Position numbers and translations under genes: made by a program. Shown here in pieces: positions 1-64,000 of a stretch of 64,000 bases of DNA. Numbering within the stretch: position 1 is the first letter of the stretch; each line of letters starts with the position of its first letter. Origin of the DNA: Ruminiclostridium herbifermentans (GTDB lineage: Bacteria > Bacillota > Clostridia > Acetivibrionales > DSM-1351); the NCBI RefSeq assembly GCF_005473905.2, contig NZ_CP061336.1:2782501-2846500 (forward strand). Direction: 5' to 3'. A model generated the notes under the pieces. The model did no database searches. It saw only the letters and a program-made list of their open reading frames with translations, and was not told where the DNA came from.

Positions 1-101
1 TGGCAGCATGTTCTGAGCGTGTTACTTCTGAAAAAGTAGATTCAGAAGGCAAAACTGTTAGGCTTTCCACTTTTGAATTTGTTCAATTCAGAGAATATTA
101 A
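1..101 (+). CDS. 3' end of an unidentified gene (partial)
   Basis: An open frame enters from the left edge and ends in TAA at 99-101. About 32 residues are visible, ending in TFEFVQFREY. A strong hairpin terminator follows 28 bp later, which supports a genuine gene end on the plus strand. There is too little sequence to assign a family. Confidence 0.5.
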   Translation, partial: AACSERVTSEKVDSEGKTVRLSTFEFVQFREY

Positions 102-129
102 ACCGAAATATTTATCTATTTCTAATAAC

Positions 130-168
130 AAAAGCTTCTTACAGATTTATTCTGTGAGAAGCTTTTTT
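130..168 (+). terminator. Rho-independent terminator
   Basis: A long inverted repeat (AAAAGCTTCTTACAGA pairing with TCTGTGAGAAGCTTTT, loop about 5 nt) runs into a T-tract on the plus strand. It lies just after the partial gene at the left edge and directly abuts the leader-distal end of the decayed CRISPR array. Confidence 0.85.
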
Positions 169-171
169 AAC

Positions 172-426
172 GCTCAAATCCCCTACATCTGCTCATTAGC
201 ATTCTTACCGTCTATCAGGTAGCGGAATACTAGAACATAAATTTTTCATTTCCCCGATTCAGAACACTTGCATTCTTACTGCCCAATCAATTTACAAAAT
301 TCTAGCTGATGGACTTTTCAAATTCCCTAATTCGGGTCACATGCATTTCAACTGTTGGGAATACCTAGAACACAAGCCAGACAAGTTGTGTTTCAATTCC
401 CTACAACGGGTCACATGCATTTCAAC
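172..426 (-). CRISPR. Decayed short CRISPR array with 37-nt repeats (4 repeats, 3 spacers)
   Basis: Four related 37-nt units lie at 172-208, 243-279, 316-352 and 390-426, separated by 34, 36 and 37 nt of unrelated sequence, so the spacing is that of a CRISPR array. Read on minus, the best unit begins GTTGAAATGCATGTGACCC and ends AGGGAATTGAAAC, with the usual ATTGAAAC 3' end. Units decay progressively leftwards (the unit at 316 is close; those at 243 and 172 are much more diverged), the pattern expected of a leader-distal end, so the leader should lie to the right. The repeat is unrelated to the 30-nt repeat of the main system, and no cas genes for it are in the window. Confidence 0.72.
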
Positions 427-685
427 TCGTTTTTGAGTTATTCTCAGTAACACCAAGGCTTTCAGCCATTTTGAGATTGGGTTAAAATTGCACTTTTTAA
501 CGCTTTTTTATGTTTTCAAGGTGCTTTTTTGCTAGTTTTATATACTTGAAACCCTTTATTATAAAGGCTTTTGAGATTTTTATACTAAAAATCAAAATAA
601 AAAGTATATAATTATCAAACATTTATTAAATAATATAAAATATGATAGTTATTTACAAAACATTTTAGTTTGATAATCCTAAAAC
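427..685 (-). promoter_or_regulatory. AT-rich presumed leader of the decayed array; otherwise gene-free
   Basis: No credible gene is seen here. The stretch next to the best-preserved repeat is AT-rich with runs of A/T, as expected for a CRISPR leader read on minus. Assignment rests only on position and composition; I could not fix a promoter with confidence. Confidence 0.35.
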
Positions 686-721
686 ATAAAAAAGCTGCTA
701 ACATTGGATGTCAGCAGCTAT
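686..721 (-). terminator. Terminator of the CD1247-type gene
   Basis: On minus, AGCTGCTGACAT pairs with ATGTTAGCAGCT (one mismatch) around a 3-nt loop, followed by a T-run. It sits about 35 bp past the stop codon at 755. Confidence 0.8.
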
Positions 722-754
722 TCATCTGATATTTCTTTTTCTTATTAAATATTT

Positions 755-1174
755 TTATTCTTCTTCATGATCACAGTCACAACCGCAACCGCAATCATCA
801 TCACCACAGTCACAATCCCACTCTAACTCAATCTTTTCATGGCAATGGGGACATTCAATTGTTTCAGCATCTTCATCAATCATGTCAAGATCTACTTCTA
901 TTATCTCACCGCAGTATGGGCATTCAACTTCTTCAAATTCTAGATCTTCGTCATCATATACCACTTTTTCAAGCTCAGCAAGATCCTCATCAATGCCGTC
1001 AACCTGTTCGCTCATTTCGTCCTGAATTTCCTCAATATCCTCAATTGCAAGAGAAATATCATCCAAAACATCAATGATTGCATTCAGCAATTTACCCTCA
1101 TTTGTTGAATCGTCAATTTTCATACCCTCTGCCAAACCTTTGATGAAAGCTACTCTTTCGCTAATATAGCTCAT
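755..1174 (-). CDS. CD1247 N-terminal-domain-like protein with zinc-ribbon and acidic Cys-rich tail
   Basis: A 139-residue protein. Residues 1-60 form an acidic helical region (start MSYISERVAFIKGLAEGMKI) typical of a small clostridial family usually annotated as CD1247 N-terminal domain protein. Two CPxC pairs (ECPYCGE near 84, ECPHCHE near 108) form a likely zinc ribbon. The last 20 residues are almost only Asp, Glu, Cys, Gly and His, a probable metal-binding tail. The function of the family is not known to me. It has a GAGGTAAG ribosome-binding site, lies upstream of its own terminator and downstream of efp on the same strand. Confidence 0.7.
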   Translation of the reverse strand: MSYISERVAFIKGLAEGMKIDDSTNEGKLLNAIIDVLDDISLAIEDIEEIQDEMSEQVDGIDEDLAELEKVVYDDEDLEFEEVECPYCGEIIEVDLDMIDEDAETIECPHCHEKIELEWDCDCGDDDCGCGCDCDHEEE

Positions 1175-1235
1175 TAATCTTACCTCCTCATTACCATTTA
1201 GTATTTTTCAGTATTTTATCAGTATTTTGTGTTAA

Positions 1236-1799
1236 TTATTTGTTTACTCTTTCCATGTACTCATTTGTTCTAGTATCAATTCTGATTATATCTCCAACAT
1301 TAATAAATAATGGAACCTTTACAACATAACCAGTTTCAACAGTAGCTGGTTTAGTTGCTCCTGTAGCAGTATCACCCTTAAAGCCAGGATCTGTTTCTGT
1401 AACTTCAAGTTCAACAAATGTAGGTGGCTCAATTCCAAAAACATTTCCCTTATGTGATAATATTCTAACTATTTCATTTTCCTTAACGAGAGCAAGTGAA
1501 TCACCTATTGTTTCCTTGCTTATTGGAATCTGCTCATATGATTCAACATCCATGAAATAGTAAAGATCTTCATCTTTATAAAGATACTGCATATCTTTTC
1601 TATCAATGTGTGCCTTTGGCATTTTATCAGTTGGGCTAAAAGTTCTTTCAACTGTAGCACCAGTAACAATATTTTTTAGCTTACATCTTACAAAAGCTGC
1701 TCCTTTTCCAGGCTTAACGTGTTGGAATTCCACCACTTGGAATATGTTATTATCATATTCAAACGTCACACCATTTTTAAAATCACCAGCTACTATCAT
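1236..1799 (-). CDS. efp: Translation elongation factor P
   Basis: A 187-residue protein with the three-domain EF-P layout. EF-P binds ribosomes stalled at polyproline stretches and promotes peptide-bond formation. The N-terminal loop carries VKPGKGAAF with Lys32 at the tip, the residue modified in several bacteria; no modification gene (epmA/epmB type) is in the window. The C-terminal OB region ends [17 protein letters not shown], as usual. Length matches the family. An AGGAGG-like site precedes the ATG. Gene order peptidase M24 - efp is common in Clostridia. Confidence 0.95.
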
Positions 1800-1997
1800 A
1801 ATATACCTCCGTAATAAATAAACATTTTATGATTAATTCATAAACAAAAATAACCATTTTGCATTATTTGCATCTTAGTTTATATTAAATTATATTTGAC
1901 TCTAAGGCAAGGAAAATTTTCATTATTATACGTTTTTTCATATTTTTTTATCATTCTTAGCTAAACAAAACTATAACTATGCAAATATTGCCACATA

Positions 1998-3083
1998 CTA
2001 TAATATTATTATTTCCTTTGCTGACTTTGTCAATACCCTTGGATTGTCATCCCTGATAATAATTGTATCTTCAATCCTTACACCGCCTAAGCCTTCTACA
2101 TATATTCCAGGCTCAATTGTAACAGCCATATTGTTTTCTAAAACTTTATCGCCGCCCACTGACAGCCTTGGACTTTCATGGATTTCCAAACCCAAACCAT
2201 GACCTAAGCCATGACCGAATTTGCCTTCATAGCCATTTCTGTATATAATGTCTCTTGCTATTTTGTCAACTTCTTTTCCTGTACGTCCTTTTATAGCTCC
2301 TTTTTCAGATGTTAGCTGTGCATTTAGGACTATTTTATAAATTTCTATCATTTCTACCTTAGGCTGTCCTAAAAAAACAGTTCTAGTCATATCCGAGCAA
2401 TAATGATTGTACATAGCACCAAAATCCATTGTAATGGTATCACCTAGTTCAAGTTTCTTTTCAGATGCTATTCCATGTGGCATTGATGATCTTATGCCAG
2501 AGGCCACAATTGTTTCAAAGGATGCACCTGAAGCACCCAGCTTTTTCATTTTATATTCCAATTCAGCTGCAACATCCAATTCAGTAATACCAGGCTTTAT
2601 AATTTTCAAAACCTGTTCAAATGCTTTATCTGCTATTTCTACCGCCTTATTAATTATTTCTATTTCCTGCTCATCCTTGATGGCTCTCAAATCATCAACA
2701 ACACTGCCAATACTAAATAACTCCGTATTTTTCAGCTTTTCAGAATATTCCTTGTATTGACAATAGGTCACACTTTGGTCTTCAAATCCAAGCTTCTTTA
2801 TTCCTTCTGAATTAACTATTTCATATATTGTGTCTAATATATTAGACTTATGCTGAACAATTTCAAATAATGGTGCTTGCTTTGCTGCCTGTTCAACATA
2901 TCTGAAATCAGTAAGTAAATATGCTTTTTTATCAGTTATAAGCAAATTTGCAGAACTACCGGAAAACCCTGACAAGTACATATAATTTTCCCTTTTCGTT
3001 ATAAGTGCCCCATCAATTTTTAAGTCCTTAAGTTTATTTCTAAATGTATTCAAGCGTAAAGATAAATTATCTATGTCGAACAT
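1998..3083 (-). CDS. Xaa-Pro aminopeptidase/prolidase (M24 family)
   Basis: About 361 residues. The N-terminal creatinase-like domain is followed by the pita-bread metallopeptidase fold with its metal ligands in order: TMDFGA...CSDMTRT (two Asp), GHGLGLEIHESP (His), VTIEPGIY (Glu) and VRIEDT (Glu). The enzyme releases N-terminal residues before proline or splits X-Pro dipeptides using two divalent metals. I chose the ATG at 3083 (MFDIDNLSLRL) because a GGAGGCGG site lies just upstream; a longer frame to 3200 would overlap aroQ. It lies between aroQ and efp, all on minus, an arrangement frequent in Clostridia. Whether it is aminopeptidase P or prolidase cannot be settled from sequence alone. 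Confidence 0.9.
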   Translation of the reverse strand: MFDIDNLSLRLNTFRNKLKDLKIDGALITKRENYMYLSGFSGSSANLLITDKKAYLLTDFRYVEQAAKQAPLFEIVQHKSNILDTIYEIVNSEGIKKLGFEDQSVTYCQYKEYSEKLKNTELFSIGSVVDDLRAIKDEQEIEIINKAVEIADKAFEQVLKIIKPGITELDVAAELEYKMKKLGASGASFETIVASGIRSSMPHGIASEKKLELGDTITMDFGAMYNHYCSDMTRTVFLGQPKVEMIEIYKIVLNAQLTSEKGAIKGRTGKEVDKIARDIIYRNGYEGKFGHGLGHGLGLEIHESPRLSVGGDKVLENNMAVTIEPGIYVEGLGGVRIEDTIIIRDDNPRVLTKSAKEIIIL

Positions 3084-3174
3084 TTTTCCGCCTCCTATAA
3101 ATTCTATTTTTAGAATTATACACAAAAATAATACTAATTCATCTAAAACCATTGAATTTGTCAGAAGTTTTACT

Positions 3175-3609
3175 TTATGTCTGCAAATTTGCTGCCGCAT
3201 GTAGTGCCAGAATATAACTCATTTTTCCAAAGCCACATATCTGACCCACGCAAACTGGTGCTATAACAGATGTATGTCTGAATTCTTCTCTGCTATGTAT
3301 ATTTGAAAGATGTATTTCAATTGCTGGTATTTCAATTGCTTTTATTGCATCTCTTATTGCTATACTGTAATGGGTATAAGCTGCAGCATTTATAATAACA
3401 ACGTCATATACACCTCTTGCAGAGTGTAGCTTTTCTATTATTTCACCCTCTATATTTGATTGAATAAAATCAGTGTCAAGCCCAAGCTTCAAAGATTCAT
3501 CATTGACCGCTTTAGCAATATCTAGAAGCGTTTCGCTTCCATAAACACTCTTTTCTCTGACCCCAAGCAAATTAAGATTGGGGCCATTTATTACAAGTAC
3601 TTTTTTCAT
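3175..3609 (-). CDS. aroQ: 3-dehydroquinate dehydratase, type II
   Basis: A 144-residue protein of the usual type II length. It converts 3-dehydroquinate to 3-dehydroshikimate in aromatic amino acid synthesis. The N-terminus has VINGPNLNLLGVRE; Tyr23 in SVYG is the catalytic tyrosine, and HLSNIHSREEFRHTS carries the catalytic His loop. The usual NPGAYTHTS loop reads NAAAYTHYS, a mild departure. Its ATG overlaps the stop of the upstream endonuclease IV-like gene by 4 bp, so the two are translationally coupled. Confidence 0.93.
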   Translation of the reverse strand: MKKVLVINGPNLNLLGVREKSVYGSETLLDIAKAVNDESLKLGLDTDFIQSNIEGEIIEKLHSARGVYDVVIINAAAYTHYSIAIRDAIKAIEIPAIEIHLSNIHSREEFRHTSVIAPVCVGQICGFGKMSYILALHAAANLQT

Positions 3610-4460
3610 ACACTTTTTATCCCTTCATAAATTTTCTTCATTTCTAACGCATCCTCAGCCATCTTACCTCTTGATTCACAGATAATTACTGGCTCCATAT
3701 CTCTTTTAATTAACACTGGAGCCAAATGTTCAAAATTGGGACCAAACTCTCTGTCTTCAAAATTCCAGTGCCTTTTCTCACCGCCCTTTGTATATTCTAT
3801 TCTGCTAAAATGGCAGTGTATATTTTTTGCTCTTTCTGCTCCAATGGCATTTTCAATTGAATCAATAATGCCAATAAAATCCTCTTCTGAATTAAGAACT
3901 CCAAGACCTCTGGCATGAATATGGCCAAAATCAATGGTTGGAATAATTCTTTCATCTAATTGACATAATTCTAGTATTTCCTCAAGTGTTCCCAATTGGT
4001 TCTGTTTTCCTAAAACCTCAGGACATATGTGAATATCTCCAAATCCAGCTGCATCTGCTAATTCTATCGTTTCTTTCAAGACATGCTTTGCTGTATCTAA
4101 CGCCCACCTTTTATCCACCTTGCTATAGGCTCCGCAATGAACAACTATCCTTTTTGCCTCCATCCATTTAGCAACCATAAGAGTATCTAAAATGTACTTT
4201 TTAGATTTTTCCCTCTTATCAGCTTCCTCACTTGCCATACTTATATAATATGGTGCATGGATGCTTAAATAAATGTCATGCTTCTTGGCTTCATTTCCAA
4301 TCTCAACAGCGGTTGTCTCTTTAATATTAACACCTTTACTACATGAATATTCATATGCATTTAAACCCATTGCAGCAAGCCACTGGGGCATTTGATAAGA
4401 GTTTTTGTAGCCCTGTTCATAAAAGCTGTCTGAGTTTCCTGATGGTCCGAATCTTATCAT
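3606..4460 (-). CDS. Endonuclease IV-like TIM-barrel protein (AP endonuclease family 2)
   Basis: A 284-residue TIM barrel resembling deoxyribonuclease IV, which cuts DNA at abasic sites using a trinuclear zinc centre. Likely ligands are visible in order: SIHAPYYI (His), VVHCGA (His), CPEVLG (Glu), TIDFGHIHARG (Asp, His), IHCHFSR (His), and ICES (Glu). This matches the family's ligand order, but several surrounding motifs differ from canonical Nfo (for example PEVLGKQNQLG instead of ENTAGQG), so a sugar-phosphate isomerase-like role is possible. It is the first gene of a coupled pair with aroQ. Confidence 0.75.
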   Translation of the reverse strand: MIRFGPSGNSDSFYEQGYKNSYQMPQWLAAMGLNAYEYSCSKGVNIKETTAVEIGNEAKKHDIYLSIHAPYYISMASEEADKREKSKKYILDTLMVAKWMEAKRIVVHCGAYSKVDKRWALDTAKHVLKETIELADAAGFGDIHICPEVLGKQNQLGTLEEILELCQLDERIIPTIDFGHIHARGLGVLNSEEDFIGIIDSIENAIGAERAKNIHCHFSRIEYTKGGEKRHWNFEDREFGPNFEHLAPVLIKRDMEPVIICESRGKMAEDALEMKKIYEGIKSV

Positions 4461-4530
4461 GAATTATCTCCTGTTTTTTATTTACCTTAAAATATAGATT
4501 TTTCAGAGGTTACGCCATATTTATAATTAG

Positions 4531-5964
4531 CTATTTGCTTTCCAAAAAGACCTTCATTGCAAGATAGCACATATAAACGTCAATTTTACTTGTTATCTCC
4601 ATTGGTGAATGCATTGACAATATAGGTACTCCACAGTCAATAACATCAACTCCCAAGTTTGCAACATGCTGCGCTATTGTTCCTCCTCCACCTTGGTCAA
4701 CCTTTCCTAACTCTGCAGTATGCCATATGATTTTATTTTCATTGAATAGCTTTCTTATCATTCCCATATATTCAGCATTTGCATCACTAGCATCATACTT
4801 TCCTCTTGAACCAGTGTATTTCTGCACTACAACGCCATTTCCTAAAAATGAAGCATTCATTTTGTCATTTACATCTGCATAGCTTGGGTCAACACCTGAG
4901 TTTACATCAGCTGAAAGCATATTTGAATTTTCCAAGCATATATTCATTAATACATCGGAATAGCTCTCACTAGTTAAATATAACAGCTTTGAAATAAAAC
5001 TCTTTAAGAAATTGGACTGAGCTCCTGTATTACCCATACTTCCAATTTCTTCTTTATCTGTCAGAATACATAATGCAGTCTTATCTGATGGCTTAGCATC
5101 TAGCATAGCCTTTACACATGTGAAGGCACAAACCCTGTCATCTTGACCATATGCACCTATCATACTTCTGTCAAGTCCTATATCCTTTGCTTTAAAGCTA
5201 GGTACAGCCTCAAGTTCAGCTGAAAGAAAATCTTCTTCAACTATGCCATATTTATCATTAAGTATTTTCAAAATATTTAATTTCACTTTATCCTTAACTT
5301 TTTTGTCATTATACGGTCTAGAGCCCAATAAAAGATTGAGTCCCTCACCGCTAATAACTTCAGTTGCCTTCTTTTGCATCTGATTCTGAGCAAGATGTGG
5401 AAGCAAATCAGTAATTGTAAATACTGGGTCATTTTCATCCTCACCTATGCAAACTTCAACACTTGTTCCATCTGCTTTAATAACTACACCATGAAGAGAA
5501 AATGGAATTGTAACCCATTGATATTTTTTTATTCCTCCATAGTAATGAGTTTTCAGCAGTACAAGTCCTGAATCCTCATATAACGGATTTTGCTTTATAT
5601 CAATTCTAGGTGAATCAATATGAGCACCCACCATATTAATGCCTTCTGTCAAAGGCTTTTGTCCAATAATAGCAAAAGCAACAGACTTTTTCTTGTTAAC
5701 ATAGTAAACCTTGTCACCTTTACTTAGCTTTTTACGTTGTTTAAATAATTCCTGTAAATTATGATATCCAGCCTTTATTAATTCCTTTTCAACTAGAGTA
5801 GAAAACTCTCTCTCTGTTTTACCCTTGTCTAAGTAGACCTTATAATTTTCGCATAGGTCAAATGCCTTTCTTATTTGACTGTCATCACTCTGTTCCCAAG
5901 CATTTTTAATCTCATAGGATAAACTTTCTTTTAACAATTCTGCCTGTGACTTTTCTTCACTCAT
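4531..5964 (-). CDS. apeA: M18 family aminopeptidase (aspartyl aminopeptidase-like)
   Basis: A 477-residue zinc aminopeptidase. Metal and catalytic motifs: GAHIDSPR (His), GQDDRVCAF (Asp), DKEEIGSMGNTGAQS (Glu-Glu) and SMHSPMEITS (His near the C-terminus), plus HTAELGKVDQGGGGT. These define the M18 family, cytosolic enzymes that remove N-terminal residues from peptides. Length fits the larger bacterial M18 group. It has an AGAGGAT-like site before the ATG and is a single gene on minus, divergent from the PHP phosphatase. Confidence 0.9.
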   Translation of the reverse strand: MSEEKSQAELLKESLSYEIKNAWEQSDDSQIRKAFDLCENYKVYLDKGKTEREFSTLVEKELIKAGYHNLQELFKQRKKLSKGDKVYYVNKKKSVAFAIIGQKPLTEGINMVGAHIDSPRIDIKQNPLYEDSGLVLLKTHYYGGIKKYQWVTIPFSLHGVVIKADGTSVEVCIGEDENDPVFTITDLLPHLAQNQMQKKATEVISGEGLNLLLGSRPYNDKKVKDKVKLNILKILNDKYGIVEEDFLSAELEAVPSFKAKDIGLDRSMIGAYGQDDRVCAFTCVKAMLDAKPSDKTALCILTDKEEIGSMGNTGAQSNFLKSFISKLLYLTSESYSDVLMNICLENSNMLSADVNSGVDPSYADVNDKMNASFLGNGVVVQKYTGSRGKYDASDANAEYMGMIRKLFNENKIIWHTAELGKVDQGGGGTIAQHVANLGVDVIDCGVPILSMHSPMEITSKIDVYMCYLAMKVFLESK

Positions 5965-6204
5965 TTTATAATCCTCTCTTTTAACTAGTTTTATGTTATT
6001 TGTTTTTTACACGTTTAAGTTGATTAATCAATCAAAACTTGATACTATTACTATTACCAATACTATATTATTGATTCCTTAGGATAAAAATGTTTGCTTA
6101 GTAGTCTTAAGCTATACAACTAATTTAAAATAAATTTTACCAAAATATAATAATTTATGATAGTTTATTTATTATAATTATACTTTTCAAAGGAGAAATA
6201 AACA

Positions 6205-7002
6205 ATGCATGATAACCATATTCATTCAAATTTTTCCGGTGATTCCGATATGGAAGCAAATAGTGCATGCCAAAAAGCTTTGGAAATGGGCTTATCTGGC
6301 TTAGTTTTCACTGACCATGTAGATTATGATTATCCGGATTTTGATGAAAGTTTTTTAATAAATTTAGATCAATATTTTAATTATTTTAAACAGCTTCAAA
6401 GTAATTGGAAAGATAAACTTGATATTCGAATTGGCATTGAAATGGGCTTTCAACCTCATGTAATAGATGAAATTAACAAAACAATTAATAATTATCCTTT
6501 TGACTTTATTATTAACTCCGTTCATATTATTGATCACTTAGATCCATATACAGGACAGTATTTTATAGGAAAAACTCAGAGACAAGCTTATGAAAGGTAT
6601 TTGCAAGAAATTTTGAGTTCCATAGTTTCATATGATAATTATGATATCATTGGCCATATTGGTTATGTTGCAAGGTATTGCAAAGTTGAAGATAAGCCCC
6701 TCAGATATAATGATTATGCTGAGCTTTTAGACCAAATATTAAGAGCAGTAATTGAAAAAGGCAAGGGCATAGAACTAAACACCTCGGGCATAAGATCAGA
6801 TTTACATTGTTCAATACCAGGTTTAGATACTTTTAAAAGATACTTTGAATTAGGCGGAGAATTAATTACTATCGGCTCAGATGCTCATAGAACAGAACAT
6901 GTAGGCCATAGCTTTAAAGAAGCTGCTGAATATCTGAAGGAAATAGGCTTTAAGTATGTGGCACATTTTGAAGCTAGAAATCCCATATTTGAAAAGCTGT
7001 AA
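6205..7002 (+). CDS. PHP-domain histidinol phosphatase-like protein
   Basis: A 265-residue PHP metallophosphatase of the HisJ/HisK family, which in histidine synthesis removes phosphate from L-histidinol phosphate. The metal-binding motifs are MHDNHIHSNFSGDS (HxH), TDHVDYD, GIEMGF, NSVHIID, DIIGHIGYV and GSDAHRTEHVG. It is preceded by AAAGGAG and starts at the ATG at 6205. It is alone on plus between minus-strand genes and no other his genes are present, so the substrate is inferred only from family. Confidence 0.85.
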   Translation: MHDNHIHSNFSGDSDMEANSACQKALEMGLSGLVFTDHVDYDYPDFDESFLINLDQYFNYFKQLQSNWKDKLDIRIGIEMGFQPHVIDEINKTINNYPFDFIINSVHIIDHLDPYTGQYFIGKTQRQAYERYLQEILSSIVSYDNYDIIGHIGYVARYCKVEDKPLRYNDYAELLDQILRAVIEKGKGIELNTSGIRSDLHCSIPGLDTFKRYFELGGELITIGSDAHRTEHVGHSFKEAAEYLKEIGFKYVAHFEARNPIFEKL

Positions 7003-7020
7003 TAATGAACATAAAATTTA

Positions 7021-7044
7021 TGGGGTACTGATTTCAGCACCCCA
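7021..7044. terminator. Hairpin between convergent genes
   Basis: TGGGGTACTGA pairs with TCAGCACCCCA (one mismatch) in the 47-bp gap between the PHP gene (plus) and the small gene at 7050-7238 (minus). Neither side has a long T-run, so it may serve both directions weakly. Confidence 0.55.
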
Positions 7045-7049
7045 ATAAT

Positions 7050-7238
7050 CTACTTCTTAATTAAATCTATGGAACCTAATACTACGTGTGCCAATCCAAA
7101 TCCTAGTACACCAGCACCAATTGCAACCGTTGTATCTCGCTTAGTCATTCCACGTTTTTTCATGTCATAACCTCGCAAAGCCACACCTGTAGCTGTAACT
7201 GCTGTACCTAAAACTGTAGGAATTAGTCCTTCACGCAT
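7050..7238 (-). CDS. Small conserved-looking hydrophobic protein, function unknown
   Basis: A 62-residue protein beginning MREGLIPTVLGTAVTATGVAL, with two glycine/alanine-rich hydrophobic stretches (about 5-22 and 39-58) joined by a basic loop (MKKRGMTKRD). This is a helical hairpin membrane topology. An AAAGGAGGAG site directly precedes the ATG, strongly supporting translation. I do not recognise a function. Confidence 0.7.
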   Translation of the reverse strand: MREGLIPTVLGTAVTATGVALRGYDMKKRGMTKRDTTVAIGAGVLGFGLAHVVLGSIDLIKK

Positions 7239-7314
7239 TAAGACTCCTCCTTTAATTTAGAAATAAGATCTATATTATTGTTTGCAACCACACAAAAAAT
7301 ATGCTTTAAATTAC

Positions 7315-8394
7315 TCAGTCAATAGTACCTCCGCCTACAACAACATCACCATCATAAAAAACTACAGCCTGCCCTGGAGTGATAGCCCTTTGAGGTTCAT
7401 CAAATACCACTCTTACTTTATCATTATCGAGAACATATATAGTTGCTGGCGCTTCCTTTGATGAGTACCTAATCTTTGCTCCAACTCTCATGCCGTCATA
7501 TGGTTTTTCTACAGAAATAAAGTTTAGGTCTGATGCAGTAAGTTCACTAGAAAATACTTCTCTATCATCGCCTAATACAACAGTATTGTTTTCAGCATCC
7601 AGTGCCACAACAAACATTGGCTTGCCAAAGGCTATTCCAAGGCCTTTTCTCTGTCCAACTGTATAATGAACTATACCCTTATGATCGCCCAAAACATTTC
7701 CTTTGGTATCAACAAATTTGCCTGGTATAATCTTTTTATCACAATTCTCACTGAGAAATTTTCCATAGTCATTGTCAGAAATAAAGCAAATCTCCTGACT
7801 ATCTGGTTTTGTTGCTACAGATAGCCCTATTTCCTTTGCCATATTTCTTATTTCGTCCTTTGAATAGTCTCCAATTGGCATTAAAGTTCTGCTTAGCTGC
7901 TCCTGTGTCAAATTGTATAGTGCATAAGTCTGATCTTTTCTGTCAGTAACAGACTTTTTAAGAACATATCTATTAGTTTCCTTATCAAATAAAACCTTCG
8001 CATAATGACCAGTAGCAATATAGTCTATACCCATAGAAACTGCTTTATCCAGCATTGCTTGCCACTTAACATGTCTATTACAGGCAATACAAGGATTTGG
8101 TGTACGCCCCTTGAAATACTCCTCTTTAAAATAATCTATAACACTTTTATTAAAAATATCCTTAAAATTAAGTACATAATAGGGTATTCCAAGCTTGTTT
8201 GCAACTCTGCGTGCATCATCTACTGCTGATAAGGAGCAGCAGCCCCCTTCAGATTTTTGCGTTTCTTCATCCATATCCTGCCATATTTGAAGTGTTACCC
8301 CAATAACCTCATAACCCTGCTGCAATAAAATGGCGGCAGCTACAGAACTATCTACGCCGCCGCTCATACCTACCATAACTTTTTTTGAGCCCAT
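7315..8394 (-). CDS. mnmA: tRNA-specific 2-thiouridylase
   Basis: About 359 residues. It transfers sulfur to U34 of Lys, Glu and Gln tRNAs. The ATP-binding PP-loop SGGVDSS is at residues 11-17; the two catalytic cysteines are in NPCIACN and in [11 protein letters not shown]; the C-terminal domain ends [18 protein letters not shown] chose the ATG at 8394 ([13 protein letters not shown]), which follows GGGAGAAG, over the TTG five codons upstream. It lies directly after nifU and nifS, which supply and relay sulfur, so the cluster forms a sulfur-trafficking unit for tRNA thiolation and Fe-S assembly. Confidence 0.95.
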
Positions 8395-8433
8395 TTTAAC
8401 TTCTCCCAAATCATTAATTCAGAAAGAATATTT

Positions 8434-8889
8434 CTATTCCTCGTCAAAATCTTCCTCACGTCCATGACTATGCCCACAGCTATTACAACAACCTGTACAA
8501 TCTACAGTTTCATTTGAAGCTTCACCTATATTTCTCCTATAGTCCTCCAGTGCTGCTGCTATTGCTTCCTCAGCAAGATTTGAACAATGCATTTTTGCTG
8601 GTGGCAAACCATCTAATGCTTCTGCAACAGCCTTGTTTGTTATTTTCATAGCTTCCTCAACGGTTTTGCCTTTTACAAGTTCAGTAGCCATACTGCTTGT
8701 TGCTACAGCTGCTCCACAGCCAAAAGTCTTGAATTTCGCATCAACTATTATATTATCCTCTATTTTTAAATACATTTTCATAATGTCGCCGCATTTTGCA
8801 TTTCCAACTTGACCTATGCCGTTTGCATCTTCTATTTCTCCAACATTTCTTGGATTTGTAAAATGATCCATAACCTTTTCACTATACAT
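8434..8889 (-). CDS. nifU: Fe-S cluster scaffold protein, NifU/IscU type
   Basis: A 151-residue scaffold on which Fe-S clusters are built from sulfur delivered by cysteine desulfurase. Conserved ligands are Cys33 (NAKCGD), Cys58 (FGCGAA) and Cys102 (MHCSNL). After the usual domain ends near residue 125 there is an extra tail with Cys131, 134, 135 and 138 followed by His and acidic residues; such Cys-rich tails occur in clostridial homologues and may bind metal. It lies 56 bp downstream of nifS. Confidence 0.93.
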   Translation of the reverse strand: MYSEKVMDHFTNPRNVGEIEDANGIGQVGNAKCGDIMKMYLKIEDNIIVDAKFKTFGCGAAVATSSMATELVKGKTVEEAMKITNKAVAEALDGLPPAKMHCSNLAEEAIAAALEDYRRNIGEASNETVDCTGCCNSCGHSHGREEDFDEE

Positions 8890-8945
8890 AATAAAACCTC
8901 TTTTCTAAATTATAATTTTACTAAACAAAATTACTTATTGCAGCT

Positions 8946-10133
8946 TTATACTTTTTGTTTATTTTTAACTGCCTCATAAAGAGGTGACATATCTCTAAGT
9001 CTCGAAACAATTTTTGGTATCTCCTCTAATATGAACTCAACATCTTCTTCTGTATTTTCATCACCAAAACTCAATCTTAAGGAGCCATGAGCTATCTCAT
9101 GGGAAAGTCCAATAGCCAGCAAAACATGGGAAGGATCTAGTGAGCCTGATGAGCAAGCTGAACCACTTGAACCACATATTCCTTTCATATCAAGCATTAG
9201 TAATAAGGACTCTCCTTCAATAAACTGGAAGGAAAAATTCACATTACCTGGCAGTCTCTGAGTTCTATGACCATTGAGCTTGATATACGGTACTTTTGCC
9301 ATAAGACCTTCAATTGTCTTTTCTCTTAAGTCTATAAGTTTTTTATTGTATTTTTCCATATTTTCTGTTGCTAACTCAATTGCTTTACCTAAACCAACAA
9401 TATTTGGAATATTTTCAGTACTTGCTCTTTTTCCTCTTTCTTGTTGTCCTCCATGAATTAATGATGCAATCTTTACACCTTTTTTAATATATAATGCACC
9501 AATTCCTTTAGGTCCATAGAATTTATGGCCAGATAATGATAATAAGTCTACATTCAGTTTTTCAACATCAATTGGAATATTTCCTACTGCCTGTACTGCA
9601 TCAGTATGGAATAAAACACCCTTTTCACGTGCAATTGCTCCTATTTCCTGAATTGGCTGAATAGTACCAATCTCGTTATTAGCGAACATAATGCTGATAA
9701 GAATAGTGCTATCCTTTATTGAATTTCTCACATCTTCCAAAGATACAAGACCATCTTCATCAACTGGAAGATATGTAATCTCAAACCCTTCACCTTCAAG
9801 GTACTTACAAGTATTAAGAATAGCAGGATGCTCGATTACTGATGTTATAATATGATTACCCTTTTTCTTATAAGCTGCAGCAATACCTTTTAATGCCCAG
9901 TTATCTGCTTCACTTCCCGAACCTGTAAAATAAATTTCCCGTGGCTGAGCACCTATTGCTTTCGCAACCTTTTCACGTGCTTCTTCAACTGCCTTCTTGC
10001 TTTCACGGCCAATGCTATATATTGATGAAGCATTGCCGAAATATTCGCAAAAATATGGCTTCATAGCGTCAAATACTTCAGGTTTTACATATGTGGTTGC
10101 AGCATGATCTAAGTAAATTGTTTTATTTCCCAT
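8946..10133 (-). CDS. nifS: Cysteine desulfurase, NifS/IscS type
   Basis: About 395 residues. A PLP enzyme that takes sulfur from cysteine to give alanine and a protein persulfide. YLDHAATT is at the N-terminus, [10 protein letters not shown] carries the PLP lysine (about Lys204), and [12 protein letters not shown] carries the catalytic cysteine on a short loop with the extra residues seen in NifS-like enzymes. I chose the ATG at 10133 ([10 protein letters not shown]) because GGGAGTG precedes it; an upstream start would add nine residues. It is followed by nifU and mnmA and preceded by an Rrf2-family regulator, the usual clostridial isc-like order. Confidence 0.95.
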
Positions 10134-10439
10134 TACAAACACTCCCTTTTTTAATAGCAATGTTGTCTAGCAACTTGCCCATTTAAGTAATTACTTTAGT
10201 TGTACTAATAATGTTCTGTAGTTTTTTAATACATATTTTTTAATACATATTTTCTTCTACACTTTTAAACATATTATGTATTCTAAAAACTGGAATAAGT
10301 TTCAATGCTTTCATATGATTATGAAATCAATTCTAACTCTATCCTAGTTCTTGTACTCCCAAACTTTACATATATGAAAAATAAACTTATAAATTTTTAT
10401 CATATAATAATATACCCTTTTAGGTTCACAAGAATCAAG

Positions 10440-10877
10440 CTACTTAGAAACTTTTTTTGTCTTAATTTCATAATCTTTCACAAGATCACTGATTTTTATT
10501 GAATCTACCACCTCATTAACCTTGTCACGTAATTTTGCCCAAACTGGAGCAGTTACGCATGTTTCAGATTTCTCACATTCAGTGGGATATTCAAAATCCA
10601 TACATTCTACAGGACAAAGTGCTCCTTCAAGTGATCTTAAAACATCTCCAACAGTTATCCTGTCAGCAGGTCTTGCAAGCATATAACCGCCCTGAGCACC
10701 CCTGACACTTTTAATTATTGCAGACTTTTTCAATGAAGCGAAAAGCTGCTCAAGATAATTTTCTGAAATACCTTGTCTTTGAGCAATACTCTTTATGGAT
10801 ATCATTCCATTATCCTGATTTATAGCTAAGTCTACAACGGCTTTAAGGCCGTATCTTCCTTTTGTTGATACCTTCAA
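10440..10877 (-). CDS. Rrf2-family transcriptional regulator, IscR-like
   Basis: About 145 residues from a TTG start at 10877, which follows AAGGTGAT; the sequence MKVSTKGRYGLKAVVDLA is the classic Rrf2 start. An N-terminal winged helix is followed by the Fe-S binding region with Cys88, Cys92, Cys101 and Cys107, matching the [2Fe-2S] sensing region of IscR-like repressors. Position upstream of nifS suggests it senses cluster supply and controls nifS-nifU-mnmA. A 306-bp gap with AT-rich tandem segments separates it from nifS, so nifS may also have its own promoter. I did not find a clear operator. Confidence 0.88.
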   Translation of the reverse strand: MKVSTKGRYGLKAVVDLAINQDNGMISIKSIAQRQGISENYLEQLFASLKKSAIIKSVRGAQGGYMLARPADRITVGDVLRSLEGALCPVECMDFEYPTECEKSETCVTAPVWAKLRDKVNEVVDSIKISDLVKDYEIKTKKVSK

Positions 10878-10925
10878 TTTAATCACCTTAATTCCAATCA
10901 ATTTACTACGATTTGATAGTAACAT

Positions 10926-11671
10926 ACTTTCTTTATTATTGCAAGTACTAATAAATATAAACTATTTAAATTCCAATGAAATTCCAGAAGGCTTGTAATT
11001 ATTCAACCTGTTATATTAGCTTAGTCTATGAATTTTTAATTTATTAATTATATTGTATTGTCAAAGGCTTATTTGAGTAACTAAAGTTTGAGTGAGTCTC
11101 TTAATAGATATTATTTAGTAAATAGTACTCTCGTGCAACATAATCTATGGCTCGCTCCCGAAATTAACACTAAAATAATTGCAGTGAAAAAAAGCATATA
11201 CGCCGACCGTATAACCAAGGCACCCTGTCATTGGTCGATTATAGAAAAAAATAAGGAGAAGAATTAAAAACACAAATAACCAAGAAATCCTATCTTTGGT
11301 CAATGCTCGCAGCTACTTACTTTCGCTGTGCCGGATACAATACTCATTCTTCGCCCATTATTTCTAGCTTCAATTTCTAACCCAGCTTCGCAATTATATT
11401 TTTATGCTTAGTATAGTACTATTTCTTAATAAGACATCTTCTTAATAAGACATCGATATACAGAAAATGTTGTTTTGACAACTCCTTCAGCAAAAATTAA
11501 AGCTTGCCAACCAACTTTAATCATGCATAAATGCTGATTTTACGGTTTTATTAACACAGATATTTTTATACTGCGTTTGCAAGCTTTATTCACAAAGCTA
11601 ATTCATCCAATTATTTATATCCAATTTCCATTGATATGTGTAATCACCTATAACTCTAATTTAGAAGAAAG
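10926..11671. repeat. Gene-free stretch containing foldback repeat copy A (about 11120-11425)
   Basis: No credible gene. The core is an imperfect inverted repeat: AAATAGTACT near 11120 faces AGTACTATTT near 11416, and inside, the left arm (GAAATTAACACTAAAATAAT) pairs with the right arm near 11356-11380. The middle holds GCCGACCGTATAACCAAGG, also seen in the copy near 57435. Related sequences lie near 18770-18937 and 57331-57560, so this is a dispersed element. The rest of the stretch is AT-rich without recognisable content. Confidence 0.6.
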
Positions 11672-11962
11672 TCATATAAATGAACTATAACACCTAGTTC
11701 TAAGCATATAATCTATTTCATCAATACTTTTTCCATTTGAACAGACTATAAAAACGCCATAGCTAGAACTGTTATTTACCCCCATAGTTGCACTAGTATT
11801 TTCTTCAGTAATGGCTGAAAAATCAAATTTATTTCCTTCATAAACCACTGCATCTATAGGTTTTGAATAAGTGTATAAATCAACAACTGTATATCCTCTT
11901 TGCTTTAGCTGGTCAGCAATACCTGAGCGCATTGATTGAACTGCAACAATCATATTTGCCAC
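11672..11962 (-). CDS. UPF0180/YkuS-like small protein
   Basis: A 96-residue protein. The pattern of an N-terminal VAVQSMRSGIADQLKQRGYTVVDL segment, then a sheet with VVYEG, then NNSSSYGVFIVCSNG and the ending SIDEIDYMLRTRCYSSF resembles the YkuS/UPF0180 family, whose role is unknown. GGTGGC lies upstream of the start. It stands alone on minus between two gene-free stretches. Confidence 0.55.
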   Translation of the reverse strand: MANMIVAVQSMRSGIADQLKQRGYTVVDLYTYSKPIDAVVYEGNKFDFSAITEENTSATMGVNNSSSYGVFIVCSNGKSIDEIDYMLRTRCYSSFI

Positions 11963-12241
11963 CTCTATCTTTAAAATATCAATAATGGGATATTATTTCA
12001 AAAAGGAACAAATATTATTCTTTAAATTCAATCAAATATAGCTTTTTAATGGGCTTAACCTATTAGCTGACCATATGCAGCATTTGCTACTTTGCTTTCT
12101 GTACCAACTAATGATTCTTTTTAATAAATCTTGCAATGTTGTAAGCCATTTGGTCTACTACAAATCCAACGATATCAATCTGAATCAATCTGAATTAATC
12201 TTATTTATGCAATTTAGCTTAAGAAAATTAAACTTTATTTT

Positions 12242-12424
12242 TTAAACTTTATCTTTTTCAGCCTCATTACTTTTGCTGTTATATGGTTTATTAGTAAATA
12301 TAAACAAAACAATAGCTAATATATAAACCATAACACTTGGTCCTATTAAGAATTTAAATGTAAATATATTCACAAGCAAAAATATAAATCCAACTAACAA
12401 AATCCATGCTAAAACTCTTTTCAT
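12242..12424 (-). CDS. Small membrane protein, function unknown
   Basis: About 60 residues from the ATG at 12424, which follows GGGAGGAAGCG. Two transmembrane helices are predicted by eye (about 4-20 and 26-44), followed by a charged tail (SKSNEAEKDKV). It lies 55 bp downstream of rarA and may be co-transcribed with it. I do not recognise a family. Confidence 0.6.
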   Translation of the reverse strand: MKRVLAWILLVGFIFLLVNIFTFKFLIGPSVMVYILAIVLFIFTNKPYNSKSNEAEKDKV

Positions 12425-12479
12425 AAAACGCTTCCTCCCGTGCCCAATTGTGAGCATAAAATATTAAAATTCTTATCTG

Positions 12480-13769
12480 TTAAGCCTCTCTCCATTTTTC
12501 CAACCAAGCCTTAATCTTTGCTTCATACCCATTTTCAGTAGGATGGTAATATAGCGTACCCAACATTTCTTCTGGGAAATACTCCTGCTTTACAAGGTTA
12601 TTTTCGTAATCATGAGCATATTTATAGCCCTTTCCATAACCAAGCTGCTCCATTCCCTTTGCAGGGGCGTTTCGAAGATGCATTGGAACGCTTCCCGTAT
12701 TTTTTGTCTCAACATCTGCTAAAGCTTTGTTTATAGCCATGTACGCAGAATTTGATTTTGGACTGCATGCAACTGTAACTGCTGCATGTGCCAATATAAT
12801 CCTGCTCTCTGGCATTCCAATCATTTTTACAGCCTGTGCCGCAGCAACTGCAACTTGTAAAGCAGTGGGATTAGCCATACCCACATCCTCTGAAGCACAT
12901 ATTATTATTCTTCTTGCCAAAAATTCTACGTCTTCTCCTGCATATAAGGCTCTTGCCAAATAAAATACAGCAGCATCGGGATTACTACCCCTCATTGATT
13001 TAATAAACGCACTTATATTATCATAATGCTCCTCACCATTTTTATCAAATCGAATGGCCTTTTTTTGAACACATTCCTCAATTGTATGAAGATTGATGTC
13101 TATAATACCATTTTCATTAAGTTCAGAGGTAAGTACAGCCAGTTCAATAGAATTAAGTGCTGTTCTGGCATCTCCAGAGCAAACCTCGCATAGATAATCA
13201 ATGGCATCTTCAGATATATTGATATTGTATGTTCCTAGCCCTCGCTCTTTGTCATTTATCGCTGTAATTATAAGCTTTTTGATATCTTCATGCTCAAGGG
13301 GCTTTAGCATGAACACAGTAGACCTTGATATTAGGGCTTTATTCACCTCAAAAAAAGGATTTTCTGTAGTGGCTCCTATCAAAACAATTGAGCCATCCTC
13401 CACATAGGGTAAAAGCGCATCCTGCTGAGACTTGTTGAAGCGATGAATTTCATCAATAAATAGCACAGTCCTGCCTTTTGGATTTAGCATAGTATTTTTT
13501 GTATCTGCCGCTATCCTTTTTATATCTGCAACTCCAGAAGTAACTGCATTTAGCTTTTCAAAGCTGGACTCAGTAGTATTTGCAATTATTCTTGCAAGAG
13601 AGGTTTTACCCGTGCCCGGCGGTCCATATAAAATAATAGACGTTATTCTATCTGCTTTAATCATTCTGTACAGCATTTTATCTTTGCCAATTATATGTTT
13701 CTGTCCTACAAACTCTTCAATTGTCCTTGGTGACATTCTATATGCCAATGGTTGTATTTTTTCTCTCAT
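12480..13769 (-). CDS. rarA: Replication-associated recombination protein A (AAA+ ATPase)
   Basis: A 429-residue AAA+ protein of the RarA/MgsA/WRNIP1 family, which acts at stalled or gapped replication forks. Walker A is GPPGTGKTS near residue 52, Walker B LFIDEIHRF near 104, sensor 1 GATTENP and the arginine-finger region SGDARTALN follow. The C-terminal tetramerisation domain has SMRGSNPDAAVFYLARAL and ends LYYHPTENGYEAKIKAWL, as in the family. Length is normal. It has a GGGAAATGAG site before the ATG. Confidence 0.93.
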   Translation of the reverse strand: MREKIQPLAYRMSPRTIEEFVGQKHIIGKDKMLYRMIKADRITSIILYGPPGTGKTSLARIIANTTESSFEKLNAVTSGVADIKRIAADTKNTMLNPKGRTVLFIDEIHRFNKSQQDALLPYVEDGSIVLIGATTENPFFEVNKALISRSTVFMLKPLEHEDIKKLIITAINDKERGLGTYNINISEDAIDYLCEVCSGDARTALNSIELAVLTSELNENGIIDINLHTIEECVQKKAIRFDKNGEEHYDNISAFIKSMRGSNPDAAVFYLARALYAGEDVEFLARRIIICASEDVGMANPTALQVAVAAAQAVKMIGMPESRIILAHAAVTVACSPKSNSAYMAINKALADVETKNTGSVPMHLRNAPAKGMEQLGYGKGYKYAHDYENNLVKQEYFPEEMLGTLYYHPTENGYEAKIKAWLEKWREA

Positions 13770-14244
13770 CTCATTTCCCTTTCGATATGAAATTTTGATT
13801 TAATCATAAAGAAGGCATCCCTCTGTAAACCAGAGTTTATTTATTAAACTTAAAGGATTTCCATATATCATTAATTTCAGCAACTGCCTTGTCTGTAGCA
13901 TTCAAGTCATACATTTCACTTATAAAGCATACGTGAAATTATCCTTGTCAAACACCTTATCTTCCTCACTACTAGAACCTCATATGCAAAAGCCGATTAA
14001 TATATTTTATCATCAATGCATCATCAATACAATTGCATAAAACACTCAGTAATTGCAAAAAAATCCCCCTAATAATAATTATTTATATAATCATTAAGTG
14101 GATTTTTATACTTATTAGCCCAACTTTCCTAACTAAAATTCCAACTAAATTATTGATGTTCACCCTTATCAATGATAGGCTTTTACGAAGTTAGGCCTTT
14201 CAAGAGGGAAAGTTGAGTTTCTGATATAAATGTAATATTTATTA
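13770..14244. other. Gene-free stretch downstream of the truncated chemoreceptor
   Basis: I see no gene. Its only clear feature is the large hairpin at 14057-14108, described separately. Scattered short open frames have no ribosome-binding site. Confidence 0.5.
14057..14108 (-). terminator. Terminator downstream of the truncated chemoreceptor gene
   Basis: On minus, AAAAATCC...TTAATGATTAT pairs with ATAATTATTA...GGATTTTTTT through a long AT-rich stem, ending in a T-run. It lies about 140 bp past the stop at 14245. Confidence 0.65.
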
Positions 14245-15576
14245 CTATACTTTAAATTTAGTAACTGCTGAATTCAAATCTTCTGACAGTTCTTTTAATT
14301 CTTTTGCTTGAATTGCTAGTTCTTCAGCCGCTGCAATTTCCTCTTCTGTGCTAGCATATATCTCCTCTGTAGTTGCAGCTGATTGCTGTGCTACTGCTGA
14401 AATACTCTCAATTAATTCTAATACATTGCTCTTTGCTTGCATAATAGTTTCTACCGATTGCTCTGTTTTTTCAATACTAGATAGCACCTCTCCCATTGAA
14501 CTAAATACTGTACCAAACAAGCTTTCTGTATCCTTAACGGCATTTATCTGCTCATTTACTACTTCATTAGATTTTAGCACCTCTTTTACAGTATCATTTG
14601 TTTTGTTTTCTATTGACGTAATAATGTCATTGATAATCATATTAAATTCTTTAGATTTTTCTGCCAGCTTGCTAACCTCACTAGCTACTACTGCAAAACC
14701 TCTTCCGGCATCACCCGCACGAGAAGCTTCAATAGATGCATTTAATGCTAGTAAATTAGTCTGTTCAGAAATTGAACTCTGTAGCTTGACAATTTTCTGA
14801 ATTTCACTCATGCTATTACTCAATTCATTTATATTTGCATGTACTTTATTAGTAGTATCACTTACTAGAATCGACTTATCATTGAGTTTGTTTATTGTAC
14901 TGTATGCAGTTGCATTTAATCCGTTTATCTTGTTTGCTATAGTTATTACTTGAGTTACGTTCTCATCAACAGTTGCAATTCCTTCAGAAAGATTGTTCAT
15001 GACAATAACACTATCACTTATATGGGAAGCTTGATTTGCCGATCCTTTTGCTATTTCGCCAATTGTCTGTGCTATTTGCCCTGATATATTGTACGTAGAT
15101 TCAGAAGCTGTAGTTATCTTGCCTGCCGAAGAAAAGACATGTTGTGATGAGTCCTTAACCTTTGAAATAAGTGAATTTATATTTAATAGCATTTCATTAT
15201 AGCTGTTGCAAACATCAGTTATCTCATCAGATCCATTGTCTATTACCTGATCCGTTAAATCTCCGCTCTTTGCCTTTTCCATAGTTGATACAAACCTGCC
15301 TAAAGGTATTGAAACACTTCTTGCAATAAAGATACACAACACAAACGCAACTACAACACAAATTAATCCAATAATAGCAATTCTATTTCCTAAATTCTTA
15401 GAAGAACTATTTAGATAATTGTATGGTATTACTGATACAATATACCAATCCTTATTGTCACTTAGTTTAGCAAATGTTACAAGGCTATCAGCACCATCTA
15501 TATTAATATCAAGGTTAGCAGATTTTGCTTCAGGATTTGCTTTATTATAGCTTTCAATTTCACTTGCTATATGCAA
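14245..15576 (-). pseudogene. Methyl-accepting chemotaxis protein lacking its N-terminal half
   Basis: A 443-residue open frame holding the end of an extracellular sensing domain, one transmembrane helix (about 65-87), HAMP and the cytoplasmic signalling domain with the hairpin tip [19 protein letters not shown]. It aligns along its whole length with the last 440 or so residues of the 762-residue neighbour at 16155-18443 (both have YNYLNS just before the helix and [11 protein letters not shown] after the tip). The first transmembrane helix and most of the sensor are missing, no good ribosome-binding site precedes the first ATG, and repeats lie just upstream, so this is probably a decayed duplicate. 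Expression as an internal-start protein cannot be excluded. Confidence 0.7.
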
Positions 15577-16001
15577 ACCATTTAATTGAGAAATCGCTGT
15601 ATATAAGACATATAAAGCTTTAGTAAAATATGGTAATCTATTTACTGAAATGATATTCGTTAAATTACTACTTGTAAAAATGAATATATACTCGATAAAA
15701 AAAATGGGAATTATATGAGGCTATTTAAAATAAAATTGCAGAAATCACAAAATATTAATCCAAATTAAAATATCAGTTTACATTGCTTCATCAACTATTG
15801 GCACAGAACCCAAATTTCAGATTAAAGTTCTACCCCAACCATTGACACAGAACATAAAATTCAGATTAAAGTTCTACTCCAACTATTGACATAGAACCAA
15901 ATAAAAACCGACCTCTATTGGTTAGATTTTAGTTCTAACCCTTTGAGGCCGGTATTTCGTTAATGAAGTGTTTAAATAATATTAAAATGTGTTTTATTAA
16001 A
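15577..16001. repeat. Gene-free stretch with 44-bp tandem repeats and a hairpin
   Basis: Around 15792-15895 a unit of about 44 bp is present nearly three times; landmarks are ATTGGCACAGAAC at 15797, ATTGACACAGAAC at 15841 and ATTGACATAGAAC at 15884, with TTCAGATTAAAGTTCTAC between them. A hairpin follows at 15907-15953 (ACCGACCTC against GAGGCCGGT, inner GGTTAGA against TCTAACC). Related sequence recurs near 62946 (TTTCAGATTACCGTTCCACC). The hairpin may terminate the upstream chemoreceptor gene. Confidence 0.55.
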
Positions 16002-16137
16002 TTTTAAATCTTTTCAATTTTAAATCTTTTCAATTTTAAATCTTTTCAATTTTAAATCTTTTCAATTTTAAATCTTTTCAATTTTAAATCTTTTCAATTT
16101 TAAATCTTTTCAATTTAAATCTTTTCAATTTTAAATC
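16002..16137. repeat. 16-bp tandem repeat, about 8.5 copies
   Basis: TTTTAAATCTTTTCAA repeats head to tail from 16002, perfectly for seven copies, then once with one T missing, then a partial copy. The run ends 18 bp short of the stop codon of the chemoreceptor gene at 16155. It looks like slippage-prone DNA; no open frame crosses it. Confidence 0.9.
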
Positions 16138-16154
16138 ATCGATCGATTATTAAT

Positions 16155-18443
16155 TTATTCAATTCTAAATTTGGATATTTCCTTATTGAGAGTTTCCGAA
16201 AGCCTTTCTAAATCTTTTGCTTGGTAAGATAATTCTTGGGCTGCAGATATTTGTTCTTGTGTACTAGCAGAAATCTGCTCTGTTGCAGCAGCTGATTCCT
16301 GCGCAACTGCAGATATATTTCCTATTGATTCTAATACACTATTTTTTGACATCATAATATTTTCAACTGATTTTTCAGTTAATTCAATATTTGTTAATAC
16401 ATCCTTCATAGAACCAAATACTGTCTCAAACAAATTCTCTGTTCCCTTAACAGAATTTATCTGCTCATTAACTACATCATTAGACTTGAGCACCTCATTA
16501 ACAGTATCTTTAGTTTTCTTCCCTATAGAAGAAATTATATTATTTATTAAACTGTTAAATTCTTTTGATTTTTCTGCTAATTTGCTAACCTCACTAGCAA
16601 CTACTGCAAAGCCTCTTCCGGCATCACCCGCACGAGCAGCTTCAATAGCAGCATTTAATGACAAAAGATTTGTTTGTTCAGAAATAGTATTCTGCATTTT
16701 AAGTATCTTTTGTATTTCTTTCATACTATTACTAAGTTCATTTATGTTTGTATAAACTTTATTTGTTGTTTCACTCACTTGAGCTGATTTAGTATTAAGT
16801 TCACTAATAGTTGAAGCTGCAACTTCATTTAACCCGCTTATCTTGTTTGCTATTTCTATTACTTTTGTTACATTTTCTTCAACCAAAGTAATACCCTCAG
16901 ATAATTTACTTATGTCTGTAACACTTTCATTTATCTCCATCGCTTGGTCTGAAGCACCCATAGCCACTTCAGCTACAGACTGAGCAACCTGTTCAGAAAC
17001 AGAATATGTTGATTCTGAAGCCAACGTTATCTTGTTTGCAGAATCAAATACATGTTTTGAGGCATCTCTCACCTTATTTATAAGGGAACATATATTTGAA
17101 AGCATATCATTATAGTTATTGCACACATCGGCAATTTCATCTTTCCCATTATCCGCTACATGTTCTGTTAAATCTCCATCCTTTACTTTTTTCATAGCTG
17201 AAACAAGAATATATAGTGGTTTTGATACACTTCTAGCAATTAATATGCATAGTAAAAACGCAAATAAAATACAAATACTTCCAATCAAGATAATATTCGT
17301 CCTTAACTCATTAGCATCACTATTTAAATAGTTATAAGGAATCACAGAAACAACATACCAATTTTTCTTACCAATTCTTGAATATGTAACTAAGCTGTTA
17401 ACCCCATCAACATTAATATCAATATTGCCAGATTTATAGCTTTTTTGTAAGTTTTCAATTTCTAATTTTTGTGAATCAGTAAGAGGCTTTGTTTTTGACA
17501 AATCTTTAAGTATTTCTATTTGTTTAGTATCATCTTCTATTGCCTTTTTAATTTCACTGGTTATAAGTTTTGAATTGTCATTTGACGAATCAATAGTATA
17601 GCTTTCAGCATTTCTAGTTGCTAATATTCTGCCCTCATCATCAACTACAAATATAGGAAAAACTGTATCTGATGCTAAGTCTTTGCCAATATCTAATTTT
17701 TCAAATCCACTGGCAAGATAGTTGGGTTTTGGAATTACTACCATTTTGGCAATAACTCCTCCACTGTTAACACCCTTTATGTTCTGTGTAATACCATAAT
17801 AACTCTTCTGCTTATTTGACTCTACAAAATTTACATCCCACCATGTCAACTGCTTAAAATCTGCGCCTGCTATTTTTTGAGCATCTAACTCAGCTTGTCC
17901 TCGGTTAAAGTTTTGTACTTGTGAAAAATCCTCACCATGTAATATAGCACAATACTCTACATCATAGTCAGCTACAAACTTAGTCATTAAATATTCCATA
18001 ATACTTTTAACTTGATCATATTTATCAAAAGCATTACCTTCATTATACTTTATTATAGCATTTTGAATATTTCTATCTAAACCTACATCATTAATGTACG
18101 CTTCCATTCTTTCTATTTTGCCATCTAATATGACACTAGTTTGTTCCATTACCTGTAATGAATACCTTTTCACTTTATCATCAATAGTTTGCGTTGATGA
18201 ATTATATGAAAAAATGCCAGTGATTAAAATTACAGCAACCAATAGTAGTACAAAGGACGCAATTAATCTAGTCTTGATTTTAAATCTTCTTAGAAATATG
18301 AATTTACTAGAGATTTTTGGAGGTTTACTAATATTTTTGTCTGCACTAGTTTTTCTCTTCTTAGAAAACTTGCTTGCTATAGAAAAAAACAATGCTGATA
18401 TTTTAGATTTCATTAGTTTAAATTTCATTTTATATGTACTCAT
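16155..18443 (-). CDS. Methyl-accepting chemotaxis protein (dCache-type sensor)
   Basis: A 762-residue chemoreceptor. A basic cytoplasmic N-terminus of about 55 residues, transmembrane helix 1 (about 58-80), an extracellular sensing domain of about 300 residues resembling dCache, helix 2 (about 383-405), HAMP ([18 protein letters not shown]), then the signalling domain with the tip [19 protein letters not shown] that binds CheA and CheW. GGAGAATT precedes the ATG. A truncated paralogue lies downstream on the same strand. The ligand is unknown, and no che genes are nearby. Confidence 0.9.
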
Positions 18444-18931
18444 AATTCTCCTTTATATATGATTAGACATATATAATAACTTCATTTTTCTTCCATCTCA
18501 AAGATAGTTTGTAAATTTATTACATTATTGTATTATGTGTCTATAAATTAATATTACGTTACTATATGTTTCATTTCAAGTCTTATTTTTACAATTATTA
18601 AAAATATTTTGTCATATTTAGCACAAATCTTTTATTTATCTCATTTTATGGTAAATAGCATAACAAAAGCACGTGAAAGAAAAATTATCTCTCTCGTGCT
18701 TCCTATTTATATTTATAACGTGTTTTACTAAATATTTATGAACCTTGAAACCAAATTAAAAGTGCCCTTACTGGTACTTCTATGCAAACCTATCTTTTTG
18801 ACTACTCCAAGATATTTATTGAATTTGTATGGTTCATTCCCTGTGTCGGCTGCAATACGTGTTTTCATCTTCTATTTCTAGCATCAATTTTATACTGAGA
18901 TTCGCAATTAGATATATATTGCTACTTAGTA
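18444..18931. repeat. Gene-free stretch with foldback repeat copy B (partial)
   Basis: Between about 18765 and 18937 lies a half-copy of the foldback element: TGTGTCGGCTGCAATAC, TATTTCTAGCATCAATTTTA and the terminal AGTACTATTT (18928-18937) match the right arms of the copies near 11120 and 57331, and CCAAGATATTTATTGAATTTG matches sequence near 57229. The element end contains the TAG stop codon of thpR. The remaining sequence is AT-rich with a hairpin at 18667-18701. Confidence 0.55.
18667..18701 (-). terminator. Hairpin, probable terminator
   Basis: On minus, AAGCACGAGAGAG pairs with CTTTCACGTGCTT and is followed by TTTGTTATG. It lies about 230 bp past thpR, beyond the foldback half-copy. 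Confidence 0.55.
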
Positions 18932-19654
18932 CTATTTCTTGCCTGCAAATTCCACTCTCTCTATAGGCACATAACATAGCTTGTTATTAATTCTTTTACT
19001 CTCCATAAGTGAAATAGCATTTACCCAAATGGAAGTTTCATTTAGCTTTATTTCATTTGCCAACTGGTCAAATGCTTCTATTCTAACTTCTCTAGCTAAA
19101 GTGATATGTGGATTGTAGCCTCGCTCTTCTTTATTGTATCCAACTTTAAATAAATTAGTTTCAAGTTTATTATGCAAGGCTTGCAGTTGTTGACTTCTTT
19201 GCAGACCAACCCATAATATTTTCTTATTTCCTCTATCAAATTTGCCTATTTTACTTAGTCTCAGTTCAAATCCTGGCTTACAAGCACCACCGCTGGATAT
19301 TGACGTGCTCTCATGAATCTCCTCACCTTCAAAAAGCTTAGCCCCTCTTTGGGAAATTCCATCATCAGTGTTTACAGCAGAAAAAGTATCTATGTGTTTT
19401 TCCTTATTATTAAGAAGGTATCTTGCGCCAGACTTTTCTGTTGAACTTTCTAAGCTAGTAGCAGTAGCTTTCATTGCAGATTTTAAAAGTTCTGCTTGTT
19501 GTTGACTTTGCTCTCCAATAAAACGTAATGTTAAGTGAAAATTATCTTTTGAGGTAAAATTTCCTCCTATGCAATATTGCCTGACCTGTTTTTGAATACT
19601 AAATAAATAATCCTTTAGTTCTTCATTAAACTCAATAGCAAAAAATAATCTCAT
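18932..19654 (-). CDS. thpR: RNA 2',3'-cyclic phosphodiesterase (LigT/ThpR type) with an insertion
   Basis: About 240 residues from the ATG at 19654 (MRLFFAIEF), preferred because AAAGGA lies seven bases upstream; a start five codons earlier is possible. The 2H phosphoesterase motifs are both present: HLTLRF near residue 41 and HITLAR near 192. The enzyme opens 2',3'-cyclic phosphates at RNA ends. The usual length is near 180; here about 60 extra residues (from about 70 to 135, rich in Ser, Gly and Glu) lie between the motifs, so the fold is interrupted by an unusual loop or small domain. The stop codon lies inside the end of a dispersed foldback repeat. Confidence 0.82.
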   Translation of the reverse strand: MRLFFAIEFNEELKDYLFSIQKQVRQYCIGGNFTSKDNFHLTLRFIGEQSQQQAELLKSAMKATATSLESSTEKSGARYLLNNKEKHIDTFSAVNTDDGISQRGAKLFEGEEIHESTSISSGGACKPGFELRLSKIGKFDRGNKKILWVGLQRSQQLQALHNKLETNLFKVGYNKEERGYNPHITLAREVRIEAFDQLANEIKLNETSIWVNAISLMESKRINNKLCYVPIERVEFAGKK

Positions 19655-19753
19655 TTCTTTTCCTTTCATAAAGACATTACTAAAAACTCAGACCATATTC
19701 TTTCGACCTTCAGCTGCTTTATTTTAAATATTTATAGTCCAAGCTTCAATAAG

Positions 19754-20917
19754 CTAATCGCAAATTCCACTAACCACCATATCTGCTCCAACATCCGCAA
19801 TTGGTATTACTGCCGTACCGTTGCTGTCTAAGGCAATAATTGTCTTATCACCGTTTCCAATTGTTATTGAAATATTTTTAGGAATCTTATAGCCTTTGTC
19901 TGGCGTAACTTTAAAATGCACTTCACCTTCAAAAACACTATGAGTCAGCTTACCATTTGAAATAGAGGCTTTAATACTGTATGGAAGAGTGTTATTCTGC
20001 ATAACGGACGCAATTACAGTATAAATTACTTCATGCCCTTTTGCAGTAGGATGGGGATCAAAGGTTTTTCCAGTATCGGCATTTACAAGTATAGTTCCCT
20101 TCCTAGCTTTGGCAAAAGCCGAATACACATCAGCCACTAGATAATTTTTCCCATTTTCAGAGTCACTTATTATCTTTGCGTTTATTGTTTCTATGGCTTC
20201 ATTACAAAAGCTGGCAAATTGAATATCATATGGATTATAGATTGTGTTTACTACAATTTGAGCACCAGGATTTAACTCCTTTATTTCTCTTATTATACTA
20301 GCAAAGTTTCCTTCCTCATTATTTGCTTTATCCCCAGTAAATGTTCTGGTAGCTTTTATTACGTTATTTTTTAAGGTTTCCTTTGCACTTTTATTGAAAA
20401 TAAGGTCCATTGTTACCTTGAGAATATCCTGCTTATTGGCATTAAAAAGATTCTTGTCTTTTCCAAGCTTGTCATTTAAGACCTCTGCCAACGCCATAAA
20501 CACATCATTTCCACCTATAGAAATTGTTATAACGCCGGCTTTCTCTATTTGGGCTATTATCTCCTTCTCATCTGCTGTTGAAGGCTTAGTTATTGCTTTT
20601 AATAGCCTTGTGGAATCTATTCCATCTACCCCTAAATTCACTGCTTCTTTCCCTATTTTTTTACTTAATTTGGTAACAAAACTCTTTTCACTAGTTTTAT
20701 TCTTTACATCGTTACTATTGTAGTTCTCCAAACCATATCCCGTTGTAATAGAATCTCCTAACGCAACATACTTAGTACTTTGATTCATAATACTCATTGG
20801 GATATATGTAGTGATAACCTCTTCTACTAAATTGCTAGGAGCATAGGCAGGTAAGGACGCTCCAAATAACGATGCAGCACTAAGTACGATTGAAAGCATT
20901 TCTTTCAATTTCTTCAT
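19754..20917 (-). CDS. Secreted SGNH/GDSL hydrolase
   Basis: A 387-residue protein with a signal peptide (MKKLKEMLSIVLSAASLFGA, probable cleavage after AYA near residue 26). The SGNH catalytic blocks are visible: GDSITTGYG (nucleophile Ser), SIGGNDVF (Gly/Asn), and DPHPTAKGH (Asp and His). These are esterases or lipases acting outside the cell, on lipids, esters or acetylated polysaccharides. After the catalytic domain, about 80 residues form a beta-rich tail (VTPDKGYKIPKNISITIGNG). The substrate cannot be told. A GGAGCTG site precedes the ATG. Confidence 0.85.
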   Translation of the reverse strand: MKKLKEMLSIVLSAASLFGASLPAYAPSNLVEEVITTYIPMSIMNQSTKYVALGDSITTGYGLENYNSNDVKNKTSEKSFVTKLSKKIGKEAVNLGVDGIDSTRLLKAITKPSTADEKEIIAQIEKAGVITISIGGNDVFMALAEVLNDKLGKDKNLFNANKQDILKVTMDLIFNKSAKETLKNNVIKATRTFTGDKANNEEGNFASIIREIKELNPGAQIVVNTIYNPYDIQFASFCNEAIETINAKIISDSENGKNYLVADVYSAFAKARKGTILVNADTGKTFDPHPTAKGHEVIYTVIASVMQNNTLPYSIKASISNGKLTHSVFEGEVHFKVTPDKGYKIPKNISITIGNGDKTIIALDSNGTAVIPIADVGADMVVSGICD

Positions 20918-21193
20918 ATAATCAGCTCCAAATTTTTCAAAATATATACTGAGTATTTATACCTATAATTCATTATATATTTTTCAATTTGGTTATTCAA
21001 ATTAAGAAAATGTAACAGAGGGCTGTGGCGGGTGTTATCTGGGCAGTAATATTTGGTAATCAAGTGACATTCGCATATGGTATACTCTCAAACTATATAT
21101 ACATTCTTTAATGGTAAATTTTCCAACAGTAGATTTATCCAAAAGTGAGTAATTTAAATAATCTGTTTTATTGAGTATTTCCATATAAAGTCA
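20918..21193. other. Trailer side of the main CRISPR array; no clear gene
   Basis: The stretch from the GDSL gene to the first degenerate repeat shows no complete gene. A short open run at about 21012-21105 (ending AYGILSNYIYIL) has no start and could be the tail of a decayed membrane-protein gene; I would not annotate it as one. Confidence 0.4.
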
Positions 21194-22085
21194 AATTTAA
21201 TTCCTTATAGGTATTCTCTAAACTTTGGATGTCAAAGGACTTGAAGAAATAGCAAAAGAGTTTCAATTCCTTATAGGTATTCTCTAAACCAAAAATATAG
21301 ACATAGAAATAGATAAAAAACTAATGAGTTTCAATTCCTTATAGGTATTCTCTAAACCAAAACAATGAACTTGAGGAAGGGAATCAAAAGAATTGTTTCA
21401 ATTCCTCATAGGTATTCTCTAAACCTCTTTCAATATCATTTCTACTCACGCTATTATACGTGTTTCAATTCCTCATAGGTATTCTCTAAACCAGAATAAT
21501 TGTTGCTGCAGCTAGCAATAGAATTTTCGGTTTCAATTCCTCATAGGTATTCTCTAAACCTGTTTGCAATTTTCTCTTTTTTCATTTCAAGGCTGTTTCA
21601 ATTCCTCATAGGTATTCTCTAAACTCACCAGAGCCTGTTGCTCTGTGAATGTTCCATACATGTTTCAATTCCTCATAGGTATTCTCTAAACAGAAAGAAG
21701 CCCTACTCAAATTGCAAGAATGGAGAAAAGTTTCAATTCCTCATAGGTATTCTCTAAACGTTCGGTAAGGGTAAACGTAGACGGATATATTGAAATGTTT
21801 CAATTCCTCATAGGTATTCTCTAAACCTCTTTCAATATCATTTCTACTCACGCTATTATACGTGTTTCAATTCCTCATAGGTATTCTCTAAACAACGAAA
21901 TCTACACCGTTTTCTATGATACTATGTCGTTTCAATTCCTCATAGGTATTCTCTAAACGATTTATTAGACAAAAGTCGTACTATGAGAGCCATATTGGTT
22001 TCAATTCCTCATAGGTATTCTCTAAACATATGAGAGAGCAAGAAAAGAAATCAGAAATACCACTGTTTCAATTCCTCATAGGTAT
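21194..22085 (-). CRISPR. Type I-B CRISPR array, leader-distal segment (14 repeats, 13 spacers)
   Basis: 30-nt repeats (plus-strand reading starts GTTTCAATTCC and ends ATTCTCTAAAC) with a period of about 67. The first repeat (21194-21223) is degenerate, as expected for the leader-distal end. Repeats 1-3 carry CCTTATAGG; repeats 4-14 carry CCTCATAGG. The last (22065-22085) is cut by the IS21 element. The spacer at 21425-21461 is repeated exactly at 21827-21863, and that at 21492-21529 recurs, one base longer, at 24779-24817. Transcription is expected leftwards on minus from the leader at 31591, so these oldest spacers now lie behind an insertion sequence. Confidence 0.97.
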
Positions 22086-22133
22086 AAACTGTCAAGGAAA
22101 AATGTATAAAAAGTATTAAATAATTATGTACAA

Positions 22134-22886
22134 CTATTCTCCTTGCTTCATATGATCCTTTAATCTGTATGACTTTCCAGATATAGATATTACATGTGCA
22201 TGGTGCAATACCCTGTCAAGTATTGCATTGGCTACAACTGCGTCATAGAATACACCATCCCATTCGTTGAAATTCATGTTTGTTGTAAGAATGGTACTTT
22301 TTCTCTCATATCTCATATCTATAAGCTGAAAAAACATATTAGAATCTTCTTTATCAATGGGTAAGTAGCCAAGTTCATCAATGATAAGTAGTCTGTAATG
22401 GCAGAAGTGTCTGAGTCTTACATCAAGTCTGTTTTCCAGTTTTGCTTTCTTTAGTTGCTGCAATAAATCATGACATTTGATAAAATATGTGCTAGTACGT
22501 TTCTTTGCTGCAGCTATTCCTATTGATGTTGCCAGATGAGTCTTTCCAACACCACTTGGACCAAGAAATACTATATTCTCATTTCTTTCAAGAAAACCAA
22601 GCGTGCAAAGTTCTTGTATTTCTTGCTGATTTACTGACGGCTGAAAATTGAAATCATAATCTTTCAATTCCTTTACAAAAGGAAATGCTGCTGCTTTAAT
22701 CATAGATCTAGATGCTTTGGCCTCCTTAAAATCAACTTCGTAATTACTAAGTCTCAGTAGTCCTTCTGTAAACGAAAGATTGTTGGATGTCACAAAATTA
22801 GATATTTCATCAAGATGAATTACCATTTGCCCAAGACCAAGAATTTCCATGTTCCGGCATAGCTGGTTGTATGTACTGTTATTCAT
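22134..22886 (-). CDS. istB: IS21 helper ATPase IstB
   Basis: A 250-residue DnaC-like AAA+ ATPase that assists the IstA transposase in choosing its target. Walker A is LGPSGVGKTHLA near residue 108, Walker B RLLIIDELGYLP near 168, followed by YERKSTILTTNMNFNEW with sensor 1. Its ATG overlaps the istA end by 8 bp, the coupled arrangement typical of IS21. It is complete. The last 109 codons also survive as a fragment at 45419-45748. Confidence 0.95.
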   Translation of the reverse strand: MNNSTYNQLCRNMEILGLGQMVIHLDEISNFVTSNNLSFTEGLLRLSNYEVDFKEAKASRSMIKAAAFPFVKELKDYDFNFQPSVNQQEIQELCTLGFLERNENIVFLGPSGVGKTHLATSIGIAAAKKRTSTYFIKCHDLLQQLKKAKLENRLDVRLRHFCHYRLLIIDELGYLPIDKEDSNMFFQLIDMRYERKSTILTTNMNFNEWDGVFYDAVVANAILDRVLHHAHVISISGKSYRLKDHMKQGE

Positions 22887-24171
22887 AACTATATACTTCT
22901 CCTATAACCTGTAAGTTTTCTTTTGCCCGCTCATTTATATTTTCTTCCTTAAATGCATGCGATTTTCTTGCTATAGCAGTATAGTGTTCTGTAAAATAAT
23001 TTAGTTTCTTTTTACTAAGGGTATGGATAGTTATTAATTCCATGTTATAATAAACATGTATGTAACCATCATACACTTGTAAAGTAAGAGTTTTTCCAAT
23101 GTATTCTGGTGGTACAGAATACTGGCATTCATTATGGTTGAACATGCTGGATGAATTTACTTTTACTTTATGTGGAGTTATTTGATAAGGCTTTCTTATG
23201 GTATCGGCTGGTAAGCTTCCTAAGAAAGCTTTTTCCTTGTTGAAATACATTAATGGAATACGACCTGTACCTTGATTTACCTGCATGTTTACTCTGTTAT
23301 TTATTCGTGTGACCAACTCATTAAGTTCCTTGTAATCAAGTTTTCCATTGTAGGCTCTTATCTCATCAAGTAGTTTCATTGGTGCTTCTACTTTGGCTTT
23401 TGTTCTTGGTCTTCCTGCAATACAAGGGTGCACCTTAAAACCATAATCATCCGCAAACTGCTTAAATTTTATATTTATTTTCCCTTCTGTATACTCTGTT
23501 CTTGGCTCATCCATAACTGTTTTCATATTATCGGTGACAATCTCACTTGGAACACCTCCAAACGTGTTAAACGCATCATCAAGGAATGAAAATAATATGT
23601 CCTGTGTTTTTGATAGAGATACCCTGTATACTCTAAAACGTGAGTATGACAGCAATAATACAAATATGTTTACTTCTATTATTTCACCTGTTGAAAGAGT
23701 AAATCGTATAGACTCTTTCCAGTCTAGTTGTGCTTGTTGACCCATTCCTGTTTCATAACGTATGGTTACGTTATTTGCGTTTGAAGGTCTGCTTTTTTTG
23801 AAATATGAGTCTAGTTCAGGATATTTTCTTAGATAGTAGCAGAAATTCACATAAGACCCTTCATAAGAATGATTGTCTACTAGGTATTGCCATAAAACTC
23901 TTCTGTAATAAAATATCTGCTGGCTGTTATCAGATAGAAGCTCTGCGATAATGTCATAGTAAGCAGTGATACAATTCACGCATTCTCTGGATTTGGCCTT
24001 ATGAAAGCCATTAATGTATTTATCAACTGTACGCCTATCGACATCAAGTTCCCTTGCGATCTGGCTTTTATTAACCTTCAATGTTGTGTCCTCCATAAAT
24101 GGTTTTAACTTATAAAGATCCTTGACAGTTTGAATATTTAAATCTGTTATGATACTACTTTTGATAATCAT
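22879..24171 (-). CDS. istA: IS21 transposase IstA
   Basis: A 430-residue DDE transposase. An N-terminal helix-turn-helix (VNKSQIARELDVDRRTVDKYI, about 33-54) binds the ends; the catalytic core shows QAQLDWKES (first Asp), IVTDNMKTV (second Asp) and KAKVEAPMK (Glu), giving a complete DDE set. The C-terminal part is of the IstA beta-barrel type. A GGAGGTACCC-like site precedes the ATG. The copy looks intact and may be mobile. Confidence 0.95.
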   Translation of the reverse strand: MIIKSSIITDLNIQTVKDLYKLKPFMEDTTLKVNKSQIARELDVDRRTVDKYINGFHKAKSRECVNCITAYYDIIAELLSDNSQQIFYYRRVLWQYLVDNHSYEGSYVNFCYYLRKYPELDSYFKKSRPSNANNVTIRYETGMGQQAQLDWKESIRFTLSTGEIIEVNIFVLLLSYSRFRVYRVSLSKTQDILFSFLDDAFNTFGGVPSEIVTDNMKTVMDEPRTEYTEGKINIKFKQFADDYGFKVHPCIAGRPRTKAKVEAPMKLLDEIRAYNGKLDYKELNELVTRINNRVNMQVNQGTGRIPLMYFNKEKAFLGSLPADTIRKPYQITPHKVKVNSSSMFNHNECQYSVPPEYIGKTLTLQVYDGYIHVYYNMELITIHTLSKKKLNYFTEHYTAIARKSHAFKEENINERAKENLQVIGEVYSYE

Positions 24172-24285
24172 TAGGGTACCTCCTTTTGTACCCTGTAATC
24201 ATACCATTTGTACATTTTTATTTAATATTATTTGTACATTATTAATTATAACTTTATAAATTAAATGAGGGTACAACAAAAGAAT

Positions 24286-27200
24286 GTTTCAATTCCTTAT
24301 AGGTATTCTCTAAACAATCTGCCAAAAGACGCAGAATATAGACAACAAAGTAGTTTCAATTCCTTATAGGTATTCTCTAAACGAATGACAAAGAAAGAAA
24401 AAATCATATTGGCAGTATTGTTTCAATTCCTTATAGGTATTCTCTAAACTAAAACAAGGTATGTAATGGAAAAATATGGATACATGTTTCAATTCCTTAT
24501 AGGTATTCTCTAAACTGAGGAATTTCGTTCTAGTTTAAGGATAAGTGAAATGTTTCAATTCCTTATAGGTATTCTCTAAACCAAGAAAAATTTACTGGTG
24601 GTCATGTTGAGATGGCGTTTCAATTCCTTATAGGTATTCTCTAAACTCATGTTGAGATGGCTAAGGGAACATCTATACAAAAGTTTCAATTCCTTATAGG
24701 TATTCTCTAAACTAAAAAATTCTTTACACAAAAAAATCCAATGCATAAGTTTCAATTCCTTATAGGTATTCTCTAAACACAGAATAATTGTTGCTGCAGC
24801 TAGCAATAGAATTTTCGGTTTCAATTCCTTATAGGTATTCTCTAAACACAACAAAGAAATATAATGACCTAAGAGATAAATTGTTGTTTCAATTCCTTAT
24901 AGGTATTCTCTAAACCTTCTTACTTTTTTAGTTCTCTGTCGTTGCAGTGTGAAGTTTCAATTCCTTATAGGTATTCTCTAAACCCAGCTCCTTTTGTATT
25001 TCTGAGGGTTCTGATGTTAGTTTCAATTCCTTATAGGTATTCTCTAAACACCAACGTATGTCATTGTACAACTAGCTAAATTATCGTTTCAATTCCTTAT
25101 AGGTATTCTCTAAACAGATACAGCAGAATTTGGAGAAGTAATAAAAATTCGGTTTCAATTCCTTATAGGTATTCTCTAAACGTTTTTGAATCTGATGAAT
25201 TAGGAATACTTATTGGAAGTTTCAATTCCTTATAGGTATTCTCTAAACAAAATGAAGACAATGAAATTGTTTGCACATCATGTGGGTTTCAATTCCTTAT
25301 AGGTATTCTCTAAACGCTATGGCAGGAAGTGAAACCTTTGAAAATTTTTGCAGGTTTCAATTCCTTATAGGTATTCTCTAAACTTATATATGCAGGTAAT
25401 GTTTTCTCAAAAGAAAGCAGTTTCAATTCCTTATAGGTATTCTCTAAACAATTGCCCTTTAAATCCATTTTAATTATTAGCATAGGTTTCAATTCCTTAT
25501 AGGTATTCTCTAAACCATGACAAGGATTTGGACAAAGATGGTAATTTAAAAAGTTTCAATTCCTTATAGGTATTCTCTAAACCTACTCCACAGAATTCAA
25601 CGGAGTTATAGGAAGTGAGTTTCAATTCCTTATAGGTATTCTCTAAACTTTGGCTTCTGCAAAGAAGACCGAGAAATTTATAGACGTTTCAATTCCTTAT
25701 AGGTATTCTCTAAACTTTTTAAGGTTGCTGTTATGGACTTATAAAGGTTTGTTTCAATTCCTTATAGGTATTCTCTAAACAACAGACCAATCAACATGGG
25801 GTTTTAACTTTTTCAAGTTTCAATTCCTTATAGGTATTCTCTAAACTACCTCTTTATTTACTTATATTATTTTATTATTTCGGTTTCAATTCCTTATAGG
25901 TATTCTCTAAACTTGGCTTCTGCAAAGAAGACCGAGAAATTTATAGACGTTTCAATTCCTTATAGGTATTCTCTAAACGGGGAATTATAGAAGACAGCAA
26001 ACACATAGATACAAGGTTTCAATTCCTTATAGGTATTCTCTAAACCAACAAGCCAGTGTTATAATTCGACTTAATTAGTGTTTCAATTCCTTATAGGTAT
26101 TCTCTAAACTTTTACAATCATTATAATTTAACCTTCTATTTTCATGTTTCAATTCCTTATAGGTATTCTCTAAACTATTATGCTAATCACCTACCTTTTA
26201 TTTTTATTTTGGTTTCAATTCCTTATAGGTATTCTCTAAACTGTACGGCATTAGGAATTTTACCTCCTATATTATGGTTTCAATTCCTTATAGGTATTCT
26301 CTAAACTTTGTCTTCTAGATAAGATAGGCTGTAATGTGCAGTTTCAATTCCTTATAGGTATTCTCTAAACTGTTTTGCGCTTTCCTCCACCCGTGTAACT
26401 CTCTCGGCGTTTCAATTCCTTATAGGTATTCTCTAAACCAATGTGAAAGCCGTCAAGGTAGACGGCGAAAAAATGTTTCAATTCCTTATAGGTATTCTCT
26501 AAACATGTTCAAATCCTGCTCAGCTTCTTCTATTTCTTCGTTTCAATTCCTTATAGGTATTCTCTAAACGCAATAGAAGGAATAAAAAAAGGTAGAAAAT
26601 ATTTTAGTTTCAATTCCTTATAGGTATTCTCTAAACTGCAGATTTAAATACAGCATTGGTTGAAGAACAACATTGTTTCAATTCCTTATAGGTATTCTCT
26701 AAACACATCCAAAGCCAGTATGTTCAATGACAGTAATTTCCGTTTCAATTCCTTATAGGTATTCTCTAAACCACGTTCTGGTGTATCTCTTCCAGTTCCT
26801 CAAACCGCGTTTCAATTCCTTATAGGTATTCTCTAAACGTACAATATTCATGTATACATAAAGAAGTTGTACGGGTTTCAATTCCTTATAGGTATTCTCT
26901 AAACTTTGGTTAGTCTAGGTTCTAGTATATCTAGTCTTGGTTTCAATTCCTTATAGGTATTCTCTAAACGAGTGTTATAGATGAACTATTTTATACATAC
27001 CCTTGTTTCAATTCCTTATAGGTATTCTCTAAACTTACCTATTTGGAGATTTTTAAAATTAACTGAATATGTTTCAATTCCTTATAGGTATTCTCTAAAC
27101 GAAACAGGTCAAAAATTTTTATGGGATTGGACAGATGTTTCAATTCCTTATAGGTATTCTCTAAACATCACTTGTATCTACAGCTTGAAATGGACTATTG

Positions 27201-30200
27201 GGGTTTCAATTCCTTATAGGTATTCTCTAAACAGTAGTTTAGATTATGGTGTTGATGTAATTGAATGTGTTTCAATTCCTTATAGGTATTCTCTAAACGT
27301 AACTCAAAAAGGCTCAGAAGAAGAATATATGTATTTGTTTCAATTCCTTATAGGTATTCTCTAAACTCCAATTGACTCCATACCTTGTTTAGAGAATACC
27401 TAGTTTCAATTCCTTATAGGTATTCTCTAAACCCCCGTCTGCATCTTCTTCTAGTTTTAGGTTATACAGGTTTCAATTCCTTATAGGTATTCTCTAAACG
27501 CGCAAGAGATTATAAAGGTATCGGAAATCAGTATAGTTTCAATTCCTTATAGGTATTCTCTAAACTTGAACTAAATGCTCCGGGTACATTTTCCCAGACC
27601 AGTTTCAATTCCTTATAGGTATTCTCTAAACTAAAAAAAGACTTTTTTAAACGCCATGACATACAGAGTTTCAATTCCTTATAGGTATTCTCTAAACAGT
27701 AGGTAATATATCTATATTATCTTCAAGTAAGTTTCAATTCCTTATAGGTATTCTCTAAACCAGATTTTGTATTTTCAAAGAGCTGAAAGGCTCTTTGTTT
27801 CAATTCCTTATAGGTATTCTCTAAACTTTAACCATGTAAATTTAGCCTTTATACCATCCCAGTTTCAATTCCTTATAGGTATTCTCTAAACTTCGAGTTT
27901 ATACCTATAGAATTTTCATAAAAATTAGTTTCAATTCCTTATAGGTATTCTCTAAACACCATCAACATCAATTTCAATTACTGCCGTAGGGTCGTTTCAA
28001 TTCCTTATAGGTATTCTCTAAACCAAATTGCACAGCTTTACAAAGAGTACTATGGACAAGTTTCAATTCCTTATAGGTATTCTCTAAACATGGATATTCT
28101 GCAACTGAAAATGTAATAGGTTATAGTTTCAATTCCTTATAGGTATTCTCTAAACATATTTCCACTGTCATATATAACAGTATTATCTTTGTTTCAATTC
28201 CTTATAGGTATTCTCTAAACTGGGCTTGCTAGAGGGTTTAACCTTCAAAATAAATTTGTTTCAATTCCTTATAGGTATTCTCTAAACTATAAATATATGT
28301 ATAGCATATTACAAAGAAAATTTGTTTCAATTCCTTATAGGTATTCTCTAAACTAAATCTATTACAGCAAACGTACTACATATAGGAATAGTTTCAATTC
28401 CTTATAGGTATTCTCTAAACAACACGTCCACCATTTTGTTTAGCATGTCCATACTCGTTTCAATTCCTTATAGGTATTCTCTAAACGCAAGCGTTATACT
28501 AAATGATAACTATACTATTTGTTTCAATTCCTTATAGGTATTCTCTAAACAATTTTTTATCATTAACAATTAAAGCTACATAAGCTGGTTTCAATTCCTT
28601 ATAGGTATTCTCTAAACGATTGAAAAAAACTTCCACCTATATATACAAAGTTAGTTTCAATTCCTTATAGGTATTCTCTAAACATTTATTAATAGTGTTT
28701 ATAATGCTATGAAAAAGGAGTTTCAATTCCTTATAGGTATTCTCTAAACCCGCATTCCATATAGAAAATAGAAAGCTTCAGATTTGTTTCAATTCCTTAT
28801 AGGTATTCTCTAAACTAGATTATATAGAAGAAATAGAGGTGTAGTAGATGTGTTTCAATTCCTTATAGGTATTCTCTAAACGTAGTGCAAAGGGGGTCTT
28901 GGACAGTTCGATAAATTAGTTTCAATTCCTTATAGGTATTCTCTAAACTAATGATTCTATTTATCCTACTGGTTTAATTCCAGGTTTCAATTCCTTATAG
29001 GTATTCTCTAAACTTTTCTGTTTCAAAAACGAAAATCGAACCAGTTTTTATGTTTCAATTCCTTATAGGTATTCTCTAAACTATACTAACTCTCTTCTGG
29101 TGGGGTTTCTTCTGCTTGTTTCAATTCCTTATAGGTATTCTCTAAACAATCAATTTTTAAGCCATCCTACAGACAAAAATTAGTTTCAATTCCTTATAGG
29201 TATTCTCTAAACTTTCGCCAAAAACGACGAGCAAAGACAAGTATTGATGTTTCAATTCCTTATAGGTATTCTCTAAACTTTAAAGAAAGTGCGCGCACCT
29301 TCAGACGTGGAGGGGTTTCAATTCCTTATAGGTATTCTCTAAACGCAAGAAATAATTTATTGTATTAAGCCATTCATTGTCGTTTCAATTCCTTATAGGT
29401 ATTCTCTAAACAGCCCTCCTGTGTAAGGTATATCTTGTGGAATTGAAAGTTTCAATTCCTTATAGGTATTCTCTAAACAAACTAAATGGAAGCAGGAAAA
29501 AAAATCCATAGTTATGTTTCAATTCCTTATAGGTATTCTCTAAACTATAATCTAAACACATTTAAACACGCTGAAACACAGTGTTTCAATTCCTTATAGG
29601 TATTCTCTAAACTCGCCTAAATTGTAGTTAACTTCAAAAATATTGTTGTTTCAATTCCTTATAGGTATTCTCTAAACTGACTACGTGAGATACAGGACCG
29701 TTATGAACGGTTGTTTCAATTCCTTATAGGTATTCTCTAAACCCAACCGGAGGTCGTGGGAAGTCACACAAATATTTGTTTCAATTCCTTATAGGTATTC
29801 TCTAAACATTCGGCGTTAAAGATAGCTTAATGCGGCAAATATGTTTCAATTCCTCATAGGTATTCTCTAAACAGCAGAATTTTTGGATTTAAATGGTGCA
29901 CATCATATGTTTCAATTCCTCATAGGTATTCTCTAAACAGCAGAATTTTTGGATTTAAATGGTGCACATCATATGTTTCAATTCCTCATAGGTATTCTCT
30001 AAACGGAAGAACTGGAGACCATATAAACGGATATTTAACGTTTCAATTCCTCATAGGTATTCTCTAAACATTGTGTATTTTCTGGCATGAGTCTAGAAAA
30101 ATTAAAGTTTCAATTCCTCATAGGTATTCTCTAAACGAAAAGTCATTATTTCAAGCGATATGAAAATATATGTGTTTCAATTCCTCATAGGTATTCTCTA

Positions 30201-31590
30201 AACACACAGGAATCCAATATTCCTGTTGAAAAGCAATAGTTTCAATTCCTCATAGGTATTCTCTAAACTCCCACAAGTCTGGTGCAATCTTTATAATGCT
30301 TTTAGGTTTCAATTCCTCATAGGTATTCTCTAAACCTCCTGTAACTGAATCAGTATATGTATTTGCTTCAGGTTTCAATTCCTCATAGGTATTCTCTAAA
30401 CAGCCGAATACAGAAAAATAAAAAGCAGACTTATTAAGTTTCAATTCCTCATAGGTATTCTCTAAACGTTCAGAAAATCCTGCCTCACTCCTTTTATTTA
30501 TGTTTCAATTCCTCATAGGTATTCTCTAAACTCGTTCAGAAAATCCTGCCTCACTCCTTTTATTTATGTTTCAATTCCTCATAGGTATTCTCTAAACCAT
30601 TACATGCAATATTTGTTGCACCTACTACTCCAGGTTTCAATTCCTCATAGGTATTCTCTAAACAGCCGAATACAGAAAAATAAAAAGCAGACTTATTAAG
30701 TTTCAATTCCTCATAGGTATTCTCTAAACTGTATGAATTTGCTGTAACAATTCTAAATCAGTCATGTTTCAATTCCTCATAGGTATTCTCTAAACAAACT
30801 TCTTGACCTTCTAGTTTTACTAAACTCTGAAGTTTCAATTCCTTATAGGTATTCTCTAAACAATCACCTTCTTTCGTGCTAGGTTCTAATACTTCTTGTT
30901 TCAATTCCTTATAGGTATTCTCTAAACTTCAATCCAGCCAAGTCTTAGCCATATTCTCATATTTTGTTTCAATTCCTTATAGGTATTCTCTAAACAACAT
31001 TATTCCCATGCCCTCCATGCGTTCCGGTGTGTTTCAATTCCTTATAGGTATTCTCTAAACGTCTATGCAGTTGCCTTGTATGCAGTATGTAGGTGTGTTT
31101 CAATTCCTTATAGGTATTCTCTAAACGTATTTCGCTGATAGTAAGAGAGAAGGACAGGCAGCGTTTCAATTCCTTATAGGTATTCTCTAAACGGAATTTC
31201 TACACTATTGGATGATGGCTTTATAATTCGTTTCAATTCCTTATAGGTATTCTCTAAACTTGTTTAAGTATTGTAGCTGGAATTGTAGGTTTAGGTTTCA
31301 ATTCCTTATAGGTATTCTCTAAACGTAAATCAACTATGGGAGCATTGCTTGCTCATAAACACTGTTTCAATTCCTTATAGGTATTCTCTAAACGTACATG
31401 TAAGAAGAATAAATGCTGAAATAGGAAGTTTCAATTCCTTATAGGTATTCTCTAAACGCAAATGATTTAGGGCAAATTCATTTAGTACTTACCTAGTTTC
31501 AATTCCTTATAGGTATTCTCTAAACTCGCGCGTCATAAGCGGAGCGACGCGCGTTTTACGGTTTCAATTCCTTATAGGTATTCTCTAAAC
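24286..31590 (-). CRISPR. Main type I-B CRISPR array (111 repeats, 110 spacers)
   Basis: I counted 111 repeats of 30 nt with spacers mostly 34-39 nt. In crRNA sense (minus) the repeat starts GTTTAGAGAATACC and ends AGGAATTGAAAC, so Cas6 cleavage would leave the usual ATTGAAAC handle. Repeats 1-84 (24286-29807) and 100-111 (from 30832) have CCTTATAGG; repeats 85-99 (29843-30795) have CCTCATAGG. The leader is at 31591-31766 beside cas2, so the newest spacer is 31526-31560. Exact spacer duplicates: 29873-29908 with 29939-29974, and 30402-30437 with 30664-30699. Length-variant duplicates: 25649-25685 with 25913-25948, and 30468-30501 with 30532-30567. Spacers 24582-24616 and 24647-24682 overlap by 15 nt. 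Confidence 0.99.
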
Positions 31591-31766
31591 CCATTTTTAT
31601 TTGCCACAAAAGCCACTAAAAGCAACTATTTGAGGCTTACTACTATAATTTACAGTAGAAACCAAAATTTATCAAGTGTTTTTAAAATAATCTTTAATTT
31701 CAGGCATTTCGGAGATTTTATTGTGCTGTCGACCCCCCATGTTTTTTGCACTATTACCTATCGACA
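31591..31766 (-). promoter_or_regulatory. CRISPR leader with promoter
   Basis: A 176-bp gap between cas2 and the first repeat. On minus it contains TTGATA (31670-31675), a 17-bp spacer and TAAATT (31647-31652), a good sigma-A-type promoter that would start transcription about 50 bp before the first repeat. Upstream, at about 31728-31745, is a conspicuous G-run and GGTCGAC block that may be an adaptation or host-factor site. New spacers should enter at 31590. Confidence 0.75.
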
Positions 31767-32030
31767 TCACAGAAAAACTGTTGGAACATTTTTTTCTAAC
31801 CCAATTATTTCTTTATGAGTATATCTAGTATTTGAAAAAGAATACAAGATTATTGAATCCTCTGATTTCTCCATCTTTTTTGTAAGTTCTATTTTTAATT
31901 TCTTTAAGTTGCCCTCTGTAATTTCCCCTTCGAAAACTGAATTTTGAACCCAAGTTAAGTATTTTCTACATATTTTTAATGCTTTGCCTACTCGCTTTTC
32001 ACCAAAATCATATACTAAAATAACGAACAC
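31767..32030 (-). CDS. cas2: CRISPR-associated endonuclease Cas2
   Basis: An 87-residue protein with the ferredoxin-like Cas2 fold; it bridges two Cas1 dimers in the spacer-integration complex. MFVILVYDFGEKRVGKALK carries the conserved Asp8, and CRKYLTWVQNSVFEGEIT is the family signature. Start is GTG at 32030 after AGGTGAT. It is the last gene of the operon and adjoins the leader. Length is normal. Confidence 0.95.
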   Translation of the reverse strand: MFVILVYDFGEKRVGKALKICRKYLTWVQNSVFEGEITEGNLKKLKIELTKKMEKSEDSIILYSFSNTRYTHKEIIGLEKNVPTVFL

Positions 32031-32035
32031 TTTAT

Positions 32036-32181
32036 CACCTCGCTATAAATGACTCAAAAACCAACGATGGACTTATTGAATGGCGCAAAATGCCACTTAC
32101 CACCTCACTATAAATAGGTCCTAATCGGCTAAATGGGTCGAGATATCAAACTGGCTGTAAACTACCACCTCGCTATAAATG
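32036..32181 (-). repeat. Three short repeats with an exact 65-bp period at the cas1/cas2 junction
   Basis: On plus, CACCTCGCTATAAATG (32036), CACCTCACTATAAATA (32101) and CACCTCGCTATAAATGG (32166) recur exactly 65 bp apart, while the sequence between them differs. The right copy encodes the end of Cas1 (FIARW); the left copy carries the AGGTG that serves cas2. Purpose unknown. Confidence 0.7.
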
Positions 32182-33154
32182 GCTCATAAACTTCTCCCTC
32201 TGTAATATGCTTTTGAAGCTTGTATGCTTCTAATCTTATAAGCCTTTTGTATGAAACCTTATTCTCGAGAGAAGGGTGTTTTATAGTAGTTTCTAGTTTG
32301 TCGTTAAATTCTTTTACAAACTTCATTCTACCTTCATCCTTCAATATAATGCCGCCTAAATCCTTGTTAAAATCCTTTGCAGTAATTATTTTTTTGTTTA
32401 TAACACTAAAAATAGTCCGGTCAACTATAATGGGTTTAAAAATTTCAGCCAAGTCTAAATTCAACGAAAACCTTCTATTATTTGTGGTATGCAGGTAACC
32501 TATTCTCGGATCTAAATTTGTTTGATATATCTGAGACAATACAATAGTATAAAGCATTGAATTTCCAAAGCTAATTAAACTGTTAATTTTGTCTTTTGGA
32601 GGTCTTTTAGTTCTGCTGGTAAAAGTAAACGCTTTATCATTAATTATTTTATTGAAGCACTTATAGTATTTTTCTCGTATATTACCTTCTATTGCCATTG
32701 CCTGTTCAATGGTTTCCTGACTACTTAATGAATCCAACATTTGAAGTATTTCTTCTATTTCCTGTGACAAATCTGCACTTCTGCTATTATAATATCTCAG
32801 AACTTGAATTATATTTTTTACACTTCCATCAATAAACTGTTTTGCAATAAATAATCTCTTATTGTAGTCAATATAAAACTCGCTCTGTCTTAGTGTAACA
32901 AAACCTGAATTGAGACATTCTCTTGGATAAAAACTTCCTATGTAGTATTCATAATAATTATAAAAATGCAGAACAATTTCATTGGTGCATAAGAATTCCA
33001 GCAAGCTTTTATTTATATCTACCTCGCCGAAAATATATATACTTTCAACATTATTTACAGGAATATACTTTTTTCCTTCAACACTTTCAAAAAGCAATGT
33101 ATTGTCCTTTCTAACAAGCTTTCCGCCATTAAAAATATAAATATCCTTTTTCAA
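32162..33154 (-). CDS. cas1: CRISPR-associated integrase Cas1 (type I-B)
   Basis: A 330-residue Cas1 of the I-B subfamily. The metal ligands are Glu156 (AIEGNIREKYY), His222 (IGYLHTTNNRR) and Glu237 (LDLAEIFKP with Asp234). Cas1 with Cas2 integrates protospacers at the leader end. SRTKRPPKDKINSLISFGNSML is the conserved central helix. It is preceded 15 bp upstream by cas4. Length is normal and all catalytic residues are present, so adaptation should be possible. Confidence 0.97.
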   Translation of the reverse strand: MKKDIYIFNGGKLVRKDNTLLFESVEGKKYIPVNNVESIYIFGEVDINKSLLEFLCTNEIVLHFYNYYEYYIGSFYPRECLNSGFVTLRQSEFYIDYNKRLFIAKQFIDGSVKNIIQVLRYYNSRSADLSQEIEEILQMLDSLSSQETIEQAMAIEGNIREKYYKCFNKIINDKAFTFTSRTKRPPKDKINSLISFGNSMLYTIVLSQIYQTNLDPRIGYLHTTNNRRFSLNLDLAEIFKPIIVDRTIFSVINKKIITAKDFNKDLGGIILKDEGRMKFVKEFNDKLETTIKHPSLENKVSYKRLIRLEAYKLQKHITEGEVYEPFIARW

Positions 33155-33168
33155 TACTAATCACCGCC

Positions 33169-33660
33169 CTATGCATAGCAATATTCTAAATAGCCACAAT
33201 TTTTACAGTATTTACATTTTTCAGCCTTAGGAGGCTCTTCCTTCTCTATAATAGAGTTAATATCCAAAATCATATTATTCAGAGTCTGAATACTAGTATC
33301 ATCCAGCAGCACCTCATCCCGACGCTTTTCTTCAGGATAAAGCATAACGCCTTCGGCATTTATTCCTGCATCTTTAAGAGTTTTTAAGTAGAACATCATC
33401 TGCCATTTAGAAGCTGCTTCATACTTTGATGATTTTTTTGTTTCACCTATTACTAATTTATCTTTTGTATCAAGAATTACATCAAATTTTACAGACCCAA
33501 AGCTTATCTCTTTTTTCTTTCGTGAAAATGAATTCTCATGTAAAAATTTGCCCAAATCAATATTTTCATTATGCTGATCCGGCACTATATTTCTTGACAT
33601 TAGCCATACTTCTCTTTTGCAGATATTATAATACCAAATTAATGTTCCATTAACCTCCAC
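33169..33660 (-). CDS. cas4: CRISPR-associated exonuclease Cas4
   Basis: About 163 residues from the GTG at 33660, which follows GGAGGTGAT; the open frame extends 13 codons further without a ribosome-binding site. Cas4 is a RecB-like nuclease with a 4Fe-4S cluster that trims prespacers and selects the PAM and orientation. One cysteine is near residue 14 (YNICKREVW), three more are in CKYCKNCGYLEYC at the C-terminus; the nuclease core has FDVILDTKDKLVIGETKKS and KWQMMFYL (QhxxY-type motif). Confidence 0.93.
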   Translation of the reverse strand: MEVNGTLIWYYNICKREVWLMSRNIVPDQHNENIDLGKFLHENSFSRKKKEISFGSVKFDVILDTKDKLVIGETKKSSKYEAASKWQMMFYLKTLKDAGINAEGVMLYPEEKRRDEVLLDDTSIQTLNNMILDINSIIEKEEPPKAEKCKYCKNCGYLEYCYA

Positions 33661-33766
33661 AAAATCACCTCCAAAACAGAGCACATGCATTAATCCCACA
33701 TATATAGTTTTCCTTTTGAAAATGATACTACTAATAACCTAATAGTAAATCTAACTAATAAATTTA

Positions 33767-36064
33767 CTAATAAAAAAATGCATCATTATTTTCAGATATA
33801 AAGCCTGTACAATTATAAAACTGGGAAACATTTGGTTTGGGAACAATTAAATACGGTGCATCAATATACGAGTAAATTTCATTAAATCTCCACGGCATAT
33901 TTTTGACTAATTTATTAGTTCTGACTTTCACTGTATATTGGTTTATCAACATGGTTTTCTGCTTAATTTCATCTCGAATATCATAGCTTTTATTCTTTGA
34001 ATATTCTTTTCTCAAAGCACAATATTCCTCTAAAGCTTCTGTTATAATATCATCCTTTTCAATAATCACATCATGAATATTCTGCTCATCAATAAGCTTA
34101 AATTTGGAAATTTCTTCATAATCAAGTTTATGTACAGCCTCCCAGATTTCTCTGTTATAGGATTTATCCTCAAGCATTTCAGTATAATAGCTGTCAACCA
34201 AATTTACATATTCATTTTCCTTTATATTTCCGCTTAAATACTTTTTAGTTTTATCAATTCTATATAATTTGTAAACTTGGCTGCCTTTACCGCTTTCAAA
34301 AATATAAACTGGGCTATGAGGCACCTTTTTGCCATTTCTGTTCACTCTTCCTGCAACCTGAATAATTGATTCAAGAGGAGCAAGATCTCTATACCCAATA
34401 TCAAAATCTAAATCAACTCCTGCTTCTATAGTCTGTGTAGATACAAGAATAAAAGGTACTTTATCCTTTATCAGTTTTTGACAATCTTCAATAACTTTCT
34501 TTCTGTCCACGCTGATTAAATTTGTAGACAAATATAGAACCGTATGGCCATCTTTAATTAATTTATTATACAATTCGATGCTAGATGCTATTGTATTTAC
34601 AACAACAAGAGCATTCCTATAACAAGGCTTGGTTTTATGAATCAATTCTGCGATATCATCAATTTCATATATTTTTTCAAAGCAAGGTATCAGCATTGTT
34701 CTTTCTAATTCCATAAAATATCGTCTGCCATCCTGAAGCAGCTCAATTGCTGACATTTCGCTATCATCAAGAAGCATATTAGCATATTCAATTATTTTAG
34801 GCTGAGTAGCAGTCATAAGAATAAACCAAATACCATAGTAATCAGATATTTTTTTAATTACAGCCCCTAATAAGGGATAATATTGAGGAGGAAGCGATTG
34901 AATTTCATCCAAAACCACTATACTTCCCGACATTTTATTAAGCTTCATAAGCCTGTTATTCTTCGCAGTAAGAATGCTTTCAAAAAACTGCACAAAGGTA
35001 GTCATTATTACGTTGCTTTCCCATGTATCCGTTAGTAACGACTTTTCATGCAGATTAGTCATATCTGATTCATCGTACTCTTTTAAATTACTCAAGCAAT
35101 GGTGTACGAGGACATTTTTGAAAATGCTATTATAATCTTCCTTCGTCTGCTCAAGAATATTTACAAAAGGAATTGCTACAATTATATTTGGTTCTGTTCC
35201 ATATATTTTCTTTAATCTTTCAGAAAGTCTTAGTTCTGCAGCAACACTTGTAAGAGTTTTGCCAGCTCCTGTAGGTGCAGTAAAAGTAAATATTCTATTG
35301 TTTTTAAGTTCCTCATCTGTAAGTCTGTTTATTGTTTCAAGCACTTTGCATCTTATCTCATTTCGCTGATTTTGCATATTACTTTGCTGACCCTTAGATT
35401 TCTTTAAAATATGGTCATCCAAAGCAGCAATTGTAGGAAGCTTTTCCTGCTGTTTTCGATAAATCCCGGCAGAATCCAATTTGTCAAAGCATATGAGAGA
35501 AGAAAAAATGTATTGAAGTACAAAAAAGTGAAGAGGTGTTCTACGTCTTATATTAATCATTCTATTTTTATATTTAATAACTTCCTCAATTTCCTTAATT
35601 TCAAGCTCTGACCTGTCAATATCAAGATAATCCATATTAAATGAATTCTCTTTTACTGTCTTAATAAAATTATTATATTGCTTAATCAAGTCATTCCAAT
35701 TAATGCTATCAAAATAGGTACTTAAGCTTCCATGATGATTGTAAATAGCAATTAACCCTAAATATATTAACTCCTTAGAAAAGCTGTCTTCACACATTTT
35801 AACAAAGACAGAAGAGGATAAAAAGGAATGTGACTTCAATTCATTTTCTATGCCTTTAGTCAAATAGCTTTGAAAATAAGTAGTAGCTTTCCCCAAGTCA
35901 TGATATCTTCCTACTAATGTCAAAAGCTTTTTAAAATCTTCGTTAGGTATTCCTTCAAAGGACAAATAGCACAGCCTATCTGTCATCAAATCAGATACAT
36001 TTTTCAAATGGTCATATAATAATTGTTCCTCATTTTTATCTCTGTCAAAATGTGCATACAGCAT
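33767..36064 (-). CDS. cas3: CRISPR-associated helicase-nuclease Cas3 (HD fused)
   Basis: A 765-residue protein with an N-terminal HD nuclease (His19; RYHDLGK with His55 and Asp56; HSFLSS; IYNHHGS) and a superfamily 2 helicase: Walker A TAPTGAGKT near 270, DEIQ box VVLDEIQSLPP near 375, MTATQP, then STQTIEAGVDLDFD and QVAGRVNRNG. It is recruited by Cascade after target recognition and degrades DNA. GAGGTGG precedes the ATG. The 266 bp upstream contain two diverged copies of this start region. Confidence 0.97.
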   Translation of the reverse strand: MLYAHFDRDKNEEQLLYDHLKNVSDLMTDRLCYLSFEGIPNEDFKKLLTLVGRYHDLGKATTYFQSYLTKGIENELKSHSFLSSSVFVKMCEDSFSKELIYLGLIAIYNHHGSLSTYFDSINWNDLIKQYNNFIKTVKENSFNMDYLDIDRSELEIKEIEEVIKYKNRMINIRRRTPLHFFVLQYIFSSLICFDKLDSAGIYRKQQEKLPTIAALDDHILKKSKGQQSNMQNQRNEIRCKVLETINRLTDEELKNNRIFTFTAPTGAGKTLTSVAAELRLSERLKKIYGTEPNIIVAIPFVNILEQTKEDYNSIFKNVLVHHCLSNLKEYDESDMTNLHEKSLLTDTWESNVIMTTFVQFFESILTAKNNRLMKLNKMSGSIVVLDEIQSLPPQYYPLLGAVIKKISDYYGIWFILMTATQPKIIEYANMLLDDSEMSAIELLQDGRRYFMELERTMLIPCFEKIYEIDDIAELIHKTKPCYRNALVVVNTIASSIELYNKLIKDGHTVLYLSTNLISVDRKKVIEDCQKLIKDKVPFILVSTQTIEAGVDLDFDIGYRDLAPLESIIQVAGRVNRNGKKVPHSPVYIFESGKGSQVYKLYRIDKTKKYLSGNIKENEYVNLVDSYYTEMLEDKSYNREIWEAVHKLDYEEISKFKLIDEQNIHDVIIEKDDIITEALEEYCALRKEYSKNKSYDIRDEIKQKTMLINQYTVKVRTNKLVKNMPWRFNEIYSYIDAPYLIVPKPNVSQFYNCTGFISENNDAFFY

Positions 36065-36330
36065 ATAACCACCTCATATTAAATATTTGAAAATTGCTAC
36101 AGCCTAAGTAAAAAATCCTACACGCCACATATATTCACCGACCATATTAATTTTCCGCTTGATTTTGGGGTCAAAATTTACATGCTGTATATAGTTACCC
36201 CATATTTTAAACAATTGAAAACTGGTACGGATTCAGTATAAATCCTACATACTGCATATACTCTCTACCTGCATTGAGCTTACGCTTGATTGTTTTTTCT
36301 AGTCAAAAATTATATGCAGCATATAGTCAC
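36065..36330 (-). repeat. Two diverged tandem copies of the cas3 start region
   Basis: The gap between cas5 and cas3 consists of two units of about 126 and 132 bp. On minus each ends with a sequence like the cas3 start (ATGAGGTGGTTATATGCTG in the real gene; ATGGGGTAACTATATACAGC and ATGAGTGACTATATGCTGC in the copies), and each has GTAGGATTT and TTTTCAA at equivalent places. The copy next to cas5 overlaps its TGA stop. Both copies have lost an open frame. Parts can fold (TATATGCTGCATATA is nearly palindromic). Confidence 0.75.
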
Positions 36331-37095
36331 TCATTTCACAAATAGATAGCTTTTATTTTCTACAGAAATGTAATCTGTTCCATTGTGTAATACTGCTGAA
36401 ACAGGCGTATCTAGCAGGTTTACCAATAGCTTTTTCTTTGAATCTGCTGTAATAAACCTGTTTTCATCAAACTCAGTGATACTTTCCTCTTTTATAACTG
36501 AAAATTCATATGATTCTGGAACCTCTAAGTATTTCAAATGTTCAATATTTATTGCCCCAAATATTTTCAGCTTCTCTCCAGTACTTTTATGTTCCTCAGC
36601 CTCAACTACCTTGGCATTTTGAATCCAACCAAGGCATTGTGCACTACCTAACGCCATACAAATGCCTTTACTAGAGTAAAAACTAGAACCATTACATAAA
36701 AGCTTTGATAGTTCATCTATTATAGAATCATTCTTGTGCCAAAATATAATTTGATAGCTGACATGCCCAGTTCTGATGTTCTTAGGTATAATAAACTCAG
36801 TATCATTCTGTGTTCTATTAGCAGCAGAACCGTTTAAATGGCTTATTCTCTCAACCTTAAGCAAATTCATTCTCTGTGTCATTTTTTTTATTGGAGAATT
36901 AACACAAACAGCAATTTTACATAAATTATTCGAGAACAATTCATAATATGTATCTCTCTCATATCCCAACAAACCAGCCAGCATTCCTTTTATCGTAGCA
37001 ACAGGCGGAAGCATATAAGATAATGCAGTTGAATTAGAATAATATTTTCTAAAATGAGCCATCTTGCCATTTAGCTCAAAGGATAGGACTTTCAT
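36331..37095 (-). CDS. cas5: Cascade subunit Cas5 (type I-B)
   Basis: A 254-residue RAMP protein. It caps the 5' handle of the crRNA in Cascade. The N-terminal MKVLSFELNGKMAHFRKYY and LPPVATIKGMLAGLLGY are typical of Cas5h/Cas5b. It begins 4 bp after cas7 ends, with GGACGGTGAT upstream. The usual interference genes surround it. Confidence 0.95.
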   Translation of the reverse strand: MKVLSFELNGKMAHFRKYYSNSTALSYMLPPVATIKGMLAGLLGYERDTYYELFSNNLCKIAVCVNSPIKKMTQRMNLLKVERISHLNGSAANRTQNDTEFIIPKNIRTGHVSYQIIFWHKNDSIIDELSKLLCNGSSFYSSKGICMALGSAQCLGWIQNAKVVEAEEHKSTGEKLKIFGAINIEHLKYLEVPESYEFSVIKEESITEFDENRFITADSKKKLLVNLLDTPVSAVLHNGTDYISVENKSYLFVK

Positions 37096-37099
37096 ATAA

Positions 37100-38014
37100 T
37101 CACCGTCCTGCTTTTATTTGATCAAGCATATCAACAGATGCTGCATCAGGTAATCCTGACACATTTGTAAACTGACTGCTTTTCCATAGTATTACATCCT
37201 TGATGTATCCTTTCTTCTTTAACAGATTCAATTCATCTGATAATGCTGAAAAGTCAACCTTTATGTCATTGCCGCTTCTAATTGGTGTCTCTGGATTGTA
37301 ATGGGCTTTTATAAACCTTCTCAAATCGCCTAGATAACCATCAAAATTTTCGTCATAAATCACTTCAAGATACATTAGAGGTATCTGTCCCTGCTTAGAA
37401 TGAGTTAGATTATTCATCATAGATTGGACAAGAGATTTTCTGAAAATGCTTAAATCCTCTTGGCTCATTCTTGTTTTCTTTGCAGCATACTTATTTACAC
37501 TTCCGCTATGAGCAATCAAAGCATAATGAGCCTTATACATTTTCCCAAAGGTTGAGCTGTCATCATTCATAATGGTAACTATAGAGCTTGATTTTACTAA
37601 ATCTACAGGGTGAAGTGAATAACCCCAGCTAATTTGAACAGGTCCTGTAAAGGTTTTTGTAATTCCACCCACCGCCATTGCACTTCCAAATAATCTCATA
37701 TCAATATGATTATCAAGTATTGCATCAATTTTTTTATCCTCCGGTACATCTTTACCATCAACACCATATTTTTTTAGAACCGCATCAAACTTCTTGTCCA
37801 TAGTAACCTTAGTACCATTCATTGTGGCAACAAATATGTCATAGCCTTTTTCCTCAAGAAAATCTCTGCAATCCCTCTTTCTTCTTACATCACTAACTAA
37901 CAGTGTCTTTGTTTCATAATCCATTCTAGGCTTATTTTCCTGGTCTGGATCACCATTAGGATTTGTCATAGTACCCTCAAACAAGAATAAAAATTCACTA
38001 TTGTTCACTATCAT
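37100..38014 (-). CDS. cas7: Cascade backbone subunit Cas7 (Csh2 type)
   Basis: A 304-residue Cas7 of the Csh2 family, several copies of which coat the crRNA. FLFEGTMTNPNGDPDQENKP is the conserved start; DMRLFGSAMAVGGITKTFTGPVQ is the family core. Its ATG lies inside the end of cas8b (17-bp overlap) after GAGGAGGACA, indicating coupled translation. Confidence 0.96.
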   Translation of the reverse strand: MIVNNSEFLFLFEGTMTNPNGDPDQENKPRMDYETKTLLVSDVRRKRDCRDFLEEKGYDIFVATMNGTKVTMDKKFDAVLKKYGVDGKDVPEDKKIDAILDNHIDMRLFGSAMAVGGITKTFTGPVQISWGYSLHPVDLVKSSSIVTIMNDDSSTFGKMYKAHYALIAHSGSVNKYAAKKTRMSQEDLSIFRKSLVQSMMNNLTHSKQGQIPLMYLEVIYDENFDGYLGDLRRFIKAHYNPETPIRSGNDIKVDFSALSDELNLLKKKGYIKDVILWKSSQFTNVSGLPDAASVDMLDQIKAGR

Positions 38015-40019
38015 TTTCAGTGTCCTCCTCAGAATCTATATTTGATTTTTTATAGTTATCCACGCAAAAAGCGTAGCCTGACATTATGTAAAACACATTT
38101 TCTTTTTCATTCAGCAGCTTAACTGATGATAAATCTCCAAAATTCAAATGCATTTGCTTTTGAAGCCTTTCAAACCACCATAAGTTTACATTCTTTTGAT
38201 ACTGTCTAGTTTTTTCAATAACCTCTAAATACAGCTGAACTACATCCTTAGAATTCATGCCCCCAAAGGATATTTTATCAAGTATAGGCTTTTGGGTATG
38301 TTTGCTTCTGGCTTGTGCCACACCTATTTGATATATCATTGTACCTAGATAAAATAGACCCTTTGCCTCTTTTGAAAATCCATTTGAATTCAAAAATATT
38401 TCCATTTCTGCAATTCTCTCTGGCAAACCACTTGTGATCTGTTCTGCAATTTCCAATTGAAAAACCTCCTTATTTAGTATTTTCAGCTTTTGTAAGCTTT
38501 TGAAGAAGCATATATATGACATAACTATTCTTTTTATGTATCTGTCCGTATATCTAAAGTCCTTGCTCTTTTTCTGCTCATTATAATAGAATTCAAGGCC
38601 GTAAAGATTCCTGTAGTTTCTGAGTTCAGAGGATTTTAATTGCATTACTCCTTTTTCTAAAGCATCACATGCCAATTCCATTATTTCATTCTTATCAATT
38701 AATTCCCCTTGAATAACAGCACTTATTAAATTGAGCACTCGCTTGATGTTTAACTGTGTTCCCTTTTTATCTGTAGTAACTGGAACAATTCTATAGATAT
38801 GTCCAAGGTTAAAATACCTCAGATATTGACTCATTGTCAGTCTGCATTCCTCAAATATCTTTTGAATGTATATGAATTTAGCATTTGAGATACTTTCAAT
38901 AGTTTTCTTAATTGCACATGAATTACCATCTGTTTTGTAAAAAATTATACTGAAATAGAAATTTTCTACCTCTTGGAAATAGTTTATTTCTTGATTTAGT
39001 TCATCAAACCATTCGTCAGATTCTTTTGGACTGAAAACAATATCAATATTTTCTTTTAGTCTTTGATAACAGCTGTATTCAATATCCTCATACAAGCCTT
39101 CAAACAGTAATACAACATCCTCTCCAGCTATTTTGGACTTCATTTCACTCATTGCTTTATTTTCACCAGATTTAAGCAAGCTTGCACATGAGCCGCAAAT
39201 TGAAAATACACTGTCAAATTTATTTTTATCAAAATTAGGAGCATAATTTATAGTGGTTGTAACAAAGGCTTTACTAATACTGCTTCTAGCCAGTTTTCCG
39301 CTGTAAGCTACAGTATTTACATCATCACATGAGTTATTACATATATGGCAAATATAATTTGATTTTGCTCCTTCTGACTGACCCTGGATTTGATTTTCAC
39401 AAAGTTCCAAGTAATCCTTGTGATTTGATATAACATGTTTTGAACTATTATGGATAATCCTTGGTATGACTAGACAGATTTTCTCTGCATTTCTGGCTCC
39501 AATATAAGCCAAAAACAATTTTTCAGCAGATGACTTTTCGCCATTCACATATACAGCCTTTTCCTTATTCTCTTTAACAAATTTCACCTCAAAGCTTTCA
39601 TTATCTCGAGGAATTATCTTTTCACAATTGAGTCCATTAATGTTGAATAACTCTGCTTTTTCACATTCCTTCAGCAACTCATGTAATTGGCCACCTTCTA
39701 GAGAATCCAATAAATTTTTCAAAACACCCTTGCTCTTACCAAACCAATAGTACAAAATGCTTGCAGCATCCCTAACTGCGTAAAACTGTACATTTGATGC
39801 ACTATTATTTCCAAAATAGTTATACTCCTTTTCGCTAGCAGCATAATAAGGCTGAAAATCCAACTCAATACACTGCTTGTCCAAATTTAAATCTAAAAAT
39901 ACATTAATCAAATCCTTCTTTAAATCCTTTGACATCAGCTTTATACTCTTACCAAGCTTGTCATAAATTCCTCCTTCCGAGCTTCTGCCAATATCGGCAA
40001 TCAGCAACGGCATGTCCAT
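37998..40019 (-). CDS. cas8b: Cascade large subunit Cas8b (Csh1 type)
   Basis: A 673-residue Csh1-family protein, the subtype I-B marker that reads the PAM and recruits Cas3. A zinc-binding region with CHICNNSC and CGSCASL (about 225-290) is visible, and the C-terminal half is helical (FYLGTMIYQIGVAQARSKH). The ATG directly follows the cas6 stop (TAAATGG) with AGGAGGTGC upstream. Sequence is poorly conserved in this family, so the call leans on position as well as these features. Confidence 0.93.
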   Translation of the reverse strand: MDMPLLIADIGRSSEGGIYDKLGKSIKLMSKDLKKDLINVFLDLNLDKQCIELDFQPYYAASEKEYNYFGNNSASNVQFYAVRDAASILYYWFGKSKGVLKNLLDSLEGGQLHELLKECEKAELFNINGLNCEKIIPRDNESFEVKFVKENKEKAVYVNGEKSSAEKLFLAYIGARNAEKICLVIPRIIHNSSKHVISNHKDYLELCENQIQGQSEGAKSNYICHICNNSCDDVNTVAYSGKLARSSISKAFVTTTINYAPNFDKNKFDSVFSICGSCASLLKSGENKAMSEMKSKIAGEDVVLLFEGLYEDIEYSCYQRLKENIDIVFSPKESDEWFDELNQEINYFQEVENFYFSIIFYKTDGNSCAIKKTIESISNAKFIYIQKIFEECRLTMSQYLRYFNLGHIYRIVPVTTDKKGTQLNIKRVLNLISAVIQGELIDKNEIMELACDALEKGVMQLKSSELRNYRNLYGLEFYYNEQKKSKDFRYTDRYIKRIVMSYICFFKSLQKLKILNKEVFQLEIAEQITSGLPERIAEMEIFLNSNGFSKEAKGLFYLGTMIYQIGVAQARSKHTQKPILDKISFGGMNSKDVVQLYLEVIEKTRQYQKNVNLWWFERLQKQMHLNFGDLSSVKLLNEKENVFYIMSGYAFCVDNYKKSNIDSEEDTENDSEQ

Positions 40020-40778
40020 TTAAAGCACCTCCTCATCTTTAGGCAAAATAAATCCGAACCCTTGTGAATTCTTGCTTCCTATACCGCTTGCAAAAGCCAT
40101 CTTCTTTAATTCCTCTGATCCTGATATTTTAAAATCACCACTATATGCCTTAATAACGAATCCTTTGTAAATTATGATTCTTTCTGCTATTTTCCCTAGA
40201 GGCTTTATAGAAAAAGACGTATCCTCAGGCTCTTTATCATAAAAAGCACAATATTTTTTTATTAAATTTTTTCTTATATTCTCTGAAAATTGCTCTTCAT
40301 ATGGTGTGTAATAGTACGTTTTCTTTTTCCCGTCAGCAGAAAATAAGGTACTGTAGGTGGTTATTGGTGAAAGAGTTCTCACCTCCATTTCCTCTTTATA
40401 ATTTTGAACATCCTGTCTGAAAAATACATTTGAAATGTGCGCTAGATTGTTATGGATTCGCAGTTCTTTTTCGCTGACAGCAAAGCTTTGAAATATGTAT
40501 TTAAGAAATTCAGCATCAACACATGATATGTAAATGGAAATCTCCTCAGGAAAGACAAATTTTTTCGTTTCTCTGTCAATTTTCAATGGCTTGGTAATGA
40601 TGTTAGAAAAGGAAAAAAGCTTAAAACTGCGCTTATTATGTGTATATCCATTGTTATGTAAAAAATTCGAATACTCTTCATCATTAATAAATTTATATAA
40701 CAATGCTTGAATTATATGGTTATACTGAAATGGTAGTACAATTTTATCAGAACTGCTAATGGTTAATCTGCAATACAT
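40020..40778 (-). CDS. cas6: crRNA-processing endonuclease Cas6
   Basis: A 252-residue RAMP-fold ribonuclease that cuts the repeat 8 nt before its 3' end. Features: N-terminal LPFQYNHIIQALLYKFI with a histidine in the usual region, and the C-terminal glycine-rich loop ASGIGSKNSQGFGFILP. It is the first gene of the cas operon, with AAAGGAG upstream of the ATG. The repeat has little secondary structure, so Cas6 presumably reads sequence. Confidence 0.95.
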   Translation of the reverse strand: MYCRLTISSSDKIVLPFQYNHIIQALLYKFINDEEYSNFLHNNGYTHNKRSFKLFSFSNIITKPLKIDRETKKFVFPEEISIYISCVDAEFLKYIFQSFAVSEKELRIHNNLAHISNVFFRQDVQNYKEEMEVRTLSPITTYSTLFSADGKKKTYYYTPYEEQFSENIRKNLIKKYCAFYDKEPEDTSFSIKPLGKIAERIIIYKGFVIKAYSGDFKISGSEELKKMAFASGIGSKNSQGFGFILPKDEEVL

Positions 40779-41490
40779 TATTTTTCTCCTTTGTTTACAA
40801 TAATTAATTTACTTACATTATTTTACCTCATATCATACACGTAATACAATATATATATTTTTATACATATTTATCCAATTAATGTATAAAATTAACCCAA
40901 TAATGCTATTACCAATAGCGATATATTATGCTATTTTTGGCGGTTGGATTGGTTTTTCGTAATGAAGCATAAATTTAAGACAGGGTTCAAGTCCTTATAG
41001 GTATTCTTTAATTTAGTAATTATACTTTCATCTAACTACGTTTCAAGTCCTTTATAGGTATTCTTTAATCTTTCATTTAGTAATTACACTTTCATCTAAC
41101 TACGTTTCAAGTCCTTTATAGGTATTCTGAAATATATAATTAAGTTTTTCAAAACTTTTGTTTAGTTTTTATTAAGACAAATTCTAATTTTACCCTAGTA
41201 TCTTTATTGCTCACATTAATATCACTTTCTCCTGACTTTTTGTTATGTAATTGTATGAGTTATTTTTCAATATACTCGTGTTAATCTTTAGCCTCACAAA
41301 AATCAAAGCTGCAATAGTCAATAACACCACCTATATACAGTGGATTTAGAAAATCCACTTATTCTACATATCTTTAATTTAACGGTTTTTAAAGGACAAT
41401 ACATATTTTATTTTGTTTAATTTTACTTTCATATTACTACTAATTTTATGTTTTGTCAATATTTGGATATATCTTTTTACTTTTTTTATA
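40779..41490 (-). promoter_or_regulatory. Region upstream of the cas operon
   Basis: No gene. It must hold the cas6 promoter, but in such AT-rich DNA I cannot pick one -35/-10 pair with confidence. It includes the decayed three-repeat array at 40984-41133 and an inverted repeat GTGGATTT/AAATCCAC near 41340-41358. Array 2 starts at 41491. Confidence 0.5.
40984..41133 (-). CRISPR. Decayed CRISPR array 3 (3 repeats, 2 related spacers) beside the cas6 promoter region
   Basis: Three repeats at 40984-41012, 41040-41069 and 41104-41133 resemble the main repeat but carry GTTTCAAGTCC at one end and TATTCTTTAAT (or TATTCTGAAAT) at the other. The two spacers are 27 and 34 nt and share about 27 bases (TAGTAATTAYACTTTCATC and CTAACTAC), so they are not independent acquisitions in the usual sense. 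No leader is apparent. Confidence 0.75.
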
Positions 41491-42968
41491 TAATCAATTC
41501 CTTATAGGTATTCTCTAAACGTTACACCAGCACGTTTTACTAGTACTTGTTTTTCTGAGTTTCAATTCCTTATAGGTATTCTCTAAACATTGGAGGGAGT
41601 TTAATTTCCCGAAACGGTATGATGTTTCAATTCCTTATAGGTATTCTCTAAACTTAGTGTTGACCTCCAACTTTGCTCTTTCTCCTTTGGTTTCAATTCC
41701 TTATAGGTATTCTCTAAACTGAAAAATTTAAAAGGTACAGAAAAGATTTGTATAGTTTCAATTCCTTATAGGTATTCTCTAAACGCTTTTTTATTTACAT
41801 ATAATTATGCAGCCAACTAATGTTTCAATTCCTTATAGGTATTCTCTAAACTTCTTTCGGTTCTCTAATTTCACATTCAGTGTTGAAAGTTTCAATTCCT
41901 TATAGGTATTCTCTAAACGACTTTGATTCTATAAAAATGGTTAGAAAACAAAGTTGTTTCAATTCCTTATAGGTATTCTCTAAACCAGAACTAAAAGAGC
42001 TTATTAAATAGGAGGGATTGTAGTTTCAATTCCTTATAGGTATTCTCTAAACCTCTGAAGAAGAATACATTGACAGCCTGAAAAAATTGTTTCAATTCCT
42101 TATAGGTATTCTCTAAACTGTCTAGGTCTTTAATAGTTCCCCGAATAATATTATGTTTCAATTCCTTATAGGTATTCTCTAAACTTAGAAAAGGATATTA
42201 TAAAGATTCTTATGATTATGGTTTCAATTCCTTATAGGTATTCTCTAAACGGATTTGAGAGTAAAGATCATCGAGCAGGATATATTATGTTTCAATTCCT
42301 TATAGGTATTCTCTAAACAGCAACATGCGACAGATACTGAGTTTACCCAAATTAGTTTCAATTCCTTATAGGTATTCTCTAAACCCACAATTACTTAAAA
42401 TTATTGAGAGAGATGAATTTGTTTCAATTCCTTATAGGTATTCTCTAAACTAAGTTGGGATAATGCAGCACTATACACTGTAAAAGGTTTCAATTCCTTA
42501 TAGGTATTCTCTAAACGATGCCTTTTTAATTGACTGTAAATTGCAGTTCCTTCGTTTCAATTCCTTATAGGTATTCTCTAAACAGCAGGAGACAATTGGG
42601 TAGGAATGAGAGTAATATAGTTTCAATTCCTTATAGGTATTCTCTAAACTCCTAAACAGAATTTAACAATAACTAATAATGAAAAGTTTCAATTCCTTAT
42701 AGGTATTCTCTAAACATACTATGTATATACATAGTAGTATTGATTGGAAAGTTTCAATTCCTTATAGGTATTCTCTAAACTCAGAGGGAGGTTTATATTA
42801 TGATTACAGTTGTATGTTTCAATTCCTTATAGGTATTCTCTAAACTTTGAATATAGTAATATATTAATATTTATCTGCTGAGTTTCAATTCCTTATAGGT
42901 ATTCTCTAAACAAATGCCTTTAGCACCATTCATGTATATTGGTATATGTTTCAATTCCTTATAGGTAT
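41491..42968 (-). CRISPR. CRISPR array 2 (23 repeats, 22 spacers), leader end removed by IS66
   Basis: The same 30-nt repeat, all CCTTATAGG type. The first repeat (41491-41520) is degenerate (starts TAATCAATTCC), marking the leader-distal end; the last (42948-42968) is cut after 21 nt by IS66. The leader should lie to the right but is gone, so this array has no obvious promoter and should not gain spacers. No spacer is shared with array 1 by eye. The spacer at 42716-42750 contains the palindrome ACTATGTATATACATAGT. Confidence 0.97.
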
Positions 42969-43002
42969 GTAAGCGTCAAATAGAAAAGCACCTTGACAAA
43001 AC

Positions 43003-44556
43003 CTATCGAGCAGCACTATTACATGATTCTGGCACGTTAGATGGAAGTAAAAGTTCAAGTGCATTAATATTATTGTGAATATCCCAATTGGGAGCATTTT
43101 TGAAAATATACACAAGATAAGCATAAGGATTTAAGCCGTTCTCTTTTGCGGTCTCTATGATACTGAAAATTACAGCACTTGCCTTGGCCCCACGAGGTGT
43201 ATTTGCAAAAAGGAAGTTTTTTCTGTCTATCACAAACGGCTTGATGGAACGCTCAGCACGGTTGTTGCTAATTTCTAGTCTGCCGTCAAGAAGATAACGC
43301 TCCAGATATCTACGTTGTTTAATCATATAATGAACTGCCTGTCCCAAACTGGTTTTGGGTGCAGGATTTAAAGATTTTAGCCACGCAAAAAATTCGTCAA
43401 TCAAAGGCTTTGCCAGTTCCTGACGTTTTTGAAAGCGCTCATTCGAGTTTAATTTTTGTAAACTGCACTCAATATCAAACAGTCCATCGCAGTACCTCTT
43501 ACCTTGGAGGGCTGCAGAGTTTTCCCTATCTTTTGTTGGAAGGACTTTGAGTGCTTCGTCCCATTTGCGTCTTGCGTGTGCCCAACATCCCACAACTGTA
43601 ATTCCCTCAGGCAAATTGTGATATCCTTTGTATCCATCGGCATGAAGATATCCGCGGAAACCTTTGAGGAATTCTGCAGGATGCTTGGCTCGTCTATCTG
43701 GTTGGTATTCATATAACACAATAGGATGCTGTTCTTCACCACTTGTCCTATACATCCACATATAACTCTTGTTTTGAGCTGTCTTTTCAGGTTCGTGTAG
43801 TACTTGAAGCGTAGTCTCATCAGCGTGAAGTACTTCGCGTGTACAGAGTATTTCTCGTAATGCGTTATATACTGGCTCCAGCCAATCCTCGGAACATTTG
43901 AGCAGCCAGTTTGACATGGTTTGCCGTGATAAATATATTCCATTTCTACGAAAATCCTGCTCTTGTCGGTACAGAGGTGCTCCCATAACAAACTTTTGTG
44001 TCATTATTTGTGCTACAGCTTCTGGTGATGCAAAACTGCCCTTAATAACGGGATTGTCTACAGGTGCTTTAAGGATTGGAACCCCACAAGCATTTTTTTC
44101 ACAATCTCGGCAAGCATATGTATACCTAACATGTTCTACAATAACTGCTTTTGCAGGTATCAGCTTTAATTCACGTCGGACATCCTTACCCATAATATGT
44201 AGAGCCTCGCCACATTCTGGACATTTTTGTTTATCCTTCGGAAGAGTATGCTCAACCACTTCCACAGGCAAATCCGGTGGAAGTCTATCGGCATTTTCTT
44301 TTGCTTTTTTGCGGTAATGGCGTTCTATTTCTACAAGCTCTGGCTCTGCCTTTGCTTCATCTGCAGTTGCTTCAGCTTCATTAAATAGGTTGATTTGGTC
44401 GTATTGGCTTTTTTCACTGGAAGCACCAAATTGATGATGTTTTGCAAGGCGCACCTGTTCCATAAACCAGTCTACTTTCTTTGAAAGCTCTGCAATTTGT
44501 TCTTTCATTGATATGTATTCAGATTTTGAAATTGTAATTTTTTCATCGTTTTTCAT
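43003..44556 (-). CDS. tnpC: IS66 transposase TnpC
   Basis: A 517-residue transposase. An N-terminal leucine-rich coiled coil, a zinc finger (CPECG and YACRDCEKNAC), and a DDE core: LHADETT, YLHADGYKGY and NNRAERSIKP. The C-terminal IS66 tail (PNWDIHNNINALELLLP) is present. Intact. Confidence 0.95.
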   Translation of the reverse strand: MKNDEKITISKSEYISMKEQIAELSKKVDWFMEQVRLAKHHQFGASSEKSQYDQINLFNEAEATADEAKAEPELVEIERHYRKKAKENADRLPPDLPVEVVEHTLPKDKQKCPECGEALHIMGKDVRRELKLIPAKAVIVEHVRYTYACRDCEKNACGVPILKAPVDNPVIKGSFASPEAVAQIMTQKFVMGAPLYRQEQDFRRNGIYLSRQTMSNWLLKCSEDWLEPVYNALREILCTREVLHADETTLQVLHEPEKTAQNKSYMWMYRTSGEEQHPIVLYEYQPDRRAKHPAEFLKGFRGYLHADGYKGYHNLPEGITVVGCWAHARRKWDEALKVLPTKDRENSAALQGKRYCDGLFDIECSLQKLNSNERFQKRQELAKPLIDEFFAWLKSLNPAPKTSLGQAVHYMIKQRRYLERYLLDGRLEISNNRAERSIKPFVIDRKNFLFANTPRGAKASAVIFSIIETAKENGLNPYAYLVYIFKNAPNWDIHNNINALELLLPSNVPESCNSAAR

Positions 44557-44616
44557 GTTCCTATTATATCATGAAAATCCATGAAAATCCATAGTTTCAG
44601 CTGTTTTACTCTGTTT

Positions 44617-44970
44617 TTATATAGCGGTGTTTGCTCTTATTTCCTGTCGCTTTAACTTTTGTGTGAGACGTGGACTTCCTAACAAGTATTCCATTTCTTC
44701 AGATGTAAGCATCATAGTTTGCTCATCTCCTGCTAATGGCCATTTGAAATGCCCTTTTTCCAATCGCTTAAAGTGCAGCCAAAAGCCATCCCCATCCCAT
44801 TCTAAAATTTTTAATCTATCTCGATTACGATTACAAAATACAAATAGCGCCCTACCAAACGGATCAAGTCTAAAACTACCTTCGACTATTGCCGCTAGTC
44901 CGTTTATTGACTTACGCATATCTGTATATCCACAGGCAAGATATATTCGTTTGTCTCTTGTATTTAACAT
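44617..44970 (-). CDS. tnpB: IS66 accessory protein TnpB
   Basis: A 117-residue protein with the family signature YLACGYTDMRKSINGLA and LFVFCNRNRDRLKILEWDG; needed for IS66 transposition though its exact role is unclear. It overlaps tnpA by 7 bp. Confidence 0.95.
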   Translation of the reverse strand: MLNTRDKRIYLACGYTDMRKSINGLAAIVEGSFRLDPFGRALFVFCNRNRDRLKILEWDGDGFWLHFKRLEKGHFKWPLAGDEQTMMLTSEEMEYLLGSPRLTQKLKRQEIRANTAI

Positions 44971-45299
44971 AGTTTCAACACCTTGCAGACACGTATAAAT
45001 GCCGCTTCATTAAAGTCTACAGGTACAATAACTGTAAAGCCGTTAATTTCTACTTGTATTTCAGTATCTGTTGCTAAGGATGTCACTTCTGCCCATTTAG
45101 TTTCAACCTTTGTTTTTCTATTCCGACGAGAATTTTGCTCAGAAAGAAGACCAGCTTTCTTTAACCTACTAATCTTATCTGACATTGTAGAAAGATTAAT
45201 ATTATTCTCTGCACACCACGCTTTCAGTGTTTGACCACTCATGCGTTGCTGTTCATATAATTTAATCCATTCCTCATTAGTTCGTTTAACTGAGCCCAT
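44964..45299 (-). CDS. tnpA: IS66 accessory protein TnpA
   Basis: A 111-residue protein with a helix-turn-helix-like start (EEWIKLYEQQRMSGQTLKAW, then CAENNINLSTMSDKISRLK) and a beta-rich end (EVTSLATDTEIQVEINGF). First gene of the element, coupled to tnpB. Confidence 0.9.
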   Translation of the reverse strand: MGSVKRTNEEWIKLYEQQRMSGQTLKAWCAENNINLSTMSDKISRLKKAGLLSEQNSRRNRKTKVETKWAEVTSLATDTEIQVEINGFTVIVPVDFNEAAFIRVCKVLKLC

Positions 45300-45374
45300 A
45301 TACTCATACCCCCTTGGGCTCAGTTTATCATCCCAATACTATCATGTGTAGGTGTCCATTGGTTTGACGCTTAC

Positions 45375-45799
45375 CAAAGAAACGTACTAGCACATATTTT
45401 ATCAAATGTCATGATTTATTGCAGCAACTAAAGAAAGCAAAACTGGAAAACAGACTTGATGTAAGACTCAGACACTTCTGCCATTACAGACTACTTATCA
45501 TTGATGAACTTGGCTACTTACCCATTGATAAAGAAGATTCTAATATGTTTTTTCAGCTTATAGATATGAGATATGAGAGAAAAAGTACCATTCTTACAAC
45601 AAACATGAATTTCAACGAATGGGATGGTGTATTCTATGACGCAGTTGTAGCCAATGCAATACTTGACAGGGTATTGCACCATGCACATGTAATATCTATA
45701 TCTGGAAAGTCATACAGATTAAAGGATCATATGAAGCAAGGAGAATAGTTGTACATAATTATTTAATACTTTTTATACATTTTTCCTTGACAGTTTATA
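45375..45799 (+). mobile_element. IS21 fragment, inverted copy of 22083-22507
   Basis: 425 bp corresponding base for base in length to 22083-22507 of the intact IS21, in the opposite orientation, and including the true element end (CAGTTTATA). The left edge coincides exactly with the IS66 end, so IS66 once inserted inside istB. Confidence 0.93.
45419..45748 (+). pseudogene. istB: istB 3' fragment
   Basis: 109 codons identical by eye to the end of IstB at 22134-22886 (from the Walker B region LLIIDELGYLP to the C-terminus). Walker A is missing, so it cannot be functional. Confidence 0.93.
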
Positions 45800-46063
45800 T
45801 GATAGACAGAAAAAACTTCCTTTTTGCAAATACACCTCGTGGGGCCAAGGCAAGTGCTGTAATTTTCAGTATCATAGAGACCGCAAAAGAGAACGGCTTA
45901 AATCCTTATGCTTATCTTGTGTATATTTTCAAAAATGCTCCCAATTGGGATATTCACAATAATATTAATGCACTTGAACTTTTACTTCCATCTAACGTGC
46001 CAGAATCATGTAATAGTGCTGCTCGATAGGTTTTGTCAAGGTGCTTTTCTATTTGACGCTTAC
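45800..46063 (+). mobile_element. IS66 fragment with tnpC 3' end, inverted copy of 42969-43232
   Basis: 264 bp equal in length to 42969-43232 and inverted relative to it, with the terminal repeat ATTTGACGCTTAC at 46063. It encodes the last 75 or so residues of TnpC (open to the stop at 46029). It abuts the IS21 end, so IS21 had inserted into an older IS66 copy whose other part is lost. Confidence 0.93.
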
Positions 46064-46836
46064 GATGATAGATAGCCGCATTATTGGTTTAAATAGAGAT
46101 GTTATAACAATATATTACTTCTACTTCCCTCATGATATTCTAAACTATCTTCTACTGTTATTTGATAATTACATTCTTTCTTTTCAAAAATGCTGTCTTA
46201 ATAGGCACAAATGTATTTTACTTCATTCTTAAGGAAAATTATGTTACTTTATGAAAAAAATAATATACTTTATTGTTATTTATTTTCTCTTTTGGTAAAT
46301 TAATGAAACTCCATGATAGATTTAGCGTGCTTATTAACACCTCGTCATGTCTCAGTCGAATTTTATATAGTGGTTATACATGTACAAATCTTAGGGGTAT
46401 CTTTCACGATTCTATAACTAGGTTATCTATTTTCTAGCATTAGGCATCCCAAATCTTTTAATATATTAGACATTAGACTATGTTTACATCAAAAATTGAA
46501 GATTAGTGTTTTACAACCAATCTCTAGAGACTTTATGTAAGAATATCTTTTAGTTAGAAAGAAGTACCTCTTTTCTGTGCTGCTATACTCATTGTTACAC
46601 AACTCTCTTCTCTTCTACTAAAAGATCATTTTAATTATAATAAACATAAATAAGTTCAACATTTGCTAAAATGAGAAATAAGTACACAACATAAATTAGC
46701 TATCTATATGGCGTAACAATGATAACAGAATTAGCTATCCAAGGAGATCCTTTCATTGTGTTCTTATGAATGAAGAAATATATATGCACTTACGAGAATT
46801 AGTTGGATTTTATGTCCAAATGGCATAAGTCCAACT
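46064..46836. other. Gene-free stretch between IS wreckage and xylF-like gene
   Basis: About 770 bp of AT-rich DNA. I see no gene, no CRISPR repeats, and no trace of the sugar-transporter ATPase or permease genes that usually follow a XylF-type binding protein. Probably left over from rearrangement. Confidence 0.5.
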
Positions 46837-47889
46837 TTACTTTAATACATTCAGATATACATCCTCCCTCAGATGAAAACCGCTGTCAATAATAACCTCA
46901 TCCATATTATCCTTATTTACTGCAATTGGTTCAAGGGCTATATACTGAACATCATAGTTTCCATCATTAATGGTTTGAGCATTTTCTAGTTTTTTACCTT
47001 GAACAAGTTTAACAGCATATTCTGCTGCCTGCTTAGCAAGCTTATCTACTGGCTTATATACGGTCATCAATTGTGTACCTTCAACAATACGCTGACAAGC
47101 AGCTAAATCTGCATCCTGCCCCACTACTTTAACCTTATCAATCAGCCTTTTTTCAGACAATGCTCTAACTCCTTGTGTAGCCAAATCATCATTTCCAAAC
47201 ATTATTGCATCAGCTTTTTTTACCTTATCAACATTATCATAAATATAAGAAGCTGCCAACTCTGCCTTCCAATCATTCGCATATGCTATATCAATAATAT
47301 AAATATTGTTTCTGTTCATTACATCAAAGAATCCTTGCTTGATAAGGGAAACATTATTATCCTTCGGTGAACCACAAATCATAAGAACACTTTTATTAGG
47401 AAGACCTGATGCAACCATTGCTTCAGCCATCATCCTGCCTACTTTTTCATTATCAAAGGAAATGTATAAATCAGCGTTTGCATTTTTTATTAATCGGTCA
47501 TAAGAAATTACTTTTATACCAGCATTTTTTGCCTCTAATACTACCTTTGAAATTGCTTCCGAATCAATAGGAATAATAACCAATGCATCTATTTTCTTTT
47601 TAATAAAGTATTTAATTTGTTCCTTTTGCTTGTCTACATCACCATTTGCATTTTGTACATTGACTTCAGCACCTAATGCTTTAGCTGCTGAAACAAAAAC
47701 ATCTCTGTCAAGTATCCATCGCTCAATAATAAATGAATCAAAACACATTCCAATTTGAATCTTATTTTCTTCAACGTCTGGATTATCTGCACTTTTACTA
47801 TCAGTTTTATTGCATGCAGAAAAAATTATCAAAGTCAATAATCCTAAAAAAACCAGAATTATTTTTTTTATATTTATTCTTGTTTTCAT
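46837..47889 (-). CDS. Sugar-binding lipoprotein of the XylF type (ABC transporter)
   Basis: About 350 residues from the ATG at 47889. A lipoprotein signal with FSAC lipobox (Cys about residue 26), then a type I periplasmic-binding fold with VQNANGDVDKQKEQIKYFI, PIDSEAISKVV and VGQDADLAACQRIVEGTQ, strongly like D-xylose-binding XylF. It lies 5 bp after the response regulator stop and is the last gene of the cluster. The ATPase and permease (xylG, xylH) normally downstream are not in the window. Confidence 0.82.
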   Translation of the reverse strand: MKTRINIKKIILVFLGLLTLIIFSACNKTDSKSADNPDVEENKIQIGMCFDSFIIERWILDRDVFVSAAKALGAEVNVQNANGDVDKQKEQIKYFIKKKIDALVIIPIDSEAISKVVLEAKNAGIKVISYDRLIKNANADLYISFDNEKVGRMMAEAMVASGLPNKSVLMICGSPKDNNVSLIKQGFFDVMNRNNIYIIDIAYANDWKAELAASYIYDNVDKVKKADAIMFGNDDLATQGVRALSEKRLIDKVKVVGQDADLAACQRIVEGTQLMTVYKPVDKLAKQAAEYAVKLVQGKKLENAQTINDGNYDVQYIALEPIAVNKDNMDEVIIDSGFHLREDVYLNVLK

Positions 47890-47894
47890 AATGG

Positions 47895-49493
47895 TCAACC
47901 CTTCTTTCTTTCTTTATAATCCGTTGGGGTTACCCCTACATTTTTCTTAAAAGAGCGACTAAAGTAATTGGGGTCTGAATAACCCACTTTGCTGCAAATT
48001 TCCTTCATACTATAATCAGTGTTTGCTAAAAGTTCCTTTGCCCTATCAATTCGAATGTTTGTTAAATAGTCAATAAAATTTACTCCTGTTTCTTCTTTAA
48101 AAATTTTACTAAAATAATATGGACTTATATCAACCTCTCTAGAAACGTCATCAAGAGATATTTGTTTATTATAATTACAATTGATAAATGCTTTTGCTTT
48201 TTCAATTACGTTAGTTGAACGCTCGCTCTTTTTGCTTACCATATTTAAACAAGATACTCTTATTTTTTCAATAAACCAATTACGGATTTCTTCCATTTCA
48301 TTATTTTTTAAAAGCGATGGAAGATATTCATGTCTGGACAAAAATTCATAGGTCATACCGCCGCTTTCATAAACGATATGTTCACCCCACAAAACAAACT
48401 CCAGTACTTTTAATTTAACATCCATAATATACTCTGCATAATTAGCTGCCATCCAGTCAAAGAAACTGTTAGCAGCTATAACAGCTCCATTTATATCTCC
48501 TGCCTCTATACTCTCGAAAAGGGATTTTTCATTTTCAATGGGGTAATTTTCTTCATAAGCACATGAAATTGCCATATCGTCAACATGTGCAATCATCGTA
48601 GTGGTATGGATTAATGTATTTAGGGCCTCATTGTAAGACTCCATTGCCTCATTAATACTATGAACTGATCCTATGCCTATGCGAAAATTAACATTTAGTC
48701 TCTTTCTTAGCACACGAACCATTTCTCTTGCCTTATTAATAAGTTCAATTCTATCATTATAATCCATTTCCATATGATTGGTTGGAACAAAAACAGGAAT
48801 TTTATTTGCCATAGCTGAACCCACAATGGAATGCATGCTGCCTTTAACAATTTCACGAACTATATTATAATTATTCTGTAGGTGAACACTTGCTCCTACA
48901 GCATTTGTCATATGGTTGCCTTCTTGCTCTTCTCCGCTTATAAGTACAATAAAATAGCCATATTTTTCTTTTATTTCAAGAAGCTTTTTATAATTCTCAA
49001 CATCTTTTTTGAAATATTCATTAAACAGTATATTATTAATGAAACCATTTTCTATTATAGGTATAACGGTTTCTAACTTCTCACGAATTAGTAAATCTTT
49101 GCTTCTTTTTTCCCTTTCTTTTTCAATGATATCCATAGCTTTTTTAATAACTTGAATTATCTTGGTTCTTGCAACAGGCTTATTTAAATACTCTAGCACT
49201 CCCAAATTAATGGCATCCTGTGCATAATCAAATTTATCATATGCTGACAAAATTATAAAAATAGTATTTGAATAGAGTTCCTTTATTTCTTTTATAGCTT
49301 CAATTCCATTAATCCCAGGCATTTGAATATCCATAAAAGCAATATCAGGTCTGAAATTTTCTGCTAATTCTATAACACTGCGTCCTGTTTGAGCTGATTC
49401 AATAATACATTGATTGCCAAATTCCTTTTCGATAATAAAGCGTAATGAGTCAATAACTATTCCTTCATCATCAGCCAGCATTATTTTATACAT
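47895..49493 (-). CDS. Response regulator with AraC-type DNA-binding domain (YesN type)
   Basis: A 532-residue regulator: receiver domain (1-120) with acidic pocket ADDE, phosphoacceptor Asp in FMDIQMPG near 55 and Lys in LNKPV near 106; a middle region of about 290 residues; and a C-terminal AraC helix-turn-helix pair (from about 430) ending DPNYFSRSFKKNVGVTPTDY. The partner is the LytS/YesM-type kinase upstream. Expected to activate sugar-uptake genes when the cognate sugar is bound. Confidence 0.9.
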   Translation of the reverse strand: MYKIMLADDEGIVIDSLRFIIEKEFGNQCIIESAQTGRSVIELAENFRPDIAFMDIQMPGINGIEAIKEIKELYSNTIFIILSAYDKFDYAQDAINLGVLEYLNKPVARTKIIQVIKKAMDIIEKEREKRSKDLLIREKLETVIPIIENGFINNILFNEYFKKDVENYKKLLEIKEKYGYFIVLISGEEQEGNHMTNAVGASVHLQNNYNIVREIVKGSMHSIVGSAMANKIPVFVPTNHMEMDYNDRIELINKAREMVRVLRKRLNVNFRIGIGSVHSINEAMESYNEALNTLIHTTTMIAHVDDMAISCAYEENYPIENEKSLFESIEAGDINGAVIAANSFFDWMAANYAEYIMDVKLKVLEFVLWGEHIVYESGGMTYEFLSRHEYLPSLLKNNEMEEIRNWFIEKIRVSCLNMVSKKSERSTNVIEKAKAFINCNYNKQISLDDVSREVDISPYYFSKIFKEETGVNFIDYLTNIRIDRAKELLANTDYSMKEICSKVGYSDPNYFSRSFKKNVGVTPTDYKERKKG

Positions 49494-49590
49494 CTGTACC
49501 TTCTCCTTTTGTGTTGTCCATTTGCGTATTCGATACTCAAGTTATTCTATATATTAAAATTTATAATTTGACACAATATATTTCTACCTT

Positions 49591-51099
49591 CTACACTTGA
49601 TACACCTTGTCGCAAGGTATAACTATCAAAACCTCTGTACCCTTGTTTTCTCCTTCACTGATTATCTTTAAAACATCCTTTTTATCATAAAGCAGCCTAA
49701 GACGTCCTATAACATTATCCAGCCCAACACCATTGGAATTTGCAGACAAATCATCTGTTCTTAGTTTGCTGTTTATAATCTTATCAATCAGTTCCTGAGA
49801 CATACCCACACCATTATCTTTTATACTTATACAAACATTATTGTCCTTGCCATATACAGATAACTCAATTAAGCCTTGCCAATCGATATTTCTGATTCCA
49901 TAATTTATACTATTTTCTACAATAGGCTGCAAAATCATACTTGGCACATGGGCTTTGAGATACTCATTCTCAATATTTTTCTTATAATGAATTTTACCTG
50001 AAAAACGTACATTTAGAATATATATATAATTATCTATCAACTCAAGTTCTTCCTCAAGGGTTACTATATCATTATTTTTTCTAACATTATACCTAAAGAA
50101 ATCAGCCACATGCTGGACATATTCATAGGTTTTGTCAGCTCCCTCCATCATTGCAAGTTGGGCTCCTGCGTTTAACGTATTAAATAGAAAATGTGGATTA
50201 ATCTGAGCTTGCAGGTATTTAAGCTGTGCATCCTTAAGATGGTTTTGCATAAGTAATTGTTTTTCCTCCATTTTTCTCTCTTTGTTCATACCATCTTTAA
50301 GCTTTTCAATATAAATTTGTATACTTAATACCATTTTATTAAAAGCTGTACTAACAACACCTACTTCATCATTTGAATATACCTTTAATAATTCAATGTC
50401 AAAGTTTCCTTTAGCCACCTGATTAGCTGTACTAGCCAAAACCTTTAACGGATTTGTTATAGTTCTAGTCACCATAATAATCAAAATAACACTAAATAAT
50501 GTAACAACTATCATAATAATAATATTTGTTGTCTCTATATACTGAAGAGATTCTGCAAGAACCTTATAATTAAAAGAGTTATTCTTGAATTGCTCATTAT
50601 TCAGACTATATATATATATATTTATATAATTATATAATTTTGAAGCACTTTCATAGCGCACCTTATATTTTTCTACATTTCGTCCTCGTTTTGCTTCAAT
50701 AGCCTGATTTGCTAGCTTTAAGTATTCTTCAGACATTGTTCTAATATTACGTTCCATTATTTTCATAGAATTATTAGTTATTTCAGAACTTGTATTACCT
50801 ATTAGATTGGTATAATCCTGCTCATATCTGTAATAGTCATTTATGGAATCAGAAGTTTTTGTGTTCAGATAATCAGTAAGACTTACATGCATATCTTCAA
50901 GTGTATCAACTAGTTCATTTAATCTTATATTCCCATAGTATACTTGTTCTAGCTGATTGACCATTGTATTCACATTAAAATACATAAACATATTCACAGT
51001 TAATATAATCAGCGATGTTGTAATGAACACCGTAATTAATTTACCTTGAATAGTACTATTCTGAATTCTGTTTTTTATTCTAATCATTAATCGTCTCAT
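49591..51099 (-). CDS. Sensor histidine kinase, LytS/YesM type
   Basis: A 502-residue kinase. TM1 about 17-40, an extracellular helical domain of about 145 residues, TM2 about 188-210, HAMP (RTITNPLKVLASTANQVAKG), then the His_kinase domain with QAQINPHFLFNTLNAG (phospho-His) and a HATPase with VENSINYGIRN and DNGVGM. Its start overlaps the upstream sugar-binding protein gene by 20 bp, so the sensor and kinase are made together. Confidence 0.92.
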   Translation of the reverse strand: MRRLMIRIKNRIQNSTIQGKLITVFITTSLIILTVNMFMYFNVNTMVNQLEQVYYGNIRLNELVDTLEDMHVSLTDYLNTKTSDSINDYYRYEQDYTNLIGNTSSEITNNSMKIMERNIRTMSEEYLKLANQAIEAKRGRNVEKYKVRYESASKLYNYINIYIYSLNNEQFKNNSFNYKVLAESLQYIETTNIIIMIVVTLFSVILIIMVTRTITNPLKVLASTANQVAKGNFDIELLKVYSNDEVGVVSTAFNKMVLSIQIYIEKLKDGMNKERKMEEKQLLMQNHLKDAQLKYLQAQINPHFLFNTLNAGAQLAMMEGADKTYEYVQHVADFFRYNVRKNNDIVTLEEELELIDNYIYILNVRFSGKIHYKKNIENEYLKAHVPSMILQPIVENSINYGIRNIDWQGLIELSVYGKDNNVCISIKDNGVGMSQELIDKIINSKLRTDDLSANSNGVGLDNVIGRLRLLYDKKDVLKIISEGENKGTEVLIVIPCDKVYQV

Positions 51100-52174
51100 C
51101 AGTGTCTCCCAAGTAATCTTTTACATTATCGGCAGTAATTACTGAAATGTTCACATCAAAATATGCATTAACATGTCCTGTTTTTTTATACTCTTCTAAT
51201 GCCTTAACACAGTTCATACCAATTTGCTCGGTATCTACAGTAATGGTAGAATAAATTACATTACGATCAATAGCCGTTAAAATGGTATTTGTATCATGAT
51301 ACCCAATTATATTGGTTTTACCAACCTTGTTGTAATCTACTACTCCCTGATAAACACAGGTTGTATTTATTTCATCCATACATATTATTATATCAGGAAT
51401 ATTTTCTTCTTTTATGAAAATGTCTCTAATAGATTCTTCTGCAGCAAAAGGTGCATTATTACTAATAGCAACAGTTTCTAATTCTATGTTTTCTTGATAT
51501 TCACTATTCTTAATACTATCCTTTATACCTGAAAAAACAATATTTTGCATATTGTTATCTGAATTTTTATTCATTAATACCAAAACAGTAGTTTTTGAAG
51601 ACTTGCTTTTGCCGCCATAAAGTTTTTTTTGGATGTTACAAACCTGTTGACCATATGCTAAGCCAAGGTTATAACTGTTAACTCCTATAAAGCTTTTTCT
51701 TGTACTGATATTATTATCGCTTACTGCTGTAATGACAGGAATATTAGCATCATTTGCTTCATTGATTAATTCTGTCATTTCTGCACTTTCATTGGCCTCC
51801 AAAATAATTCCATCAACTTTAGAATTAATAGCTATTCTCATAAGGTCTGCAGTGGAGTATTCCATACTTAAATTATTCCCCAGCATTTCTATATAGCTAT
51901 TTTTATCTAAAGCATCCTTCGCTCCTTCAAACACGCTTTTCCAAAAATATGACTTTCTATTATTAGATATAAGCACATAATAGTTGTCAAATGTATCGTA
52001 ATTCTCTCCTATAAGTTCTATCTTATTATTTTCTGTAAGCTTATTCAAATATACTAAACATCCCACAGTTAATAAGAGCATGCAGCTAACAAAGCACAAT
52101 GATATAATTAAAATAGTTTTGCTGTTATCTTTAGAGTTCGAAAAACGTTCTTTATAAATATTTCTTCTGTTCAT
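51080..52174 (-). CDS. Membrane-anchored sugar-binding protein (XylFII-like sensor)
   Basis: A 364-residue protein with one N-terminal transmembrane helix (about 20-43) lacking a lipobox, then a periplasmic-binding fold with NNRKSYFWKSVFEGAKDA, VDGIILEANES and VIYSTITVDTEQIGMNCVKAL. In Clostridium beijerinckii an anchored XylF-like protein (XylFII) works with LytS and YesN to sense xylose; the same gene order is here, so a three-component sugar sensor is likely. The sugar is not certain. Confidence 0.8.
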   Translation of the reverse strand: MNRRNIYKERFSNSKDNSKTILIISLCFVSCMLLLTVGCLVYLNKLTENNKIELIGENYDTFDNYYVLISNNRKSYFWKSVFEGAKDALDKNSYIEMLGNNLSMEYSTADLMRIAINSKVDGIILEANESAEMTELINEANDANIPVITAVSDNNISTRKSFIGVNSYNLGLAYGQQVCNIQKKLYGGKSKSSKTTVLVLMNKNSDNNMQNIVFSGIKDSIKNSEYQENIELETVAISNNAPFAAEESIRDIFIKEENIPDIIICMDEINTTCVYQGVVDYNKVGKTNIIGYHDTNTILTAIDRNVIYSTITVDTEQIGMNCVKALEEYKKTGHVNAYFDVNISVITADNVKDYLGDTDETIND

Positions 52175-52604
52175 TGTTTATCTCCATGACTGATTCAAAA
52201 ACATGGAGGACACCTCCTCCTTATGTAATCTAATAACGCATATAATCAAGATGAATTTTTCGATACAAAACTTTCAAAAAACATCTATGTTTTTTTGGCT
52301 CGAAAATTCACCTTGTTCGTATTTACTTTATTTCCAGTTATTTCATTTAGCGGTATTTCACCTAGCAACATTCTAACCTCACAAAAACTATACCACCACT
52401 CATAGGAAGTGAGAAAACATTTATTGTTTTAATATAATAAAAAGGCCGATGTATAACTTTCCTTAACCACAATTAATAAATAACTATATTTAACAATATA
52501 CTGTGGTTGAGTTAATTATGCAACAGCCCTATTTATATAATTTACTTAAACTTTTAAAAAAATTATCGATTATAGAATAATTCCACATTTATTAAATAAT
52601 TTAA
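52175..52604. other. Gene-free stretch upstream of the sugar-sensor cluster
   Basis: About 430 bp. No gene. AACCACA near 52468 and TGTGGTT near 52502 could pair around a long loop, but there is no T-run. The promoter of the cluster must be here; CACCTCCTCC at 52210 reads GGAGGAGGTG on minus but no open frame uses it. Confidence 0.45.
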
Positions 52605-54413
52605 TTAATCCAACTTCAACACACTCATAAATGCCTCTTGCGGAACCTCTACGGAACCAACCTGACGCATACGTTTCTTACCTTCCTTCTGCTTTTCAAG
52701 CAGCTTTCTCTTTCTGGTAATATCTCCACCATAGCATTTTGCAAGAACGTCTTTTCTAAATGCCTTTACTGTTTCACGAGCAATAATTTTTCCACCTATA
52801 CATGCTTGAATTGGTATTTCAAACATCTGTCTAGGAATTGATTCTTTAAGCTTTTCCGCCATTCTTCTTCCACGAGAGGCAGACTTTTCTCTATGAACAA
52901 TAAAGGACAATGCATCTACGATTTCTCCATTAAGCATTATATCAAGCTTTACCAAGTCAGATTCTCTGTAGCCTAAAAGTTCATAATCAAAAGAAGCATA
53001 ACCCCTTGTTCTAGACTTAAGAGCATCGAAGAAATCAAATATAATCTCATTCAAAGGCATATCATATGTCAATACCGTTCTTGTTTCATCGAGATATGAC
53101 ATATCCTTATATATACCTCTTCTGTCTTGACATAGTTCCATTATATTGCCTATGAATTCAGTTGGAACCATAATAGTTGCTTTTACAATTGGCTCCTCCA
53201 TCATTTCTATTTCTGTTACTTGCGGAAGATTGGTTGGATTGTCTATCATAATCACTTCACCTTTTTTGGTAGTGACCCTATATATAACACTTGGTGCAGT
53301 AGTTACCAAATCAAAGTTGAACTCTCTCTCAAGCCTCTCCTGTATAATTTCCATATGCAAAAGTCCCAAGAATCCGCATCTGAAGCCAAAGCCTAATGCA
53401 ACTGAGGTTTCAGGTTCAAAAGTCAATGCAGCATCATTTAGTTGAAGCTTTTCAAGAGCATCTCTTAAATCTCCATACTTTGAGCCATCTGCAGGATAGA
53501 TTCCACAGAAAACCATTGAATTAACCTTTTTATATCCTTCAAGGGGTTCCTTTGCAGGATTGCTTACCAAAGTAATAGTATCTCCAACCTGAGTATCTCT
53601 AACATTTTTAATACTAGCTGCTAAATAACCTACATCACCAGCCTTAAGTTCATTAGCAGGCGTCAATCCTCTCGGCTTCATATATCCCAACTCTGTTATA
53701 ACAAATTCCTTCTTTGTGTTCATCATTCGGATGGTATCTCCAGTTTTTACAGTACCCTCCTTAACTCGCATATATACAATAACACCCTTATAGCTATCAT
53801 AGAAGGAATCAAAAATAAGTGCCCGTAATGGAGCGTCCTCGTCTCCATCGGGACAAGGAATCATAGTCACTATTTTTTCTAGAACTTCATCTATATTTAT
53901 TCCATTCTTAGCTGAAATAAGCGGAGCTTCAGATGCATCTATACCTATAACATCCTCAATCTCTCTTTTCACTTCTTCAGGCTGTGCGCTTGGCAAGTCA
54001 ATCTTGTTAATAACTGGCATTACCTCAAGGTTGTGATCAATAGCTAAATAAACATTTGCTAAAGTCTGAGCTTCAATACCTTGAGCAGCATCTACAACAA
54101 GAATTGCTCCTTCACAGGCAGCCAAGCTTCTGGACACCTCATAATTGAAGTCCACATGACCTGGTGTATCAATTAAGTTATATATATATTCATGCCCATC
54201 AGAAGCTTTGTATACCATCCTGACAGCTTGCGCTTTTATGGTTATTCCTCTTTCTCTCTCAAGATCCATATTGTCCAAAACCTGTTCTTGCATTTCTCTT
54301 GAAGTAAGAACACCTGTTTTTTCAATAAGTCTATCAGCAAGAGTAGATTTTCCATGGTCAATATGAGCAACTATGCAAAAATTTCTTATATATTTTTGTC
54401 TTTCACTTGGCAT
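52605..54413 (-). CDS. lepA: Elongation factor 4 (LepA)
   Basis: A 602-residue translational GTPase that acts on stalled or mispositioned ribosomes. G1 [14 protein letters not shown] near 16, G3 DTPGHVDF near 83, G4 NKIDLP near 137; the LepA-specific C-terminal domain ([20 protein letters not shown] and [18 protein letters not shown]) is complete. Full length. Commonly next to spoIIP in Clostridia, as here. Confidence 0.97.
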
Positions 54414-54724
54414 CCGTTAACCTCCACACGCTCAATTAAAATCTTAAAATATCTTTTACTGCGCAATTAATTATACCATACCATTGCATAGGTGCAATAT
54501 AGATATTCCAAGAAATATGCCGGGAGCTGTTAAAACAAGAAATATCTTGTTAGTAATCCATTTAAATAAGTTTGTACGGGAGTATAAGTAAGCTAGTTTC
54601 ATAATTTTATCCTGCAAATGTGCTAATTTATTTTGAACTAAATTCACAGGTAACTTACTTATTTACTAGCTTACTTGCTTACTACTTATACACGAGTACA
54701 ACTTAGATAGGGAAACGCTACGCA
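54414..54724. repeat. Gene-free stretch with a foldback element (copy D, 54571-54702)
   Basis: TTTGTACGGGAGTATAAGTA and AGCTAG on the left face CTAGCTTACTTG and ACTTATACACGAGTACAA on the right, giving an imperfect inverted repeat of about 130 bp. The CTCCCGTACAA-type ends resemble sequences at 57107 and 57340, linking it to the other foldback copies. Confidence 0.55.
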
Positions 54725-55003
54725 TTAATTGATATTAAAATAAGACTTTACGTTATTTATATCCCTTTTTATATATTTTAAATTTAAATTGATTTTGCTA
54801 TTCAGCACATTTATTTGACAAATATCATTTTCAAGCATTTCTATTTGTAATATTTCAATACGAGGAGTCCCATACATAACATAGCTCTTATTTAAATCTA
54901 CCACCAGCAAGCCTATAAAAAGGATGCTAAAAAACAAAACAAATACAAACATTATCTTCAATTTATAAATTCTCTGCTGTCTAAATCTGATTTTTCTAGC
55001 CAA
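54725..55003 (-). CDS. Small membrane protein between spoIIP and lepA, function unknown
   Basis: About 92 residues from the TTG at 55003, which follows GGAGGTTAA; an ATG at 55054 has no such site. A basic N-terminus (ARKIRFRQQRIYKLKI), one transmembrane helix (about 17-37), then an extracellular part of about 55 residues. Position between spoIIP and lepA is suggestive of sporulation or membrane function, but I do not recognise it. Confidence 0.6.
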   Translation of the reverse strand: MARKIRFRQQRIYKLKIMFVFVLFFSILFIGLLVVDLNKSYVMYGTPRIEILQIEMLENDICQINVLNSKINLNLKYIKRDINNVKSYFNIN

Positions 55004-55114
55004 ATTAACCTCCAATAGCCGCAACAGTGAAACTGTAAATAAAAACCACATCAAAATAGATTTAATTATATATTTGACAAAGCAGAGAATTTTTAGTCAG
55101 TATAAAACTATTAA

Positions 55115-56416
55115 TTATTTACTTTTATATAGAACATCATTTATTGCCCTAGCTAAATATTCAGTACTTCTGACACATTCATCTATTGTATTTCCATCTC
55201 CTCCTATTTCAATTATAACTGAGCCATTAGTTAAATGCTGATTGTATCTGTTTTTGCTTATGTATACGGGCTTTACTAATCCAGGATATAATTCATTTAG
55301 CCTAGCCTGAATTTTTAATGCAAGCTTTAGGTTTTCTTTCCATTTGGAGTTAGGAAGTTTTGAGTCTGTACCAATAACAAACATTATTTGGGCTGCATTT
55401 TTCCCATTAATGGTTTTAACAACTCTAAGCTTTTGCCCGCTTATAGCATCTCTGTGCAAGTCTATGGTCATCTTTAACGAAGAATATTTATCCACATATT
55501 TTGTAAGAGTCTTAAGAGAATTTCCATAGGAACTGTTATAATCTTTATCGTGAATAGTAGTATCATGCAATACATTAATATCATATTTTTTTAAGTTATT
55601 AATAAGTGCTTCACCTACTCTAGTTACATTATATTTCGAGTCTGTTGTTCTTGATTCAACATTCTTCATTGTCAATTGTTCTAGATTTTTTAAATAGCTT
55701 TCGGTTGTATGGGTATGATAAATCAATATCTGAGGGCCTTTTTTATTTGGAAGATTTAGGGGTTCAGCTAAAAGCTTATTAACATCTATTTTATAATTTG
55801 TTTGATTTATTATATTAACTTTACCGCTAGTTACAACAGAATCGGTAACTTTTTCTTCATCTTCCTCATCACCCTCATAAGTTATACTGCTTGATACCTC
55901 TTGAAATGTATTAGCACTAGATTCTGAACTAGTATTTTCAGCAGTTTCAGTATTTTCTTTAATTTGAGCATTTGCCTCTAGAGCTTTTTCTTTAGCCTCC
56001 TGAATTTTTTTCTCTTCTAATGCCTTTTTTTCTAATTCAATTTGCGTTTGGACAAGATAGTCTTGATATTCGTTATTATAATACATTTTAAAATAAGGAT
56101 AATTCGCTGTTAAGATTGTAATTGGATTATACCTGTCAATTCCAAATGAGTTAAACAAAATATCGTTGAATTTGTCAATAGCCTCGTAATTTGTTGATTT
56201 ATTATTAAGTGCATCTGATAATCCTGACTTAGAACTATCATTGGTATCAGTTTTATTTATTCCCGCTATAGAAACTTTAAAGGCAAAGCTTCCCAATAAA
56301 ATTCCAGCAGTTGCACATATAATTATAGGCAGTTTGTTTGTACTTTTTTTCATGCCCCCCAAATTTGAACTATTGTATATAGAAGTGCCATTTTGAACTC
56401 TTACAATATCCCTCAT
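55115..56416 (-). CDS. spoIIP: Stage II sporulation protein P
   Basis: A 433-residue amidase/endopeptidase that with SpoIID and SpoIIM thins septal peptidoglycan for engulfment. One transmembrane helix (about 29-48), a long acidic coiled linker (about 125-190), and the catalytic domain (about 220-433) with LIYHTHTTES (zinc His and Glu), IDLHRDA and VIIEIGGDGNT. Upstream gpr is not present here. It marks the organism as a spore former. Confidence 0.94.
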   Translation of the reverse strand: MRDIVRVQNGTSIYNSSNLGGMKKSTNKLPIIICATAGILLGSFAFKVSIAGINKTDTNDSSKSGLSDALNNKSTNYEAIDKFNDILFNSFGIDRYNPITILTANYPYFKMYYNNEYQDYLVQTQIELEKKALEEKKIQEAKEKALEANAQIKENTETAENTSSESSANTFQEVSSSITYEGDEEDEEKVTDSVVTSGKVNIINQTNYKIDVNKLLAEPLNLPNKKGPQILIYHTHTTESYLKNLEQLTMKNVESRTTDSKYNVTRVGEALINNLKKYDINVLHDTTIHDKDYNSSYGNSLKTLTKYVDKYSSLKMTIDLHRDAISGQKLRVVKTINGKNAAQIMFVIGTDSKLPNSKWKENLKLALKIQARLNELYPGLVKPVYISKNRYNQHLTNGSVIIEIGGDGNTIDECVRSTEYLARAINDVLYKSK

Positions 56417-56818
56417 TTTTTACCTCCCACAGATGCTTCCTGCAAAATAAATAATATTTACATCTCCCAAAAGCCTATATCTTATCGGGCAAAGACTTGA
56501 TTTGTAATGAACATTAGTTATTCTTCTAACAATATCTACAATATATAAATATCAAAAAGATTTTTGTATTAGGGCTGATATTTTTTATAGATAGACTTGT
56601 CTTTATTTCTCTTCCATTGCCATTTAACAAATCTTCTAAACAAATATATTCAAACATTAATAAAAATATACCTAGCTTGTACATCTTTTGGAAAATAAAT
56701 ACCATTTTACGGGAAATGTTGTAAAATTGTTTAGTGACTGTTTTAAAACTTCCTTTTAATCAAAACACACAATTATACTAAAGAATATTCTTATTTTAGA
56801 AACGGAGGACAAGAAAAA
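56417..56818. promoter_or_regulatory. Divergent intergenic region between spoIIP and the small zinc-ribbon gene
   Basis: About 400 bp, AT-rich, no gene. It should carry the spoIIP promoter (in the family usually under the mother-cell sigma factor E), but I could not identify -35/-10 boxes with confidence. Confidence 0.4.
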
Positions 56819-57016
56819 TTGAAATTTAATACCATTAAGTGCTGCATGTGTAATAGCGTACTATTAAACTTACCCAAAGAAGAAGTGGAAAAATTAAACA
56901 ATCTTACTTTCAGATGTGAATGCTGCGGACATCAACTTGTTTTAAAAGGGACTTCAGTTATCCAAGTTAAAAGTAACGATTCCATTTTTAATTATTTAAG
57001 TTATGAGTATCTTTAA
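56819..57016 (+). CDS. Small zinc-ribbon protein, function unknown
   Basis: A 65-residue protein from a TTG start at 56819, placed by GGAGGA about ten bases upstream. Two Cys pairs (CCMCNS near 8-11 and CECCGH near 33-36) suggest one zinc site, as in small ribbon proteins. Nothing else is recognisable. Confidence 0.6.
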   Translation: MKFNTIKCCMCNSVLLNLPKEEVEKLNNLTFRCECCGHQLVLKGTSVIQVKSNDSIFNYLSYEYL

Positions 57017-57675
57017 ACTTGAATAATATCTAATTTAACATATTGTTTATTTAAAACTTACATAATCTTACATAGTAAAATTAAATACTTGCTTACTGGT
57101 ACTCCCGTACAAATAAATGCCAATAGCAACATTACAACATTGGTTTACTTGTACTCCAGTAAAAGCATAAACTAAGGGTTAAAAGTACTAGTTAACTCCT
57201 GTACAAACTTATTTAAATGTACTACTTCCAAGATATTTGTTGAATTTGTATTGGTTCATAATAGTTAATTATACCGCAAAATATATTCAGCATTTATATT
57301 TCATTACTTCGCGGGGATGTTGAAAAAATATCTTTAATAGTACTCCCGTGCAATATATATCTATTGCTTGCTCACGAATTTGATGCTGAAATAACTTATG
57401 TGAAGAACAAGTACTTCCTCCGACCGTATTACCAAGGCCTCCTTGTCTAGGGTTAATACTCACTGCTACTTTACTTCCGCAGTGTCGGCTACAATACTTG
57501 TTCTTCACCTACTATTTCTAGCATCAATTTCTAACCGAGCTTTGCAGTGATATAAATCAACTCATTGTGCTAATTTTGTATAAACCTTATATAGTAACAT
57601 TTAAATTCTGGCTTACTGGACTTCCGTACAAGTAATTGCACTAAGAAGTTTACATCCCAAATAGTATTATACAAT
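57017..57675. repeat. Gene-free stretch with foldback repeat copy C (57331-57560)
   Basis: A large imperfect inverted repeat: GAATTTGATGCTGAAATAAC and GTGAAGAACAAGTA on the left pair with TACTTGTTCTTCAC and TATTTCTAGCATCAATTTC on the right; inside, CTCCGACC faces GTGTCGGCT and CCAAGGCCTCCTTG can form a tip. It matches the copy near 11120 and, by half, that near 18770. The left flank (57090-57240) has several TACTCCCGTACAA-like motifs. An open frame across it encodes nothing recognisable. Confidence 0.65.
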
Positions 57676-58812
57676 CTATATAAATTTTCTATGTGAAATA
57701 AATCTCATCAAATTGTCTACAGTAAGCATCAAATCATTTTTACAGCGTTCCCTTGCTTTGTCAAATGGCAATGCCACTCGATTAATGCTAAATATAGCAC
57801 TTACACCCTCTTCATATACTTTCTCTATATCATCACCAATATCACCAACTATTGCAATGAGGGCGACACCTGCTTTCTTAGTTCTGCGAGCTACGCCTAT
57901 TACAACTTTTCCTCTTAGTGACTGCGAATCAATTTTCCCTTCGCCTGTAATTACCAAATCTGCGTCTTCAAGCATAGAATCAAATCCAACAGTATCGAGA
58001 ACAGTTTCAATTCCCATCTGCAACCTGCTGTCTAGAAATGCTGACATGCCGCCACCCATACCGCCTGCTGCACCTGCTCCAGCCATATTCATAATATCTT
58101 GTCCCAAATCTCTTTTAATTATCTCAGCAAAATGAGCGAGATTTCTATCAAGCATTTTTACTATAGTTTCATTAGCCCCCTTTTGCGGAGCAAAAACAAC
58201 TGCAGCACCTTGTGAACCGCAAAGAGGATTATCTATATCACACATTGTTATAATTTCTATTCCTTTTAATGCAGGATTAATGCCCCTAACATCTATTGAA
58301 GTAATTTTATCAAGAGTCTCACCAACCGGTACAAAATTGTTTCCATTCTCATCTTTAAAGCTTACACCAAATGCCGCCGCTGCACCTGCTCCACCGTCAT
58401 TAGTGCAGCTTCCTCCAAGTCCCACTATTATCCGTTTGCAGCCTGCCTTTGCAGCATGCTTTATAAGTTGTCCAACTCCATATGTAGTAGTTTTTTCAGG
58501 ATGCTTATTATTACCAACCAGTGGAAACCCCGCTGCTGCTGCCATTTCAATAACTGCTGTATTATCAGGCAAAATACCATAAAAACTTTGAATTTCTTCA
58601 AAATAAGGTCCCTTCACACTAAGTGTCACCTTTTTACCACCAACAGCAGTTATAAAGGCATCCACGCTGCCCTCTCCTCCATCAGCCACCGGAACACTTA
58701 TTATCTCAGCACTTGGGAAATATCTAACAATCACTTTACTCATAATTTCACAAATTTTAGTTGAAGACATAGTTCCCTTAAAAGAATCGGGAATGAGTAC
58801 TACTTTATTCAA
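57676..58812 (-). CDS. glxK: Glycerate kinase
   Basis: About 378 residues. Type I glycerate kinase, phosphorylating glycerate. Motifs: LIPDSFKGTMSS at the N-terminus, VADGGEGS, GLGGSCTNDGGAGAA and VITGEGKIDSQS. I chose the TTG at 58812 because GGAGGTT lies seven bases upstream and the family starts exactly at this point (NKVVLIPDSFKG). The ribosome-binding site and start lie in the first copy of the 167-bp repeat found four times upstream, so the repeats use the same translation signal. Confidence 0.92.
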   Translation of the reverse strand: MNKVVLIPDSFKGTMSSTKICEIMSKVIVRYFPSAEIISVPVADGGEGSVDAFITAVGGKKVTLSVKGPYFEEIQSFYGILPDNTAVIEMAAAAGFPLVGNNKHPEKTTTYGVGQLIKHAAKAGCKRIIVGLGGSCTNDGGAGAAAAFGVSFKDENGNNFVPVGETLDKITSIDVRGINPALKGIEIITMCDIDNPLCGSQGAAVVFAPQKGANETIVKMLDRNLAHFAEIIKRDLGQDIMNMAGAGAAGGMGGGMSAFLDSRLQMGIETVLDTVGFDSMLEDADLVITGEGKIDSQSLRGKVVIGVARRTKKAGVALIAIVGDIGDDIEKVYEEGVSAIFSINRVALPFDKARERCKNDLMLTVDNLMRFISHRKFI

Positions 58813-58902
58813 GCTTAACCTCCATCTCACCAGTATCTCTGGCTATTCTAATAGTAATATAGTAATCAAGAAAGTATATGGTCATTGCTTGATTGCTCAA
58901 AT

Positions 58903-58980
58903 TCACAAAAAGCTGCTTGCAGCTTTTTGATATGCGAAGAGAACAATGAATACACCAAATGTGAACTTCGCATTTTTCAA
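58903..58980 (-). CDS. Candidate micro-ORF 1 in the 167-bp repeat (25 aa)
   Basis: On minus, GGAGGTTAAGC then TTG opens 25 codons, KNAKFTFGVFIVLFAYQKAA then SSFL, stop at 58903. A hydrophobic core of about 11 residues flanked by Lys and Gln. The ribosome-binding site, spacing and start match those of glxK. The stop falls beside the palindrome. No homology known to me; it may be untranslated. Confidence 0.35.
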   Translation of the reverse strand: MKNAKFTFGVFIVLFAYQKAASSFL

Positions 58981-59063
58981 GCTTAACCTCCATCTCGCCA
59001 ATACCGTTGACGATACAATAGTAATATAGTAATCAAGAAAGTGTATGTTCATTGCTTGATTGC

Positions 59064-59147
59064 TCAAATCCGCAAAAAGCTGTGAGCAGCTTTTTGATAT
59101 GCGAAGAGAATGATGAATACACTAAATATGAACTTCGCATTTTTCAA
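59064..59147 (-). CDS. Candidate micro-ORF 2 in the 167-bp repeat (27 aa)
   Basis: GGAGGTAAGC then TTG; 27 codons with core AKFIFSVFIILFAYQKAA and end HSFLRI. Differs from micro-ORF 1 by conservative changes (Thr to Ile, Gly to Ser, Val to Ile). Same reservations. Confidence 0.35.
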   Translation of the reverse strand: MKNAKFIFSVFIILFAYQKAAHSFLRI

Positions 59148-59236
59148 GCTTACCTCCATCTCACCAGTATCTCTGGCTATTCTAATAGTAATATAGTAAT
59201 CAAGAAAGTATATGGTCATTGCTTGATTGCTCAAAT

Positions 59237-59314
59237 TCACAAAAAGCTGCTTGCAGCTTTTTGATATGCGAAGAGAACAATGAATACACCAAATGTGAAC
59301 TTCGCATTTTGCAA
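59237..59314 (-). CDS. Candidate micro-ORF 3 in the 167-bp repeat (25 aa)
   Basis: GGAGGTTAAGC then TTG; 25 codons starting QNAKFTFGVFIVLFAYQKAA. Same as micro-ORF 1 except Gln for Lys at residue 2. Confidence 0.35.
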   Translation of the reverse strand: MQNAKFTFGVFIVLFAYQKAASSFL

Positions 59315-59397
59315 GCTTAACCTCCATCTCGCCAATACCGTTGACGATACAATAGTAATATAGTAATCAAGAAAGTGTATGTTCATTGCTTGATTGC

Positions 59398-59481
59398 TCA
59401 AATCCGCAAAAAGCTGTGAGCAGCTTTTTGATATGCGAAGAGAATGATGAATACACCAAATGTGAACTTCGCATTTTGCAA
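59398..59481 (-). CDS. Candidate micro-ORF 4 in the 167-bp repeat (27 aa)
   Basis: GGAGGTAAGC then TTG; 27 codons with core AKFTFGVFIILFAYQKAA and end HSFLRI. The outermost copy. No promoter could be fixed for the set. Confidence 0.35.
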   Translation of the reverse strand: MQNAKFTFGVFIILFAYQKAAHSFLRI

Positions 59482-59795
59482 GCTTACCTCCATCTCGCCA
59501 ATACTTATGGCACTTCAATTAGTAATATACGCAGTTAATATTAGATTATCATACCCTGCACTACCTTTCCACGGAAAATTGATATAACAACCATTAAAAT
59601 TAAGAAAATCTTAAGAATTATATTGGATATTTTGTAATATTCACTTGATATTATTAACCATGCAATTAGCAGTGAAAGTTGAATTACTTAATTTTCAGTA
59701 TTTAAAATCAGATAGATGGGGTGTGATATAATATTGAATGTATATTAAATGTATCTAATACTATTCCATATTAAAATAATGGAACTATTTTAATT

Positions 59796-59916
59796 ACCGC
59801 TGAAACGGTGTGCTATATGAGCAGTGACACTTAGCTTAACAAGCGCGAAATGTACCTCTGCAAAGCAGAAGGTCAACACTGTTACTTTAGTGCCAAAGGA
59901 ACTTGGAGGTTTTCTA
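59796..59916 (+). promoter_or_regulatory. Structured leader of the two-component operon
   Basis: The 120 bases before the response regulator contain four short hairpins: ACCG-CGGT (59797-59810), CTCTGC-GCAGAAG (59856-59871), CACT-AGTG (59877-59892) and CCAA-TTGG (59893-59907), the last ending at the GGAGG ribosome-binding site so it could mask it. I do not recognise a riboswitch class. It may be an attenuator or a protein site. Confidence 0.4.
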
Positions 59917-60603
59917 GTGAATATTCTTGTTTGTGATGATGAAAAAGATATTGTAGCTGCTATTGAAATATATCTTAAAAATGAAGGATATATAGTATAT
60001 AAAGCATACAATGGAGCTGAAGCTTTATCAGTGTTTGAAGAAAATGATATTCAATTGCTTATTATTGATATAATGATGCCAGTAATGGATGGAATAAGGG
60101 CTACAACAAAGATAAGAGAAAAGTACAACATCCCAATTCTGATGCTCAGTGCAAAGTCTGAAGACACAGATAAAATCATTGGTCTGAATTTAGGAGCAGA
60201 TGACTATGTAACTAAGCCCTTTAATCCATTAGAATTGATTGCTCGTGTAAAATCACTACTGAGAAGATATGTTACCTTAGGCAGCTTTGTCCAGCGAACT
60301 GGAGTATTTAAAACAGGTCAGCTCATTATTGACGATAATGCTAAAGAGGTTAAAGTAGATGATGAACTGGTAAAGCTAACACCTGTAGAATACAAAATAT
60401 TAAAACTCTTGTGCGAAAACGCAGGAAAGGTCTTTTCTATTGACCAAATTTATGAGCAGGTTTGGAATGAACCAAGTTTCTCTGCTGAAAATACAGTGGC
60501 AGTACATATTAGAAGAATTAGAGAAAAAATCGAAATCAATCCGAAGGAACCAAAATATTTAAAGGTGGTGTGGGGTATTGGATATAAAATTGAAAAAATA
60601 TAA
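59917..60603 (+). CDS. Response regulator, OmpR/PhoB type
   Basis: About 228 residues from the GTG at 59917, which follows GGAGG by seven bases. Receiver domain with CDDEKD pocket, phosphoacceptor Asp in IIDIMMPVMDG near 51, and Lys in VTKPFNP near 100; winged-helix domain with LTPVEYKILKLLCENAG and AENTVAVHIRRIREKIE, ending YLKVVWGIGYKIE. Overlaps the kinase gene by 26 bp. Target genes unknown. Confidence 0.93.
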   Translation: MNILVCDDEKDIVAAIEIYLKNEGYIVYKAYNGAEALSVFEENDIQLLIIDIMMPVMDGIRATTKIREKYNIPILMLSAKSEDTDKIIGLNLGADDYVTKPFNPLELIARVKSLLRRYVTLGSFVQRTGVFKTGQLIIDDNAKEVKVDDELVKLTPVEYKILKLLCENAGKVFSIDQIYEQVWNEPSFSAENTVAVHIRRIREKIEINPKEPKYLKVVWGIGYKIEKI

Positions 60604-62917
60604 ATTTTCTGTATGGTTTAAATTACTTGCAATAGTGCTTTGTACAGCTGGAATGATAAGCATAGCCTATGGTGTAACAAAAGCACCTTATTTTGAATTT
60701 GTATTTCAAAGCACCGATTTTGAAGATAGCATTGAACTGAAAAACATATTCAGTAATATTTACCAGCATGTGTCAAACGTTGCCTTCAATTATAAAAGTG
60801 AAGAAAATATTAGGACAACCTCTAAAGTAGATGAAAGCTATATTAGTGATAAAAAGAATCAACTACTTTATGAAAGAGAAATTGCAATTCAAGAAATTAC
60901 AGATAGATATGCCAGCTTGATACAGCAACGTTCTGATAATTGGAACATAAACAACATATATTCTAATGTAATTGAAGACCCATATGTTTCTGAAGAAAAT
61001 AGCAATATAGAAAATAATGGATATGATGTCACTAAAACTGATACAGCTCCATCAAATTCACAATCAAGTGAATACAAAAACTGGCTCGAAGTTCTCGTTC
61101 AAGAAAGAGACCAAGAAATACAAGCTGTTATAGAAAAATATGATGCCTCTATAAATAATATAAAATCAGACTATATTGATGAACGGGTAAAGGATTATTA
61201 TAAAGAATTAGAATATCTCAAAAAGCTAGAAGGAATACACTACGCAGTTGTTGACAATAACAAAGTAACTTTTACTAATATGTCCGACTCTAGTTCAAAC
61301 TCTATTGATTCTTTTTATTTAAGGCATGAAAAATGCCTTGTACTTACTTATGAAAACATTAATTCTACATATCCAATAAACTACTATTATGACACTTCAA
61401 ATTTTCCTAAAACTTCTGTAATTTATCTTGGACTTACTCCAGCAAAATATAGAAGTGAACTAGCTGCATACAACCAAAATTATAGTGACGGCCGTTTAGG
61501 TTTAACCTTGCTTATAATTGGACTTGCTGCCTTCCTGATTGGCTTGCTTTATATTGTATATGCTTCAGGACGACGTGTTGGTAAAGATGGAATTCATTTA
61601 ATATTTGCAGACTATATTCATTTAGATGCTGCTTTTGTCCTTTCATCAGCAGCCATAATACTATGTACTATTCAGGCATACCATTTTTATAGTTATTTTA
61701 TTATGGAAATGACGCAAATCAATAGTAGTCTTCTTTTTGCAGGTTTTGCTCTGATAGTCGCATTAGGTACTCTTATAGGGATATTATTTATAACAATCTT
61801 ATCAAAAAGGGTTAAACGACATGAAGTAATCAGTCATACTATTTTATATAAAGTTTGCAAATGGAGTATTGTAAAATCCAAGAAATTAATCTCTAAAATG
61901 GGCTCTGTTTATGATACAAGTCCTATAACAATACGATTAGTATTTATTTTCGGCTCATATGCATTTTTGACTATTGTATGTTTACTTCTATTTCTTGCAG
62001 GTTCTATAGGTATCTTTTTAGGCTTTTTTTGTATCATAAGCATTAATGTAGTATCATTTTACTATATCCTTAAATACTATAAAATTCTAAAAACTATTAA
62101 CGAGGGTGCAGAAAAAATTCGTGCAGGTGAGCTGTCATATAACATACCCCAAGAAGGAATTCCTGAATTTAAGCAGTTATCAGCTACTATTAACGGAATT
62201 GCCGATGGACTCAAAACTGCTGTTAGTAGTCAAGTTAAGTCAGAGCGTATGAAGACAGAGTTAATTACAAATGTATCCCATGATTTGAAAACTCCATTGA
62301 CATCAATAATAACCTATATAGATTTACTGAAAAGCGAGGGACTTAATTCTGAAAATGCAGAAAAATATTTAGGTATAATAGACAATAAAGCCCAGCGCCT
62401 CAAAGCCTTAACTGAAGACTTATTTGAGGCAGCAAAAGCAAGCAGCGGCAGTATAGCTGTAAACCTAGAAAAACTAGATGTTGTATCATTAATATCTCAA
62501 GGTCTTGGAGAGTTATCGGATAAAATAGAAGCGTCGGGCTTAAACTTCAAAATTAATATGCCTTCCTCCAAGTTATTTGTTTATGCTGATGGAAAGCTGC
62601 TGTGGAGGGTCATAGAGAACTTGCTGTCAAATGTTTTCAAGTATGCCCTGCCCAACTCAAGAGTATATATTGATACATTTTCCACCGCTAATAATGTTAA
62701 AATCGTTATAAAGAACATTTCTGCTTATGAACTAAATATTGATGAAGAAGAACTAATGGAACGTTTCAAAAGAGGAGATGCCTCTCGCCATAGCGAAGGC
62801 TCTGGTTTAGGACTTTCAATTGCCAAAAGCTTAACAGAACTTCAAGGAGGAAACTTCCATATCGAAATTGACGGAGACTTGTTTAAAGCAATAATTGAGC
62901 TGCCTGTGGGCTACTAA
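60578..62917 (+). CDS. Sensor histidine kinase with multi-helix membrane region
   Basis: A 779-residue kinase starting at the TTG at 60578 inside the end of the regulator gene. TM1 about 13-30, an extracellular domain of about 270 residues with a coiled-coil stretch, four or so more helices between about 310 and 510, a HAMP-like linker, then HisKA with VSHDLKTPLTS (phospho-His) and HATPase with ENLLSNVFKYA and GSGLGLSIAKSL. The signal is unknown; the layout resembles VanS-like kinases of envelope stress systems. Confidence 0.92.
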   Translation: MDIKLKKYKFSVWFKLLAIVLCTAGMISIAYGVTKAPYFEFVFQSTDFEDSIELKNIFSNIYQHVSNVAFNYKSEENIRTTSKVDESYISDKKNQLLYEREIAIQEITDRYASLIQQRSDNWNINNIYSNVIEDPYVSEENSNIENNGYDVTKTDTAPSNSQSSEYKNWLEVLVQERDQEIQAVIEKYDASINNIKSDYIDERVKDYYKELEYLKKLEGIHYAVVDNNKVTFTNMSDSSSNSIDSFYLRHEKCLVLTYENINSTYPINYYYDTSNFPKTSVIYLGLTPAKYRSELAAYNQNYSDGRLGLTLLIIGLAAFLIGLLYIVYASGRRVGKDGIHLIFADYIHLDAAFVLSSAAIILCTIQAYHFYSYFIMEMTQINSSLLFAGFALIVALGTLIGILFITILSKRVKRHEVISHTILYKVCKWSIVKSKKLISKMGSVYDTSPITIRLVFIFGSYAFLTIVCLLLFLAGSIGIFLGFFCIISINVVSFYYILKYYKILKTINEGAEKIRAGELSYNIPQEGIPEFKQLSATINGIADGLKTAVSSQVKSERMKTELITNVSHDLKTPLTSIITYIDLLKSEGLNSENAEKYLGIIDNKAQRLKALTEDLFEAAKASSGSIAVNLEKLDVVSLISQGLGELSDKIEASGLNFKINMPSSKLFVYADGKLLWRVIENLLSNVFKYALPNSRVYIDTFSTANNVKIVIKNISAYELNIDEEELMERFKRGDASRHSEGSGLGLSIAKSLTELQGGNFHIEIDGDLFKAIIELPVGY

Positions 62918-62990
62918 CAAAACCCTATATGACTGAAGCATATTAAATTTCAGATTACCGTTCCACCCTAACAATTGATATAAAATCATT

Positions 62991-63030
62991 AAAACCCGCT
63001 TTAGTAAGTATTTTACCAAAGCGGGTTTTT
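62991..63030. terminator. Bidirectional terminator between convergent genes
   Basis: AAAACCCGCTTT pairs with AAAGCGGGTTTT around AGTAAGTATTTTACC. It has T-runs on both strands and serves the kinase gene (plus) and the dehydratase-like gene (minus). Confidence 0.92.
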
Positions 63031-63071
63031 AAATATCTTTTATTGAAGAAGTTGTTGCAAAGCTCCTTTCT

Positions 63072-64000
63072 CTATTCTGCCTGCTTATTCTCTACTTGAG
63101 CCTCAACATTTTCAACCTTTTGCTCATCCTTTTCGCCCCTAATATTCTTAAAGGCTACAGACAGCATCAGCTTAATTCTGTTTAACTGATTTACTTCACT
63201 CGCACCTGGGTCGTAGTCTACAGCAACTATATTAGACTGGGGATATCTTCTGCGAAGCTCTTTTATCATACCCTTACCGGTAACATGGTTTGGCAGACAA
63301 GCAAAAGGCTGCATACAAACTATATTTCCCGCACCACTTTTTATGAGTTCAATCATTTCAGCTGTCAAGAACCAGCCCTCTCCCGTTTGGTTTCCAAGGG
63401 AAAGTATTTCAGAAGCACAATCAGCTAAATGATAAATTGAGCTTGGAGCCTCAAATCTTTTACTTTTACGCAGATATTTTTTTAAATATCTCCTATACCA
63501 TTCAATAGCAGCAATAACAGAGTTATTAATTATCAAGCTTTTAATTGTACCAGATAAATTTCTATACTTAAAATTGGCGTCATATGCACAATATAGGAAG
63601 AAGTCAATCAAATCAGGCATTACAGCCTCTGCTCCTTCTGCCTCAATAATATCAACTACATTGTTATTTGCATCAGGATGGAATTTTACCAAAATCTCAC
63701 CAACAAGCCCAACTCTAGGCTTAACAATGTCGTTAAGTTCTAATTCATCAAATTCCTTTATGATGGCCTTAATGTTCTTTTTAAAGCTGCCTCTTTTGTT
63801 CTCACAAATAGAATCTATACATATCTTAACCCACTTTTGATAAAGTTCATTAGCAGAACCTGGAATCTTTTCATATGGGCGTACTCTATACAGAACTCTC
63901 ATAAGAAGATCACCATATACAAGAGCCTTTAGAGACAAATCAATAAGCTTTAGTGATATCTTAAATCCGGGTTGACTTTCCAAGCCCGACGCATTTAGAG
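63072..64000 (-). CDS. 2-hydroxyacyl-CoA dehydratase/activase-related protein, C-terminal part (partial)
   Basis: The frame is open to the right edge (residues LNASGL precede the first possible internal start), so only the last 309 or so residues are seen. GEGWFLTAEMIELIKSGAGN, then CMQPFACLPNHVTGKGMIKELRRRYP, is typical of the large clostridial proteins combining an acyl-CoA dehydratase activase (BcrAD-like ATPase) with a dehydratase-like domain. The Cys in MQPFACLPNH is conserved there. A charged tail ends the protein. The natural role of this family is unclear. Confidence 0.75.
   Translation of the reverse strand, partial: LNASGLESQPGFKISLKLIDLSLKALVYGDLLMRVLYRVRPYEKIPGSANELYQKWVKICIDSICENKRGSFKKNIKAIIKEFDELELNDIVKPRVGLVGEILVKFHPDANNNVVDIIEAEGAEAVMPDLIDFFLYCAYDANFKYRNLSGTIKSLIINNSVIAAIEWYRRYLKKYLRKSKRFEAPSSIYHLADCASEILSLGNQTGEGWFLTAEMIELIKSGAGNIVCMQPFACLPNHVTGKGMIKELRRRYPQSNIVAVDYDPGASEVNQLNRIKLMLSVAFKNIRGEKDEQKVENVEAQVENKQAE

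Follow-up and report, generated by a model that had tools for sequence, protein, structure and literature searches.

CRISPR loci have been described as hot spots of spacer uptake in E. coli, P. furiosus and H. volcanii (passages of PMC8406132, PMC10011333 and PMC7521656), the hot spot of H. volcanii appearing during mating and near its CRISPR loci (PMC7521656, same passages). Matches of spacers to CRISPR-related genes or to CRISPR-flanking sequences are also listed in part of an archaeal spacer survey (PMC3285040). On the side of the invaders, solitary repeats on phages can function as RNA anti-CRISPRs, as set out in passages of PMC10651486, and virus-borne mini-CRISPR arrays have been published (passages of PMC6858448). 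Here we analyze a stretch of 64,000 nucleotides of Ruminiclostridium herbifermentans DNA, referred to below as the window, and describe a spacer at 27367-27402 (spacer 27367) that is a genuine, rare and cleanly bounded storage of CRISPR-type DNA.

The CRISPR-Cas locus of the window

The window contains three arrays, A1, A2 and A3, all built on one 30-nt repeat, GTTTCAATTCCTYATAGGTATTCTCTAAAC (plus strand), and a set of cas genes lying between A2 and A3 on the minus strand in the order cas6-cas8b-cas7-cas5-cas3-cas4-cas1-probable cas2. This gene set beside arrays with repeats ending in ATTGAAAC identifies the locus as type I-B.

21194-22085, minus strand: array A1, 13 repeats plus a truncated one adjoining IS21 genes; leader-distal repeat degenerate
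24286-31590, minus strand: array A2, 111 repeats (96 T-variant, 15 C-variant) and 110 spacers
31591-31766, minus strand: leader region of A2, between probable cas2 and the array, assigned by position and orientation
31767-32030, minus strand: probable cas2 (87 aa), by size and position only
32162-33154, minus strand: cas1 of type I-B (TIGR03641, 453 bits)
33169-33699, minus strand: cas4 (TIGR00372)
33767-36064, minus strand: cas3, helicase and HD nuclease (TIGR01587, TIGR01596)
36331-37095, minus strand: cas5 (TIGR02593 above cut-off; the I-B model TIGR02592 below cut-off)
37100-38014, minus strand: cas7/csh2 (TIGR02590)
37998-40019, minus strand: cas8b/csh1-like gene (TIGR02591 at E 4e-12, below cut-off)
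40020-40778, minus strand: cas6 (TIGR01877)
41491-42968, minus strand: array A3, 22 repeats plus a truncated one adjoining an IS66 gene; leader-distal repeat degenerate

NCBIfam models thus scored above cut-off for Cas1b, Cas4, Cas3, Cas5, Csh2 and Cas6, and below it for Cas8b/Csh1. The best-scoring Cas7 relatives that bear a name are from Firmicutes.

Allowing up to 3 mismatches, 146 repeat copies were counted in the window (30-nt pattern) and 146 in the whole genome (25-nt pattern), so that all repeat copies lie in the window. Two variants exist: the T-variant (121/146) holds an internal TTA, in the context CCTTA/TAGG, and the C-variant (25/146) has TCA there instead. The orientation can be judged from the sequence: on the minus strand ATTGAAAC closes the repeat, degenerate repeats stand at the left ends of A1 and A3, and A2 has its cas1-cas2 side on the right. 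The crRNA strand would accordingly be the minus strand.

The repeat variants are arranged in blocks (21395-22027, 29843-30795 and 30832-31590), A2 running from T-variant through 15 C-variant repeats back to T-variant and A1 from T to C, which points to recombination between arrays. A1 and A3 both stop, on their leader side, after GTTTCAATTCCTYATAGGTAT, beside the IS21 and IS66 genes, respectively (22065-22134 and 42948-43003); the identity of the two break points is curious. Three pairs of spacers are identical duplicates (21425/21827, 29873/29939 and 30402/30664). Three further pairs (25649/25913, 30468/30532 and 21492/24779) coincide at the PAM-side end but are unequal in length by 1-2 nt, which would fit two uptakes of a single protospacer.

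A spacer containing repeat sequence

The spacer under study and its surroundings are as follows.

27367-27402, minus strand: spacer 27367, 36 nt, no. 64 of 110 counted from the leader side of A2
27387-27402, minus strand: repeat-derived part, 16 nt; guide positions 1-16, seed side
27367-27386, minus strand: non-repeat part, 20 nt; guide positions 17-36; in the source, presumably the beginning of the next spacer or flanking DNA
27403-27432, minus strand: repeat transcribed before the spacer; partner of guide 1-16 in the hairpin predicted for the unit
27337-27366, minus strand: repeat transcribed after the spacer; in the predicted mature crRNA, guide 1-16 is paired with the first 16 nt of this repeat

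In crRNA sense the spacer reads TAGGTATTCTCTAAAC followed by AAGGTATGGAGTCAATTGGA. The initial annotation had stated, with exact coordinates, that it ends in 16 bases which are the exact reverse complement of the right part of the repeat, and indeed 27387-27402 (GTTTAGAGAATACCTA) is the exact reverse complement of the repeat's last 16 nt. The identity of these "last 16 bases" holds, but not the orientation that the phrase implies: with the minus strand as crRNA strand, the repeat-derived 16 nt would form the seed-side 5' end of the guide and not its tail. All 146 repeats have TAGGTATTCTCTAAAC as their exact plus-strand end, and GTTTAGAGAATACCTA occurs a single time on the plus strand of the window.

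Among the remaining spacers of the window, which holds 143 in total, the longest match to the repeat is 10 nt. In a control of 1000 sets, in which every spacer was shuffled base by base, a 16-nt match was never reached; the best shuffle gave 14 nt, once. The comparison was widened to 2583 distinct spacers from 65 array calls, drawn from the window, from 77 contigs that surround Cas7 relatives and from 18 genome stretches of relatives, with one stretch (L057) called twice and one call (L115) unlike a CRISPR; spacer 27367 was the sole spacer of normal length to contain more than 12 nt of its own repeat. Two long intervals, of 58 nt in L186 (17-nt repeat match) and of 49 nt in L065 (12 nt), have the look of truncated repeats. 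Spacer 27367 thus contains exact repeat sequence (16 nt) beyond chance, as is expected of capture from a CRISPR array. Another spacer, 29412-29448, has a guide starting with TTTCAATTCC, 10 nt of which equal the left end of the repeat; matches of at least 10 nt arose in 307 of the 1000 shuffled sets, so this likeness is within chance.

TTA as the likely PAM

TTA is likely to be the PAM of this I-B system, as several lines of sequence comparison indicate. The guide of spacer 27367 starts directly behind TTA in CCTTA/TAGG, the sole TTA on that strand of the repeat, so the start of the protospacer adjoins, within the repeat, the motif that is the likely PAM (CCTTA/TAGG in 121/146 repeats). Spacers 24582 and 24647 overlap by 15 nt, which places CCCTTA ahead of 24582. 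When overlapping spacers were sought in 13 I-B array groups (1531 spacers), with pairs below 90% identity over the overlap filtered out, eight motifs from five groups were obtained, five times TTA and three times TTG, the two motifs of G046, and likewise those of G024, coming from both members of a single reciprocal pair. For spacer 21692, a 34/38 target lies behind TTA in a congener (G009) and again in a viral contig; the two are probably one and the same prophage sequence. Published data agree: TTA was measured as the best PAM of a Parageobacillus I-B system (passages of PMC10551041), and TTA, TTG and TTN stand in the part of a published PAM list that covers I-B (PMC8482600).

Against TTA, the phage target of spacer 28421 (32/36) has CTT. 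Spacer 27566 resembles 14 sites (L135, L142, L143, L148, L154, L196-L204), 2 of which have TTA; its best site (35/36) has GGA, and the spacer was not counted for TTA. The best matches in L146, L147 and L149-L152 range from 25/34 to 30/38, with flanks TAA, AAT, CTT, ATT, CTT and GGT, and were not counted as targets. Few spacers of these arrays matched anything in the database searches, one of which returned 7 records (2 spacers) and another 92 records, mostly weak or repeat-only among the matches listed (60 of 92); three further searches yielded no usable match. If TTA is the PAM, T-variant I-B repeats hold an internal PAM (121/146, the C-variant having TCA), and the repeat would be only partly shielded from the acquisition step of its own system.

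Searches for the source of the spacer

As in the window, where the initial annotation had seen no repeat followed by the 20-nt part, no second copy adjoining a repeat was found at up to 3 mismatches in the 4.82-Mb genome. One other genome match, at 373634, falls in what is by eye an apparent histidine-kinase reading frame and was judged to be chance. In 11 family genomes (the own genome and 10 congeners) the 20-nt part matched only itself at up to 2 mismatches. IMG/VR contained no exact copy, a looser search for the junction being likewise empty, and blastn against 50,697 phage and 72,556 plasmid records gave partial matches only (E 4-5). For an Acetoanaerobium match that came up in the source search, the annotation at that place is empty. 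The check proposed in the initial annotation, to look for the 20-nt part beside a repeat, therefore gave a negative answer in the own genome, 10 congeners, IMG/VR (exact search), phages and plasmids, and no array in any of these collections contains the junction repeat/AAGGTATGGAGTCAATTGGA.

The repeat itself is similarly restricted. Its 24-nt core occurs in no GTDB r220 contig searched (own-genome records possibly left out), versions of 21-28 nt occur in no viral contig, and the only congener with a similar repeat, G004, is changed inside the 16 nt; within these searches this species is therefore the only known holder of the exact repeat. A 12-nt likeness between spacer 24450 and the middle of spacer 27367 was attributed to chance, as several other pairs share 11-12 nt.

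Predicted folding and effect of the guide

Complementarity to the repeats is unavoidable for any spacer taken antisense from its own repeat, and the present guide can pair with the half-repeat on either side. The 96-nt unit of spacer 27367 has a predicted fold of -27.7 kcal/mol (z -4.75), ranking first among 143 units, and predicted pairing of guide positions 1-16 with repeats is 0.99 against a median of 0.22, again ranking first of 143. Pairing of the entire preceding repeat, relevant to access by Cas6, is predicted at 0.59 (median 0.46, rank 2/143). The predicted mature crRNA forms a 16-bp stem over guide 1-16 (-21.6 kcal/mol).

Guide positions 1-16 match all 146 of the strain's own repeats, 121 of them behind TTA. 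Apart from the spacer itself, the genome yielded no full 36-nt target, so cleavage of the arrays is not expected. In a Parageobacillus I-B system, truncated guides with less than 26 nt of complementarity repress without cleavage (passages of PMC10551041); by analogy, a 16-nt match would permit at most binding. On the folding model, the self-complementarity should hinder Cas6 processing or mask the seed, and spacer 27367 is probably inert or nearly inert; poor processing or a masked seed would explain why it is tolerated. Regulation of the own arrays by this guide through its 16-nt matches was considered and not adopted, given the lack of a full target and the predicted self-folding. The change from T- to C-variant repeats as an escape from the guide was also rejected, T-variant repeats returning after the C block.

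Origin of the spacer

The explanation that we favour, at a probability of roughly 0.6, is PAM-guided capture from a type I-B array with the same repeat, belonging to this strain or to a conspecific. Normal acquisition by Cas1-Cas2-Cas4 would have taken a 36-nt prespacer from an I-B array bearing this repeat, either the cell's own at an earlier time or a conspecific's on incoming DNA. The TTA inside the repeat (CCTTA/TAGG) would have been recognised as PAM, and the prespacer would have comprised, in antisense direction, the last 16 nt of the repeat and the first 20 nt of the adjoining spacer. The piece would then have been inserted in A2, where 63 spacers now separate it from the leader; it is old if insertion occurs at the leader. 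We infer three elements of this account: the array as source, the later loss of the source spacer or its never having been in the lineage, and the order of insertion.

The repeat part of spacer 27367 stops exactly at the end of the repeat, as a repeat/spacer junction predicts, and such exactness to the last base favours a real array as the source. The strain's own arrays have apparently lost material, since A1 and A3 each end, on the leader side, in a truncated repeat beside the IS21 and IS66 genes, respectively; loss of the source spacer is therefore plausible, and a conspecific array is equally possible. Of the array capture proposed in the initial annotation, the uptake of DNA with this repeat is upheld (start behind the internal TTA, stop at the repeat's end), but not the array as its source, the junction having been found in none of the collections searched. 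Some considerations also weigh against an array: a spacer that the cell took from its own array behind a good PAM ought to do harm for as long as the source junction persists, passages of PMC7521656 present experiments of its authors without a hot spot at CRISPR loci, and in the I-B system of C. difficile the preferred chromosomal donors are terC and transposon genes (passages of PMC8406132).

Neither a self-target nor a later loss is required if the spacer came from a solitary repeat unit (Racr-like) or mini-array that bore the host's repeat on a virus or plasmid, the 20 nt then being the flank of this mimic. Holding the internal TTA, a mimic could yield a spacer to the host's own acquisition machinery. 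We scanned IMG/VR for the core TTTCAATTCCTYATAGGTA and obtained 38 stretches; taking as solitary a copy with no neighbour within 160 nt, 13 of these 38 loci hold solitary I-B repeat cores (12 contigs, that of L220 also having arrays).

Solitary I-B repeat units in viral contigs: L213, L214, L217, L220, L224, L225, L228, L230, L231, L234, L236, L238, L241

With their conserved core and variable crRNA-sense 5' ends, these 13 units are, by sequence, candidates for RNA anti-CRISPRs. Repeat-like units were also found in Parageobacillus and Paenibacillus phages; in L173, L174 and L175 they are paired, about 40 nt apart and hence closer than a normal array allows. Solitary units of the family thus exist in viral contigs, but the exact 36 nt has no match at a solitary repeat there, and no viral contig contains CCTNATAGGTATTCTCTAAAC, the 20-nt part or the looser junction. 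Moreover, 9 of the 13 units lack the AAC end and none has the right end of this host's repeat, whereas spacer 27367 is exact to the repeat's last base. On balance, we regard a solitary repeat or mini-array as the main rival to an array, though the less likely source.

Part of the case for such a source comes from spacers that start with TAGGTA directly after GGAATTGAAAC. There are five of them in four genomes, two (27367 and 31458) in array A2; in overlapping genome sets, the junction GGAATTGAAAC/TAGGTA was present in one genome of the class (391 searched), three of the phylum (398), one of the order of G695 (4) and two of the order of G651 (113). Over the next 10 nt, agreement with the own repeat is 10 for spacer 27367, 7 for that of G695, 6 for G845, 5 for 31458 and 1 for G651, which was retained in the count. 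Compared with 1648 other spacers, the four besides 27367 resemble their own repeats above chance (joint p = 0.005; singly 0.007, 0.03, 0.11 and 0.96), but the set is small and was examined after the fact, and diverged arrays of other species could fit as well. A TAGGT start is in itself not clearly in excess (4/1644 versus 1.6 expected, some loci of the set having been chosen for TAGGT). Post hoc, these spacers weakly suggest a small class derived from repeat-like elements cut at the internal PAM, and their diverged ends seem, again weakly, to fit solitary mimics or foreign arrays better than an own array; the diverged-repeat likeness in two to three of the four hints at another source of such spacers.

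Spacer 31458-31495, the second-youngest complete spacer of A2, starts with TAGGTAAGTACTAAATG and resembles the right end of the repeat at 11/16 nt; it could be derived from a diverged repeat or a solitary mimic. A repeat of the type predicted from it was found neither in 60 relatives nor in viral contigs. The spacers in L208 (G695) and L247 (G845) start at the same internal repeat point and resemble their own repeats over 12 contiguous nt and at 12/16 nt, respectively. A mimic can imitate the T-variant repeat only by carrying CCTTATAGGTA, and the TTA within it is the likely host PAM, so imitation would expose the mimic to acquisition. That I-B hosts in fact store spacers from virus-borne repeat mimics, with 27367, 31458-31495 and the G695 and G845 spacers as four anti-mimic memories, seems to us quite unlikely.

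Two explanations dispense with capture of repeat DNA altogether. In template switching during replication, an inverted copy of a neighbouring repeat would have overwritten the end of an ordinary spacer within the array; the inverted copy does adjoin a repeat and is able to pair over 16 bp with the half-repeats on both sides. Its two ends, however, lie exactly on repeat/spacer borders, the bases past each end differ from what a local fold-back would copy, the spacer still has the modal length of 36 nt and its start coincides with the putative PAM site, which together make such an event very unlikely. A coincidence, that is, an unrelated phage or chromosomal target sharing 16 nt with the repeat, might be entertained on the ground that unidentified targets are the rule for these arrays, few of whose spacers were matched in the searches. 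It is exceedingly improbable, considering that none of the 1000 shuffled sets attained 16 nt and that the match begins behind TTA and ends at the repeat's end.

Comparison with known systems

Spacer 27367 is a record, kept in nature, of the uptake of CRISPR-type DNA, and its boundary lies where the putative PAM predicts. It lends itself as a natural test case for two questions: whether folding onto its own repeat silences a guide, and whether repeat-mimicking anti-CRISPR RNAs get recorded as spacers. Within the part of the literature covered, we met no account of a spacer that contains repeat sequence and folds onto its repeat, nor of spacers directed against solitary repeats.

Racr and other solitary units, together with virus mini-CRISPR arrays, resemble the present case as repeat-like viral DNA, some of it with this very core, and are a possible source (passages of PMC10651486 and PMC6858448). 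They differ in that no solitary unit with this host's exact right end was found, and the passages of PMC10651486 and PMC6858448 in question describe no spacers from such units. A second likeness is to the leader-repeat hairpins of Cas13 systems, in which pairing of non-repeat RNA with the repeat blocks processing of the first repeat (passages of PMC13187072); hindered processing is predicted here as well. That hairpin is a feature of type VI leaders and was shown by experiment (PMC13187072, same passages), whereas ours is a prediction for a captured I-B spacer.

Our preferred reading, capture from an array with the same repeat, has its closest parallels in E. coli I-E, in P. furiosus and in mating H. 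volcanii I-B, where, in the passages available on these systems, a CRISPR locus likewise supplies the spacer DNA and the PAM guides uptake. The hot spots described in those passages represent fresh uptake, mostly near the loci, whereas spacer 27367 is retained and presumably old, contains repeat sequence and has a junction that is absent from the genome. It is a rare and instructive case, new but of a known kind.
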